A stretch of DNA of 64,000 nucleotides from Pisolithus tinctorius (lineage: Eukaryota > Basidiomycota > Agaricomycetes > Boletales > Pisolithaceae). Below are positions 1 to 64,000 of this stretch, in pieces. The stretch is from the NCBI GenBank assembly GCA_024663395.1, contig JANFAH010000042.1, forward strand, positions 1-64,000, in the 5' to 3' direction. Both the position numbers and the translations under genes were made by a program. How positions within the stretch are numbered: position 1 is the stretch's first letter; the number at the start of each line of letters is the position of its first letter. The notes under the pieces are model-generated. The model made no database searches, was not told where the DNA came from, and saw only the letters and a list, made by a program, of their open reading frames with translations.

Positions 1-468
1 ATCTCTTTGTCACCATCTATTTGATTCAGCTCAGCATGGTATACGTGGACCACAATGTATATCAAATACCCGGAACATCAAGGTGCGTAGTTGACTCCTG
101 TTCTGTACTATGTCCACTGACTTCTACGTAGTTTTCATGTTTCAGAACTCTGCATTCCGACACAGGTAGCACCTCCACACACATTTGCTCTTCACACACC
201 TGCACATAGCATCCTCGCACTGCCACATGCACCTTCGCCTGCACCCTCCTTTGCCAGCATGCCGCCAACTGGACAGTTTATCAACTTTGCAATCTATACT
301 CCCAAGTATCCCCACTCCCATTGAGCTCGTAAATGCTACATGAACAACACTTACTCTCATTACAATGCTGCAACTTAATTTTTCTAGTATCCATGTTTTC
401 TTCATGTAATGTTCTCGCTGAATATTTTGTTTTAGTGTACATGTTGCCTATCAGTATTTATCTGCAAG
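1..468. other. No gene recognised
   Basis: This AT-rich stretch lies downstream of the DUF6589-type gene. Short open frames exist on both strands but show no domain, splice structure or composition that I can support as coding. It may hold the 3' UTR of the neighbouring gene. Confidence 0.4.
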
Positions 469-3236
469 TTAAACAGCTTCCCATAGCTCTAATGTAGAAC
501 GTGCAAAGTTTTGGTGCTCCCACCACCGCTGCATTGTCTTCCATGAAAATAGATGTGCTGCTCCCAATGAAACAATGTCCTCAACATGATCTGCTTTTGC
601 CCTCGCATGCTGACCATCTTTTTGCACATGGATTTCCGATGTATGGTATACACCTTCGAGTTTCTCAATATCTTTTTTTTTCGCAGGATCGGTGTGGGTG
701 GACCCTCGACGTAGTGTTTGCATCTGTCGTTCCATGTGCTTACAGACTTGCGCAAGTGTTGGTATTGCAGGACTAATACATTTCATTAAGTCCCATGACG
801 CATTGGGTCCCTGGACTTGGTGCGTGACTTTGATATCTCGAATGTTGTGTTCCTGTCCATGATCTATGGGAAAAAATCTGTTGGGACGTCCTGTCAGCTT
901 CATGAGCCATCCTGGTGCTTGACAAAATCCCTTTACCTGTGGTGAGTACATTTCCTACAACGCCTCAGTACTATTGACTCACTTGACATCAGGGGGCCAC
1001 TCCTGGTGCAAGCAAGCGAAAGAGAAGGTATGGCAATGTCTGTTCCATTATTCCGACATCTCCATTCCCAATTCCTTCATCCAGGTCCACATAACACACG
1101 GTTCCACAAAATTGCCTGCTGGAGTATTTCATCACGCTCATCTTCAGGTTGTAAGTCCATCCATTCAACAGCGTTACTTGATGATAGCTGATTGACTATT
1201 TCTGTCGCTAACTTGTATAGATCTTCCGACTTCTTCTGTCGCAAATCAGCGAGATTTTCGGTCCAACTGACGATTCTCCAGCAATCACGGATATGAGCCT
1301 CGGTGACATGGTAGATAGCCTCATGGAGTTGCTGATGAAAGGGCCCCCGCATCTGAACGGTATGTAGACATTTCCGCTCTAGCATAGTAAATGCATGCAT
1401 GAGGCCATGTCCAGCATTTATTCCCAGGTATTGTTTATGCATGGAACTTGCGAACGCCATCATAAGGTGGAACCACCCAATGATGTATGGTCCTGTGCAC
1501 GGTATTTGAGGAGTCCACGCAATCGTTCCACTGCCAGCTGATCTCCAACCCATACTATCACATGCTCCAGTCCAGTGCACTTCCTCTCATCCGTTGTATG
1601 TAGATTCAGTTGCTTGAACCACTCCATAATCAACTGATCATTCCCTCATAGCTTGCCTCCTCAATATGAACTTTCCCAAGTATGTGCTGCTCAGAGATGG
1701 ATTGTGGGCCATGCAGGATTTTTTCAATGGGGGCAGGTGGTAAAAAGACATCATGATCTTTATGCTGATAGGTTTGAAAATTGGATTCAGGAGATTTGAC
1801 AAGATACTGAAGTACTTGATGAATGTCATGGGCATGTTGTCTGGCTGCATTCTTTGTCTCTAGCTGGAATATGTCATGTACAGTAAGGGGATGTTTTCTT
1901 CCCTCTGTGCGATGTTCTTGTAAGGCTCAGTTGCACAATGGGCATTCCAATGTGGCATTGGGCTGGAAGTATACAGTTCTGGCTGTACCAGAGTCAAAGT
2001 GGCTCTGCTTGTCGAGTCGCTGTGAAAAGGTGCAGAAAGCTATGTTCATGTTGTCATGCAAGATGACAAAAGGCATCGAGCGCACTTGCTGATGCACTTT
2101 CTCTAGGGCATTGGCAGAAATGGTGGTGAATGCGTGGACTGACCATTTGTGTGACATCGTCAGTCCAAACGCATGAAGAAGATCAAGTGACTTTGCCGAT
2201 ATCCCTTGTGCACAGAGGAAAGTGGTCAAGAATTTCTGCCAACAATTGTGGTGGTGCAATCGTGCATACATCAATTGGAAGATCATGGATAGGATGACCT
2301 GGGCAATGGCAATTCAGCCTATCAGTCTGTGATAGAGAAGTGAAGGACTCACAAGATCAGATAGTTTCTTCATATGTTTCCAATCTTGCTCCTTCGTTCA
2401 AGAGACCTTCTGCAGCAAAGCGCACTGAAGAAGTTTGTGGGGGTTGCAGAGGGAAACCCAGAGAGGAATCTGTAGGGAACCTCAGTAGTCTGTCAAGCTA
2501 CTGAGGGACTAGGTAAATTTTACTAGAGTGTGGGTGCGCTCTAACAGCTTATGTAAGCGACACGATCACGTGCCCAAGTCGGAGTAAGGACAGGGGTCGT
2601 TTCACTCCAACACGCACAGCTTTGGCATGCTGCCAAGTGCAGGGCTACTTAGTTTTAACACTATGTCCTTGATGAGAAAGCGGGTGAGTCCACTATCAGA
2701 GACTTCATCTGACGGACACATAGCTAACTCCTGAATGCCTTGTAGCTCCTTCTCGACGACTTCTCCAACACATGAAAATGCAAACTCCTCCATCACTGCT
2801 GTGCTGCCTTGGCTCGTACATCTGTACTACAGCTCGCCCGTGGTGGACTTCTCCAGCATTCCAGGATGCCTGGTAGTTCTTTGCTCACCATTAGAGCAGT
2901 GCATTCGTACCTTATCTTCGCATTTACAATGCATTCCTGATCTCCCCAGCTCAGGAAATCCAAGAACAGTGGAAGGTTCAGCCCTACACTATCCATGCAT
3001 GGTAGAACAGTGAGGACTTTCTCCGCAATGTTGCCTGCAAGCACTCCTTTCAGTCGCCGAGTATTTTCAATTTGAATTGGGTGCGACGGCATTTGATTTT
3101 GAGTGTTGTCTGTGTCATTTTCACTATCATCATTGAACATAGTGCAGGAGGGTATGTGAGGTGCAGCAAATGGGTCAACCTCATCATCGAAGTCGAACAG
3201 ATTGTCGCCACCATCAATATCATAGTAGTCAGACAT
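469..3236 (-). pseudogene. DUF6589-family protein, frame broken
   Basis: The frames resemble the basidiomycete DUF6589 family, whose function is unknown and which is common in accessory DNA. Family-like pieces in order are: an acidic N-terminus from the ATG at 3236 (MSDYYDIDGGDN...); a segment with LSWGDQEC; a segment near 2790 (MEEFAFSCVGEVVEKEL); a middle segment (about 2286-1927); VWVGDQLAVERLRGL (about 1520); GWFHLMMAFASSMHKQYLG (about 1450); and a C-terminal part with PNRFFPIDHGQEHNIRDIKV (about 870). The frame breaks at least three times by apparent one-base losses (about 2793, 1640 and 1470), and the segment before GWFHL looks shortened. I cannot separate decay from consensus indels. 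Introns between the pieces are likely but were not resolved. The first codons match those of the unrelated MSDYYW family nearby. Confidence 0.6.
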
Positions 3237-3507
3237 GTTCGAGGATGTTGATCACACAATCAGTGCATATATCAGTCCATCAGATGATGATCTTATCAGT
3301 AGTGAGGCTTAGTCATTCTAGCATGACACAACCCCAGCGCTGGAAACATCTGCTTCCCGTGTTCACCCAAATTTCCTATAACGGCTCGAGACTAGATTAG
3401 GATTCCATTTTCAGTGATGTATCTGAGGGTGGCTATTAATTAATGAGGGTGTATCATACGTATGCTTGGGTATCAGTGGGCGGTCAACCCTCTTGCATGA
3501 TTCATGT

Positions 3508-4269
3508 TCAAAAAACCCACGGAATCAGCTTCCACCTTACTCGCTGGCTCCACTCTTCCCAATCTCTCCCAAAAGTTGCGCGTAGTATGCAGTCCTCGCG
3601 AAGACACCTTTCTCCCATCATTAGACTGGAGAAGATGACCAAGGCACTCCACAATGGTGCCCACAGTTCATATCCAACAGGGCAATGGTACATCATGGAC
3701 CCCTGCGTGCCATAGACCAGTGTAATTCCAGCAAGCAAGACCATGGCGCCCATGTATGAGGGGTGTCGCACGAGGGTGTATGGGCCAGATGTGATTAGTT
3801 TGTGATTTGGAAGAATTGCAAGCTCGAATGTGAATAGTCGTCCAAGTGTCTGGTAGCACATTATACGAATGGACATCCCGATGCCAGCCAGGATGCATCC
3901 CAGAATTGCTAGAGGGGTGAACTCGAGTTTTTCGACACACGTACTGGCAAGGAATGTGCTTCCTGCCATCCTTGCAGAAAGCCGCATGATGATCAGAACG
4001 ATTTCAGCGACACCCGCGAACAAATAAGAAAACTATATTGCATGTGTCGACTGTGAAGAAAAACCTCAGCAGGGAAGGGGAGAACATACCTGCATTGTGA
4101 ACTTCATGGTGCCAATCATGTTCTTCTCTACCACAGACACCCTACGCGTTTCTTGCTTGGTAGGCTGGGGGTTGGGTGGGGTGATGTTGATGAACTGAGC
4201 GCACGTTGCACCAAACACCCCCACAAGCCGGAGCAGTAGTGTAGTGGTGGTAGCAGACACCGTATCCAT
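3508..4269 (-). CDS. Isoprenylcysteine carboxyl methyltransferase-like (ICMT/Ste14)
   Basis: The protein should methylate the C-terminal isoprenylcysteine of prenylated proteins (Ras/Rho-type GTPases, mating pheromones) using S-adenosylmethionine at the ER membrane. There are two exons, 4269-4090 and 4032-3508, joined across a 57-bp GT-AG intron in phase 0, giving about 234 residues, which is normal for the family. Several hydrophobic helices precede the conserved C-terminal core: GPYTLVRHPSYMG (RHPxY motif), then ERCLREDCILRATFGRDWEEW and a basic tail ending IPWVF. The start is the first ATG, giving MDTVSATTTT. Family and fold are clear. Whether it is the pheromone/Ras enzyme or a divergent paralogue is not, because basidiomycetes often carry several. 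The frame is intact, unlike many neighbours. Confidence 0.85.
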
Positions 4270-5025
4270 GGCTTTCAAACGAGCGTGTAAGAGCGAAAAT
4301 TTTCAATGCTGAGACAAAGGAGTTTGTAGAATCTTGTTACCAATCAGCTTCTTTCTAACCCTAACCTGACCGTACCATACCAAAGCCCTATGGGCGCCCC
4401 TGGACGTACCACGTGATCCCCGACTCCCACGAATTGGGGAGGATTTTCACGGCCAGAAACGAGTTGCTCTCTGCAAAGTACGTTTATTCTGAAAAATTTG
4501 CAGGTGGCTGTGCTTACAGCCACTGCAAATTCGCTGACTAAGCGGAAGGCGCGCGTGCGAGAAAGTGAGGGTCGGGAGACTTGGGGGCTGTGCACAACCC
4601 TTGCCTGTTCGTCCGTACTCAATCCAATGCTACTGAAAGCCACTCTATGTCAGCCATGTAATTATTCACGAAGTAAATGGGTATTCTGCGAAGAGACCCA
4701 CCCAAATTTGCTAGATGAGTGGTGTTCGGGCGCGGGAAGCGGTCACGTGATCGCACCTCGCGTGCGGCACTTGCGCTTCGGGCTCGGCTGCGTGCGTGCG
4801 AACGCGCGCTCGCAAAAAATTGGCACGGGCCGCCCTCCCGCCTGGGAAAATTTGCTTATCTGGCTGCAAATTTCCCGGTGCTAAGTCACTTAGCACACTT
4901 TACAATGGATTTTGCACTTTACTATGACGCTGCATCTGTGACATTAAACAAACAAAAATAAAACAGCCGATTGTGTGACTTTTGCAGTACTGCTCTTGTG
5001 CAACTTTTTATACTACCCCTGCAAT

Positions 5026-5071
5026 AATAACGTGCTTTCCGGACCCTGCAGGGTCCGGAAAGCACGTTATT
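5026..5071. repeat. Perfect 46-bp palindrome, possible TIR pair
   Basis: The left arm starts AATAACGTGCTTTCCGG and the right arm is its exact reverse complement, centred on CTGCAG with no spacer. The 17-base right-arm end CCGGAAAGCACGTTATT occurs again at 35621-35637, exactly where the second copy of the large duplication begins. A head-to-head junction of two terminal inverted repeats would give this structure. This is inference; no target-site duplication was found. Confidence 0.75.
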
Positions 5072-5073
5072 GG

Positions 5074-5400
5074 GTGGAACACAGTGAGTCTTGATGCTTT
5101 ACAGATCACAATGAGAATGATGATGTCCATGCAACCACCACCACCATGCAAATGACAATGCACAGTGCATGGTATAATGGATGATGAAATCATGGAGGAA
5201 CCAACTCAGTCCACCAAACCAAGATTACCCCTCCTCCAGTGCAATGTAAGAAAAGGATTAAACCTCAGATGGAAGATGCTTGGCATCAGTCTGGCCACCA
5301 GATGAAGTGGAACACGGTGAGTCCCGATGCTTTACAAATGACAATGAGAATGATGATGGCCATGCCACCACCACACACATGATGACAATGACAGCATGGA
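5074..5400. repeat. Direct repeat, two copies 234 bp apart
   Basis: The segment beginning tggaacacagtgagtc at about 5074 recurs at about 5308 (tggaacacggtgagtc), each followed by an acaatgagaatgatgatg stretch and CCA/CAT-rich sequence. The copies differ by scattered substitutions. No coding potential was seen. Confidence 0.65.
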
Positions 5401-6069
5401 ACATGTAATAATATTCTCAATATTTCATCCAGAAATAATTTTTGATGTTTTGCTCTATGATTCTCATGTGGAAAGACTTTATATCTGATTTGATTTTTTG
5501 TTGAAAAATGAAAAGCAGAATGTTTTGCAGACGAGCTTTAGCACACAATTCATCATTGCAATACAATATTTGGGCTAAGTAAATACTTCCTACCCCTTTG
5601 AACTTTCTGCTCGCAAAAAAGCAGATTGTTAATTCCGAAACAAAGTTTGATATATTGGAGAACTATTTCTGCTGAACATACATAATTATTTTATATGCAA
5701 CAATTTAAGCCTTTCTGATACCATTGAGAGATGATACATAGTGAACATGTAGTCAGTACAATCTCAACCTTGTTGTATATCATCACTACCCATTACCCAC
5801 CAAATCCCATCAACCCCTGTGTGTCATGACACTCTTTAGAGTACTCAATAATCTCCCCAATGTCAACCACCCTAGCCTCCCTCGTGTGTTGTATCATCGG
5901 CTGCAATTCAATTCTGTAAAGTTGGGACATCTCCCTCTCTTGCTATGTATTATTAAATACATGTATATGATGCTGGCCTCCAGCAGTACTTCCAGCATCA
6001 TTCCCCCCAATTTATTGTTGCCACTTTGTAATAATAATTCCCTCGGGGTATGTATATTATCTCGTGTGG

Positions 6070-6560
6070 TCTGGTAGAGATGAATTGTTGGCTCACAACA
6101 AGTGCAAAGGTGGCCCAGTCGGTGTGGACAAGGGCTTCAGTGCTGCACTGATGTTCGTGGGTGTTCGCCCATGTTTGTCAGTGTTCGTAATGTTGTATGG
6201 ACCTAGAAACGTCTCTCTACAAGGTCAATGGAAATGGGGTCTAAGGGACGAACCCCCATTCTAAGTGGTCCAGCATCCAGCATCTTCGGAGAGAAGGTGG
6301 TCAGGAGGGTGCACTTGTATATCGTCCGATACAGTTCTTTTGTATTCTATGCAATGGAACGGACCTATTGGAGTCTGGGAGAGATGATTTGTGGACTCGA
6401 GACAAGTCGCAGGCTGGCCAAGTCAATGTGGACAGGGGCTTCAGTGCTGGACTGATGTTCACGGGTGTTCACCCGTGTTCGGCAGTGTTCGACATGTTGT
6501 ATGGACCTGGAAACATCCCTATAAGGTCAATGGGAATGATGTAAGGGTGATGAAGGGTGA
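6070..6560. repeat. Diverged direct repeat, about 301-bp period
   Basis: Two copies begin near 6070 and 6371. Both contain a ggcttcagtgctg block, gttcgtgggtgttcgcc or gttcacgggtgttcaccc, and tgttgtatggacct, followed by aaggtcaatgg. The sequence is distinct from the 153-bp satellite downstream, although both carry GTTCG-rich words. It lies immediately 5' of the first MSDYYW-family gene. Confidence 0.6.
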
Positions 6561-6824
6561 TGAACACCATTTAAAGCGGTCCAGATTACTTATCGGAGAG
6601 AGCGAGGGGGGTGGGTCCACATAGCCATAGCCTCTATCAGAATGTATTTTTCGATGACACAGGAATGTGATGTGGATACGGTAATGCGATATGTTCAAAG
6701 GCAGGTTATCGTAGACAGGAGTAACCCTGACCCTATGCCAGAAGTCCTATTTAGAATATATATGGCATGGTGTGCCGATCCTCTTCGATCACTTCGATCG
6801 ATTCGATTAAGCCTCCATCGCAGC

Positions 6825-7945
6825 ATGTCTGACTACTACTGGCAACGATCGCTCCCCACGATCACCCAGATGAAATACATTCTACAGATCTACTATCGAT
6901 CGGAGGAGCTAGCAGATGGTACGATCCGGATAACATGCACGAATCTCAACGAGGAGATAACGGAACATCGCACCTTCATTCCCTCCATCTATTACAAGGC
7001 TCTCATCCATACACTCTGGAGGTATTACCTCCTCATCGATCTCCACGTCCATTTCAAGAAGAACCCCTACAAAAAGTACACCGAGTTCTGTCCACATCTC
7101 TTGAGAAACATTGTCCTCCTGGACAATGTACTCGAGGCTTTAATTCGCCCGTGCACGTTGATCGAAAGGAAAGATATCGAAGGTTTCCAATCGGCCAATT
7201 TCGAAGAATACCTTTGCACGGAATATCTTGTTGGGCGGCACGATCCAAACTCGGTTAACTACTTCAGGGCACATTGCCCCATCAATATCGAGAGAATCAA
7301 GGACGAGTTTGGTGAGGCTTTTTACGGGTTTCCATTCCAATCCAATTCACTGACATGTATATCAGAATGGAGCTGGGATGCCTACAAGGAGCGTGTCCCC
7401 ACAAGGTTTTATGGGGAACGATACGATTGGGATGTGGAAAATATCCCAGATGCTGACTTTACGATTCTGTTGGACGAAGCAGTCGAATGGTATTCACGGA
7501 AGCCGGACCCAGCATGGAGTAAGTCAGATCTCCTACTTACGCCATGACAATCGGTTGATCATTTACATGGGCAGTATCTAAATGGGTCCCATGGGTTGAG
7601 ATAGATGGGGTGGCTGCCAGCATGGAATCCACAGGCGATGCAGATGAGGGAAATGTGGGGACTGGAGCTGGGGATGATGAGGTAGGAGGAACTGGAGCTG
7701 GGAGCCAGGGTGGCGATGTTCCCATGGGAGGCATAGAGAACTCTGATCCACCTCCCTCAAACCAGGTGAGTAGCATGATGTCAGTCAAGTGTCTGTAGCT
7801 TATTTATACATTGATGTTACAGCAGAGGCAGAGAGGCAGCGATGGAGATTCTGGCGTCCCCGCTGCCTCGAGTTCTGCAAATCCTGCAGGGAATCCAGTG
7901 GGGTTCCGTCCCAGCCTGGCAAGTCTTTACTCCCGCAACAAGTAG
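6825..7945 (+). CDS. MSDYYW-family protein, member 1 (unknown function)
   Basis: I do not recognise this family. There are four exons: 6825-7311, 7366-7518, 7575-7765 and 7823-7945, with introns of 54-57 bp in phases 1, 1 and 0, giving 317 residues. The start ATG (MSDYYWQRSLPTITQ) is shared with two other members in this window, although an upstream in-frame stretch is open. Conserved blocks are LWRYYLLIDLH, LRNIVLLDNVLEALIRPC, FEEYLCTEYLVGRHDP and VNYFRAHCPINIERI. A second exon carries YDWDVENIP and PDPAWS, the third is Gly/Asp-rich, and the short basic end contains NPVGFRPS. No signal peptide or membrane segment was seen. The frame is intact. Confidence 0.8.
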
Positions 7946-8119
7946 CTGTATCTGTTGTATGGTATTTTCTTTGTCGAATGCATTACATTTCATTCTGGGT
8001 CGTGGATGTAGCATTATGACATTTCCCCCTGGCGTGATCTTGTTGGAACATGTTAACAATCGTTTTACACGTTCTGACGACTGGATGGATGTGGAACATG
8101 TAATACATATTGCATATCG

Positions 8120-9104
8120 TCACTGAGACTGCGTCGCCTCCACATCAGCCATGGGCTTTTGAATCCTCTTTCCTGGCCGTTCATCTCCTTCCACATCGCT
8201 GTCCCCCCTTCCCCGCTTCTGTACTTAATGTATTGAGCCACTGAAACATGTAGGAGATACATAAAACGACTTGCCTGGGCTGTGGAAGGGAGGGAATGTT
8301 GCTCCTCCCCCCCCTGCTCCATGCTTTCGTCCTCCCACTTCACCCACCTGGATACTAGGAATATATCAGAATCAACGAACGTGCCATGGGCATGTCACTC
8401 ACTCCACTGTGGATCGGGGTTCTGGCCATACCATTCCTCTACTGCATCCCATACTTCTTCGTAGTCATCATAGGGCAGCTGTTCGATATCCCAGTCGTAA
8501 TCGGCCCCATCCATCGGTTCAGGGATATGATCGGAATATGCCTTCCAGTCTGAATGAAGCTGTCAGACTGTATGATAACGATGAAACCATCGGATAACTC
8601 ACCAAATCCTTCCATTGAAATGCGCTCTATATTGGTCGGGCAATGAGCTCGGAAGTAGTTAACAGACTGGGGATCGTGCCAGCCAATCAGGTACTCTGTC
8701 ACCAAGTATTCATCGAAGTTTTTGGAACGATAATCAGGTAGCTCGGCCAGGGGGACATTCAGGCAGGGGCGGATGAGCGATTCGATTACATTGTCCAGAT
8801 GGACGATGTTGCTGATCAGAGTCGGTAGGAATGCCTTGAATTTGTCGCCAGTATTTGTCTCGAATCGCAAGTACAGCTCGATGAGGAGGTAGTACCTCCA
8901 CAGGAAGAGAGTTACATGAGTACCATAGAATATGGGGATAAATGCCTGATGCAATGCAGTGATTTCGTCGTCGTTCAGGTTGCTTTGTTTGATTTCCATA
9001 ATTGCCCTGTTGCCAGGCACCGGATGTAACGTGTACCAGACCTGGGTGATGTAGTCCATTTGAGTATCCGTAGCTTTGGAGGGTTGCCAGTAGTAGTCAG
9101 ACAT
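8120..9104 (-). CDS. MSDYYW-family protein, member 2 (unknown function)
   Basis: This is a paralogue of the 6825-7945 gene, placed tail to tail with it. Four exons (9104-8603, 8549-8403, 8354-8275 and 8218-8120) join in phases 1, 1 and 0 to 275 residues. Shared blocks are FLWRYYLLIELYLRF, IVHLDNVIESLIRPC, FDEYLVTEYLIGWHDPQS, VNYFRAHCPTNIERI and YDWDIEQLP. The acidic low-complexity third exon is shorter than in the sister genes. The third intron starts with GC (CAG|GCAAGT) where member 1 has GT. The promoter region falls inside the first repeat of the 153-bp satellite. The frame is intact. Confidence 0.8.
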
Positions 9105-9230
9105 TTTTTCGTGGGTCAACGTCAAATGAGAACGATGGAGCGGACCGATAAGGAAGCGCCGCACTAATATCGCACAGCATATACTAAAGTGGATCGTTGG
9201 CAACGGAGCCATTCCTGACTTCAGCCTCTT

Positions 9231-11350
9231 TATATTTTGCTAGATCCATGATCACCACTGTTCAGCACATTCTAATCACCACCGATCACATCAGCCAGAC
9301 TAACCAACGTGTTTGAGAGCTGTCAAACATGGTGTGTGGTGGTATATGTGAACACCTACGTTACGAGCTCCTGGCCTCCCCCTGTTTATATTTCCCTAGA
9401 GCATGTTCACTATTATTTGTCACATCCTACCCGCCTGTGCAGATGTTATAATGATTATACAAAGTAATAGAAAGCCAGTGAACACAGGTTGTGCTGGGAT
9501 ATAATGAGTTCCGGCATACCTACTTCACTTCCTACTTGATATTTTTTTAGACCATGTTCATCATCGTTCTATGCATTGAGGCCACATTTAGAAATGTCAG
9601 AAGGATGTTGGAAAGTGGCCAAAAGCTGGTGAATACACATTCCAGTGGCATATGATAAGTCTGAGCATGACCACCTGACTTCCTCCAGTCAAGTTTTTGC
9701 TAGACCACGTTCGCCACCGTTCGTCATGTCTTACACGTCTTTACCAATGGTACAATGACCATCCATGGTGGTAGAAACCTGACGAACACCTGCTGTGATG
9801 GTATATGATAAGTTTGTTCATGACCTCCTGACCTGCCCCTTTCTATATTTTGCTAGACCATGTTCGCCATTGTTCGTCATGTCCTAGACACCTTTACCAG
9901 TGTTGGTATGACCATCAGTGGTGGTCGCAACCTGACGCACACCTGCTGTGATGGTATATGATAAGTTTGTGCATGACCGCCTGACCTCCCCCTTTCTATA
10001 TTTTGCTAGACCATGTTCGCCACTGTTCGTCATGTCTTACACGTCATTACCAATGGTACAATGACCATCCACGGTGGTGGAAACCTGACGAACACCTGCT
10101 GTGATGGTATATGATAAGTTTGTTCATGACTGCCTGACCCGCCCCTTTCTATATTTTGCTAGACCATGTTCGCCATTGTTCGTCATGTCCTAGACACCTT
10201 TACCATTGTCAGTAAGACCATTAAAGGTGGTAGCAACCTGACGAACACCTCCTGCGATTGTATATGATAGGTTTGTGCATGACCGCCTGACCTCCCCTTT
10301 TCTACATTTTGCTAGACCATGTTCGCCATTGTTCGTCATGTCCTACACACCTGTACTGGTGTTGGTAAGACCATTCAAGGTGGTAGCAACCCAACGAACA
10401 CCTGCTGCGATGGTATATGATAAGTTTGCGCATGACCTCCTGACCCGCCCCTTTCTATATTTTGCTAGACCATGTTCGCCATTGTTCGTCACGTCCTAGA
10501 CACCTTTACCAGTGTTGGTAAGACCATTGAAGGTGGTAGCAACCCGACGAACACCTGCTGCGATGGTATATGATAAGTTTGTGCATGCCCGCCTGACCTG
10601 CCCCTTTCTATATTTTGCTAGACCATGTTCGCCATTGTTCGTCACGTCCTAGACACCTTTACCATTGTCGGTAAGACCATTAAAGGTGGTAGCAACCTGA
10701 CAAACACCTCCTGCGATTGTATATGATAGGTTTGTGCATGACCGCTTGACCTCCCCTTTTCTACATTTTGCTAGACCATGTTCGCCATTGTTCGTCATGT
10801 CCTACACACCTGTACTGGTGTTGGTAAGACCATTCAAGGTGGTAGCAACCCAACGAACACCTGCTGCGATGGTATATGATAAGTTTGCGCATGACCTCCT
10901 GACCCGCCCCTTTCTATATTTTGCTAGACCATGTTCGCCATTGTTCGTCACGTCCTAAACACCTTTACCAGTGTTGGTAAGACAATTCAAGGTGGTAGCA
11001 ACCTGACGAACACCTGCTGCGATGGTATATGATAAGTTTGCTCATGACCTCCTGACCCACCCCTTTATATATTTTGCTAGACCATGTTCACCATTGTTCG
11101 TCATGTCCTAAACACCTTTCCCAGTGTTGGCATGACCATTCAAGGTGGTAGAACCCTGGCGAACACCTGCTGTGATTGTATATGATAAGTTTGCATGACC
11201 ACCTGGCCCGCCCCTGTCTACATTTTGCTAGACCATGTTTGCCATTGTTTTCCATGTCTTAACCACCTTTACCAGTGTTGGAAACATTATCCATGGTGGT
11301 AGCAACCCGCCGAACACTGGCTCTGGCGCGATATGTTAAAATCTGGTATG
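9231..11350. repeat. 153-bp satellite array, block 1
   Basis: About 13 head-to-tail units. The landmark GCTAGACCATGTTCGCC starts at 9852, 10005, 10158, 10311, 10464, 10617, 10770, 10923 and 11076, exactly 153 bp apart each time. Earlier, more diverged copies lie near 9239, 9395, 9547 and 9699, and a later one at 11227. Units also repeat as trios: the block from 10275 recurs at 10734 (459 bp = 3 x 153). Apparent open frames of 74 codons inside it are by-products of the period being a multiple of three. Confidence 0.95.
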
Positions 11351-11458
11351 GCCACCTGGCTTCCCCCCTGTTTATATCTTGCTACTTGCCCGCTCTTCCA
11401 TCATCTGTTGACATTCAATCGTAATAACCAGTCGAACTACCACTACACATCAATTTAT

Positions 11459-12360
11459 CTAAGCATTCTTTTTCATCCCCAAGCCAGATTGATTTGCAAG
11501 TATCAAGTACCCCTTCTTGACATTGATGTCGATGACCGTGTCCTCCATGCTTTCCATCTTCTGAAGATGCAAACCCAAGTATGCTGCATCTGCCATGAGC
11601 ATCCGCTGTAATTGGCATAGGTGTACAATCCTAGGGATAGACATTGAAGTGCAACATACATGCATTTCATTGGTGGCTTTGAGATGTGAAAAAACATCAG
11701 TGACTTTCTGTCCATGCACCTTGCTGATCGCTCTCAAATTCAAAAAAAACTGCTTGAACTGAAATACACAAGTCAACGAGCACAGAACAAGAATGATGAC
11801 GCTGGACAATTTAATACCTGTTCGTTGATACCCTCCGCTCTGTCCTTGCAACCTTTGGCCAATGATCGGACAACGCCAGGAATCGTTTTCAGGAACGTGG
11901 CTACCTCCTCGCTATCGAGTGTGATTTGAGTTTGTGTATTGGTCGAGGCAAGCGGTTGGGTAATGTTAGATGGACCAGGCATCGGAGAAACCTCCCGCAT
12001 TCCTTGAGGCAGTGTTCTGGCGATGGTGTGCTTCCTTGGACTGACTGTCACGTTGATCATATCGAAATCGTGGGCAAGCACCATTTGAGGGGTGCCCGAG
12101 GATTTCTGGCTTTGCAGGAGCTGTGTGGTAATGAATTCTTTCGTCGTCGCCACCCCCTTTCCTTTCTGTCTCCCTCTAGGATCCCTCCCAGATCGCTTGT
12201 TCGCAGGTGGATCGTCTGCTACAGGTGGAATGTCACCATGGGTAGCCGTTTCATCATCCCCCGCAGCCACTGCAAATGGTGTGGGATCTAGGCCCTCATT
12301 TACAACGCTAGCACCATGGGAAAATGATTCCAACGGGAAGTCGCCTTGTGATTCCATCAT
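11459..12360 (-). CDS. Hypothetical protein, two exons
   Basis: I do not recognise this gene. Exons 12360-11818 and 11758-11459 join in phase 0 across a 59-bp GT-AG intron to about 280 residues. The N-terminal half is polar and probably disordered, with a basic stretch near KRSGRDPRGRQKGKG. The middle contains a segment around VATFLKTIPGVVRSLAKGCKDRAEGINEQ. The second exon begins FKQFFLNLRAISKVHGQKV and holds a mixed helical segment ending GLGMKKNA. It sits between the satellite and the third MSDYYW gene on the same strand and may belong to the same lineage-specific set. Further small introns in exon 2 cannot be excluded. Confidence 0.5.
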
Positions 12361-12455
12361 GTCTGAATCCAGTGGCGGAGACCAATGGGCTATCGTGATG
12401 AAAGCGGTATATTTATATGCATTTCCACAGGAGAGTACAAAGCAATCGATATTAA

Positions 12456-13746
12456 TTACTTACGGGGGGGAGGTCGACTGATCATCTGTAGCAAATGCTG
12501 ACTAAACCCTATAGGCTGGCTGCCTTCCCTGTCAGGACGTGCAGCAGGAGGGTTTGGAGATGGTCTTTTCCGTTGGCCACCCTCTTCTTCATCGCTGCCC
12601 TCTGACAGCCGCCACTTCTGTGTCACAGCCAGCTGACATTGGATTGTGAGGTTCAGTGATGCCTGATGAGATGAAACACACTTGCCTGGTTTGGAGGAGG
12701 GGGGACATCGGAGTCCTGTTCCCCACCTCCATCATTTTTCCCCATATCGTTGCTGCCCTCGCTGCCCTCTGCTTCATTCTCATTGCGTCCTTCCCCCCCA
12801 TTGCCCCCTTCCCCTCCGTGATCCTCATTCCCACTGATCTCAGGATTCGTATCATCTCCATGCTCCATGTCCTGGTCCACATCGCTCATGTTCTTTGGAT
12901 CTATCTCCCCATCCGATCCCCCAGCATCTGTACCCTTTTCTTCATCCTTGAAACCAAGCCCCTCGTCCCATTCCACCCACTGAGATACTATTGATGTAAT
13001 CAATGTAATGTCAGAATAAATGTCATTGGATTGGAAATGTCACTCACTCCAAAGTGGGTCCAGTTCTTGTGAATACCAATCGACCACTTCGTCCCACACC
13101 TTCGGAAGGTCTTCATCAGGAACCGAATCTACCTCCCAATCATATTCCCCCCAATGAAACAATCTGGGATCCAATCACAATAACGACCCCAGTCCATTTC
13201 TGATGAGTGTATCAGACACCTGGATGATGAATGAAACCTGTATGATGACTCACCGAAGGAATCTACCAATCTCTCAAGATTGGTTGGGCAATGTGCCCTG
13301 AAATTGTTTACCGACTCGGGATCATGTCGGCCGATGAGGTATTCTGTCACCAGGAATTCCTCGAAGCTGGGACAGCGATGTGTTGGAATATCTTCTTCTT
13401 TCATACCAATGCTTGGGCGGATGAGGGCTTCGATGATGTTGTCCAGATGCACGATGTTTCTGAGGAAAGTGGGGTGGAAATTCGCATACTGTTTGCTTTG
13501 AGCCTTTTGGAAATGCAGATGTAATCGCATGAGGAGGTAATACCTCCATAAAAACAATTTTATGAAGGTGAAATAGCGCGCGGGGAGCAATACACGGTCT
13601 TCAGTGATCTTGAGGTAGAGATTCGTGGACGTGACCTTCACCATGGTCTCCTCGGGATCTGCATATTCCACCTTGTATATGATCTGCTTGATGTAATCGA
13701 TCTGCCACGGTGTTGGGAGTGATTGTTGCCAGTAGTAGTCCGACAT
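12456..13746 (-). CDS. MSDYYW-family protein, member 3, one-base break
   Basis: The exons 13746-13254, 13199-13048, 12987-12686 and 12617-12456 match members 1 and 2 in position and phase. Blocks include MSDYYWQQSLPT, FLWRYYLLMRLHLHF, FEEFLVTEYLIGRHDPES and NNFRAHCPTNLERL. Exon 2 is 152 nt where member 1 has 153. The frame is lost in a run of six G after CFIGG and regained as YDWEVDSVP, so one base appears to be missing. With that base the product would be 369 residues. Exon 3 is a long Gly/Glu/Asp/Asn-rich tract followed by a GC-type donor (CAG|GCAAGT). The basic C-terminus contains QPIGFSQ, echoing NPVGFRP in member 1. Confidence 0.75.
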
Positions 13747-14433
13747 GTCGTTGAGATCGATCTCGAATCAGGCTGAATGATAAGGTGAAGATGAAATTTG
13801 TAGCAACACAGCATATCGCCTAAATCGGTCCCACGTTAATGAGGCCTTTGATCGGTAGCACGTGTATCATATATTTCTGTCAACCGAAGACTGATGATGA
13901 CATGTGGTGGATTAACCTCATCTTCTCCTCTCATGTGCAGCCCATTTCAATGGCAAGAGCTGCATAGTGATAGTAGCTTCTGGAGTCGTTGCAAGTGCCA
14001 GCGGAATGTGAAACACCATACATCCCACCTCCTTGTCGATTGCATGACAGGCCCCATGACTGCCAAACTTCAAATAGCATACAATGCATGTTGCTGTTGC
14101 TTTGGGTTGTGCCAGAATCTGATCTAGTGTATTCATTGTAGTGTGATGGGACTCGACATGATTTTTCATTGGTCAAGTAGCTTCACTGAATGGGAATGGA
14201 GACACTTGTAAATCTCTAGTCTAATGAATGGAGTCAGCCAGTTCCAGGAAAATCTCAGGGAGAAATCCCAGCACTTCTGGCAGCAGCAATTACATGTACA
14301 TGTGCAGAACAGCCTATAAAGGCCATTATTATTTGACACCTATGATCCCACTTCTGTGTCTGATGTACAATCGATGGAGACGTCTACCAAGTACATTGAT
14401 CTATATATATGTACAAATGATATCTTTAATGCC
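13747..14433. other. Intergenic, no gene recognised
   Basis: This interval lies between family members 3 and 4. Short frames are open on both strands without support. It includes the likely 3' UTR of member 4 and the promoter of member 3. Confidence 0.4.
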
Positions 14434-15461
14434 TTAGACATCCATCGAAGAGTGGTCAGATCCAGAGGGCGATGGCATGGGGGACTTTTGCTTATGCTTA
14501 TCTTTCAGCCTCTGAGAGGCTCTGCGCTCATTCACGGTCCCTCCCGCTCGTCTCTTGCCCTTATCACGTCCCTTGCCCTTGCTACGCACCCCACCACTGC
14601 GATGACCTCCTCCAATGATATCATCTCCCTCTCCCTGCGCCTTTCCCTTGCCTTTATCCGCAGCGCTGCCTTGTAGATGTTCTTTGTACGTGTATCCGAC
14701 TGTTTCGAGTTAGAATTCAGTAGATGGGGAAGGAAAGTATCCCTGTGCTTACAGTCAGGGTCCTCATCCTCCACTGGATCATAGAAGTCCACCATCACGT
14801 CGATCAGTTTCCTTGCCACATCCACAGTCTTCATCTTCTCATCCATTTCGAACTGAGTCCGGCTCCCATACCACATCTTGCCCAGGGTGCGCTCATGGCG
14901 AACCCAGTCTGTGGTATAAGTATGTGAATGGCAGCAAAAGGTTACAAGGAAATCGAAACACTTACCAACCTCTGAAATGCTGGCGCGGTTGATGTTGTGG
15001 TCGTTGTTGCGTCTATAATTCCTCACCTGGGCTGGTTCATGGCGCCGCACGAAATATTCTATCAATAAGTAGTTGTCTAATGTCGGACTGCGCCAATCGA
15101 GTGTGCGATCTGTGCGTTTGACTTTCTTCGCCTCCACAACTACTTGAACGAAAACCCTGTTCATATATGTGAGGATCATGGTCAGATTCTCCACCAGCAG
15201 CTCTTCCACCTCCACCTCCCCCTTCTTCTTGAAGCGAAGCACCAGCCGGATCGCCTTTTCTCTCCAGGTGAAAGCCTGAATAGGCTCATAGTAGTGATGG
15301 GGGAGCTCCATGACGACTTTACCATCAGCATGGGTGACCTGGCATGGCCAGATGGTCCCTTCGGAGCCTCCTTCAGCCAACCTGACATGTCGATCTTTTT
15401 TCAACAAGGCTTTGAGATTGTGGATGAATCCGAGGGAAGACAGGTAGTACTGGGTAGCCAT
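14434..15461 (-). CDS. Divergent member 4 of the MSDYYW family
   Basis: Exons 15461-14966, 14908-14753 and 14699-14434 give 305 residues, with introns of 57 and 53 bp, both in phase 1. The protein starts MATQYYLSSLGF. It keeps the family layout: a block around TLDNYLLIEYFVRRHEPAQ, then RNYRRNNDHNINRASI, aligned with EYLVTEYLIGRHDP and FRAHCPTNIERI of its sisters. The first intron interrupts the codon before DW, as in the others. The last exon encodes a Gly/Lys-rich tail (KGKGKAQGEGDD) and a basic, Ser-rich end. An upstream in-frame ATG is possible. Function is unknown. Confidence 0.7.
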
Positions 15462-15794
15462 GGTAGTAGTCAAGATCAATTACATAATCTATCTTGTAAA
15501 TGTAACTCCATCATTGATCGCTTATGTAAGTGGAATGTAAGGCAAATAGTGCATGTCATGCACCATATACATACAGTGAGACTGACCATGTCCAAGGCAC
15601 GAAGACTCCATGTCCTGATAGATACTGTAATGGACCAGTTTATAAAACTGATCACAAGGTGGGCAGGTCAGCCCTCGTGCCAAATACAGTAGTATACCTG
15701 TTCAGCACCATTACCATTGATTCCCCCTGTAAAGTGGTCGGGCAGACTATCCAAAGTGTTGAAGGCTATGGAACACCGATCGGCTTCAGCATGA
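15462..15794. other. Intergenic, no gene recognised
   Basis: This is the upstream region of member 4 and the lead-in to satellite block 2. No supported coding or repeat feature was seen. Confidence 0.4.
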
Positions 15795-17230
15795 CCACCT
15801 GACTTCCCGCTGTAGATACTTTGCTGGACCATGGGTTTACCACGACATCTTTCAGACAGAATAAGGTGGTAGAAGCCTTGAAAACACCTTTCAGTATGGC
15901 CACCCGACTTCCCCCAGTCTACATTTCACTAGACCATGTTCGTCATTGTTCGGCATGTCACCACAACCTTTACCGATGTTAGTAAGACTGCCTAAGGTGG
16001 TGGAAGCATGGCGAACACAGGTTCTGGTGGTATATGATAAGTTTCAGTATGACCACCCGACTTCCTCCTCTCCATATATTTGTTCTTCGTTGTTCCGCAC
16101 ATCTTAACCTCACTTACCCATGTTACGGGGTGACTTCAATGTGGGGAAAGCCTGCATAACACAGTATTTAGTGGTATATGATAAGTTTCAGTATGTCGAC
16201 CTGACCTCCCCCTGTCTATATGTTGCTAGGCAGTGGTAGCCATTGTTTGTCATGTCTTGACCACCTTTACCAATGTCAGTAAGACCATCCACAGTGGTAT
16301 AAATCCAACAAACTCTGACTCTGACAGTATATGATAAGTTTGTGCATGACCACCTGACCTTCCCCAGTCTATATTTTGCTAGGCGATGTTTTCCATTGTC
16401 TGCCATGTCTTAACCACATTTACCAATGTCAGAAAGACTATCCATGATGTAGCAACCTGCCAAATGTTTTCTCTGATGGTATATGATAAATTTGAATATG
16501 ACCACCTGAACCCTCCCCTGCCCCCCTTTCTATATTTTGCTAGGTGATGTTCGCCACTGTTCGTCATGTCTTAACCACCTTTACCAATGTCAGTAAGACT
16601 ATCTACAGTGGTAGAAACCCGACGAACACTAGGTCCGATGGTACATGATAAATTTGAGCACGACCACCTGACTTCCCCCAGTCTATTTTTGCTAGACCAC
16701 ATTCTCCACTGTTCCCCATCTCTTAATCCCCTTTACCAATGTTTCCAAGACTATCCACAGTGGTGGGAACTTGACGAACGCTTGTGTCAATGGTATATGA
16801 TAAGTTTGAGCAGGACCGCCTGGCCTCCCCCTGTTTATATTTTGTTAGACCATGTTCGTCATTGTTCGTCATGTCTTGACCACCTTCACCAATGTCGGTA
16901 AGACCATCCACAGTGGTAGAAATCCGACGAACACTGACTCTGACGGTATATAATAAGTTTGTCCATGACCACCTGACCTCACCCAGTCTATATTTTGCTA
17001 GGTGATTTTCGCTATTTTCCACCATGTCTTAACCAACTTTACCGGTGTCAGCAAGGCTATCCATGATGTAGCAACCTGACAAATGCTTTCTCTGATGGTA
17101 TATGAGAAATCTGAGTATGACCACCTGACCCCTCCCCCCCCTCTTTCTATATTTTGCTAGACCATGTTCCTTGTTGTTCAGCGTGTCCAATCCACCTTTA
17201 CCGATGTAATTAAGGCCATCTAAATCACTT
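15795..17230. repeat. 153-bp satellite array, block 2 (diverged)
   Basis: About ten degenerate units of the same satellite as block 1, in the same orientation. The TTGCTAG landmark lies near 15833, 15928, 16225, 16378, 16539, 16691, 16844, 16997 and 17156. Spacing is mostly 152-153 bp, with some units lengthened to about 160 by C-rich insertions. Conserved words include GGTATATGATAAGTTT, CATGACCACCTGAC and GTCATGTCTTAACCACCTTTACC. Confidence 0.9.
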
Positions 17231-17534
17231 GGATCCAGTTTGCTGCTTTTGTCCATGATGCATTCTGCCTATCATGCCTACATGTGTTTTCAATGTCGTA
17301 ATCCGTGTAGAGGGGCCAGGTGCTATGGTGCTGACAGTCTGACAAATCTTTGAAATATCACATACTGGTGCATGATCCCACCGCTGCTCTTTATTCAGTT
17401 CTACCACAGCATCTGACACTACCAATGCAGTATTTAGCCTCCATCATCACCCTGGCCTCTTCCAATTCCTTTCTTTCTGTTCAATGGCTGGCATTTGTTC
17501 GGGTCAGGGTTCTACAGCCAAGAAGGAGCCTACA

Positions 17535-18700
17535 TCATATGTAACACTCTCTGCCTTCTGCAAAACAGAGGGAGCATCGATAATACGCATATGACTTCTG
17601 TGCCTGTTGGATCAGGTCACTGGTCATATGACTTTGTAGACCAGTTTCAACCTCCTGTCTCTGCCCGTTCTGTGCTTCTCTGACCTCCTCCCACATACTC
17701 ATCATAACCTCACCATTGCCCACCACACCACCCTCATTTCCCCTGCATATCGGAATGCACAGGACACACACCTGAATATCCTGCAGTGAGAGACCTGTCC
17801 CATTTAGGACTTCCTTTGTGATTTCCAGGGGTCTGGTGCTTCCCTTTGCAAGTTTCTGTAAACAACTGCAGTGGAACCAATTTTTGCAGGTTCGACAATA
17901 CGTTGTTCAGCTTTGTCTGGGTTATATGGTTTTTCACAGACAGAGCAAGCATGGAAGGGGCCCTGATGGGGTGTAGTTTATGTCAGGAGTTTTTCAAAAA
18001 TCGGTGTCATGCCATTCATCCATACCTGGATGACTTGTTTACCATGTGCGCTCATGGTCCACGTGTATACATATCCTTTGGTCCTATCAAAGGACCAAAA
18101 CACCTTTCTGCACTGAAAGATGTGATATCTGCTGGCGCTATGCTCTCCATGAGCTTCCAAGCTGTATACAAAATTCAGGGATGACTTACACACGATGGCC
18201 TCTGGTTCAATGATGTCATTGTGGTCCGATAGAACCAGCTCATTGTTGCCAATGTATTTTCTCATGCTGTTTGTGAGTGAGTCAAAGGTACAAGGAACTT
18301 GATGGCAGCCAGCTCACTTTTTGTCTCCTATATCGCTCCTGCTGTAGTACCACTGCACTTCAACCCATGCCTTCTGTACTGCATGTCAGAAGGGTGGACA
18401 CCCACATGGCACTGGAAGTCTCTTACATGACTTTTCTTCAACCGTTGGACTCTGATGTCCTTGATCACAGCATACCACAGGCTGCCATCGTCGCCATTTA
18501 CAAAGATGCTAATTAAAGCTTCCATCAGCAAACGACATGCCCATCCAGTCTTTTCTTACTTATCACCTCTTTGGAAGGTGTGGGTCATGTGTTCTGGAAC
18601 TTCCTCCCTTCCATCCAGGATGTCTTCACCTGCACCAGTGAGGTTCGTCACTGGCTGGATGAGCTTAAATGACTGCTGGTGTCTAATGGAGACCTACCAC
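17535..18700 (-). pseudogene. BAH-like (possibly PHD) protein, truncated
   Basis: Exon-like pieces on the minus strand read, in order: IQPVTNLTGAGEDILDG (near 18640); FVNGDDGSLWYAVIKDIRVQ (near 18490); VQWYYSRSDIGDK (near 18340); RKYIGNNELVLSDHNDIIEP (near 18260); FWSFDRTKGYVYTW (about 18080); ACSVCEKPYNPDKAEQ (about 17930). The WYYSRSD and NELVLSDH pieces resemble a BAH domain, a nucleosome- or protein-binding module. CSVCEKPYNPD recalls the start of a PHD finger, but the remaining zinc ligands are not visible. The upstream end stops at the boundary of the large duplication (18721) without a start codon. At least one frame break is needed near 17840. The splice sites are my inference. Confidence 0.45.
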
Positions 18701-18720
18701 TTAGCTTGGAGGATGATGGA

Positions 18721-21700
18721 AGGGAAAGAAAGGTCTTGTTGGATGGAGGGGCCATGTAGGGTTGGGAGGCGAAGTAAAAAGTCGGAGGGTAACCCGTGAC
18801 GTCGCTTGCAATTCTCGGTTAGCCAGGGCGGACCCTGAAAAATTTTCTTTGGGTTGGGCGGCATTACGTGTTTGGGATCGGCAAAGAACCAACATTCCAC
18901 CGCCATGGCACCCCAGACACGTTCCCAGAGAGCCCTCAGAGCTGCTTCCAATGCATCCTCCACTGATGAAAGTGAAATCAGACTTGCATTTGACAATGTC
19001 ATGAAGGCCATTTCTCCTCCATCTCATCATTCAGACTCAGCATGCTCTTCTCCACTGTCCCCATCCTACAGTGTAATAATGGGTGGTCTCCTTTCCAGAG
19101 CAATGACTCCTCCAGAAGATCCAGAATCCTCTGTTGATGAGGATGAACTGAACCAGATATATGAGAAGTGCCAGGCCATGGTAAACCACTTGAGTGGGTC
19201 AGAAGAGGAGCATCAAAGCAATGCCTCTGACGATTCCTTTGTGAATGTGCATGGCCCATCAGTTGCACCATCGCATCCACCCCATCAGGACTCGAGTCAG
19301 GAGTCAGGGGCGCCTTCTGTACGTGATATCATCAGTGAGTCTCTTCTGTACTCTTTCTCTCTGTCTGCTTATGATTGCTTCTGAAAGTGTGTTCCATGGC
19401 CAGGCCTACCACATGGGCAATGGCCTACCAGACCCTAGGGACTCTCCGGTATGAAACTTGGATCGATGCCAGCATCCTCAACTTTCATCTCCTGTCCCAA
19501 TGGTATGCTGTCCAGGGCAGGATGCATGTCCGCTATGCCGACTTGTTCTCTGTCATTCCATCTGTCAGTGGGGGCACCCATGCCTTACCAGATGCACAGG
19601 AGATTCAATTTTTTCGTCAACGCCATCTCTTCGATTCCCATCCTGCCGATCCATCTGTTCCCATTGCCTTTGTGGTCATGCAAAACAGTCACTTCTTTGT
19701 TGCAGTCTTTGACTATTGGTTGAACCTTGCATTCATCCTTGGAAGGCGCATCGAACGCGTCCCAGAAACCCCCCATCCCCACTATGACCCACTGCGCGAT
19801 GACTGGAACACATGGAATGGCCCTTTCTACTGGACACGCATAGCATCTCTTCATGGATTCGATGCCATCGACCCAACCCAAGTTGATGTGCAGGTGTACA
19901 ATTGGTCACAGAACGGTTTCGACTGTGGGCCCATTGCATCCTTTGTCATGGAGTCACTCATGAGAGGAGGGCTATCTGGTGATGGCAGGCCTACCATCCA
20001 CATCCCTCCAATTCCTTGTGGTCATCGTCTCCGCCTTAGAATGCTTGTCATGGTGAAGGAGGGCTGTCGAAGGTGCTGGGAGGACTATCGTTACTTGTCT
20101 ACAACCACCCTTCCCCCTGGTCACATATGGACACAGTGGGACGACACCGAAGCCATCGGTGAAGACATCCTCATGGATGTGGAAAACCAATCATCTGGAG
20201 AGCAACATGCTACCATCGTCCGTGAGTTGAATGTCATTGGGGCCAACTGCCTTCGCTGCCAAAGGGGGGATGACTCCAGCAATGTAGTGAACCCTGATGT
20301 GCACTCCGATGGTGACTTTCCGACTGACACTGAAGATGAAGGTGAAGACCATCCTTTGCCTCTGGATGCCAAGTCTCAGCGTCTCAGGGATCTCCTTCGG
20401 CGCTACCCTTATGTGAGCAGGGCCAGAGCCAGGGATCGACTTCCTCCTCGGGCTGCCCATGGTCATCGAGTCGAAGGGGAATCCACTCCAGATGATCCTC
20501 TTGAGATCATCCAGCGACGCAAGCATGTCAAGGACTGGTCAGCTGGAACGATGTACCATTTCCCACGTCCAACTCCACCGGTATACCTCCCTGCATACCA
20601 AGGTCAACGATGGAAGCGTTTCGATCGCAGGTTTGATGAGTATGAAGGAGGACCTGTCTTGGAAAGTTTGCACCAGGACCGCAACTGCAATGAGATCGTG
20701 GAGGAGCCCTACTATCGGCCTGGGATGTGGACATCCTTTCGAGATTATGGCTATCGTCTGCTGAGTTCCTTCAACCAGATGTTCTACTTGGGTCCCCCCA
20801 TCAGATTGTCAGACCATATCCTCCAAGTGGGTGTTCCAGCTAACTACCAGTCTTCTCATCAAATCGGCGACCATGTTACTGGTGAGTGCTCATATTCTGC
20901 CCTTGTGCCCTCTTCTGATCGCTTCATTACAGGAAATTACTCTCTTGCCCGGCAGGTGCCCCATCCATCAAGAGTCCATGTGGATGATGTGGTCATACTG
21001 GGTGCCTCTCAGATGATCGAGATTGGCTCGAGCACCTCAGAACGTCTCATGAACACCTTTGTGAATGGGCGGCATGAGGATGGACGTCACATCTGCCTGG
21101 ACCTGGAGCTGGATCACAAGTTGGTGACTCCAGAGGAGTTGGAAGTCACCATGGACATCGACAGTCTCATATGGGTGACACATTCCCTACAGTTCAACAC
21201 ACCGCTGCCCATCTACCTTGGTCCCATCATCGAGGAAAAGGCTCCTATGCACAAGCACAATCATGTGTATGTCGACATCCTTGTGCCTCAGTCAGAGGCA
21301 GATTCCAGTGCCATCGGAAGCCGTACTGAATGGTTGACCATGGCATTTCCTCTGTGTGGAGTACCTCACACAGTGTTTGGTGCCTTGAGCAATGCTGCTG
21401 GCACCATGAATGTCTACATTTGCTTCCCCAGGATGATCCACAGGGATGAGATGACACACAAGCATGCCAATCGCATCCCAAAGGAGGTCCTTGACTTTTT
21501 CTGGGAGCATGTCCTACTTCCAGCAATCCGTGCACATGCAGATGTTTCGAGTGCACCATATGTCTCTCTCACTCTGAAGGAAGTGCAGTTCAAGGCACGA
21601 AAGGGTGGCAAAACCAAGAAGGCTGGTCGGCCAAAAGCGGTCCCCTTTTCTATGCAAGTGTTGAAGCAGATCCAGAAGACCATGGAGGCAATCATCCGAG

Positions 21701-24574
21701 AGGACCCTTCACGATTTGCAAACTATGGTTCCTTCTTCTTTGTCCTGGAATGCAAGGGAATCAAGTTGTGGACGAAAACCACCCTGTCAGGAGCAGTTCA
21801 AACGCCGGTCCAAGCTCTCCTCCATGGACTTCCAGCTCTGGATTGGTCCCACATGGTAGACAGGGCCAATGGGGAGCTCTTGGTCGACTTGGGAATCAGC
21901 ATTCACCCCACATGTGACGAAAAGCTTGTGGGATTGTGGAGACTGGATGCCCTGGAAGCTTCCTTTGGGGCAGGTGGATATTTGCGAGGAAATGCCCACC
22001 ACACTTGCATGCTTGGACGGTATGGGGGGATCCAAGCAGAGATGTCACAGGAACGAGCAAGGCAAACTCACATCGCATTCAGAAGTGCTTATAATCTGGC
22101 CTACGAGGTGATCCGACCCAATGACAACAGCCCCACCTTTGTCATGGACAAGGATGCTTATGCCCTGAACAACGACTTCATCGGGGAATGCATGCAGGCC
22201 ATCAACATGTATTCTGGAGATGCAAAGAAGAGGTCATATGGGGTGCGAGACGAGTACAGGATGAGTGGGGCTGCGGTGGAGCAGGCAATACTGGTGGTGC
22301 CACAAAGGGTGATGCATTTGCAAGCTCGATCATGCTCATATCTGATGCTTCCATCTTTGCAGATGGAAGAGCTTTTAGCCTCCAATCCCATTCTCTGGAT
22401 CCCGACCAAAGTCTGGTTGGAATTTATGGCTGGACGCATCAGGGCCCTCCAGTTGGCTCAGATCTCTCTCAAGGAACTGGAACCGCCCAACCTTGGGATT
22501 CTGACTGGCATCATCTGCCACATGATTCGGTGCACGTCCACCACTGCAATAATCCTTGACTTCCATGTGAGAGAGTCCATGGCCCTTCTGCAGGTCTCCA
22601 GGGTGTGTGAGCGGTTGGGAATGTTCTTCCTTTTGGACCTAGACTTGCATCATGTCCCCCATCTTCCAGAAGTTCAGGATCATGATGACCTGGAGGTGCT
22701 CAAGCTGATGGAGGGAAAGTTGAAGAGGGGTGATGGACGACCTGCCTGGCCAAGGATTCCCCCTCTGGATGAAGTGGAACAATTTCCCATTGGCAGCAGA
22801 CCAACGTGGGCCAAATTGACAAGGACCATCCAACTGCAGCCTTGGTTGATCATGCAGGACTGGAAGTGGTTGGCCCAACTGTCCGGTCTGGGCCAGTGGT
22901 AGGGAAACTTTTGTTCTGTTTACCTGTCAGCTTTGGATCCAGTTGGATGCGACTTGGCTGACAGGTTCAGAGGGAAAACCAGAGCCAACGTCTTTGGAAG
23001 ATGCCATTCAGAGTTGGACTCTGAACCAGACCTTCAGGACGATACGTGCCTGCGAATTCAAGGCCTGCAATGCAGAAATAGCAGGGAGTGGAGGGGCTGG
23101 TCGCCGACAGTCAAGCTTTGCAGAGAGGGTCAACCTGTTTTTCCCAGGACCCACAGCAGGACAACCTTCACGGAGGTCACCATGGAATGTCTTCTGGACA
23201 AAGCCTGGGTATATTTGGGAGTATCACCAGGTGATGAAGAACAGGACACCCCTGGAGGAGTTTGAGGTGCTGGACCACCTTGGCAGGATATTTTCTGTCC
23301 TTCAGACATTACCTGATGCGACCAAAGGGAGTGAAAAGAGTCCTGGGAAGACATGGTGGGTGGAGGGTGAGAAGGTGGTTCTGGTGACAAATCCCAAGTT
23401 CTACAAGATCGAGGGGATCTCCACCGAGAAGGAACAGCAACAGGCCAGGAGACGAGCATCTCGAGTGGTAAAGCCCAGGAATGCACTGCAAATGGAGCTC
23501 CTGGAGCATGCGGGATATGATGAACTGCTGGCTAGCAAGGCCCTCATCTTAGAAAGGCAGAGGCTGAAAGAGGCACAGACTAAGAAGTCATCAAAGGCAA
23601 AGAATGCTCGAAAGCCTCCAGCAAGAAGAGGCAAGGCCACCTCATAGAGGGAAGCAGAGGGATGGGGGGGGGGGGGGGGAAGGCAAGGATATGGGTACAG
23701 AGGGAGAAAGTGATGAATGCAATGTTGATATAGATTGTGGTTCCTGTTCCTGTGGAACTGAATCCCAGTGTTGCCTAGTGTAGTCTGATCAGGTAGCAAC
23801 ATGTTTGGCATCTTGGGATGATACCTGGCCCCAAGGTGAACCCCCCTCTTCAGCTTCACTCCATCAAAACAATTCCAGATCAATCCAGCTGTCCATACCA
23901 TGCCTGTGCCACTTGAATGACATGGCAGGACCATTTGGATCACACCAGAAAGGACCCTAAGTGTCATTCCCTCCTCTTATCCTGTAAAGTTTAGGAAGCA
24001 TGAAACCTTGTCAGGAATGGTTGTCCTGGAGGGCCTGAAAGTCACAACAGATGATGACAATGGTTGCAGCATTCCTAGGTGTCAGAATATCCATGTAAGA
24101 TATGTTACCCCCCCCTCCCCATGTTCACTCCATCAAAACAATTTCAGAGATCGATCTGGCTGTCTGAACCATGTCTACCCCATCTGTATGACATTACAAG
24201 ACCATCAGAATTGTGTTACAAAGGTCCCCATATTTGTTTCATCGACATACCTGATCCCCTCCTCATACCCCAGGGATGGCGATCCAGTAACATCAGGAGG
24301 GGGTGCCAGCTTGCCAGGGATGGATGTCCTGGGTGTTATCAATGCCACTGAAGACAATGGAAATGATTTCCAGCCTCCCAGAAGTATTTCCAAAGAGATA
24401 CCACTTTGTGGTCTGACCATACTTCTACCCCCTGTAGATTTTTTTTCTGACCGCCAATTTCATTCAAATTTCACCTGGGACATCCCAATGGACATATCTA
24501 TCGACTCCCAGCATTATTTCCCCCAAATTATGGTCGGGAGTTTGTAATTATAATTTCCCCAGGGGCTGTATAGT
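18721..24574. repeat. Large direct duplication, copy A
   Basis: This segment of about 5.85 kb is nearly identical to 35638-41494, in the same orientation. It starts agggaaagaaaggtcttg and ends in ggggctgtatagt. Differences are scattered substitutions, mostly transitions, and a few small indels (a long G run near 23666 is present only here). The flanks differ at both ends and show no obvious target-site duplication or terminal inverted repeat. The 3' portion (23650-24574) is non-coding, with two related blocks containing ccatcaaaacaatt. Confidence 0.95.
18905..23647 (+). pseudogene. Ulp1-like cysteine protease, mobile-element protein, copy A
   Basis: Exon 1 starts MAPQTRSQRALRAAS and is acidic and Ser-rich. 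After an intron of about 53 bp comes a domain resembling Ulp1/C48 SUMO proteases: the catalytic His in SHFFVAVFD and Gln/Cys in WSQNGFDCGP (about 19910-19930). Then follows a long region of about 1000 residues with no family I recognise, including GYLRGNAHHTCMLGRYGG, PTWAKLTRTIQLQPW and a Lys-rich tail (KAKNARKPPARRG). In-frame introns are likely at about 20881-20931 (gtgagt to tacag) and about 22309-22362. The frame is lost near 22893, where GGGCC replaces GGCACC of copy B, giving an early stop at 22902. Such proteases are often carried by fungal and plant mobile elements, which suggests an element origin. Confidence 0.7.
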
Positions 24575-24604
24575 TGGCATCAGACATCAGACCCCCTGGA
24601 CAGG

Positions 24605-26128
24605 TCAGGCCCTGCTTACCCCACTTGCAACCGGTAGGGGTTCCCACTCTTTACTGCTACCATCATCCTGTGAAAGACAGATACATCAGTGGCTGGTCAA
24701 CAGACCTTGAACTGGTACTGACCTCGGTGGTTGTCGCCTTGCCTTTGCCCTTGGAAGCTTTGGGACCACGCTTTCTGGTCAGAATTTCCTTGGGTGGTGG
24801 CTATTGGATCAGAATCAAAAATAGGCGACCGGTCGCTTATTTGGACCAATAACATACCATCTGTGCCCTAGTGGATCCTTTATGGGCCTTCTTCTGACGC
24901 TTGCTCTGTGACTTGAAATCATGTCATGTCAGCAATCACCATGGAATCCAAGTCAACAGTGAGTGCTTTACCACTGCCTCCGAGACCCCTCCAGTTTCCG
25001 TTCCTGCAGTCTCTTCCACTTCGTCCTGGTGTCCACGTTTCTACATTGATATCAGTTGTTAGTGACATGTACGTGCCTCGTGTGGACCCTGACCTACCTT
25101 GGAATTTTTCTTGGGGCTCTTCTTGCCACCACTCTTCTGCAATGGTCAGAAATGATAAGCGACCGGTCGCTTATTTTTGGATGATGCCAACTTACCTGTT
25201 TGACAACCATCTTTCCCCCTCTTCACCCTTGGGTGCAGTTGCCTATGAGGTGTCGACAAGAATAAGCGACTGGTCACTTGTTTATGGGTGATGTGAACTT
25301 ACCTGTTCAACATCCATCTCTCCCCCTTCTTCACCCTCGGGTGCAATCGCCTATGGGTGTCGACAAGAATAAGTGACTGGTCGCTTGTTTATGGGTGACA
25401 TGAACTTACCTGTTCGACATCCATCTCTCCCCCTTCTTCACCCTCGGGTGCAGTCGCCTATGGGTGTCGACAAGAATAAGTGACCGGTTGCTTGTTTATG
25501 GGTGATATGAGCTTACCTGTTCGATGTCCATCACTCCCCCTTCTTCACCCTCGGGTGCAGTCGCCTATGGGTGTTGACAAGAATAAGCGACCGGTCGCTT
25601 GTTTATGGGTGACATGAACTTACCTGTTCAACGTCCATCTCTCCCCCTTCTTCACCCTCAGGTGCAGTCGCCTATGGGTGTCGACAAGAATAAGCGACCG
25701 GTCACTTGTGGGAGGTGAGAAAGAAAAAAAAAAAAAACACACCTTTGTTGCCTTCCTCGCTGCTAACCTTTTGTGGGCAGCAGTAGACTGGGCATGTGAG
25801 AGATTGATGGCTGCAGCCACATCTGTTCCAGTGGAAACACCCTGAAAAGATGGTCAAAATAAGTGACCAGTCGCTTGTCAGAGGTTCCACATCACTTACA
25901 GTGGGTCTGGGGGCCTGGGAAAGTTGTGACATGACATGATACACATGCAAGTCAGTGTGGTTTCCTGGAGATGAGGTATGCCACAACTTACCTGGGGCAC
26001 AGCAGTTTTGCCAGACTTGCTGTTGTTGTTGTTGGACTGCAGGCAGGGGGAGAGAAATAAGCGACCGGTCGCTTATTTTTCCAATGACTTTGACTTACCT
26101 TGGTCTGATTTTGGTTGGTGCTGGACAT
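24605..26128 (-). CDS. Small Lys/Ser-rich protein with many microexons
   Basis: I do not recognise the product. The ATG at 26128 opens MSSTNQNQTK. A 62-bp intron (26037-26098) follows, then SNNNNSKSGKTAVPQ, then APRPT, then GVSTGTDVAAAINLSHAQ... ending RLAARKATK. Next come five 107-bp intron-exon modules (25243-25742), an exon SGGKKSPKKNSK-like, and an end with PPPKEILTRKRGPKASKGKG and DDGSSKEWEPLPVASGVSRA before the stop at 24605. Nearly every intron has clear GTAAGT-type donors and contains the 20-bp palindrome. The exons in the 107-bp modules are 46 nt, so the frame cannot run through all of them as spliced here. Either some are skipped or the array is not coding. Confidence 0.5.
25137..25742 (-). 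repeat. 107-bp tandem intron-exon modules
   Basis: Five palindrome intervals of exactly 107 bp run from 25155 to 25690. Each unit reads on the minus strand as an intron of about 61 bp (GTAAGTTCATG to CCCATAG) holding the palindrome, then a 46-nt exon-like piece with ACTGCACCCGAGGGTGAAG and ending GAACAG. Units differ by a few substitutions. The first is the most diverged; the last has a different donor next to a run of T. Confidence 0.9.
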
Positions 26129-26949
26129 GATTTTGTTATTTGTATCTGTTTGTACTTAATCCAAATGCAGTAGGCGGTGGTTCAAGTTCAAGATGCAAAA
26201 GTTACACAGCCACCAATCTGACCTTGGTATATACTTGTTTGTTGATTATATAATGCTGTGACTTCCATATTTGGACATTAAATAATCAATCAGTGAACTA
26301 TGTGAAAGTGGTGCTATTTATTGCTTATGTAATCAATTAAGTAAGCCATGCTGGCTTGGGTGTGCACCGAATGGTCATGGGCATGCCCCACGAAAAAAAA
26401 AATAGGTGACCGGTCACTTATCTTGGGTATGTATGCTGGCATTTTGGTTGTCATACCTGTCCAGAGTTGGACTGGCTCGTGTGTGCACCTCACAGTTGTT
26501 GGCATGCTCCATGGTCATAAGTGACTGGTCACTTATCTTGATACACCAGCATTTTGGTTGATGCTTCTGACCAGAGCTGGTGTCCTTCCTGAAGAGAGGG
26601 ACAAAGAGATGTGACACAAGGAGCAGAAACCAGTTATGAGCATCGTGATCACAGTGTACTTTATGTGTCACGACAGTGCAAGTGGAGCGGCGAAACTCGC
26701 ATCTGCTAGTGTTCATATACTGCTTGGCTGCTCGTGTAATCCTCTGATGACCATATTTTCCAATCATGCAATGTTTTTTCCCATTCTACTGATGTCCCAT
26801 GAACCAGCAATGGACAAGCGACGGTCGCATGTCAAGCCAGGGCCCATGGCAATGGGTCTGGTGGTATGGCCACCCCACATACTTGCCATTCACCCTCCCT
26901 GATCTAGCTGTGAAGATGAAGGGGTTCCACTGTTGCCTGGTGGCACAGA

Positions 26950-28013
26950 TCAGCTATCGGTTGTGTGATTGCTGCAGTATGGTGATAGCAGTGTGCTCAC
27001 CCCTTGTCTTTTCCCTGTAGCATCCCGTCGTAGTTTGTCTCTGACGATCTGAATGTCTATTACCTGCTTTCCGATGGCCTCGATGTCTGCAAGAGTTTCT
27101 GCAAGCTTCTGTAGACCTTCCTCTGATGGTTTCCACCCCACCAACTTCTCTTCCCCACCTTCCATGATGATCTGAGGACTCGAGTACAGTTTGGAGATGG
27201 TCATGTCCCATGCCCCAGTGATCACTTCCTGCCACTCCGGTGCCCAGGTGGCCAGATCTAATTTGGTTCGGCAAAACTGCAGTGATGCCTCTTTCTCGGC
27301 AATCGTAATGTCCAAGCACCTTGTACGAATCTTGATGACATATTCCCTACCACAGTTGAACGATGGTCGCCGCTTGCGAAGGGAAGATGGGAGAGTCCCA
27401 TTTGCTTTGTGCTCGTACAGTTCCCTCAGGTCTTCCTCCAGCAAGCAAGCCCGTGTAGTTACGAATCTCAGATCCTCCATGAGTGGCAGCAAGTACTCCA
27501 TGTAATCCAAGTGGACAAACTTGACGACGTCATGGTGACTGCCTGCAAGCTGCAATTCAGCCACTTCATAGGTGGGCAGATCATATTTCTGTGGGCATCA
27601 AAGGTTGGGGTTGCTGTAGCTTTGAATGAATGATGATCCATCTCGAACTTACTGTGGATTTGGTGACAGGGCATGGTCCCAGCAACAATGGTGGCATGGT
27701 CTGTCAGTGTACGTGAGTCCTGTCCCTTTCATTTGAGTGAAACGTATGCTTACTTCATCCCCACTGCTGTCCTCATCCTTGCTGCCATCCAGCAATGGCC
27801 ACATGGGTAGAAGGTTGCCTATTTGTGCCATGCTTTCATTTACTGCTGGGACTCCCTGCTCCTGCTGGTGGCTACCTGCATCTTGTGCCTTTTTGAGGAC
27901 ATTTCTCTACACCATTTGCAGCAAATAAGCAACCGGTCGCTTATTTGTGTGGCCTGGGATGGCCCAGCTGGTCGCAAGTCCATACATACCTTGGCATTTG
28001 TGTAGTTGGACAT
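26950..28013 (-). CDS. Hypothetical protein of the palindrome-bearing block
   Basis: The ATG at 28013 opens a short exon, MSNYTNAK. An 83-bp intron (27907-27989) carrying the palindrome follows, then RNVLKKAQDAGSHQQEQG, MAQIGNLLPMWPLLDG and the acidic KDEDSSGDE, two more small introns near 27650-27760, and a long last exon. The last exon begins around EVAELQLAGSHHDVVKFVHL and continues with LLPLMEDLRFVTTRACLLEEDLRELY, RKRRPSFNCGREYVIKIRTR and TISKLYSSPQIIMEG. It is helical in character with no domain I recognise. The layout (8-10 codons, then a palindrome intron) matches the neighbouring gene that starts at 26128. Phases of the middle exons were not fully reconciled. Confidence 0.55.
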
Positions 28014-28230
28014 GTCAACAGTGTTTGTACTTGTTTGCACCGTGTACTGATTTAGCAGGTGGTGGTTGCAACTCAAGAAGCAAAATCTGCATAGCCACTC
28101 ATCTGGCAGTGCTTATGCATGCCTCAGCTGCTTATCTAACCAATATATATCCATATTTGTCAATTACATAATGTAACATCTTCTCACAAAAGTCCCTGGT
28201 TGCAAGCGACCAGTCGCTTGTTTTGGAGCG

Positions 28231-31200
28231 CTACTCCTGCTGCTGCTGGTGGTACCACATGATCAACGCAAACAGATTGCTATGATCCCCATGCCTCGGT
28301 CGTCCCATCAACCACCTGCTAAACCCTCTGGAATCTCCCCAATTTTGCCCAAATTCTCTCTGTGCTTGCTCTCCCAATGTGGCTTGGCGATGGATCCCAT
28401 ATGCAGCTGGTGCCACCACATCTGCAAACCTACAAGCCTGCCCTCCCAGTGCCCTTTGGAATTGTGGATGTACCTTGTCGTTTACCTGTGGGACGTGGCA
28501 CATCCAGCAGATCTTCTTGTGGTAGGTCTTGTCATAGTGGAGTCCCTTTCTCCACTCCACGTAGTCACTCCATCCATCTCCAGCCAGATGTGGACATTCT
28601 CTGATCCCATGTCGCTCCATGGCACCTTTCTTCAGCACTCTGCAAAGGCTGCAACACCCCTGGAAACTTTCCAAAGCAGCCAATATTTTGTCCCCCTCTT
28701 CCAATTGCTTGGTCTCTTCCTCTCCTCGTAGTCGTCGTGCCAGTACTGATGCGGCATCAAAGCTAGTCTTCAGAGGAGCAGGCTGTTCTGCTGATTGCCC
28801 TTGGATGGATCTCATGGCCTGCTGTTTGAGCCTGGCTGTGCCAGCCACTTGTATGTCCAATGGGTTGTGTCCCGGCTCCTCCAGGCAGACGGTGCATGCC
28901 TCGTTCCCCTGCTCCATACCACAGCTGATCCCTTTGCTGTCATTGAACAGTGTCATCCCATACCGCAGGCATCTCCTTGGCCCATAGCAATACAGCAGTT
29001 CGTAGATTGCCCATTTGGCCTCCCCTTCCAGCCCCATGGACTGTATGTCAGGCAGGGTCGACGTCGGTGGAATGATCGTATAGCAGTTGGCTGGCTGTCC
29101 GTCTCGACCTGCTCTGCCCTGTCCTTGGATGTAATCCACCATGTCAAATGGTCGGTCCATGTGAATGACCGTCCGCACATGAGGGTAGTCATTCCCAGCG
29201 CTGAAGGCAGTGGTGGCGATGAGAACCTTGTAGAATCCCTTGATCCACTGTTGGTATATCCATCGTCGGTCCTCATCTGAGGTCCCCGTGTCTCCATTGT
29301 AGAATGGATATGCCATCGAGTGTGATAGCTTCTGACCGGCTGCTATGGATGTCACGAACACCAAGGCTCTGTCCCTTTCCTGCCAGCTTCCAGCTTCCAC
29401 CTCCAACACTTCTGCTACTCATCGATGCATGGAGTCGACTGGCACCCTTTCCAAGTGATATGCCAGTTCTGATCGGTCTGTACTTTGTCGGACGACCTGG
29501 GTTTGCTGTACCAGCTGGAAGGTGGTCTTGACTTCCTCCATGCACCAAGTTGGAAGGGTGGCACTCAGCAGCACTAGCTGCATCGGGATGCTGCGTAGTT
29601 GGTGGATGCTTTGAAAGGCCATGCGATAGTCTTTGGCCATGAGAGGAATGTGGGCCTCATCAAATATCAGCCTGGCCACCTTCTTGCTTTGGTTGAGCAC
29701 TGCCAGGGCAGCCCGCCACTGCAATGTCAATGCCCTGTCAGCCGTGACCAGAATCAAATTGGTGGACGAGTTCAGGGGCTTGTCTGCTGCATAGACTTGA
29801 TATGGCACTCTGAACTCCTCCAGCCGTCGTTGGTAGTCCAGCATGAGAGAGTTCAGAGGCAAGACCAGCACTGTGGCTTCCCTCGGTTGCACCATGCTGG
29901 GAATTATTGCTAACATGGACTTTCCAGCTCCAGTACCCAGCACTGCTACCAGGTCCGTTTGTCCTTTGAGGACTGTTGCCATGCAGGCACCCTGTTCCTT
30001 TGATTTCCAGGTTGCTGATGGGTTCTTGAGCAGGCCCTGCATCGCCTGCAGGGCTTGTCCCAAAATAGCTGACTGACCACTCGTGCTGGGTTCTGTAGAC
30101 TGGTCTGTGAAATGCCATGTCAGGTGACTCATCTATTGGGCAAATGTCTTGCATGTTCTTACCATGTATGTCATCCCTTGGCTCGAGTTCAACATCACTG
30201 AGGTCCCAGATAGGCGACCGGTCGCTTATTCCAGACTGGATCCTGGCTAGATTGGATTTAATTTCCAACGATCATCTGACATGGGTATTACCGACCGTGA
30301 CTGGTGCTCTGCCCTTGCTCTTTCTCCCTCTCCTTCCCTTTTCCTTCATCTGTCCTCTCTGATGGGCCTCCTGTGGCAGATTGAAGCACCTCCTGCAACA
30401 TTCCCTTCAATGCAGGCATCAGCTTGTCCATCACCTTGGTGGCAATCTCATCTGTGGATGGCAGTTTGGCCACCACTGCATCTACCATGGCCTTTTGGAT
30501 TGCCTCGGTTGGCATGGAATAGGCGACCGGTCGCTTGTTTTCCCTGGGCTCTGGTGCAGGTGGGGATGGGGCATGTGTCCGTGCAGTCTTGTATGATGCC
30601 AACTGGCCACCGACTGGCACCTGGCAGTGCCTTTGCCATTCCATGCTGGCATTGAGGTATGCAGGTAGCACGTCCTCTGCAGCTCCAGCCAGAGCATCCA
30701 TGCTGATGCCATACACTCGGTTTTCTGTAGATCGACTGTGGCCTGCCTGCAGGGCTTCCACGTTGTCTTCCCTGTCCATCTCTATCACGTCCTCCACTGC
30801 ACAGCCAAGCTTTCGTTTCCATGCTGTTTGGATGTGTCGCCACGAGTTGATGGTCAGCCCAAAGTGCATGATGGGAAGGCTGTGCTTGCTCATGATGGTC
30901 GACAGGTCTTTGGAGTCGAAGAGGCAATCGTAGTTGACAAAGACGTGGTTGCGATACAGCTCCACCACCTCTGGCTTGTCTGGGAAACATGCCCTGGCTG
31001 CAATCTCTGCAAATGGCCGTGCCAAGGCCAGGTCCTGCACCAAGATGTCACTGGTGATGCCATCCAGGGCATGAGGGATCAGCTTGTCTTTCCCTGTCAA
31101 TGCCGTTGTCTTGAGGTATTGACAAAGGAGGGAGACATGGTTTCCCAGTACTACCAGGTTCCGAGTCGGCTGGGTCTGGGTGTTGCGATAGGTCATGGCG

Positions 31201-34102
31201 GTTAGTTCTGTGCCACGACTTGGAGCCCCGCTGAGCATCTGGGCTCGCAAAAGTAGCAAGCTTTGCAGCTCTGCATACTTCTTCAACCATGCTTGAAGGG
31301 CACCTGTGTTCCATACGATGGCTCCCTGCCTGATCATGGCAAAATGGGCAAACGTGTCCTCGTCTTCTAGGAAGTGCTTCACCAGCCTATCCCTACCTGC
31401 AAGCTGTGGATTTCTGACGTCAGAAAGGAAGGAGTAGCCAACGTCTTTGTTGACCAAGTCCTCTGCAATCTTGTCATAGTCTGCTCTGATGTCATGGCCC
31501 ATCAGGATCCCCTGTTCCCATGCCTCTACCAGCTTGACCTCTGTCCGTTCAAAGACCTTGCAGAGATCAGCAAAGTCCACCTGCTCCCCTCTGTACAACA
31601 TGGTCTTCCAGGTCTTGGTGTCTGTCCACCACACTTGAGGAAGGCTCATGGTGTCCAAGGCCAGGGAAGTCGCTCTGTGTTGCAGGGAACGCAGATGGGA
31701 GAAAGTATATCGGGTATTCTCCACAAAGAAGCTCTCCAGGTCTGAACAGTGCTCCTCTTCATCCTTCTGTGGGTCTGACTCCATGCGACTGTGGATCTCC
31801 ACGAGAAAGGTGAGTCGCATGCAGTACTCCAACCTGGCTATGATCGGGGTGACTTGATGTGGCTCTTTGAAGGCACCATCTTCTCTGAGAGTCATCAGGG
31901 CAAGACACCTTTCTGTTGGATCCACAATGTCCCTGTCTCCTTGATGCTTCCATGCTGTGCTCCAGAGCTGGAACAGCAACTCATGGATGAGTGATGATGC
32001 TTCTGTGTCTTCTCGACCGATGCGAAGCACTGCTAAGAGATCTAACAGCTTGGGATTTGAACCAGAGAATGGCCCTCCACTGTACTGTTGTCTGATCAAC
32101 ATCGCCAGCAGAATCACCACTGGGATGATGTACTGTTTCATGGTTGACTCGTACAGGTGCTTGTGGAAGGGTGTGTTGGACAGGCCACTGGGAAGGAATA
32201 AGCGACCGGTCGCTTATCCGTGCATGCATGGCTGCTTACCTTTTCATGGGATTGGGGGAATTCAACCTTTTCCGGACGATCTCTCCTGTGTGCTCCAGCA
32301 GACTGAGGGCCTTTTGATAGTATGCCTGAACCACCTCCTTCAGTCCAGGAATGAGACCATCATCTGCCTTGGGTAACATGACCAGGCCACACTGCTGTTT
32401 GATGTTCTTGCCAGCAAGGTGTTCGTGCCACTGTGTTGTCAACAACCAGGGGCTCACCATGCGACCATCTGGTGGTGATTGGACAACCTCTAGTGTGGGC
32501 TCCAGTTGTTTGAGCAGCGAGTCCACCAGTACTTGTCTGGCTGTTGGTTGGCTCTGCTGGTCTGCATCCTCAACCTCCCAGAATGCCTGCAGTTCCCCTG
32601 GACGCTCCTTCAGGTGTTGCATTTTGCAGGACCGCCACACTTTGGGTCTCTGTACCATAGGGTGCTCCTTTCCATGATGTTTTCGTAGGTTGTCCTTGGA
32701 CCTGGATAGAAAATGGCAGTTGTCACATGCCACACCATCATGGACTTTTAGTCCTTCCACTCTTGGCCTGGGCCCAGTGATGTTGGTAGGCAGATCTGCA
32801 GCTACCTTCAATGCACCCAAGGCCAAGTTGAACTGATAGTTGTTGTATGTGGAATGTCTACCATGTGTTTTGGCCAGATGACCCCTGACTTCCTCAATGG
32901 ATAAGGCCACTTGACAAATCTGGCATGTCAGGAAGCGGAATTCAGTGTTCACCACCAAGTCTAGTGAGTCAAGATAGACTGATGATGGAATTGGAGCAGA
33001 TGGAGCAGAAGTTGCAGCTTCATGTGTGGTGTTCCCCAACTGGGATTGGATTGCTGACTGTGAGGCAAACTTGAGTCCTGTTGGCTGCAACTCAATTCTC
33101 ATAGCTCACCAGGAGTGATGGTATTGGGGGTGATGACATTGGGGAAGGGAGTGACTTGTCAGACTTGGGTGAAACTATCATCTGTTCATTGTCCTGGTTC
33201 TGTGGATAAGCGACCGGTCGCTTATTGTGGAGAGCACAACTCACAATTCTGGGGTGTGGCGGTGTGGGTGAACACATGATTTCATCTTGTTGGGCCAACT
33301 GGTTGGGAGGTGGTGATGGGATCTCACCCAAGTCCTCTGATATCTGTTTTCCTTGTAAGTGTTGCATAGTCAAGACTTTCCCTTCCACTCACTGATGATC
33401 CAGGGGAGCGTTTGGAGGACTGGTGTGCCAACATTCACCATCAGGCTCTTGTCATGAGGAGCTACATGATGCTCACCTCAGTTGTTTCACTTTCACTAAT
33501 GTCATCGTGCTGCAATAGCATTCAGCAGATAAGCAACCGGTCGCTTATTCTGCTTGGACAAGCCACTGACCAAGTCTTTTCTGTCCCTACTGGGGCCACT
33601 TTTCCCCTCTTCATGGGCCTGTGATGGTGATGACATGGGTGATTGGTTACTTTCTCCTGAGCAACACACTCACCAAGTCCCTGCTGGGTCCAGCTCCAAT
33701 CCCTTGTCCATGGGTCTGTGATGGGCAGATAAGCAACCGGTCGCTTATTTTTCTGGATGATAAAGCCACTCACAAGGTTAACTTTCCCTATGAATGTATT
33801 ACCCTGCCAACATGTTCAGAGATGATTCTAAATAAGGAAATGTTTCCCACAGCTCACCTGTCCCTTCCACTCACTGCCAGCCTTCATTATGTGAGACCTC
33901 AGACTGTTAGCATACTGGAATGGTCTGGACAACCCATGGCAGAACAATGACAAATAAAATGCCCCTTCTCATCCCTTTGCAGCTTGATGGTCTGGTTGGT
34001 GTGGGGCAGGCTAATGGTGGCCTCTTGGACACATTTCTTGGTGTGGGAGCTGTATTCTTTTCTGCTGGAAAAGTTCTCTTGGCAGGTAGGGCAGACAGGC
34101 AT
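28231..34102 (-). CDS. C2H2 / tyrosine-recombinase-like / RecQ helicase fusion
   Basis: A long multi-exon gene resembling fungal telomere-linked-helicase-type proteins. The N-terminus has Cys/His motifs: CPTCQENFSSRKEYSSHTKKC (about 34090), FLTCQICQVALSIEEVRGHL (about 32940) and CDNCHFLSRSKDNLRKHHGK (about 32710). The central part (32141-30288) carries boxes like a tyrosine recombinase: SRGTEL (about 31215), KTTALTGKDKLIPH, NSWRHIQTAWKRK (about 30840) and GHSRSTENRVYG (about 30720). The C-terminal part is a RecQ helicase: GTGAGKS (about 29930), FDEAH (about 29660), LLSATLP, and QGQGRAGRDG (about 29110), followed by Cys-rich segments (CWMCHVPQ). A TGA at 29419-29421 interrupts the frame between the two helicase lobes, and there are apparent one-base breaks near 33910 and 30150. 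Many introns contain the 20-bp palindrome. Confidence 0.75.
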
Positions 34103-34554
34103 GATGGTGGTGGTAGGAGTTCAAGAGGCAAAGTGGCTGATTTCCCACAGTGACACCTATATATATGTGGCAGATAATTTCCATATACAGTACATCCCCA
34201 TTTGGATTATTCCATATAGAGCACAACCCCATGTGGATTGCTCTATATGGTGACTAAGCTTCTTCATTTTCCAACCATGGGTGGGATAAGTGACCAGTTG
34301 CCTATTTTCTGAAAGGGTCAGACTCCATTTGCCACCATGGGTCAGATAGTCAGAGGTCACTTGCACAAGCACCCCCCCTGAGTGCATTCAGCATCGTGCA
34401 CAGATAGGCAACCGGTTGCTTATTTTCTCCAGTTGGTCATCACTAGTGACTTGATAATTTGCTAGTCCAATCTCTACTAATCATGCAGTGTTGGTCTTGC
34501 TACATATTTACTACCCAACTACCCTTGGGTTCAGATAAGCAACCGGTCTCTTAT

Positions 34555-35590
34555 TGTTGTGCACTCACTATGCACTCTGCGCACTCACTACGCACTCTGC
34601 ACACTCACTACACATGTTGTGCACTCACTATGCACTCACTACACTTGTTGCACACTCACTACACACTCTGCACACTCACTACACTTGTTGCGCACTCACT
34701 ATGCACTCTGCGCACTCACTACACTTGTTGTGCACTCACTATGCACTCACTACGCACTCTGCGCACTCACTACACTTGTTGCGCACTCACTACGCACTCA
34801 CTACGCACTCTGCGCACTCACCACACTTGTTGCGCACTCACTACACACTCACTACGCACTCTGCGCACTCACTACACTTGTTGCGCACTCACTACGCACT
34901 CACTACGCACTCACTACGCACTCACTACGCACTCTGCGCACTCACTACACTTGTTGCGCACTCACTATGCACTCACTACGCACTCTGCGCACTCACTACA
35001 CTTGTTGCGCACTCACTATGCACTCTGCACACTCACTACACTTGTTGCGCACTCACTATGCACTCACTACGCACTCTGCGCACTCACTACACTTGTTGCG
35101 CACTCACTACGCACTCACTACGCACTCTGCGCACTCACCACACTTGTTGCGCACTCACTACACACTCACTACGCACTCTGTGCACTCACTACACTTGTTG
35201 CGCACTCACTACGCACTCACTACGCACTCACTACGCACTCACTACGCACTCTGCGCACTCACTACACTTGTTGCGCACTCACTACGCACTCACTACGCAC
35301 TCTGCGCACTCACTACACTTGTTGTGCACTCACTATGCACTCTGCGCACTCACTACACTTGTTGCGCACTCACTACGCACTCACTACGCACTCTGCGCAC
35401 TCACTACACTTGTTGCGCACTCACTACGCACTCACTACGCACTCTGCGCACTCACTACACTTGTTGTGCACTCTGCACACTCACTACACTTTGGTCTACG
35501 CACTCATTACGCACTCACTATGCACTCTGCGCACTCACTACACTTTGGTCTACGCACTCGCTACGCTTTGGTCTACGCACTCACTACGCA
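34555..35590. repeat. GCACTCACTAC minisatellite, about 1 kb
   Basis: Tandem array built from an 11-bp word GCACTCACTAC mixed with CACTCTGC and ACTTGTT words, in larger units of about 40-55 bp. It ends in variants with ACTTTGGTCTACGC before the boundary with duplication copy B. All three plus-strand frames are open across it because no word creates a stop. I treat it as non-coding satellite DNA. It lies just 5' of the helicase-fusion gene. Confidence 0.95.
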
Positions 35591-35637
35591 CTCGCCGCGC
35601 ACTCGGATCGAGCGCTGGCTCCGGAAAGCACGTTATT

Positions 35638-38600
35638 AGGGAAAGAAAGGTCTTGTTGGATGGAGGGGCCATGTAGGGTTGGGAGGCGAAGTAAAAAGTC
35701 AGAGGGTAACCCGTGACGTCGCTTGCAATTCTCGGTTAGCCAGGGCGGACCCTGAAAAATTTTCTTTGGGTTGGGTGCGGCATTACGTGTTTGGGATCGG
35801 CAAAGAACCAACATTCCACCGCCATGGCACCCCAGACACGTTCCCAGAGAGCCCTCAGAGCTGCTTCCAATGCATCCTCCACTGATGAAAGTGAAATCAG
35901 ACTTGCATTTGACAATGTCATGAAGGCCATTTCTCCTCCATCTCATCATTCAGACTCAGCATGCTCTTCTCCACTGTCCCCATCCTACAGTGTAATAATG
36001 GGTGGTCTCCTTTCCAGAGCAATGACTCCTCCAGAAGATCCAGAATCCTCTGTTGATGAGGATGAACTGAACCAGATATACGAGAAGTGCCAGGCCATGG
36101 TAAACCACTTGAGTGGGTCAGAAGAGGAGCATCAAAGCAATGCCTCTGATGATTCCTTTGTGAATGTGCATGGCCCATCAGTTGCACCATCGCATCCACC
36201 CCATCAGGACTTGAGTCAGGAGTCAGGGGCGCCTTCTGTACGTGATATCATCAGTGAGTCTCTTCTGTACTCTTTCTCTCTGTCTGCTTATGATTGCTTC
36301 TGAAAGTGTGTTCCATGGCCAGGCCTACCACATGGGCAATGGCCTACCAGACCCTAGGGACTCTCCGGTATGAAACTTGGATCGATGCCAGCATCCTCAA
36401 CTTTCATCTCCTGTCCCAATGGTATGCTGTCCAGGGCAGGATGCATGTCCGCTATGCCGACTTGTTCTCTGTCATTCCATCTGTCAGGGGGACACCCATG
36501 CCTTACCAGATGCACAGGAGATTCAATTTTTTCGTCAACGCCATCTCTTCAATTCCCATCCTGCCAATCCATCTGTTCCCATTGCCTTTGTGGTCATGCA
36601 AAACAGTCACTTCTTTGTTGCAGTCTTTGACTATTGGTTGAACCTTGCATTCATCCTTGGAAGGCGCATCGAACGTGTCCCGGAAACCCCCCATCCCCAC
36701 TATGACCCACTGCGCGATGACTGGAACACATGGAATGGCCCTTTCTACTGGACACGCATAGCATCTCTTCATGGATTTGATGCCATCGACCCAACCCAAG
36801 TTGATGTGCAGGTGTACAATTGGTCACAGAACGGTTTCGACTGTGGGCCCATTGCATCCTTTGTCATGGAGTCACTCATGAGAGGAGGGCTATCTGGTGA
36901 TGGCAGGCCTACCATCCACATCCCTCCAATTCCTTGTGGTCATCGTCTCCGCCTTAGAATGCTTGTCATGGTGAAGGAGGGCTGTCGAAGGTGCTGGGAG
37001 GACTATCGTTACTTGTCTACAACCACCCTTCCCCCTGGCCACATATGGACACAGTGGGATGACACCGAAGCCATCGGTGAAGACATCCTCATGGATGTAG
37101 AAAACCAATCATCTGGAGAGCAACATGCTACCATCGTCCGTGAGTTGAATGTCATTGGGGCCAACTGCCTTCGCTGCCAAAGGGGGGATGACTCCAGCGA
37201 TGTAGTGAACCCTGATGTGCACTCCGATGGTGACTTTCCGACTGACACTGAAGATGAAGGTGAAGACCATCCTTTGCCTCTGGATGCCAAGTCTCAGCGT
37301 CTCAGGGATCTCCTTCGGCGCTACCCTTATGTGAGCAGGGCCAGAGCCAGGGATCGACTTCCTCCTCGGGCTGCCCATGGTCATCGAGTCGAAGGGGAAT
37401 CCACTCCAGATGATCCTCTTGAGATCATCCAGCGACGCAAGCATGTCAAGGACTGGTCAGCTGGAACGATGTACCGTTTCCCACGTCCAACTCCACCGGT
37501 ATACCTCCCTGCATACCAAGGTCAACGATGGAAGCGTTTCGATCGCAGGTTTGATGAGTATGAAGGAGGACCTGTCTTGGAAAGTTTGCACCAGGACCGC
37601 AACTGCAATGAGATCGTGGAGGAGCCCTACTATCGGCCTGGGATGTGGACATCCTTTCGAGATTATGGCTATCGTCTGCTGAGTTCCTTCAACCAGGTGT
37701 TCTACTTGGGTCCCCCCATCAGATTGTCAGACCATATCCTCCAAGTGGGTGTTCCAGCTAACTACCAGTCTTCTCATCAAATCGGCAACCATGTTACTGG
37801 TGAGTGCTCATATTCTGCCCTTGTGCCCTCTTCTGATCGCTTCATTACAGGAAATTACTCTCTTGCCCGGCAGGTGCCCCATCCATCAAGAGTCCATGTG
37901 GATGATGTGGTCATACTGGGTGCCTCTCAGATGATCGAGATTGGCTTGAGCACCTCAGAACGTCTCGTGAACACCTTTGTGAATGGGCGGCACGAGGATG
38001 GACGTCACATCTGCCTGGACCTGGAGCTGGATCACAAGTTGGTGACTCCAGAGGAGTTGGAAGTCACCGTGGACATCGACAGTCTCATATGGGTGACGCA
38101 TTCCCTACAGTTCAACACACCGCTGCCCATCTACCTTGGTCCCATCGTCGAGGAAAAGGCTCCTATGCACAAGCACAATCATGTGTATGTCGACATCCTC
38201 GTGCCTCAGTCAGAGGCAGATTCCAGTGCCATCGGAAACCGTACCGAATGGTTGACCATGGCATTTCCTCTGTGTGGAGTACCTCACACAGTGTTTGGTG
38301 CCTTGAGCAATGCTGCTGGCACCATGAATGTCTACATTTGCTTCCCCAGGATGATCCACAGGGATGAGATGACACACAAGCGTGCCAATCGCATCCCAAA
38401 GGAGGTCCTCGACTTTTTCTGGGAGCATGTCCTACTTCCAGCGATCCGTGCACATGCAGATGTTTCGAGTGCACCATATGTCTCTCTCACTCTGAAGGAA
38501 GTGCAGTTCAAGGCACGAAAGGGTGGCAAAACCAAGAAGGCTGGTCGGCCAAAAGCGGTCCCCTTTTCTATGCAAGTGTTGAAGCAGATCCAGAAGACCA

Positions 38601-41494
38601 TGGAGGCAATCATCCGAGAGGACCCTTCACGATTTGCAAACTATGGTTCCTTCTTCTTCGTCCTGGAATGCAAGGGAATCAAGTTGTGGACGAAAACCAC
38701 CCTGTCAGGAGCGGTTCAAACGCCGGTCCAAGCTCTCCTCCATGGACTTCCAGCTCTGGATTGGTCCCACATGGTAGACAGGGCCAATGGGGAGCTCTTG
38801 GTTGACTTGGGAATCAGCATTCACCCCACATGTGATGAAAAGCTTGTGGGATTGTGGAGACTGGATGCCCTGGAAGCTTCCTTTGGGGCAGGTGGATATT
38901 TGCGAGGAAATGCCCACCACACTTGCATGCTTGGACGGTATGGGGGGATCCAAGCAGAGATGTCACAGGAACGAGCGAGGCAAACTCACATCGCATTCAG
39001 AAGTGCTTATAATCTGGCCTACGAGGTGATCCGACCCAACGACAACAGCCCCACCTTTGTCATGGACAAGGATGCTTATGCCCTGAACAACGACTTCATT
39101 GGGGAATGCATGCAGGCCATCAACATGTATTCTGGAGATGCAAAGAAGAGGTCATATGGGGTGCGAGACGAGTACAGGATGAGTGGGGCTGCAGTGGAGC
39201 AGGCAATACTGGTGGTGCCACAAAGGGTGATGCATTTGCAAGCTCGATCATGCTCATATCTGATGCTTCCATCTTTGCAGATGGAAGAGCTTTTAGCCTC
39301 CAATCCCATTCTCTGGATCCCGACCAAAGTCTGGTTGGAATTTATGGCTGGACGCATCAGGGCCCTCCAGTTGGCTCAGATCTCTCTCAAGGAACTGGAA
39401 CCGCCCAACCTTGGGATTCTGACTGGCATCATCTGCCACATGATTCGGTGCACATCCACCACTGCAATAATCCTCGACTTCCATGTGAGAGAGTCCATGG
39501 CCCTTCTGCAGGTCTCCAGGGTGTGTGAGCGGTTGGGAATGTTCTTCCTTTTGGACCTAGACTTGCATCATGTCCCCCATCTTCCAGAAGTTCAGGATCA
39601 TGATGACCTGGAGGTGCTCAAGCTGATGGAGGGAAAGTTGAAGAGGGGTGATGGACGACCTGCCTGGCCAAGGATTCCCCCTCTGGATGAAGTGGAACAA
39701 TTTCCCATTGGCAGCAGACCGACGTGGGCCAAATTGACAAGGACCATCCAACTGCAGCCTTGGTTGATCATGCAGGACTGGAAGTGGTCAGCCCAACTGT
39801 CCAGTCTGGCACCAGTGGTAGGGAAACTTTTCGTTCTGTTTACCTGTCAGCTTTGGATCCAGTTGGATGCGACTTGGCTGACAGGTTCAGAGGGAAAACC
39901 AGAGCCAACGTCTTTGGAAGATGCCATTCAGAGTTGGACTCTGAACCAGACCTTCAGGACGATACGTGCCTGCGAATTCAAGGCCTGCAATGCAGAAATA
40001 GCAGGGAGTGGAGGGGCTGGTCGCCGACAGTCAAGCTTTGCAGAGAGGGTCAACCTGTTTTTCCCAGGACCCACAGCAGGACAACCTTCACGGAGGTCAC
40101 CATGGAATGTCTTCTGGACAAAGCCTGGGTATATTTGGGAGTATCACCAGGTGATGAAGAACAGGACACCCTGGAGGAGTTTGAGGTGCTGGACCACCTT
40201 GGCAGGATATTTTCTGTCCTTCAGACATTACCTGATGCGACCAAAGGGAGTGAAAAGAGTCCTGGGAAGACATGGCGGGTGGAGGGTGAGAAGGTGGTTC
40301 TGGTGACAAATCCCAAGTTCTACAAGATCGAGGGGATCTCCACCGAGAAGGAACAGCAACAGGCCAGGAGACAAGCATCTCGAGTGGTAAAGCCCAGGAA
40401 TGCACTGCAGATGGAGCTCCTGGAGCATGCAGGATATGACGAACTGCTGGCTAGCAAGGCCCTCATCTTAGAAAGGCAGAGGCTGAAAGAGGCACAGACC
40501 AAGAAGTCATCAAAGGCAAAGAATGCTCGAAAGCCTCCAGCAAGAAGAGGCAAGGCCACCTCATAGAGGGAAGCAGTGGGATGGGGAGGGGGAAGGCAAG
40601 GATATGGGTACAGAGGGAGAAAGTGATGAATGCAATGTTGATATAGATTGTGGTTCCCATTCCTGTGGAACTGAATCCCAGTGTTGCCTAGTGTAGTCTG
40701 ATCTGGTAGCAACATGTTTGGCATCTTGGGATGATACCTGGCCCAACGTGAACCCCCCTCTTCAGCTTTGCTCCATCAAAACAATTCCAGATCAATCTGG
40801 CTGTCCATACCATGTCTGTGCCACTTGAATGACATGGCAGGACCATTTGGATCACACCAGAAAGGACCCTATGTGTCATTCCCCTCCTCTTATCCTGTAA
40901 AGTTTAGGAAGCATGAAAGTTTGTCAGGAATGGTTGTCCTGGAGGGCCTGAATGTCACAACAGATGATGAGAATGGTTGCAGCATTCCTAGGTGTCAGAA
41001 TATCCATGTAAGATATGTTACCCCCCTCCCCCCCCTCCCCATGTTCACTCCATCAAAACAATTTCAGAGATCGGTCTGGCTGTCTGAATCATGTCTACCC
41101 CATCTGTATGACATTACAAGACCATCAGAATTGCATTAAAAAGGTCCCCATATTTGTTTCATCAACATACCTGATCCCCTCCTCATACCCCAGGGATGGC
41201 AATACAGTAACATCAGGAGGGGGTGCCAGCTTGCCAGGGATGGATGTCCTGGGTGTTATCAATGCCACTGAAGACAATGGAAATGATTTCCAGCCTCCCA
41301 GAAGTATTTCCAAAGAGATACCACTTTGTGGTCTGACCATACTTCTACCCCCTGTAGATTTTTTTTCCGACTGCCAATTTCATTCAAATTTCACCTGGGA
41401 CATCCCAATGGACATATCTATCGACTCCCAGCATTATTTCCCCAAAATTATGGTCGGGAGTTTGTAATTATAATTCCCCCAGGGGCTGTATAGT
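35638..41494. repeat. Large direct duplication, copy B
   Basis: Second copy of the segment at 18721-24574. Its left edge directly abuts CCGGAAAGCACGTTATT (35621-35637), an arm of the 46-bp palindrome at 5026. Its right edge ends in a minus-strand helicase fragment. By eye identity to copy A is very high, with differences mostly C/T and G/A. Confidence 0.95.
35824..40566 (+). pseudogene. Ulp1-like cysteine protease, mobile-element protein, copy B
   Basis: Same protein as in copy A, from MAPQTRSQRALRAAS to the Lys-rich end KAKNARKPPARRGKATS. The catalytic His (SHFFVAVFD) and Gln/Cys (WSQNGFDCGP) are present. The frame is lost at about 36487 (CTGTCAGGGGGACACCC against CTGTCAGTGGGGGCACCC in copy A) and at about 40170, where one C of a CCCC run is missing. 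Where copy A has its early stop near 22900, copy B reads on. The breaks in the two copies are therefore at different places, and neither copy is open throughout. Confidence 0.7.
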
Positions 41495-41499
41495 GGGAC

Positions 41500-42190
41500 A
41501 AATGACCACAGTTTGTCTAACTCACCATACACAGGTCAAAAGTTGCCACCCCACTGTGAGATGCAATGTGCTTCATCAACAACAATGCTGAGCATGCACT
41601 TATGGTATGCTGGTGTTGCTAGCAGTGAGTTGAGCTGACTATTCTTGAGTGCCATCTCTGGAGAGGTAAATATAACTTGATAGCTCATTTCCTTTAATTC
41701 CTGTACTGATCTTCAGTGATATGTGCAGGGAAACCATAGGTTCATACCTCACAGAGCTTGCTGTCAAATGTCTCATGATTGACAACTGCAGCCTTCAAGC
41801 CTGCCTCTCGGAATCAGCGTGCCTGTGGACTCCATGAGCAGCAGTTGTAAATGAAACCAAAGTACGTACCTGGTCCTCTTCGAGGGCATTTAATGGTGAT
41901 ATTATTATAGTGATCTTGTCCAGATACAGGAGTGAAGGGATTGTGAATGGGAGGGTCTTGCCAAAGCCTGTCCCTGCAAGAACAATGCAATCTATGCCAA
42001 GGACAAAGGCCTCTGCACAGTCTAATTGCCAGGGATATGGTTTGTGACCAGTCCGCTCCTTGCAAATTGCAGAAAGAGAGTGTCGAGTGGTCTTGGAGGA
42101 GTACCTTGGGGTATTGGTTGTCAGGAAGAAAGGTATGCATAGGACTTCTCATGATAGGTGTAGCAGGTATTAGGGATTGGACATTGTCCA
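41500..42190 (-). pseudogene. Truncated DEAD/DEAH (RecQ-type) helicase fragment
   Basis: Reading down the minus strand gives WQLDCAEAFVLGIDCIVLAG, then Walker A GTGFGKT (about 41960), LPFTIPSLLYLDK and SPLNALEEDQ. After a GT donor (gtacgtac at about 41870) there is a piece YQVIFTSPEMALKNSQLN and a DEAH box VVDEAHCISQWGG (about 41560). The frame meets a stop after GGNF, and the rest of the helicase is missing where duplication copy B begins (41494). This is the ATP-binding lobe of a helicase type common in basidiomycete genomes and distinct from the helicase at 28-30 kb. Confidence 0.65.
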
Positions 42191-42599
42191 GTTATTAGAT
42201 ATCATATATGTAGCAGATCCATCCAGCAGCCCACTGAGAGAATTAGCAGTGATGAGGACACTTAGGTAGATTCTATGTAAGTTACTTTTTAGGATTTAAT
42301 CCAAAACAGGCAAAATCCTGCCAAATTTGGATTTAATGTGACTCGATCCCCTTGTGACCAGGTAAAAGTCTCCAGACGTTCTGTAGCGCGGAAAATTCCG
42401 ACACTAGCTAGACAGCGCCGGAAGAATGTCTCGAGACTACTGTTTCCGCAGTGACTGGTGAAATGATAGTATACACGTTTACATAAGTTACCATATTTAG
42501 CCAGAAAGGGAGGTCGCGGTGTGGTGCGGTGCGTCTGGTGCGTCGCTCGGTGCGAACACTGCTCAACTTCGAGCGGGCCTATTGTCCACTTGGCAAGTC
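42191..42599. other. Boundary between accessory and conserved DNA
   Basis: No gene seen. From here rightward the window changes from repeat-rich to gene-dense conserved sequence. The stretch next to 42600 is the likely promoter of the VPS72 gene. Confidence 0.4.
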
Positions 42600-44364
42600 A
42601 TGGCAGAAGAAAATCTCAGTTCCCGCAGACCAAAGCGGAGCACCGCTGGCAACAGGTAATGTTTTTCACCCCACCCGTCGTCCGATCTCACAACATCCAG
42701 GATGGAACTCGCGCTGGCAGAACTCGCAATCGAGGAAGCTGCAGATGTAGAAGAGGACACCGATTTCATCAATGATAAAGGTACGCACATGAATAGGTTC
42801 GACACCTGTGAACTTCATTGTATAATCAATAGAGGAGGAGGACGTATTTGAGTCGGATTTTATGAGTACCGATGAAGAAGCTGCCCAGGAGGACCACACT
42901 GGAGACAAGGAAGTACTTGAGGCAGACAGACGCGAGCGCCAGGCAATTCCATCTCTCTTTCATTATCACATATCAATGCTCACTACATCAAAGGCTGCTC
43001 GAACAAGGGTCGAGAAAGCAACAGCATTGGCTCATGCCCGCCAACGTGCTACATTCAACCCCGAGGCCGCAGTCTCCGTTTCCCGGTCTTCGACACAAAA
43101 ATCGAGACGCCGTATATTGCTGGAACCAGTCGTCAATGCGGAGACGGCGAAAGTCATCGAGGGCACCACGTCAGGCAGGACAGGCGTCAAGAGACAGAGC
43201 CAAAGACGACATACGGTTTTGAGTACCACGGCGACCGCAAGTCGCATCAAAGATGCTGAAGAGAAGAAGGTACACACCGTTTTTGTTACCGGGGACGATT
43301 GGACTCAATACCTGGTCAGGCTGCCTTGCCAAAGAAGCAAAAGATTACCACGAGCATGCCCACTCAAGACGAACTCATTGCACGAGCACTGGATACGGAA
43401 GAAGGAAATATTCTCGAACATCGGAATTACCTCCGGCTTGAAGAAGAGAAGCGTGCTCGTGCTCGTGTGGTACGTCAGTCGATTACCGGTCCCGTGTTAC
43501 GCTGGATCAGTAGGAAAGAACAAATAAAAGAAACGGTTCAGCTCGAATTACCACCGAAGGCCTATTTGCCATACTATAGTGTTACTTATCCAACTGGCGT
43601 GGCGGTTCAATCTCCCGTCTGTGTTACTGGGGGGCCGTTCGTCAGTTACGTCCCACCTGTTGCGGCAGATCCTCCTGCGAGCAACGAGCCGACATCAAAT
43701 ATTGCAAGTGCTCTCTCACCGAATTCGTCATCTGCACCGCAACCACCAGGAACTAATGTAGCCATTTTATCGGCACCTACACCATCGACAACTTTACTGC
43801 CGCCATCCCTCCAATGCTCCGCCTCGAGTGCACCACCACAACTGCTGTCCGAGGACCGCATGACAGACGTGTGCAGGAACTACGTCATGCACGAACTCGC
43901 GCAAACACCATCGGCGAAGAAACCCCTCTGGGTAGATACCATGTCCGCCATGTTTGGAGATCACGTTTCATGGGGGGATCTACGCGTGTACACTGGCAAA
44001 AACCGTCCACTCTGTACGTCTTTTCCTACTCTCCACATCGCCATTTTTGTCGTCGTGTTTTACTCATCGATGGGACGGACGTGCAGGATGATCACTGATT
44101 CATTTGCTTCATACAGCTCGACCAGTGCGAACGTGTCCCATTACGGGCCTCCCTGCGCGCTACCTCGATCCCCGCACTAACGTCCCGTTTGCATCTGCGG
44201 CGGCATTCCACACGTTGACCAAGGTACTATCACATGGGTATACTTGGAGTAAGTCATTGGGGTGCTATATCACACCGAGCGTCGTTGCGTCACCGTCGAG
44301 TGCCTCTTCAGAGGAACTGGAGAGACCAGCAAAGAAGCACAAGGGGGAAGAGGCTGGGGAGTGA
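42600..44364 (+). CDS. VPS72: VPS72/YL1 homologue, SWR1 chromatin-remodelling subunit
   Basis: YL1/Swc2 proteins bind the H2A.Z-H2B dimer and work in the SWR1 complex that exchanges it into nucleosomes. The exons are 42600-42655, 42701-42780, 42833-43269, 43320-44013 and 44117-44364, giving 504 residues in a continuous frame. The N-terminus MAEENLSSRRPKRSTAGNR, then LAELAIEEAADVEEDTDF and VFESDFMSTDEEA, is the histone-binding acidic YL1 region. The middle has RWISRKEQI and a Pro/Ser-rich linker. The end CPITGLPARYLDPRTN... VLSHGYTWSKSLG is the YL1 C-terminal domain. The start fixes the conserved RSTAGNRM motif across the first intron. No frame damage was seen. Confidence 0.92.
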
Positions 44365-44754
44365 GATGTGAGCGCACTGTTTTTACGTCAAGATATCAAA
44401 TCCTGAGCACTCGAGACCGGTTGGTCTCATTATTGGACTAACAGTTTCAGGTGCTGGGACACATCCAGTTTCCAGCACTATTACAGGGGGAGGTTAGCCG
44501 GGCACCGACTCACTGCGAACCGCGCCTCGGTGGATACCATACGAGCTCCGCCGGAGGACTGGTGCGTTGTGTGCAAATGGTCAGTACTCCTCAAATCTAT
44601 CGTGTAGTTTAGCCGTTATGATGAGAAAATAAACATTCCGCTTTCTCCACTATGTACTAGAACGTATCCACATTGATACAGCTTTACCTAAACGTAATAC
44701 CCGTGTGAATGTAAGACCAGAACAGGGCACGATAACGCGACATCATAATTGTTG
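44365..44754. other. Intergenic, convergent 3' ends
   Basis: This interval lies between the convergent VPS72 and SDHB genes. No other feature is supported. Confidence 0.4.
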
Positions 44755-45908
44755 CTACTCCGCTGCGAGCTCGAGCTTGATCTTCGCAATCGCCTCGGCG
44801 GGGTTGAGGCCCTTTGGGCAAGTACGCGCACCTATTGATCGAGTCGTGTGAACTGCCATGGAAACAATCAGTAGAGGACGTACAAAAAGATGGTATGGCA
44901 GCGATAAAGGCTCATTTCGTTCTGTAGGACTTCTTTGCGCTCGACGCCATACGAGTCCTGCAAATCAGAAAATAAACCAAAATCGATGGATGAGCACTTC
45001 TTTCGACGGAGTCTACAGCGACGAAACAAACCCTTGAATCCGCAATCCATCTGTACGCTTGCATCAGCGTCGCAGGGCCAAGGTACTCATCTTGGTTCCA
45101 CCAATACGACGGGCAAGACGTAGAGCAGCAAGCGCACAAGATACATTCGTAAAGGCCGTCAAGTTTCTGCGTTCTTCGGGACTTTGCAAAAACTCTCCCT
45201 GAGCAGGAGGATTGTCGTTTTGGAGGTATGGTTTGATGGATTTGTATTGTTTGTAAAAGAGAGTGAGGTCAGGGACGAGATCTTTGACGATGTACACTGA
45301 ATGTTTGGAAGGTGGAATTAACACATGAGCGGAAGGACAGAGCGGAGGTCGGAAACGGGGCGTTAGAACGGTCGTAGAGAACAGTGGCAAGGGCAACGTA
45401 CTATGAGGGAGCGGGTAAATCTTGACATCCTTGCTGGCATCTCTGTCAATCCGGCATAAGCAAGCGAGGGTGTTCTGCCCGTTGATGTTCATTGCACAGA
45501 TCCACAAATGCCCTCTCGGCAGGAACGGCGGAAAGTGAGCGTGGGGATCGATCTCGTTTTTTACTTTAATGAGTGCATCCAAGACCTATTGCGACGTTGA
45601 GCGAGTCACGACGGGGCAGACCAGGAGAGGATGGCGGCCTACCATTGGCCCGTTTGATTGAGATCAATGGTGTAAGACTGTAACATCGGTTTCTTGTCTG
45701 GTTCGTCCGGGTTCTGTATGTACAACGCTCTCTGAGTTTCAAGTCGCCTGAATACGCGACACATCACTCACCCAACGGTAAATCTTGAACTCTTTCTGCA
45801 ACACCGGTTTCTCCGCAGGCACTGCCTGCCACTGGCAGCGCTCGACGCGAACGACCGTGAAGACAAGCGAGTGACGTGTGTAGCGTGCGTCCATGCAACG
45901 GTGGCCAT
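44755..45908 (-). CDS. SDH2: Succinate dehydrogenase iron-sulfur subunit (SDHB), frame broken
   Basis: Complex II subunit that passes electrons from FAD to ubiquinone through 2Fe-2S, 4Fe-4S and 3Fe-4S clusters in the mitochondrial matrix. From the ATG at 45908 comes a mitochondrial-type leader, then [103 protein letters not shown] and [20 protein letters not shown] before the stop at 44755. About six small indels break the frame, all between otherwise unchanged residues: near the end of exon 1; GGGCCAATG (about 45650); an extra C in GATCCCC with a missing T 50 bases later, so that the CxxxxCxxC cluster is read in the wrong frame; a short A run (about 45165); and near the last exon. Such an intact protein sequence suggests consensus errors rather than an old pseudogene. 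Confidence 0.85.
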
Positions 45909-46517
45909 GAGTACTTTGTTATAGAATGCCCTGCATAATACCGATCGTGTGTGTGAGGGAGTGAGATGTGCCACAAGCAGGTGTTTACTGTGTCAGCTCA
46001 AGGCCTGGGGGGTCGGGTCGGGTCGGTTTCCGCTTCGGCCAATCATCGATCGCAGATTTCATGCTGACTAATACACGAGTAGCTAACATCAACCCAAGTA
46101 CTGGATCATTACAATAGCGGCACCAGCAAAGAATAAAACGTAGGAGCATAGGAAAAGACTCTGAGGGAAATCGAACGGGTCCGTCGGAGTTAGGACAACA
46201 GAAACATGGACCATGACCATGATGGTACTGATTACAAACAGATGATAGAGAACAGTAGTTCTTCCTCCAAGCAAAGAGTAACAGAAAAGAACGGGCGACA
46301 ACAAGGAAAAGGTGGGTATATGACAGACGTGCAGACTTCTCCACATCCACGAGCAAAATGAGCAACGTGGGCAGTAAACTTGCAACTCCAATGTTAGCAC
46401 TGATACGAAAGAAAGTAGAAATGGCACCCACGAACTATATGTAGCATTCACACACGTGGTCTCGCACAAAAAAATCTTAAAAAGCAGCCCGTATCCCGTG
46501 TGGAGTCGCATAATCGC
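45909..46517. other. Intergenic, no supported gene
   Basis: Hydrophobic minus-strand frames (46511-46089 and 46431-45985) could encode membrane helices, but they overlap each other and show no splice or family support. The region probably contains the 3' UTR of the SH3 gene and the SDHB promoter. Confidence 0.4.
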
Positions 46518-48232
46518 TCAACCTCTTTTGTGCAAGGAAGTGGGGTAATTCCTGTCCCGTCCTCTGAAACAGTCCACTGGGATCAAGCCTCGTCGCTGCT
46601 GGCTGTGAGGGTTGCCAGCCACGACGGCATTAACGCTGATCCTCTCCACCAAGGCCCATCCATCATCGAAGACCTGGAAGATCCGTACGACATCTCCGAG
46701 TGATACAAGGAGTTCATCCTCCATATTTGGCGTGAACGGACGGCGTATTGTTTCTGTGTCAGAGAAGGCTGGCACTGGGTCCTCGAATGGATTCACGACA
46801 ATCACAGGCACAGATGGAAGGCCGGCTGCAGTGTCGCTAATTGGAGAAGGAGGCGACGCCAGCTCATGGTGGAATGCTAGGGTGGTGGGGCTGAGCTGGA
46901 CGAGCGTTGCTGTTGACGCGCTAGGTGAGCCAACCCCTGACGAGCCGATACTGCGGTGGACGACGACGGTAGTGGAGGCTTCGGGAAGGAAAGGTCTCAG
47001 AAGGTGTGAACGGACGGACGGACATGGGGGAGAGGGCTCCGGCATCACCAATGTGGTCTGTTGCGGTGACGAGATACTGTCCACTACCGCTACTGCCGTT
47101 GCTCGTCATGCTAGCGAAGGACTCCCTCCGAGCGGCTTCGCCGCCCGTAGATATTAGGACGTGGTTACGATCCCGAACCTCAGCCATGGGCGGAAGCTCG
47201 GGTATGTCCAGCTGGGTGGTAGGGGACGCAAGTCGATAAAGCAATCCGTGGTCAAAGTTAGTGGCAAAGGAACTTCGAGCACTAGCCCTGTTACCAGCAC
47301 TCCGTCCTGTGGAATCATCATAGACGAATGACTGCTAACACCAACGAACGAGAAGCTGTGAGAGTTGGCATTGTTGGCGAGCCACCATTTGAAACGTTGA
47401 GCGCGACGAGCTACGGCACGACGACGGACAAGTACCAGAGCGAGCGTAAGCAGGAAAACCAAAGATGCGATAATATGCCAGCGATGGCACCAGAGGACAA
47501 TGCGTTTTGCGTTCCCTCCGCGCCAGTACCAATGGTTGGAGTGGCAGTCGACTCTAAGCCACCGATACCAGTGGCGCCTGTCCCAGAGCTAGACGAACCA
47601 TAGGAACCGCCAGAACTGGGCAAACTGGAGCCAACTGATGGCGGTTCTCCCACATTCGATGGGGAGGTCCACCAGAAGTGAGCTGGGCGGAACTACTATT
47701 GCCCGGGGCGCTACCCTCAGGGCTCGCCGGTAGAGTAACTCGCAGAGGCTGTAGAACCGGACAGCGAGCTGCTTGGGACTGAATCGCCATTCAATACGCT
47801 AGGATTGGGGGAGGCAGGGCCTTCCCCAGCATTGGCTGGTGGCGTCGCCGATGTTCCACTCCCTACAGCACTCGATAACCCGCTCGAACTTCCTCCACTG
47901 CCAACACTGCCGCCGGATTTCCCCTTTCCACCGCTGCCGTTGCCGTTGCCGTTGCCGCCATTTGAACCGTTGCCATTCTCAGAACCGCCACTACTGCCCC
48001 CACCACTGCTACTCCCGCCCGAGCTCCCGCTGCTGGCCGTTGCGGTCGGAGTAGCCGATGCACTACTAGAGCTTCCCCCACTGTTACCGCTACTACTGCT
48101 ACTGCCAGAGGATCCGCCAAGAAGAGAGCCCAAGAGCGAGCCAACGACCCCGGTGAGACTATCAGGGGAGGGTTCGCGAGGATTAAGTGACAGAATGCGA
48201 CGATGAGATATCGACTTGTGTTGCATCGGCAT
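46518..48232 (-). CDS. Single-pass membrane protein with C-terminal SH3 domain
   Basis: The ATG at 48232 opens MPMQHKSISHRRILSLNPRE. A long Gly/Ser-rich region follows, probably extracellular and O-glycosylated, then a single hydrophobic helix (ASLVFLLTLALVLV, about 47450) with a positive stop-transfer segment (RRRAVARRAQRFKWW). The cytoplasmic part is Ser/Pro-rich and includes RRPFTPNMEDELLVSLGDVV, leading into an SH3 domain (VRIFQVFDDGWALVER ... RGLIPVDCF) near the C-terminus. The layout recalls yeast Fus1 and related fungal SH3 membrane proteins with roles in cell fusion or polarity; that role is inference. The frame shifts just before the membrane helix (ATATT, one base short) and around 47650-47720. 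Introns are possible. Confidence 0.7.
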
Positions 48233-50946
48233 CTTCAGATTTCAGGTTGATCCTGTGTTGCTGAATTGTCAGGAACGATTGGAAGCTGCGTCCAGATTTG
48301 CGATTCTGCCTTCACTCCTGCCGCCAGTTTGCAAGATATACTGTGCCGAATGACGTGTAGAAGTGTGTAATTGAGATGAACGAGTGGAATGATAAAAGAA
48401 TGTACCAGTGTCAACGACAGGCTGGTATAGATAGAGTGATGGAGTGTGCCCAAGGGAGAATTTTAGGTGAGTCTTCTTACCGCGGGGAAAGCGAAGGTTC
48501 GACGCGTATTGTGTATCAAGAGAAGAGAAAGGAAAAAGAAAAGCGGACTGTGATGGAAGGGAGAAAACCATACACGTACCGTGACAAGAGCGTATAGTTG
48601 CTAGGCCGTCGCAGTCCTGGGTTTCTGACTACCATGGCTACCCATAATGCTGCCGCGATGACAGTTGGCGTGATGTTGATAGGATAAATTTAAGAGGCAT
48701 CTTGTTGAATGATTGGCAGGTTCCTGACGTGGAATCGTGTGGAAAATCAGAAGAGCTGCAGCCTACTTGATATCCATCACTTCGTGACATAAGATCGTCG
48801 AGCCATTTCATAGTATGTCGCGGATCAGCAGCATCACGCCGTAGTACATGTGAGGCCCGCTGCGCTCGACGCTAGGCAAAGATTAGCCATCTTGGCGAGT
48901 GGGAGGTACATGTCAGACAGCCTGTGTGAAGGCTGTCAGTACTGGCACCAACCCGATAAGTGTGTGTATACCCAGTTTTCTAAAGAACTCACCAAGAACG
49001 CGCACGTGCGTCAAGAAAGCCACTGAGTTTTTGAAGTTTTTCGCCCTCTGATGGGCCACCGTCGACCGGTCGAGTGCTTTCCAAGCGCCCCGGGTTCCTA
49101 GTCCGTGTCATCTAGTATGTGAACTCCAAACTTCGAGCTTCATGGCTGCTCGCGGTGACACTAAGACCCCTCACTGAGTCACTGCAGAGTCGGTGTTCGC
49201 ATGTACAGCGTTCAAAATTATAATTAAGTATGCTAGATGAGTGTACTCACCGTCGGTGTCGTTTCTGTCGCACCACACGTGTCGCGCTGTCTCAGCCTGT
49301 CACTCCTAGCGTTTTGTTCTGAGTGCCGACCAACGTTTATTATAATTACAACAGTATCCTACACATGACTCAAGAGCTGGCCGATCCCTCGATGCTATAA
49401 CTTAATCGCCGTATTGCACTTTAGCAGGAAGGTTAGTATAACGTCGTTTTTGCCTCCGGACGCTGGTGGGGAGTTCTCGGGCAGCTTGCCCTCGACAGGG
49501 ACTGGCGATGACTTGGTACGTTGCACTGACTGTTACTGCAAGTTTCACCGGTAACCTATACTTTTGCTTAGAGGATTTATCTGCCTCGGTCAATATCTAA
49601 CTCAGATCTTGGTAAGATTGTTATTGAACTTCTACAGTCGTTCCCCCACTTTATCTGCGTCGATTGCTCTCTCACTTGCTAAATCCAGTGCTTCAAAAGA
49701 TTTCCTGCACTGGTGCATCTCGGAGCCGACCACCGTTGCCACGTTTCTACAGACGTCTCAAACATGTAGTAGTGTATCGGTTCATGGACCGCTTTCACCG
49801 AGGATCTGGCTTTTCGATTGCACGTAGCAGCAACCGACCGTGGCGCCAAATAGAACTGGAACACAAACACCCTGACATGTGCTGCTGAAGAAGACTGTTC
49901 CTCTCGAGATCAACTCTTCACATATACTGTCATCCCAGCGCCCGATCTGGGTGCCACGTCTATTCATGGTTCAAGGCGATCTGCCGTGTACAGGTAAGCG
50001 TACCGGAACTTGTACGGAGTGCTGGAAAGGAGAATAGTCCCGTTCGGACTAGAAGATATACACACAAGCACCCCCGGTCGGCCATCGTAAGGGTGTGCCC
50101 TCTAATTCCTTCGTGCCTGTTGGCCTTAAAGCTGACAATCCCAATATATGCCATCTCTAAATATAACCAGCTTCCGCCTGCTTCTTCGAGCATTCCAATC
50201 AGTCATGGTCACGATCTTCCGCGGAAAAGTGGTATAGCGCGCGTTCATTTCATGATGAGCACTGGTACGTGTTCACCTGGCATGACGAAGGACGACATCG
50301 TTGGCCCCATCAGGCTCGCATAGCATCTATTCCCGGTAGACTCCTATGGAATCCAACGACTTTTGATTGAATTTCGTTTGCTGGTGAGGTGCGATGGCGT
50401 GGTTCTGACACTGCAACAGTTATTTACAGGGTCGCTTTCCTGCATGAGACTCGACGCGATGACTGGACCCAGCTCCAAAAGTCACCGCCACCAACATGTA
50501 CATTATCCTAGTGACTCGTCCAGGATCCGAATTGGCAGGACACAGCCAATCCGTTTTGGTAGCCCATGTAAACCAATTGGCATTCGGTGTCGATCGAGGT
50601 CACCGTAATGCTACTCATGCTTAATGACTCATCTCCGAGTCACAGTGAGTCTGCCCCAGATCTCGGGGCGGGCACACTGCAATGCATTGCCACGACTGCA
50701 CTGGTAGTGATTCGGTGATTAAACTGGTGACTGCGGCGATTGGACCTCGTAGCATCCCCCTTCTCGCTTTAGGCTCCTGGTCAACTGTGTCACAACAATA
50801 CCAGTGACTATATAAAAAGTCATCCGATGTTGCGTTCCAAGAAAGAAACGCTCTGCATTACATACGCATCTATTACCATCCCAGCTCCATCACACACCCG
50901 TATACATCTTTCCGTTCCCGACGCTCATCTCGAACGTAGCACTACC
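48233..50946. other. Long intergenic region, no gene recognised
   Basis: About 2.7 kb without a convincing gene. A short purine-rich stretch (aagagaaaggaaaaagaaaag) lies at 48518-48545. The sequence TATATAAAA at 50809-50817 is a likely core promoter for the gene starting at 50947. Short frames on both strands lack domain or splice support. Confidence 0.45.
50809..50817 (+). promoter_or_regulatory. TATA-like element
   Basis: TATATAAAA lies about 130 bp upstream of the ATG at 50947, in a suitable position for a core promoter. Confidence 0.5.
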
Positions 50947-51396
50947 ATGAACAGCCCGTCTACATCCACCGCTTCCCTCTCCCGCGTGCATCTAAACCTT
51001 CCTCCGCCAACGCCAGTACCACGCAAAAAGACTATTCTGCCGCCTTCGCTAATCTCCAAGAGCGTTACGGCTTCGGCGGGGGGGCACCTCCTGCCAAATA
51101 CCTATCCTAACACTCATCCCTCATCAGCTTCAAGATCATCGACAAGGGTTAAGAAGTGGCTGAAGTGGCCAACATCCAATCCCTCACGTGCTACTCCCTC
51201 CCGAGAACATGTCCTTCCCAGTTCTCCACGAGAATTCCCTAGGCACACCAGTGGGACCTGCTCCCAAGACTACGAAAGTGCCCTGAGGAATTTAACGGAT
51301 ACGTATGGCGGTTCGGGCCCGTCTTTGGACCTGGGGGGTGGAAAAAATAATGATGCGTGCACGTCCGTAATCTGTTGGAATGGATTGCTGGTGTGA
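50947..51396 (+). CDS. Small protein with duplicated DYxxAxxxLxxxYG motif
   Basis: The protein starts MNSPSTSTASLSRVHLNLPP and is Pro/Ser/Thr-rich. It carries a motif twice: KDYSAAFANLQERYGFGG (about 51026-51085) and QDYESALRNLTDTYGGSG (about 51268-51320). They are separated by a basic, Trp-containing segment (RVKKWLKWPTSNPS). I recall similar short proteins in Agaricomycetes but know of no function. The first motif is in another frame from its surroundings: a run of five A before it and seven G after it mark two apparent indels. The end around CTSVICWNGLLV is uncertain. A clear TATA-like element precedes the gene. Confidence 0.55.
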   Translation: MNSPSTSTASLSRVHLNLPPPTPVPRKKTILPPSLISKSVTASAGGHLLPNTYPNTHPSSASRSSTRVKKWLKWPTSNPSRATPSREHVLPSSPREFPRHTSGTCSQDYESALRNLTDTYGGSGPSLDLGGGKNNDACTSVICWNGLLV

Positions 51397-52246
51397 TGAG
51401 AGTGAGGACCTCTCTTCGATGCACAATCCTAGCCTGACCTCTCTCGTCGGCAGCTTGCTTGAGTTCCTCGTCTAACGCGTTACCTATACACAATTTGCAT
51501 GTCTGGCTACTTAAGGGACTAGATGCGTGTTCTGGTGATGTCGAGTCAGGTTCAAATGAAGAGACTCCAATCGTCGTGATAGCTGTGGTCGCTTCTGGAG
51601 AAATGAGCTGGCGGATAGTATAACTAAAAATGTACTGTACCAATGAACTTTCCTAGCAGGTTCTGCTCGGTACCTATATGGATCTCTCGATACACCCGCA
51701 GACTCCTGCAGTGTGATGGCACCAATAGAGATAACGAACGAGCTGGCCCGGCTGGAACACAGAGGTTAATAAGGATCGACCGAAATGGAAGGACAACAGC
51801 AGGGCGCTGAGCGCTGAAGGACGCACCCCTGACTGCGAGATAGAATACACGCTGTTATATGGACAGTTAGGTGGTACACCACTCTACTCCTAATAGTCGG
51901 TTTAGAGAAGGGGTCCGACATCGACTGATGTTGATGAAACACTACAAGGAATCACTGCCTGTTGGCTCGCTCACCGGGGAGGCTTGGCAGCTCACGCACA
52001 GCGAGCGCTTTCATGATCCCGTGCTCCGCACTGCCCCACAATACACGCGGATGGCCAGCTGATGACATCATGGTAATGATGATTGCGATAGAGGAGTCGG
52101 GTACGGTGTGCCCGGATAGCCACCAAGCGCTCTCTATGTAGACGCTCTCTACAGCATACTTAAAAGGCTCGCGTTCAGTGACTCTCGAGAACTCAGTTAC
52201 CTTCGCCCATGTTATAATCAGTGCTCCTCCCTTCTACCCGGCTCCC
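51397..52246. other. Intergenic, no gene recognised
   Basis: Only short frames were seen. The sequence near 52150 (tacttaaaagg) could be a weak core promoter for the following open frame. Confidence 0.35.
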
Positions 52247-52732
52247 ATGTCAATTCGTACGACACCCAATGCCCACCACTATCCCCGCGCCTATCTTCGG
52301 ATGCACCGTCACCCAGAACAGGGGTGGCACTCTCGGGACTCTACCCCATTTCCCGCTTCCCCTCGGTGGTCCTGCGTTGGCTTGCCTCCGGAAGATGCTC
52401 CATGCCCGGGCTGTGCCTTGGACGCACCGGATTGTCATCTGGAGTTTGGGACTCCACCTGCACACAGGCAACCTACGTCGTCTGAGCCCCATAACCCTCC
52501 TGAATCACGGCGTGCCCATTACACCGCCGGTTCATCGCCCAACTCGACATCTCAATTGTCGCCCCTCGACGTCCCCACGCTGATATCGAGCTGGACTCCG
52601 ACATCGACGACGCCATCCGAACGAAGTTACACGACCGCCTCACGTCCGGCTGAAATGCGAACGAACCTCAACCTCCGATCTCCGAGTAATCGTAACGTAA
52701 GCTGGTTCCTGTGCCAAACATGTCAGTTTTGA
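52247..52732 (+). CDS. Weak hypothetical protein
   Basis: An open frame from ATG 52247 (MSIRTTPNAHHYPRAYLR) to 52732 is rich in Pro, Ser and His. It contains CPGCALDAPDCHLEFG. An alternative frame near 52580-52645 reads ADIELDSDIDDAIRTKLHDR, which looks more protein-like, so a frame shift inside is possible. No family was recognised. I cannot rule out that it is non-coding. Confidence 0.3.
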   Translation: MSIRTTPNAHHYPRAYLRMHRHPEQGWHSRDSTPFPASPRWSCVGLPPEDAPCPGCALDAPDCHLEFGTPPAHRQPTSSEPHNPPESRRAHYTAGSSPNSTSQLSPLDVPTLISSWTPTSTTPSERSYTTASRPAEMRTNLNLRSPSNRNVSWFLCQTCQF

Positions 52733-53211
52733 TACCTTGCTAGACCCCACACATCGCTCCACCCTGTGTTGGCCAGTTGGCCTCACCCACCACTCATGTT
52801 TTCAATTGGACTGACTCTACGCCACGAATCCCCAATACGATCCATGCGACCGTGACGCCCACGCCGAAGAGCGTCCCACAAGTCAAGAATATCCCATCCT
52901 TACTCACTACTCGTCAGGCCATCGACCAGCCTTCCGGGCAGACTGCATCGAATGACAAGTACTCCCAACGGCGCGGCAGAAATGATACTGCCAACGGAGT
53001 TCCACTCAGAGCTCGTGCGGGTATGCGTGTAGCGCCCGATATGCCACGCAGTCAGGACGGTGGCCCCGTTCGAATCCAACGAGTCGATCATTCCTTATAT
53101 CCCGTTACCCCTTCCCTGCAGTGCAGTGAGAGGGCGCCAGTGCCAGTGTTAATGTTCCTTCCGTGAAAGGCCGCGATCGAGACTCCATCGAAGCTGACAG
53201 TGGCTGGGTAA

Positions 53212-53721
53212 CCATGCAGCGATCATTGAACGAGTCATGAGGTGAGTTCAGTTGTTTGACTGACAATGTACCTTTTTTGTTGAATCTGTCCTTCAGTAAG
53301 TTGCGCAGGTTCGACAGGCTTACCAAGGACTTTTCCTTCTTAACTCTATTCGAAGCATACAAATACACGGAAGATGCGAAATCGGCCTCCAACAATACCC
53401 GGGCGTTGACCGCACGCCTCGAGGTGCGTTTCGTCTAGGGTTATTCTTTGCTATACTTACCAACTCCTTTAGCTATCTCAGCAGGAACTGAGTCGCACTG
53501 TGATTCCGAATCCCACTGGTTGGGCTGGAGAAGTTTGGAAACGCGGAGATGAGCTTGCTGGCAAGACGGACCGTCTGAAGGTTGAAGTGCCGATTACTAG
53601 TTTCTTCCAGTATCAGAATAGCAGATTTGTAGATAAGGGCTGCATGATACGCCGGTACGATGCAAGCATCGATACTGGTAACAATAGTGTTAGGCACCGG
53701 TTTGTATCGCCCGTTCGTTGA
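53212..53721 (+). CDS. Hypothetical protein fragment, two exons
   Basis: A coding-like stretch reads RRFDRLTKDFSFLTLFEAYK, then YTEDAKSASNNTRALTARLE, spliced (gtgcgt to tttag, about 53424-53472) to LSQQELSRTVIPNPTGWAG, EVWKRGDELAGKTDRLKVEV and the end RHRFVSPVR. The upstream exon is unclear: a GTGAGT...CAG intron just before it would create ATGAGTAAG as a possible start. No family was recognised. It lies just upstream of the mitochondrial ribosomal protein gene on the same strand. Confidence 0.4.
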
Positions 53722-53833
53722 CTTGAGGTCCTACAACAGGGTTAGGGTTACCACATTACGTAACACACGGTCGACCACACGGCTCTCGCCACGGCCAGTC
53801 TGCTGGAGTTCCCCAGGAAATCCATTCGGCTCG

Positions 53834-54676
53834 ATGATCAAACGCCCCATACCACCTTCGCACCTCTCCAAGGTCCTGCAGAACCTCAACACTGGGCCGC
53901 GTCTCGCGCTTGACAGGAACCTGAAGGCCGTACGGCTACGGATGGTCAAGGACGAACACGTCGGTGCGAGGTGAGTCATGTCTTAGCTTATTCGACCTTT
54001 TCTTCTTTCGCTGGTGCTCTGTTACGGACGTGATGAACGAACCCAGCGGTTTGGCGCAGACATTTTGTCAAGGACGAGTTGCCAAGGATTCGGTGGGCGA
54101 ATCCTGCGCTGGATATTCAGGTCGTGAGGGCTGGTAGTAGTACTAAGACTCAGACACACGAAGGGCGAGGGCAGGAAGAGCAGCAGGACGAGGTAATGAG
54201 GGGGATCGCGAGGCCGGAGATGGAAGTTGAGTATGGTGAGCATCTTTACTTCTTTCCACTACTGCTACGCCTACTAAGTCTTCGTTTCCATCGCGTTTTT
54301 TTACGTCGTTGTCCCATCGGCTCCAACTTATACTCCCAACTCACTCCCGTACACAGAAAATGGTGTCACCAAAACCATTGACATGTCTCACAAATGGTCG
54401 ACCACGATTACCAAGGAGCTCATGGACATTGCAGGTGGGGACGCATGGAAAGCATACAGAGCGGCCGCGATGAAAGCTGGTCACCCTCTTTTACCAGGGG
54501 AGGATCGGGAGCGCGTGGTTGCCGCGAGTAGGGCTGTGCGGAGGGATTCTTCCGCTGGTAAGGCTGGAGGTGTAGTGTCAAGGAGAGAGGGTGAGAGCGA
54601 AAGGGAGGCTAGGGTGCAAGAGATGTTAGGTGCGCCAGATCGACCGAGGACGGGCGCCGCTGCCATATTGCCTTGA
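53834..54676 (+). CDS. Mitochondrial ribosomal protein, L51/S25/CI-B8 fold
   Basis: The exons 53834-53970, 54060-54235 and 54357-54676 join in frame to 210 residues. The protein begins MIKRPIPPSHLSKVLQNLNT. The segment VGARHFVKDELPRIRWANPA, followed by LDIQVVRAGS, then ENGVTKTIDMSHKW, matches the thioredoxin-like L51/S25/CI-B8 domain shared by mS25, mL43 and fungal mL61 (MRP49). These proteins bind rRNA in the mitochondrial ribosome. Which subunit this is cannot be decided by eye; the fungal mL61 type is my first guess. The C-terminal tail (RREGESEREARVQEML) is charged and helical. The gene converges with the GET2-like gene. Confidence 0.7.
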
Positions 54677-54794
54677 TTTTCATGGCATTTTATATATCGT
54701 GATTGTCGTCATTACATGTCATGGACGAGCATTAAATACCAAGTCAACCAAGCCCAACCACTAGGCACCCAAACCATAAGCACCTAGTCAACCA

Positions 54795-55921
54795 CTAAGC
54801 AGCAGCCCAACCCGCAGCCATTACGACCACGCCAATCCCAAACACAATCATAGCGACGTCATCCACGAATGAGTTTCCCAATTGGAGGTACCGCAGGGCG
54901 TCCATTATCAACGATGGAATGGGAGGTGGGAGGTGGTGAATTGCAAGGGCAAGCAGTTTGGGTGGGTTGGGTTGGGCCTGTATTTTTAGATGTGGTAAGG
55001 AAATAGGAATACAGGGGTGAACAGGGGACGTACATGTCCCGTGAATACACGGATGGTGTGGAGCATGATTTCTAGTGTCATCAGTGCCCAAAAGAACGGC
55101 TGAGGAACCACCTGATTAGATGTATTGTGCTACCATGAGTGGGCTAGCTTCTACGCACCACCAATTGCACGCCCCATCCACCCTCATCTTCAGGGCGACG
55201 ATATCCAAGCATCTGCCATCGTCTCCACATCGGTATTTCGTCTTGATGTACACCTGTCTTCTCAGCGTATACCCCTGGTTCCTTCCAGAGCACGAAGAAT
55301 CCGAGGAGGAACCACATGCATAGCGCGTGTATCAGAGGTATCAGGTTTTGGAAACGAGAGGGGGGCATCGGTGGGACAGGGGGCTTTGCTGCCGCTGCGG
55401 GCCCATAACTTTGTCCTTGCGCTTGGTTGGCCTGTGCCAGCTGGGCCAGGAACGTGCTCATGGGGTCGGCATCCGCGGATGGTTGGCTCTGGTGAGGCAA
55501 CGAGAAAGGAGTACGCGGTGCACCTCCACCACCCATAAGCGCCTGCATTAACTGTCGCTGTTGGTCGTCCGTCCATGCGGATGGGTCTTGTGGATCTGCG
55601 GAGGCGGGTGCAGCCGCAGCGCCAGAGACAGATGGCGGCGATGGTGAAGTCCGCGACACGTCGACGTGTGGCAGAGGGGGCGTTTCTTCGCCTGTGAATG
55701 AAGCCAAATCCGTGCTGGCTCCCGTTCGTGCGGGTATGCCTGGGTGTTGTCATTCATAGGGTACAAGTATGATTGCGAGGGGTGTCAGACGAACCTGTTT
55801 GAATGTAAGACGAGGCGTCTTCTCCTCGCGCGGACGTCGTTAGTTTTGCGAGACGGTCGCTTCCCCGACCGAGAATGGCTTTTCGACGAGCTTCTGCGCG
55901 TGCTGCTGACGGCGACGACAT
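54795..55921 (-). CDS. GET2: GET2-like receptor of the GET pathway
   Basis: Get2 with Get1 forms the ER-membrane receptor that accepts tail-anchored proteins from the ATPase Get3. Exon 1 starts at ATG 55921 (MSSPSAARAEARRKAILGRG) and continues SDRLAKLTTSARGED, the basic N-terminal Get3-binding motif typical of GET2/CAML. Then follow a polar linker (DPQDPSAWTDDQQRQLMQAL and DPMSTFLAQLAQA), a first membrane helix (FQNLIPLIHALCMWFLLGFF), a second (PQPFFWALMTLEIMLHTIRV) and a third (VDDVAMIVFGIGVVVMAAGW). Introns are 55740-55794, one of about 49 bp near 55130 and one of about 75 bp near 55000. Length and three-helix layout fit the family. Confidence 0.75.
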
Positions 55922-56032
55922 CGTTGTGGGTGGAGCCAAGTTTGCAACGTGTTACACCGCTTTTTCAGTACCGATATACATACAACACGCCATAGACTGA
56001 AGTACATACTTGGTACCTACCACAACTCCGGA

Positions 56033-57780
56033 ATGTCAAGACAGGACAAGGCCACCACAGAACGACATGCCCGAATTCTGCGCGAGCTCGTAAAAAGACA
56101 GGAAAACAAGGTCTGTGCGGATTGTAAGCGGAACGGTGAGCCAACACTCCCCTTCGACCTCCTTACTCGTTCTACTGGTTGGCTGACTCTGTATCTACTT
56201 ACAACGACCATATAGATCCTCGCTGGGCATCGTGGAATATGTGCGTCCACTTCTGACTTGCGATGCGGTGTACTCACTGTGCATTCTGGCAAACCTTCCA
56301 GAGGCGTGTTCCTCTGCATCCGTTGCTCAGGCATCCATCGTGGAATGGGCACGCACATTAGTCGCGTCAAGTCGATCGACCTTGATACGTGGACTCCAGA
56401 ACAGATGCAGGTGGGTGGGGTGTTCTTTTCATCTCTTTCATGTTTTGGCATTGTTGCGTGCGGTGGATCGAGTGGGGGGAAGAGTGTAGGAGATAAATGA
56501 GGGATATGGTTTTCACTCCTTCACTCCTGCTTTCGTTGCTGATGCTGATGACCTTTCCGACGAAACTCATTGCGGTGAAACCTGTGCTGGCAAACTCGTC
56601 ATTAACGATCCTACCAATCGCTGGTGTTGTTTGATTCGACATACAGTCCATTGAAAAATGGGGGAATCGACGTGCAAATTTGTATTGGGAAGCCCATCTA
56701 AAATCGGGACATATCCCTCCAGATCAGTACGTTCCCTTCCCCCTTCCTCCACCCATCGAACATCCTTGATTGCTGGAGTGCCGACCCCATACTGACTGCA
56801 AATTGCAGCAAGATGGAATCGTACATCCGCTCCAAGTACGAGTCGAGAAGGTGGGCGCTGGACGGCCCCCCTCCCTCTGACCCGTCCGCACTTGAAGCCG
56901 GAGGAGATCCGTCGCCGTCCCTTGAGAGTGGGGACGCGCCGCATTCGGCTCGAAGCTCAACTCCTTTAGAACAATTTGTTTCCGTCGCTCCTTCATCCGC
57001 ATTGTCATCACGTTTGGCACCCACGCACATCCGCGCCCCTGGCAGCATCTCAGCACCTCGCGTTGCATCTCCTTCGCTGACTGCGCCTACATATATGAGG
57101 AATCAACCGCAGCCACGTCAACTTCTTTCGGCGGCCGTCGCGGGACGCACAGGACAAGGACAAGGGCAGTCCCAACTCCAACCCCAAGCTCAGTTGCAGT
57201 CCCAGTCACAAGCACCTACGACGACGAACGATGACCTTTTCTCACTTGACTTCCATGCTCCTGCACCCCTTAAAATGGCGTCTTCACCCCCACCAACTGT
57301 CAAAGATGTTAAACAAGACATTCTATCCCTTTTTTCGGCAACCCCTTCATCCACGTCCGTGCCAGCGACTGTAACAACTGGTTCCAGTGTCGGCGCGCAG
57401 CCAACCAATGTGCCGCAGGCGACAAGTATGATGGGTCAGAGCGGTATCGGTGCATGGGGCGTTTCGTCCGGATGGACCCCTGTTCACTCCAATGGGAGTT
57501 GGGGTGGGACTTCTGCTTCGGGCACTCCCTCTGTATTTGGTTCTGGTGCTTATACTGCGGCTACTCCTGCAGCTGGCGGAACATTCAACGCAGCGAATAT
57601 ATGGGCTTCTCTTTTGATTCCACTGCCAGTGTTATTCCCAACGTCGGTAGCACTGACACGAACAGCGGCGACATCTTTGGGTCGGGTAATGGTGGCAACT
57701 TTCTGAACTCAGGACAGTCCCTGTTATCCCAATCGAAGAAGGATGACGTGTTTGGAGATTTGTGGGGGGATTTCAAGTAA
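56033..57780 (+). CDS. ArfGAP (AGE2/SMAP type), one-base break near the C-terminus
   Basis: GTPase-activating protein for Arf at the trans-Golgi and endosomes. From ATG 56033 come [20 protein letters not shown] and the zinc finger CADC ... CIRC with [20 protein letters not shown], including the catalytic Arg in the HRxMG motif. Then follow [27 protein letters not shown] and [16 protein letters not shown]. The remainder is a Pro/Ser/Gln-rich tail. Introns follow CKRN (about 56136-56215), WN (about 56240-56307), EQMQ (about 56410-56645) and PPD (about 56725-56810). Near 57608 TGGGCTTC is one G short: the downstream frame [15 protein letters not shown] ... [10 protein letters not shown] is the sensible end, with a stop at 57780. 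Confidence 0.82.
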
Positions 57781-57998
57781 GTTGATCATGTCGTGCACAC
57801 AGTTCCAGTATACGCGGAGTCCAGGCGCTCAGGAGGATGGAACAAAGACCAAAAGATCGGTCAAGGATAGAGTGCAATGTCATATTCTTGATGTACACGC
57901 AGGATATACAAGTTATATCAATGTGAACGCATTTTCTTCTTTGTTTGTGAGCCCTCTACCCTTCGTTCTAGTTGTCCACACCCCTATGAACCGCATGC

Positions 57999-60900
57999 TT
58001 AATTTGCTATATTGGCGATGACGTCTGTCGAGATCAGGCCCAAATCCTATAACCGTCCCCATTAATGATCAACAATCAATACAACTGTACAAGCACCATT
58101 AGTTCTCACCTTCTCAATCAAATTCCTCGCAATCGGATGAAAGGCAAGTTTGTGCCGTCGATATGTCCCCAACGCCAACTTCGCGTCAACAGCATACAAC
58201 GCCCTAAATATTGGTCTGCAGAACTTCATGCGACCTTTGACAACCCCCTTCCTTCCTTCCTCGCTCTCGCCCTTTGTGGTCTCCTGGCCGACAACCCATG
58301 CGGCGGCATCTACGGCATACTCCCTTGCAGCGTCTGACTGAGGATCTAACAGAGCGACTTGGTAAAACCGGAGACGAATTTCGGCATTGGGCGTTGTGGC
58401 AAATGAGTACGTTGATCCCAGGAAATTGATATGGGATTTGGGAAGAGCGGCGTAGGACTGGAGGCGTTCGAGGAAGACGACTAGTGTAAGAAGTGGTTAA
58501 ATTGATGGAAGATAAGAAAATATGGTTGCAAATTAGATACTTACCGACCTGGTTCGCGTCTAATTTTTGTAAATCTGATGCATCGAAGAGTTCTTGAAGG
58601 TTTATCGAGGTACGCGCTTTATCCCACCGATCGGCAAGCACGTTGGATTGACAAGCGAGCGTCATGTCGTATTCAATAGGGACTGGGAGTGTCAAGCCTT
58701 CACCATGCAGCCAGGCCTGAGGAGTGTGAGAACAGACATGGCAGTGGTAACAAGAACAGAACAGAAGAGCAGTCATAGACAGAATAGACAGAGGGGAAAA
58801 TGAGTACAATCCCAGTCGAGGCTATCCAGCGCCTCGACGTTGTCGCGTGTCCCGTGCTCGCGGTAGTAAGCATACAAGTGGTCCTTCCATTCCTGCGTCG
58901 TGATACTCTTTCCCATAAAGGTCTGCACGTAGTTTTTGATGTATGGAAGGAATACGTCAAGGCCCCCGAGTGTGTGCTCTGGAATCAGTGAAGTGGGAGA
59001 GAGGGATTCAGTACAACTCGCCCGTCGAAGATCTTAATCGGTAGAGGATACTCACCGATATGGAACAAGAAATTCGCACCCTTCTCGTATGGCACACTAC
59101 TATACGCATCATCTGGATTCTCTCCGTGCTCAAAAGCGATCTCCAATCGCTGATATGCTGGTCTGGATTCATACAATTTGAGATCGTCGTAAAGCATTTT
59201 AGATCCGATCAGGAACGAGAAATCGCGATGTGCAGGCGTACGAAGAATTTGTTGGAGTAAACGTTCGATGTAAGTCGTCCAGCCTTCGTTGAGCCAAAAG
59301 TGGCAGGCGTTGGCATGCCTGGTTTATGGATGGCGTAGCGAAGCGATATGGTTGGTGGGGGGCAAATCATGAAAAGGGGCGTCGCAAGGAGATTGGCAGG
59401 TGAAATCATCGGTCAGAATTGAGAAAAGTGGAAGATTAGTGCACTAACGTGACCCCGTTTCCGAACCATGAGTGCGTGATTTCATGAACAACGACATCGA
59501 CCAGGGCCCTGTCTCCGGTGAGCAGTGCTATGACATGTAAGGCCTAAACAGGAGTGAAGCGCGACGCAGAGGATGTGCGTACTGGGCGTAACGAACGTGA
59601 CACATGCGTTTTCCTGTGTGGGAGAGCGTCATGAAGGGCAATACGCGGGTAGGGGCAGGTCGAGATCGAAGGGTGAAAGGATACTTACCATACCCCCATA
59701 TGGGAATGATGGCGGAAGGACCAATAAATCATATACTCCAAACCGATACGGAACCGTTATCTTTTCTTCGGCTTCCAGAAACCTACCAATGCGCACATCC
59801 GTGTCAACCTAACCACCAAATGGAGCACAAGTGCCATCCAGACAGAGGAGGCCACAGAGAGACAGATGGGGACATACTTCGTGGTATCTTCTTTAAATTC
59901 CCACTCAGCTGCGTCGACAAGTTCTTCTTCTGCCCATACGCCGCTCGTCCAGTCTTTCCCTTTCGGCACCGGTAAAGGCCTGTACCGCAGATTCCCAGAC
60001 GCGATGGCGAGGAGGTACGAAGGAATCGGAACAGACTGCGGGTCGAAATCAAGATGGAATAGAATGGAGGTTGTTGCAGTAGACACGGGTGACACAGATA
60101 CCCACCTGCCGAAAGACGTATGTGACCTTATCTCGTCCTATCTTTCTGCCATCGTGCGGGGGGCCTGTCGATGCAGGGGATATAAGAATCGCGGACATGA
60201 GGACCGGGAGGACTGCGGTGACGCGAGCGTCGTAAGTCTACACAGATATCGTGAGGACCTGCTGTCACTCTTCGAAATAGGTGGTAAGTGAGAGCATGAA
60301 GACATACGAATTTGACCGATGGAGTATCTGTAGATTTTATTCAGTCCCCGAAAAAACTAGTAAGCATTCCACAGACTCAAGTTCCCGAATCAGACGATAA
60401 AAACAAGAAACAATATGTGTATGAAGGCAAGAAGTTAGATACCCACCCTGAATGGGCACCAAACTCCGCGCGTATATAGGTTGACACTGGCTGAATAAGA
60501 ACGGGAATTTTCCGCCCTGAGTTTGTCTTTGTGGACATTTCGGCGGGTGAGATGGTGGGTGCACGGTCAATAAGTATTATTCCCGAGGGAGAACAGATGA
60601 AGGAACGCCACGCCAAGGGGAAAGTGCAATACGTACTCCTTATCTAGCCATTGCAACGCCATACAATCAGTCGTCGTTTCGTACTTGATTGCAAGCTTCA
60701 CGCTTCCACCCTTGATTGCGGGGTGCAGAATGGGGATGTGAAGAGCCGATCCCATGACGGGGTGTTTGGCTCCGAGAGAGAACTACACGAAAGAAAAGTG
60801 AATACTCGGATCGGCGTCTTAGCACATGGCGAAATGGAAGAGATCTGAGTGAGCCAGGTCAACTCACCTCGACGGAGCTGCCATCTACATGAACGCTGTC

Positions 60901-61150
60901 AATGACTAAATCGGCAGTATCCAGTCTACATCCAATGTGTCCGTCGGTCAGGTCTACCAGTTCATGGCTCGTGCAAACAAGAAATCATGGGACGGTAGTC
61001 AAACGCACATCACCTCCGCCACCTCGTTCCCCTTCACCTCTAATTCATATACCGCCGTTCCACAAATCGTGCGGATCAGAAAATCGAGCGACCATTCGAG
61101 GCTCAAATGACGGATTGTGATAGAAATATAGTTGGATTGGCTTGATGGAT
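57999..61150 (-). CDS. Leukotriene A4 hydrolase-like aminopeptidase (M1 family)
   Basis: Cytosolic zinc metalloenzyme; in fungi it acts as an aminopeptidase with epoxide-hydrolase ability. The first visible exon starts [19 protein letters not shown] (about 61140). Then come [33 protein letters not shown], the substrate-binding GGMEN (split by an intron near 59690), the zinc motif HEITHSW with FGNGV (about 59480), the third ligand in [14 protein letters not shown] (about 59300), [12 protein letters not shown] (about 59070), and the C-terminal helical domain ending [11 protein letters not shown] / [15 protein letters not shown]. At least nine short introns are evident. The exon with the start codon was not found; it should lie between about 61150 and the RPB1 stop. 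Confidence 0.85.
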
Positions 61151-61308
61151 CTAGGAGACCAAGTCTTGGAGGCAATGTTTATGTAAGACACGACCTGCTT
61201 TTTCTACTCAGCACCAACATTATTGCTATTTAGCTTGCATAATAAAGATTGCGGTAATCTACATGGGGTGTATGACAACGAAAACGTACTAGATACGTGC
61301 TAGCTACT

Positions 61309-61322
61309 CGGGGGGGGGGGGG
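61309..61322. repeat. Homopolymer G tract
   Basis: About 14 consecutive G between the RPB1 stop and the LTA4H gene. Its length is likely to be unreliable in any assembly. Confidence 0.7.
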
Positions 61323-61371
61323 GCGCGTCCAGCAAGAGACAGGCGCAAGCCAAAGAAAAACCCCTACACAC

Positions 61372-64000
61372 TTACTCCCATGACGGGGACGTACTGTATG
61401 AATGACCGCGGTGAGATGTGCCATTCTGGGCAGGGCTAGAAGGCGACCACTGTGGAGATGTTGGGCTGTACGCAGGAGAAACGGGAGCTGCTAGAGATGA
61501 ACTGCTGTGGCCTTGCTGATATGCGGAAGACACTTACAATAGGCAGGAGCTGTGAAAGAATCGGCAGTCAATATGGTAGAACCAAGGTCAACATTGACAA
61601 TAACTCACAGGCTGGAGAATATGTTGGAGAAGTCGGAGCTACGGCGGCATTAATATGTAGATTGCATGAAAATGAGTCCGCTTACAATATTTTGGCGAGG
61701 ACGGTGACACCGGTGACGTGGGCGAGTATTTTGGAGAGGAGGGAGACATTTGTGCAGGAGCTGCAGAGCGGTGGGTACTGTGAGTGAATAACTATGCGAG
61801 TGACTTAAATTACTTACAAGCTGAGGTAAGGAGGGCACGAGAAAAGGAATGGTCAGTAGAATGATCGAGACAGAGTGGAAGGTCGTACTAGGAGAATCTG
61901 GCGTGAAGTTAGCGACCGGTTTGCTGACAGATGAAAGTGACTTACATCTAGGAGACGCAGGACTGAAGGATGGGCTAGTCGGTGAGTACCGCGGAGATGT
62001 GGGACTGAAGGAAGGCGACTGCGGACTGTACCGCGGTGACGTCGGAGAGAAGGAAGGCGAAGTAGGTGAATACCGTGGACTAGTCGGCGAGTAACCAGGA
62101 GACGTGAGATTGAGTGCGGGTGATGTCGGGGAGTATGTCGGTGATGTAGCGCCCCTGCTTCTGTCGTAGAATGGGGACGTCGCATAGGGCGACGTACCGA
62201 ATGGTGAGGTCGCTCCACCGTATGGAGATTGAGGGACGTAAGGCGATGTAGGCGAGTACGCATTGGGAGAACTCGGGCTATACCCAGGGCCGGCGGGCGA
62301 CATGCCTCCTGCACCCAACGGACTCTGTCCGTATCCGAGGAACGAAAAGTTGGCAGGATCTTCTCCGCCGTTGACGGCAAGGGGTGAGAATGCCGCCGAC
62401 TCGCCCTTGAAGTTACTCTCCGACCATGCGGGGGAGTTCGTGTCATACGGCGTCATCGCTACTTGGCCTGGTGTCATGCCGCCGTCCGCGTGTGCAGCAA
62501 GGATATTTTGCACTGGGAGACGATGATCGACGATGGCGTCTTTTAGCATGTCAATGTCTAGTGCGACGTCGAAGGCACCTGTACCCATAGGCGCAAGCTG
62601 GCCGAACATAACATTTTCCGCGATACCGTGACAATCATCCTTTTCACCAACGGCAGCGGCTTCCATCAGAATCTCCACCGTTTCCTCAAACGAGCAGCGC
62701 ATCAGGGCACCAGTGTCAGCACGGTTAATGCCGTGACGAGTGATTGCCATGAGCGTTCCACGATGGGTCATAAGGTCGCAAAGCAACGCCAGGTGGCGGT
62801 AGTTGACATATGAACCGTCGAATTCGATGACTCCTCGCAGCTCCTTCATGATCGCTGCGCGCGCGGCTTCAATCCCGAGTATGTTAAAAATCTCCACACA
62901 GCTGTTGGAGTACGTGCGAGTAAAGTCGACACCAGGAACGCACATCACCGCCTTCAAGTTGACACCATCAGTCTCCAAAACCCACTCTTTCTTCGTCTTG
63001 ATGCTCCCCTCATCATTGGCATACACCTTATCGTGCTCCAACAAGAATACTCGATGGACACCAGGTACGCCGCGCAGGCTGACCGAGTTCAACATTGTGT
63101 TCTCCAGTTGGCGGAGGAAGACGTCTTCTTCGACTGTACCCTGCCCATCATCATCCTTGTCCCCACCACCTAACACACGACAACGAACAACCAATTTCTC
63201 CGAATTGTCTTCGCTCCAAATGACGAAAAGATCCGTCTTGAAGCTCTCAGCGATACGACCGGCGACATATGCCATGGTAAGTTTTCGATCAATCATTCTC
63301 GCACGATCGAGTACCAGCCGAAGGAGCCATGGTGACTGAAGATGGAGCTTCGACTCGATTTCCTCATCTGGAATGGCGAAGAAAGATTCAACGAACACGG
63401 AGTCTTCTTCGATAATGGTGGACGTAGGGTCGGGGTCGTACCAAATCTCGACTGCGGCGGTGACAGTCCGAAGCGATGTGTAAGCGAGTTCTTGCTGCAC
63501 GTTCTTCGCTAACATCCTGTCCTGGGCCATATCGGATTCCAAATACACAGAAAGCGAGGGCGTTTTGATATTGGTAGCGACGTTAATGATTTCTTTCAGA
63601 CGAGGCACACCGAGTGTAACATTTTTGCTGGATACACCGGCGTAGTGGAAGGTGTTAAGAGTCATTTGAGTAGCTGGTTCACCAATAGATTGGGCGGCAA
63701 GAGTACCACATCTCTCCAGGGTTAACGAGAGATTGGTTGAACTTCGCCTCAATCTCGCCCAACACCCACTCAAACGCTTCGCGGTTGAGGTGGAACTCTT
63801 CCAGTACGCGGCGGGTAGCGAGTGTGGCTCGTACGTGCATACGGAAGGTCAGTGAAGCGTTCGCCTGCGCTTCCCTACTAAGTTCATCGTCACCCAGCAC
63901 AGCCAAGAGCCTCTCCGTGAGTTGGTGAACTGCGTCGACGATGTAGGCTGGCTCGAGGTCGCTAGGCTTGCGGCGGTCGATGTGAAAGATCTGGACGGCA
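61372..64000 (-). CDS. RPB1: RNA polymerase II largest subunit RPB1, 3' part
   Basis: The gene runs off the window, so only the C-terminal part is present. It includes the trigger-loop region ([20 protein letters not shown], then [17 protein letters not shown]), the jaw/cleft segments, and [20 protein letters not shown] with [21 protein letters not shown] linker follows, then the CTD with YSPTSP-type heptads ([30 protein letters not shown]). The tail is cut by short phase-1 introns (for example 61491-61537, 61550-61608 and 61639-61685) into exons of 75, 30 and 12 nt, and ends YSTSPSWE at 61372. The frame shifts at about 63709, where PGEM should be followed by CGTLAAQS but two bases (TG) are absent, which I read as a consensus error in an essential gene. 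Confidence 0.93.

Follow-up and report, generated by a model that had tools for sequence, protein, structure and literature searches.

What is the role of a 20-bp palindrome that recurs in intron after intron of adjacent genes, and how did it come to lodge there? The question is raised by a block at 24821–34554 of the window, by which we mean the whole 64,000-nucleotide stretch of Pisolithus tinctorius DNA analysed here. A preliminary description had offered two answers: that the palindromes mark introner-like elements, or that they are binding sites used by a recombinase-helicase protein encoded in the same block.

Distribution of the palindrome

We distinguish four palindromes of 20 bp each: type I (ATAAGCGACCGGTCGCTTAT), type II (ACAACTCATCGATGAGTTGT), type III (TTAGCATACATGTATGCTAA) and type IV (ACAACTCGTCGACGAGTTGT). 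With up to three mismatches, ATAAGCGACCGGTCGCTTAT has 20 matches in the window, all within 24821–34554, compared with none across 100 dinucleotide shuffles; with up to five mismatches there are 22 copies, confined to the same interval. One further palindrome, near 26817, carries an indel and was spotted by eye; it is left out of the total of 22. The preliminary description had counted 23 copies found only here. The copies are unique to the block within the window, but the claim of uniqueness does not extend beyond it: a genome-wide search at up to two mismatches returned 173 sites (0 for a reversed-pattern control), some of them in arrays close to telomere repeats on three contigs that were read.

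The 22 copies comprise 14 in introns, 6 in intergenic DNA or at the 3′ end of gene B, and 2 in coding DNA. Among 25 GT–AG introns in the three minus-strand genes, which were chosen by eye and do not form an exhaustive gene model, the palindrome is present in 14 (45–83 bp) and absent from 11, in agreement with the earlier claim of at least 12 copies between GT donor and AG acceptor in introns of 45–94 bp in three genes. Six of the 14 intronic palindromes (25155–25690) belong to a single tandem exon–intron array, four of them in hybrid inner introns, so that only about 10 introns are independent. Outside this array different introns have just the 20-mer in common, and the remainder of each intron does differ, as had been claimed.

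Genes of the block

Gene A (28231–34102, minus strand) was delineated from Pfam matches, a fold model, homologues, exon mapping and open reading frames. It encodes, in order, an N-terminal zinc-finger/OrsD region, a tyrosine recombinase of the Xer/Cre fold (ORF 30288–32141), a linker, and a helicase whose DEAD and Helicase_C domains exceed the Pfam cut-offs; no RecQ-specific domain is among the Pfam matches listed for the helicase. In the window's copy, exon 1 is interrupted by a frame break at about 33.93–33.97k, and an in-frame stop lies at 29419–29421, between the helicase halves. The predicted structure of the recombinase has the tyrosine-recombinase (Xer/Cre) fold in its catalytic domain. 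Xer proteins occupy the top rows of a Foldseek search with this model, yet the best E value is just 0.1, and a sequence search of the PDB with the recombinase gave no credible match. Residues R309, H468, Y477, Lys 344 and Lys 353 are conserved in at least 90% of 57 sequences; in the HxxR box of the same set, the first His is Asn here and the Arg (the second Arg) is less than 90% conserved. These residues and the box presumably have the catalytic roles of the tyrosine-recombinase motifs to which we assigned them.

Gene B (26417–28013, minus strand) corresponds to the deposited model P0121, a protein of 352 aa with no Pfam family. Gene C (24573–26128, minus strand) consists of many short exons read by eye, and its homology to the copy on contig C18 stops at 24573, where another repeat starts. 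Deposited models splice out intron 32188–32239 of gene A (P0002, P0004, P0007) and intron 27907–27989 of gene B (P0121).

The palindromes of gene A at 33729–33748, 33529–33548, 33206–33225 and 32198–32217 lie in introns 33716–33773, 33510–33570, 33200–33244 and 32188–32239, respectively; paralogues hold type II, III or IV in the homologue of the last. Both coding palindromes fall in the recombinase–helicase linker of deposited model P0001, at 30519–30538 (peptide KRPVAY) and 30210–30229 (peptide ISDRSPI). The gene B palindrome at 27925–27944 is in intron 27907–27989, and outside its tandem array gene C has palindromes at 26057–26076 (intron 26037–26098), 25859–25878 (intron 25842–25899) and 24821–24840 (intron 24801–24857). 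The copies that are neither intronic nor coding comprise three upstream of gene A (34286, 34404 and 34535; spanning 34286–34554), one with 4 mismatches between the gene A stop and the gene B start (28202–28221), and two that lie upstream of gene C or in the terminal 3′ part of gene B (26402 and 26517; spanning 26402–26536), of which 26517 is coding according to P0121.

Evidence against introners

Introners move whole introns into new sites. In the block the repeated unit is not the intron, since only 20 bp are shared and its bounds are not the splice sites; moreover, 8 of the 22 copies are extra-intronic and 11 of the 25 introns lack a palindrome. Nor is the intron itself new, at least at 32188–32239, the only one compared: it is present in paralogues carrying type I, II, III or IV alike. 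That 14 of 22 copies sit in introns speaks for mobile introns, but with the points above this first answer of the preliminary description is scarcely credible. Introners, the subject of PMC9860276, resemble the present case in that a motif is repeated in introns, and differ in that here whole introns are not shared and copies are not limited to introns.

Palindrome type and recombinase phylogeny

The second answer, a site used by the recombinase-helicase of the block, fares better than the introner reading, given that palindrome type in the intron preceding the recombinase exon follows recombinase phylogeny and that the protein is modelled as a recombinase. The intron preceding the recombinase exon is present wherever our script found both flanking exons (21 rows, 20 places). 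Its occupant is palindrome I, intact or decayed, in copies close to that of the window, and ATAACTCATCGATGACTTAT in C11 and one of the C41 copies, whose blocks contain repeated forms of RCAACTCATCGATGAGTTGY (13 copies within the C11 stretch). A near form of ACAACTCGTCGACGAGTTGT occupies the intron on C23, and the other C41 copy has TTAAGATACATGTATACTAA there together with an upstream array of TTAGCATACATGTATGCTAA. Small broken copies of gene A (two on C15, one each on C45 and C63, and C41:437k) have type III just upstream of the first recombinase match.

On a tree of 20 recombinase rows, of which 3 fill less than half of the columns and a single one represents type IV, the four palindrome types need 3 changes, the minimum possible; near-copies among the rows inflate the contrast with shuffles, and near-identical copies within the one genome studied are not independent. 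In some of the type III loci (L026, L029, L034) a degenerate type I palindrome is also present at another place. The correspondence suggests that each chromosome-end recombinase-helicase family may have its own DNA landing site. A family II palindrome also occurs within recombinase coding DNA, at position 5747 of locus L039 (C11:1762747), where AQLIDELC replaces other residues at equal length.

Conservation of the palindromes

To assess conservation, the C42/C38/C18 group was compared with five other copies, using 30-bp flanks. Palindromes in four introns have identities of 0.92–0.94 (0.94–1.00 without CpG positions) with flanks at 0.28–0.92, and the two coding palindromes have identities of 0.86 and 0.99 with flanks at 0.83–0.92. 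The palindrome at 33206 was kept (0.92) while its flanks diverged between copies (0.28 and 0.46). The intronic palindrome at 32198 is matched in conservation by one of its flanks (0.92), and the downstream flank of the coding palindrome at 30519 exceeds the palindrome itself (0.92 vs 0.86).

Changes in family I are mostly transitions at three CpG pairs; positions 2/19 and 4/17 also show mirrored changes. We infer that the CpG transitions would fit methylated, slowly decaying DNA. Mutational tolerance is mirrored between the half-sites, with a Spearman coefficient of 0.77 for 10 positions and of 0.72 (p 0.07) when only the 7 non-CpG positions are taken. Among 140 family I copies, representing 54 distinct palindromes, the arms show no covariation (p 0.83 for palindromic pairing, 0.78 with wobble), and an RNA hairpin under selection was rejected for this reason.

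Splicing

One arm of the palindrome contains CTTAT, which lies 11–21 nt from the intron 3′ end in 9 of the 11 palindrome-bearing introns tested and is the sole YTNAY within 8–45 nt in 5 of those 9; the test took 22 of the 25 introns, the four hybrid array introns being represented by one. In family II, the intronic copy deviates from the consensus of its block and ends in CTTAT. To judge from these positions, the arm may serve as a branch site, and such placement may be the reason why the palindrome sits at a regular offset in them. A purely RNA-level element, i.e., a hairpin or branch-site module aiding splicing, would account for these observations, but it is quite improbable: introns 33200–33244 and 24801–24857 do not fit the branch-site pattern, palindrome-free introns manage without the element, the extra-intronic copies would be left over, and compensatory changes between the arms are lacking.

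Recombination at the palindromes

Gene C contains a tandem array of 107-bp units, each an exon plus a palindrome-bearing intron (25155–25709, minus strand). The array starts and finishes with a palindrome, and its inner introns are hybrids, each with a 5′ half from the last intron and a 3′ half from the first, an arrangement that suggests unequal exchange between two palindromes. BLAST matches (HSPs) also end inside palindromes in 45 of 465 cases vs a mean of 3.3 for shifted ones; outside the arrays the figures are 19 of 432 vs 2.35, with 6 of 1000 shifts as high. Mixing of flanks at palindromes showed no excess (10 mixed clusters, with shifted anchors giving 7, 7, 7, 9, 10, 12, 15 and 18), under a score threshold chosen manually, the shuffle calibration having set some sequences against themselves. 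In three other arrays, with units of 170, 150 and 138 bp, the palindromes are not at the bounds. Exchange at the palindrome is thus suggested only.

The array with the 138-bp unit, at 2559–2935 of L044 (C43), is a second exon–intron tandem duplication, in gene A. A candidate deletion in the C2 copy, where one pair of palindromes is 98 bp apart as opposed to about 200 elsewhere, was set aside when the junction, located by eye, proved to lie in similar exon ends.

Palindromes away from recombinase genes

Palindrome IV has 140 genome sites at up to two mismatches. Seven of these loci were fetched (L051–L057) and represent one dispersed repeat with 2–4 in-frame palindromes that encode SAQLDDELC-like peptides, followed downstream by a reverse transcriptase-like frame; on our reading of the sequence, the repeat is probably Ty3/gypsy-like. 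Homology between L053 and the other loci ends just past an in-frame palindrome. A type II variant has 19 sites, and five fetched loci (L058–L062) are copies of another dispersed repeat. This repeat is at least 720 bp long, has a sharp right end (TTTGACTCACA), and carries one type II-like palindrome nested in a longer imperfect palindrome.

Type II proper gave 50 and 42 strand matches and type III gave 68 sites at up to three mismatches (6 for the reversed control); some sites of both types lie where no recombinase match is among the matches listed. Type II also occurs beside type I copies and at places outside the gene A search (C2:5603177 and C28:842103; C36 has both). The occurrence of types II–IV away from detected recombinase genes counts against an exclusive pairing of palindrome and recombinase. 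Two type III stretches, L064 on C78 and L065 on C13, contain one and the same intron-rich repeat (99% identical) close to contig ends, of which the 4.5 kb read had 0 matches to 121 fetched proteins. This repeat may correspond to genes B and C, which likewise carry palindromes without being recombinases, or it may be another element. Its type III palindromes, in a repeat with no recombinase match, slightly lower our confidence in the family-specific site proposed below, its fullest recombination version included.

Chromosome ends

Of the 19 strongest gene A matches in the genome (E < 1e-100), 17 are no more than 66 kb from the end of a contig, although repeats also collect there for reasons of assembly; the two exceptions are both on C2, at 5.6 Mb. 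Telomere repeats are present at the gene A-bearing ends of C11, C41 and C43, and none was found within the first 600 bases of the window's contig. Family I palindromes form arrays on C1, on C13 and at the end of C11, with spacings of 98–175 bp and one of 301, at distances from telomere repeats of about 10 bp (C13) to about 1.3 kb (C1 and C11). At the end of C41 (L042, 9850–10000), a truncated gene A runs straight into telomere repeats, as if a break had healed inside the gene.

Interpretation and rival explanations

We propose, with a confidence of about even odds, that the palindrome is a family-specific dyad DNA site that co-diverged with an encoded DNA-binding or recombinase protein, the introns being its lodging. 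Under this model, the palindrome would be a dyad-symmetric site of mobile-element-like gene blocks at chromosome ends, and each family would carry many copies of its own 20-bp palindrome, be it in introns, in promoter regions, in DNA coding for the linker or in arrays upstream. The palindrome would most likely be read by a protein from the same block, either the gene A recombinase or its zinc fingers, bound as a dimer; binding by the block's own product is inferred. The site might additionally promote recombination, with exon–intron duplication at palindromes as a suggested example.

A sharper form of this proposal makes the palindromes lox/dif-like strand-exchange sites of the encoded recombinase, with 7-bp arms and a 6-bp core, at which recombination between introns would duplicate or remove exons in frame and build the arrays at chromosome ends. 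The recombinase fold with its conserved R309, H468 and Y477, the 107-bp array with its palindrome bounds and hybrid introns, and the enrichment of HSP ends outside arrays argue for it. Against it stand the altered HxxR box, flank mixing at control levels and the three arrays bounded otherwise, and ordinary homologous exchange could also start at 20-bp repeats; we regard strand exchange as rather unlikely. The fullest version is slightly less likely still: a eukaryotic lox/dif-like system whose block carries at least a dozen of its own crossover sites in introns and flanks, whose enzyme reshuffles its own exons and end arrays in frame, and whose enzyme and site have co-diverged into at least four specificities. 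A real possibility, although we lean against it, is a regulatory or chromatin site at which a dimeric factor, either the zinc fingers of the gene or a subtelomeric protein of the host, silences, insulates or self-regulates the genes. Copies upstream of all three genes, the telomere-near arrays, the mirrored tolerance of the half-sites and the presence of types II–IV in other repeats are consistent with this, but one host factor would not account for a single type per recombinase clade, and about 20 copies across introns and linker-coding DNA would be unusual. Selfish mini-palindromes, spreading by conversion or hairpin repair into tolerated places, would explain why introns, intergenic DNA, coding DNA and the Ty3/gypsy-like repeat are all occupied, the last in frame, and have a precedent in green-algal organelles; the single type per clade and the positions kept between copies make this improbable.

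If the proposed family-specific site is correct, the families provide a naturally occurring set of recombinase or zinc-finger proteins with matching sites, in which the evolution of DNA specificity could be followed, and a handle on the copying and upkeep of fungal chromosome ends and their helicase genes. It would also mean that DNA sites, when lodged in introns, can give a repeat the look of an intron element.

Relation to known systems

The sites dif, lox and FRT are tyrosine-recombinase sites, and Cryptons are tyrosine-recombinase (YR) elements. The present block shares with them the Xer/Cre fold, here by model, and short dyad sites; it differs in having many sites within a gene, in introns and coding DNA, and in a site type that varies among paralogues. 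Fungal telomere-linked RecQ-type helicase (TLH) genes are alike in being helicase genes repeated near telomeres, and gene A has both an SF2/RecQ-like helicase and a position near contig ends or telomeres. Unlike TLH genes, gene A combines the helicase with zinc fingers and a tyrosine recombinase, and it contains many copies of a palindrome specific to its family. RecQ helicase genes are reported near some telomeres of Ganoderma leucocontextum (PMC10817607). A paper on Volvox organelle genomes (PMC2670323) describes short palindromic repeats in intergenic and intronic DNA, as in the block; compared with these, the palindromes here are nuclear, 20 bp long and fixed in place between copies, with one type per recombinase clade at the compared intron. 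No description of this palindrome, or of a recombinase-helicase with such sites, was found in the open-licence literature searched.

Surrounding repeats

No common element ends were found for the gene block, the C18 and C42 copies diverging at 34045 and 24573, and none of 13 pattern matches in viral contigs was confirmed as a relative. Another repeat flanks the palindrome block on both sides as two direct copies (21328–24574 and 38245–41495), each about 98% identical to one C18 stretch and overlapping long ORFs without a Pfam family (19375–22902 and 36377–40306). The palindrome at 34535–34554 adjoins a minisatellite of GCACTCACTACGCACTCTGC-like units that extends from approximately 34560 to 35600. 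A related 153-bp unit forms two arrays in the window, at 9646–11317 and 16172–17130.
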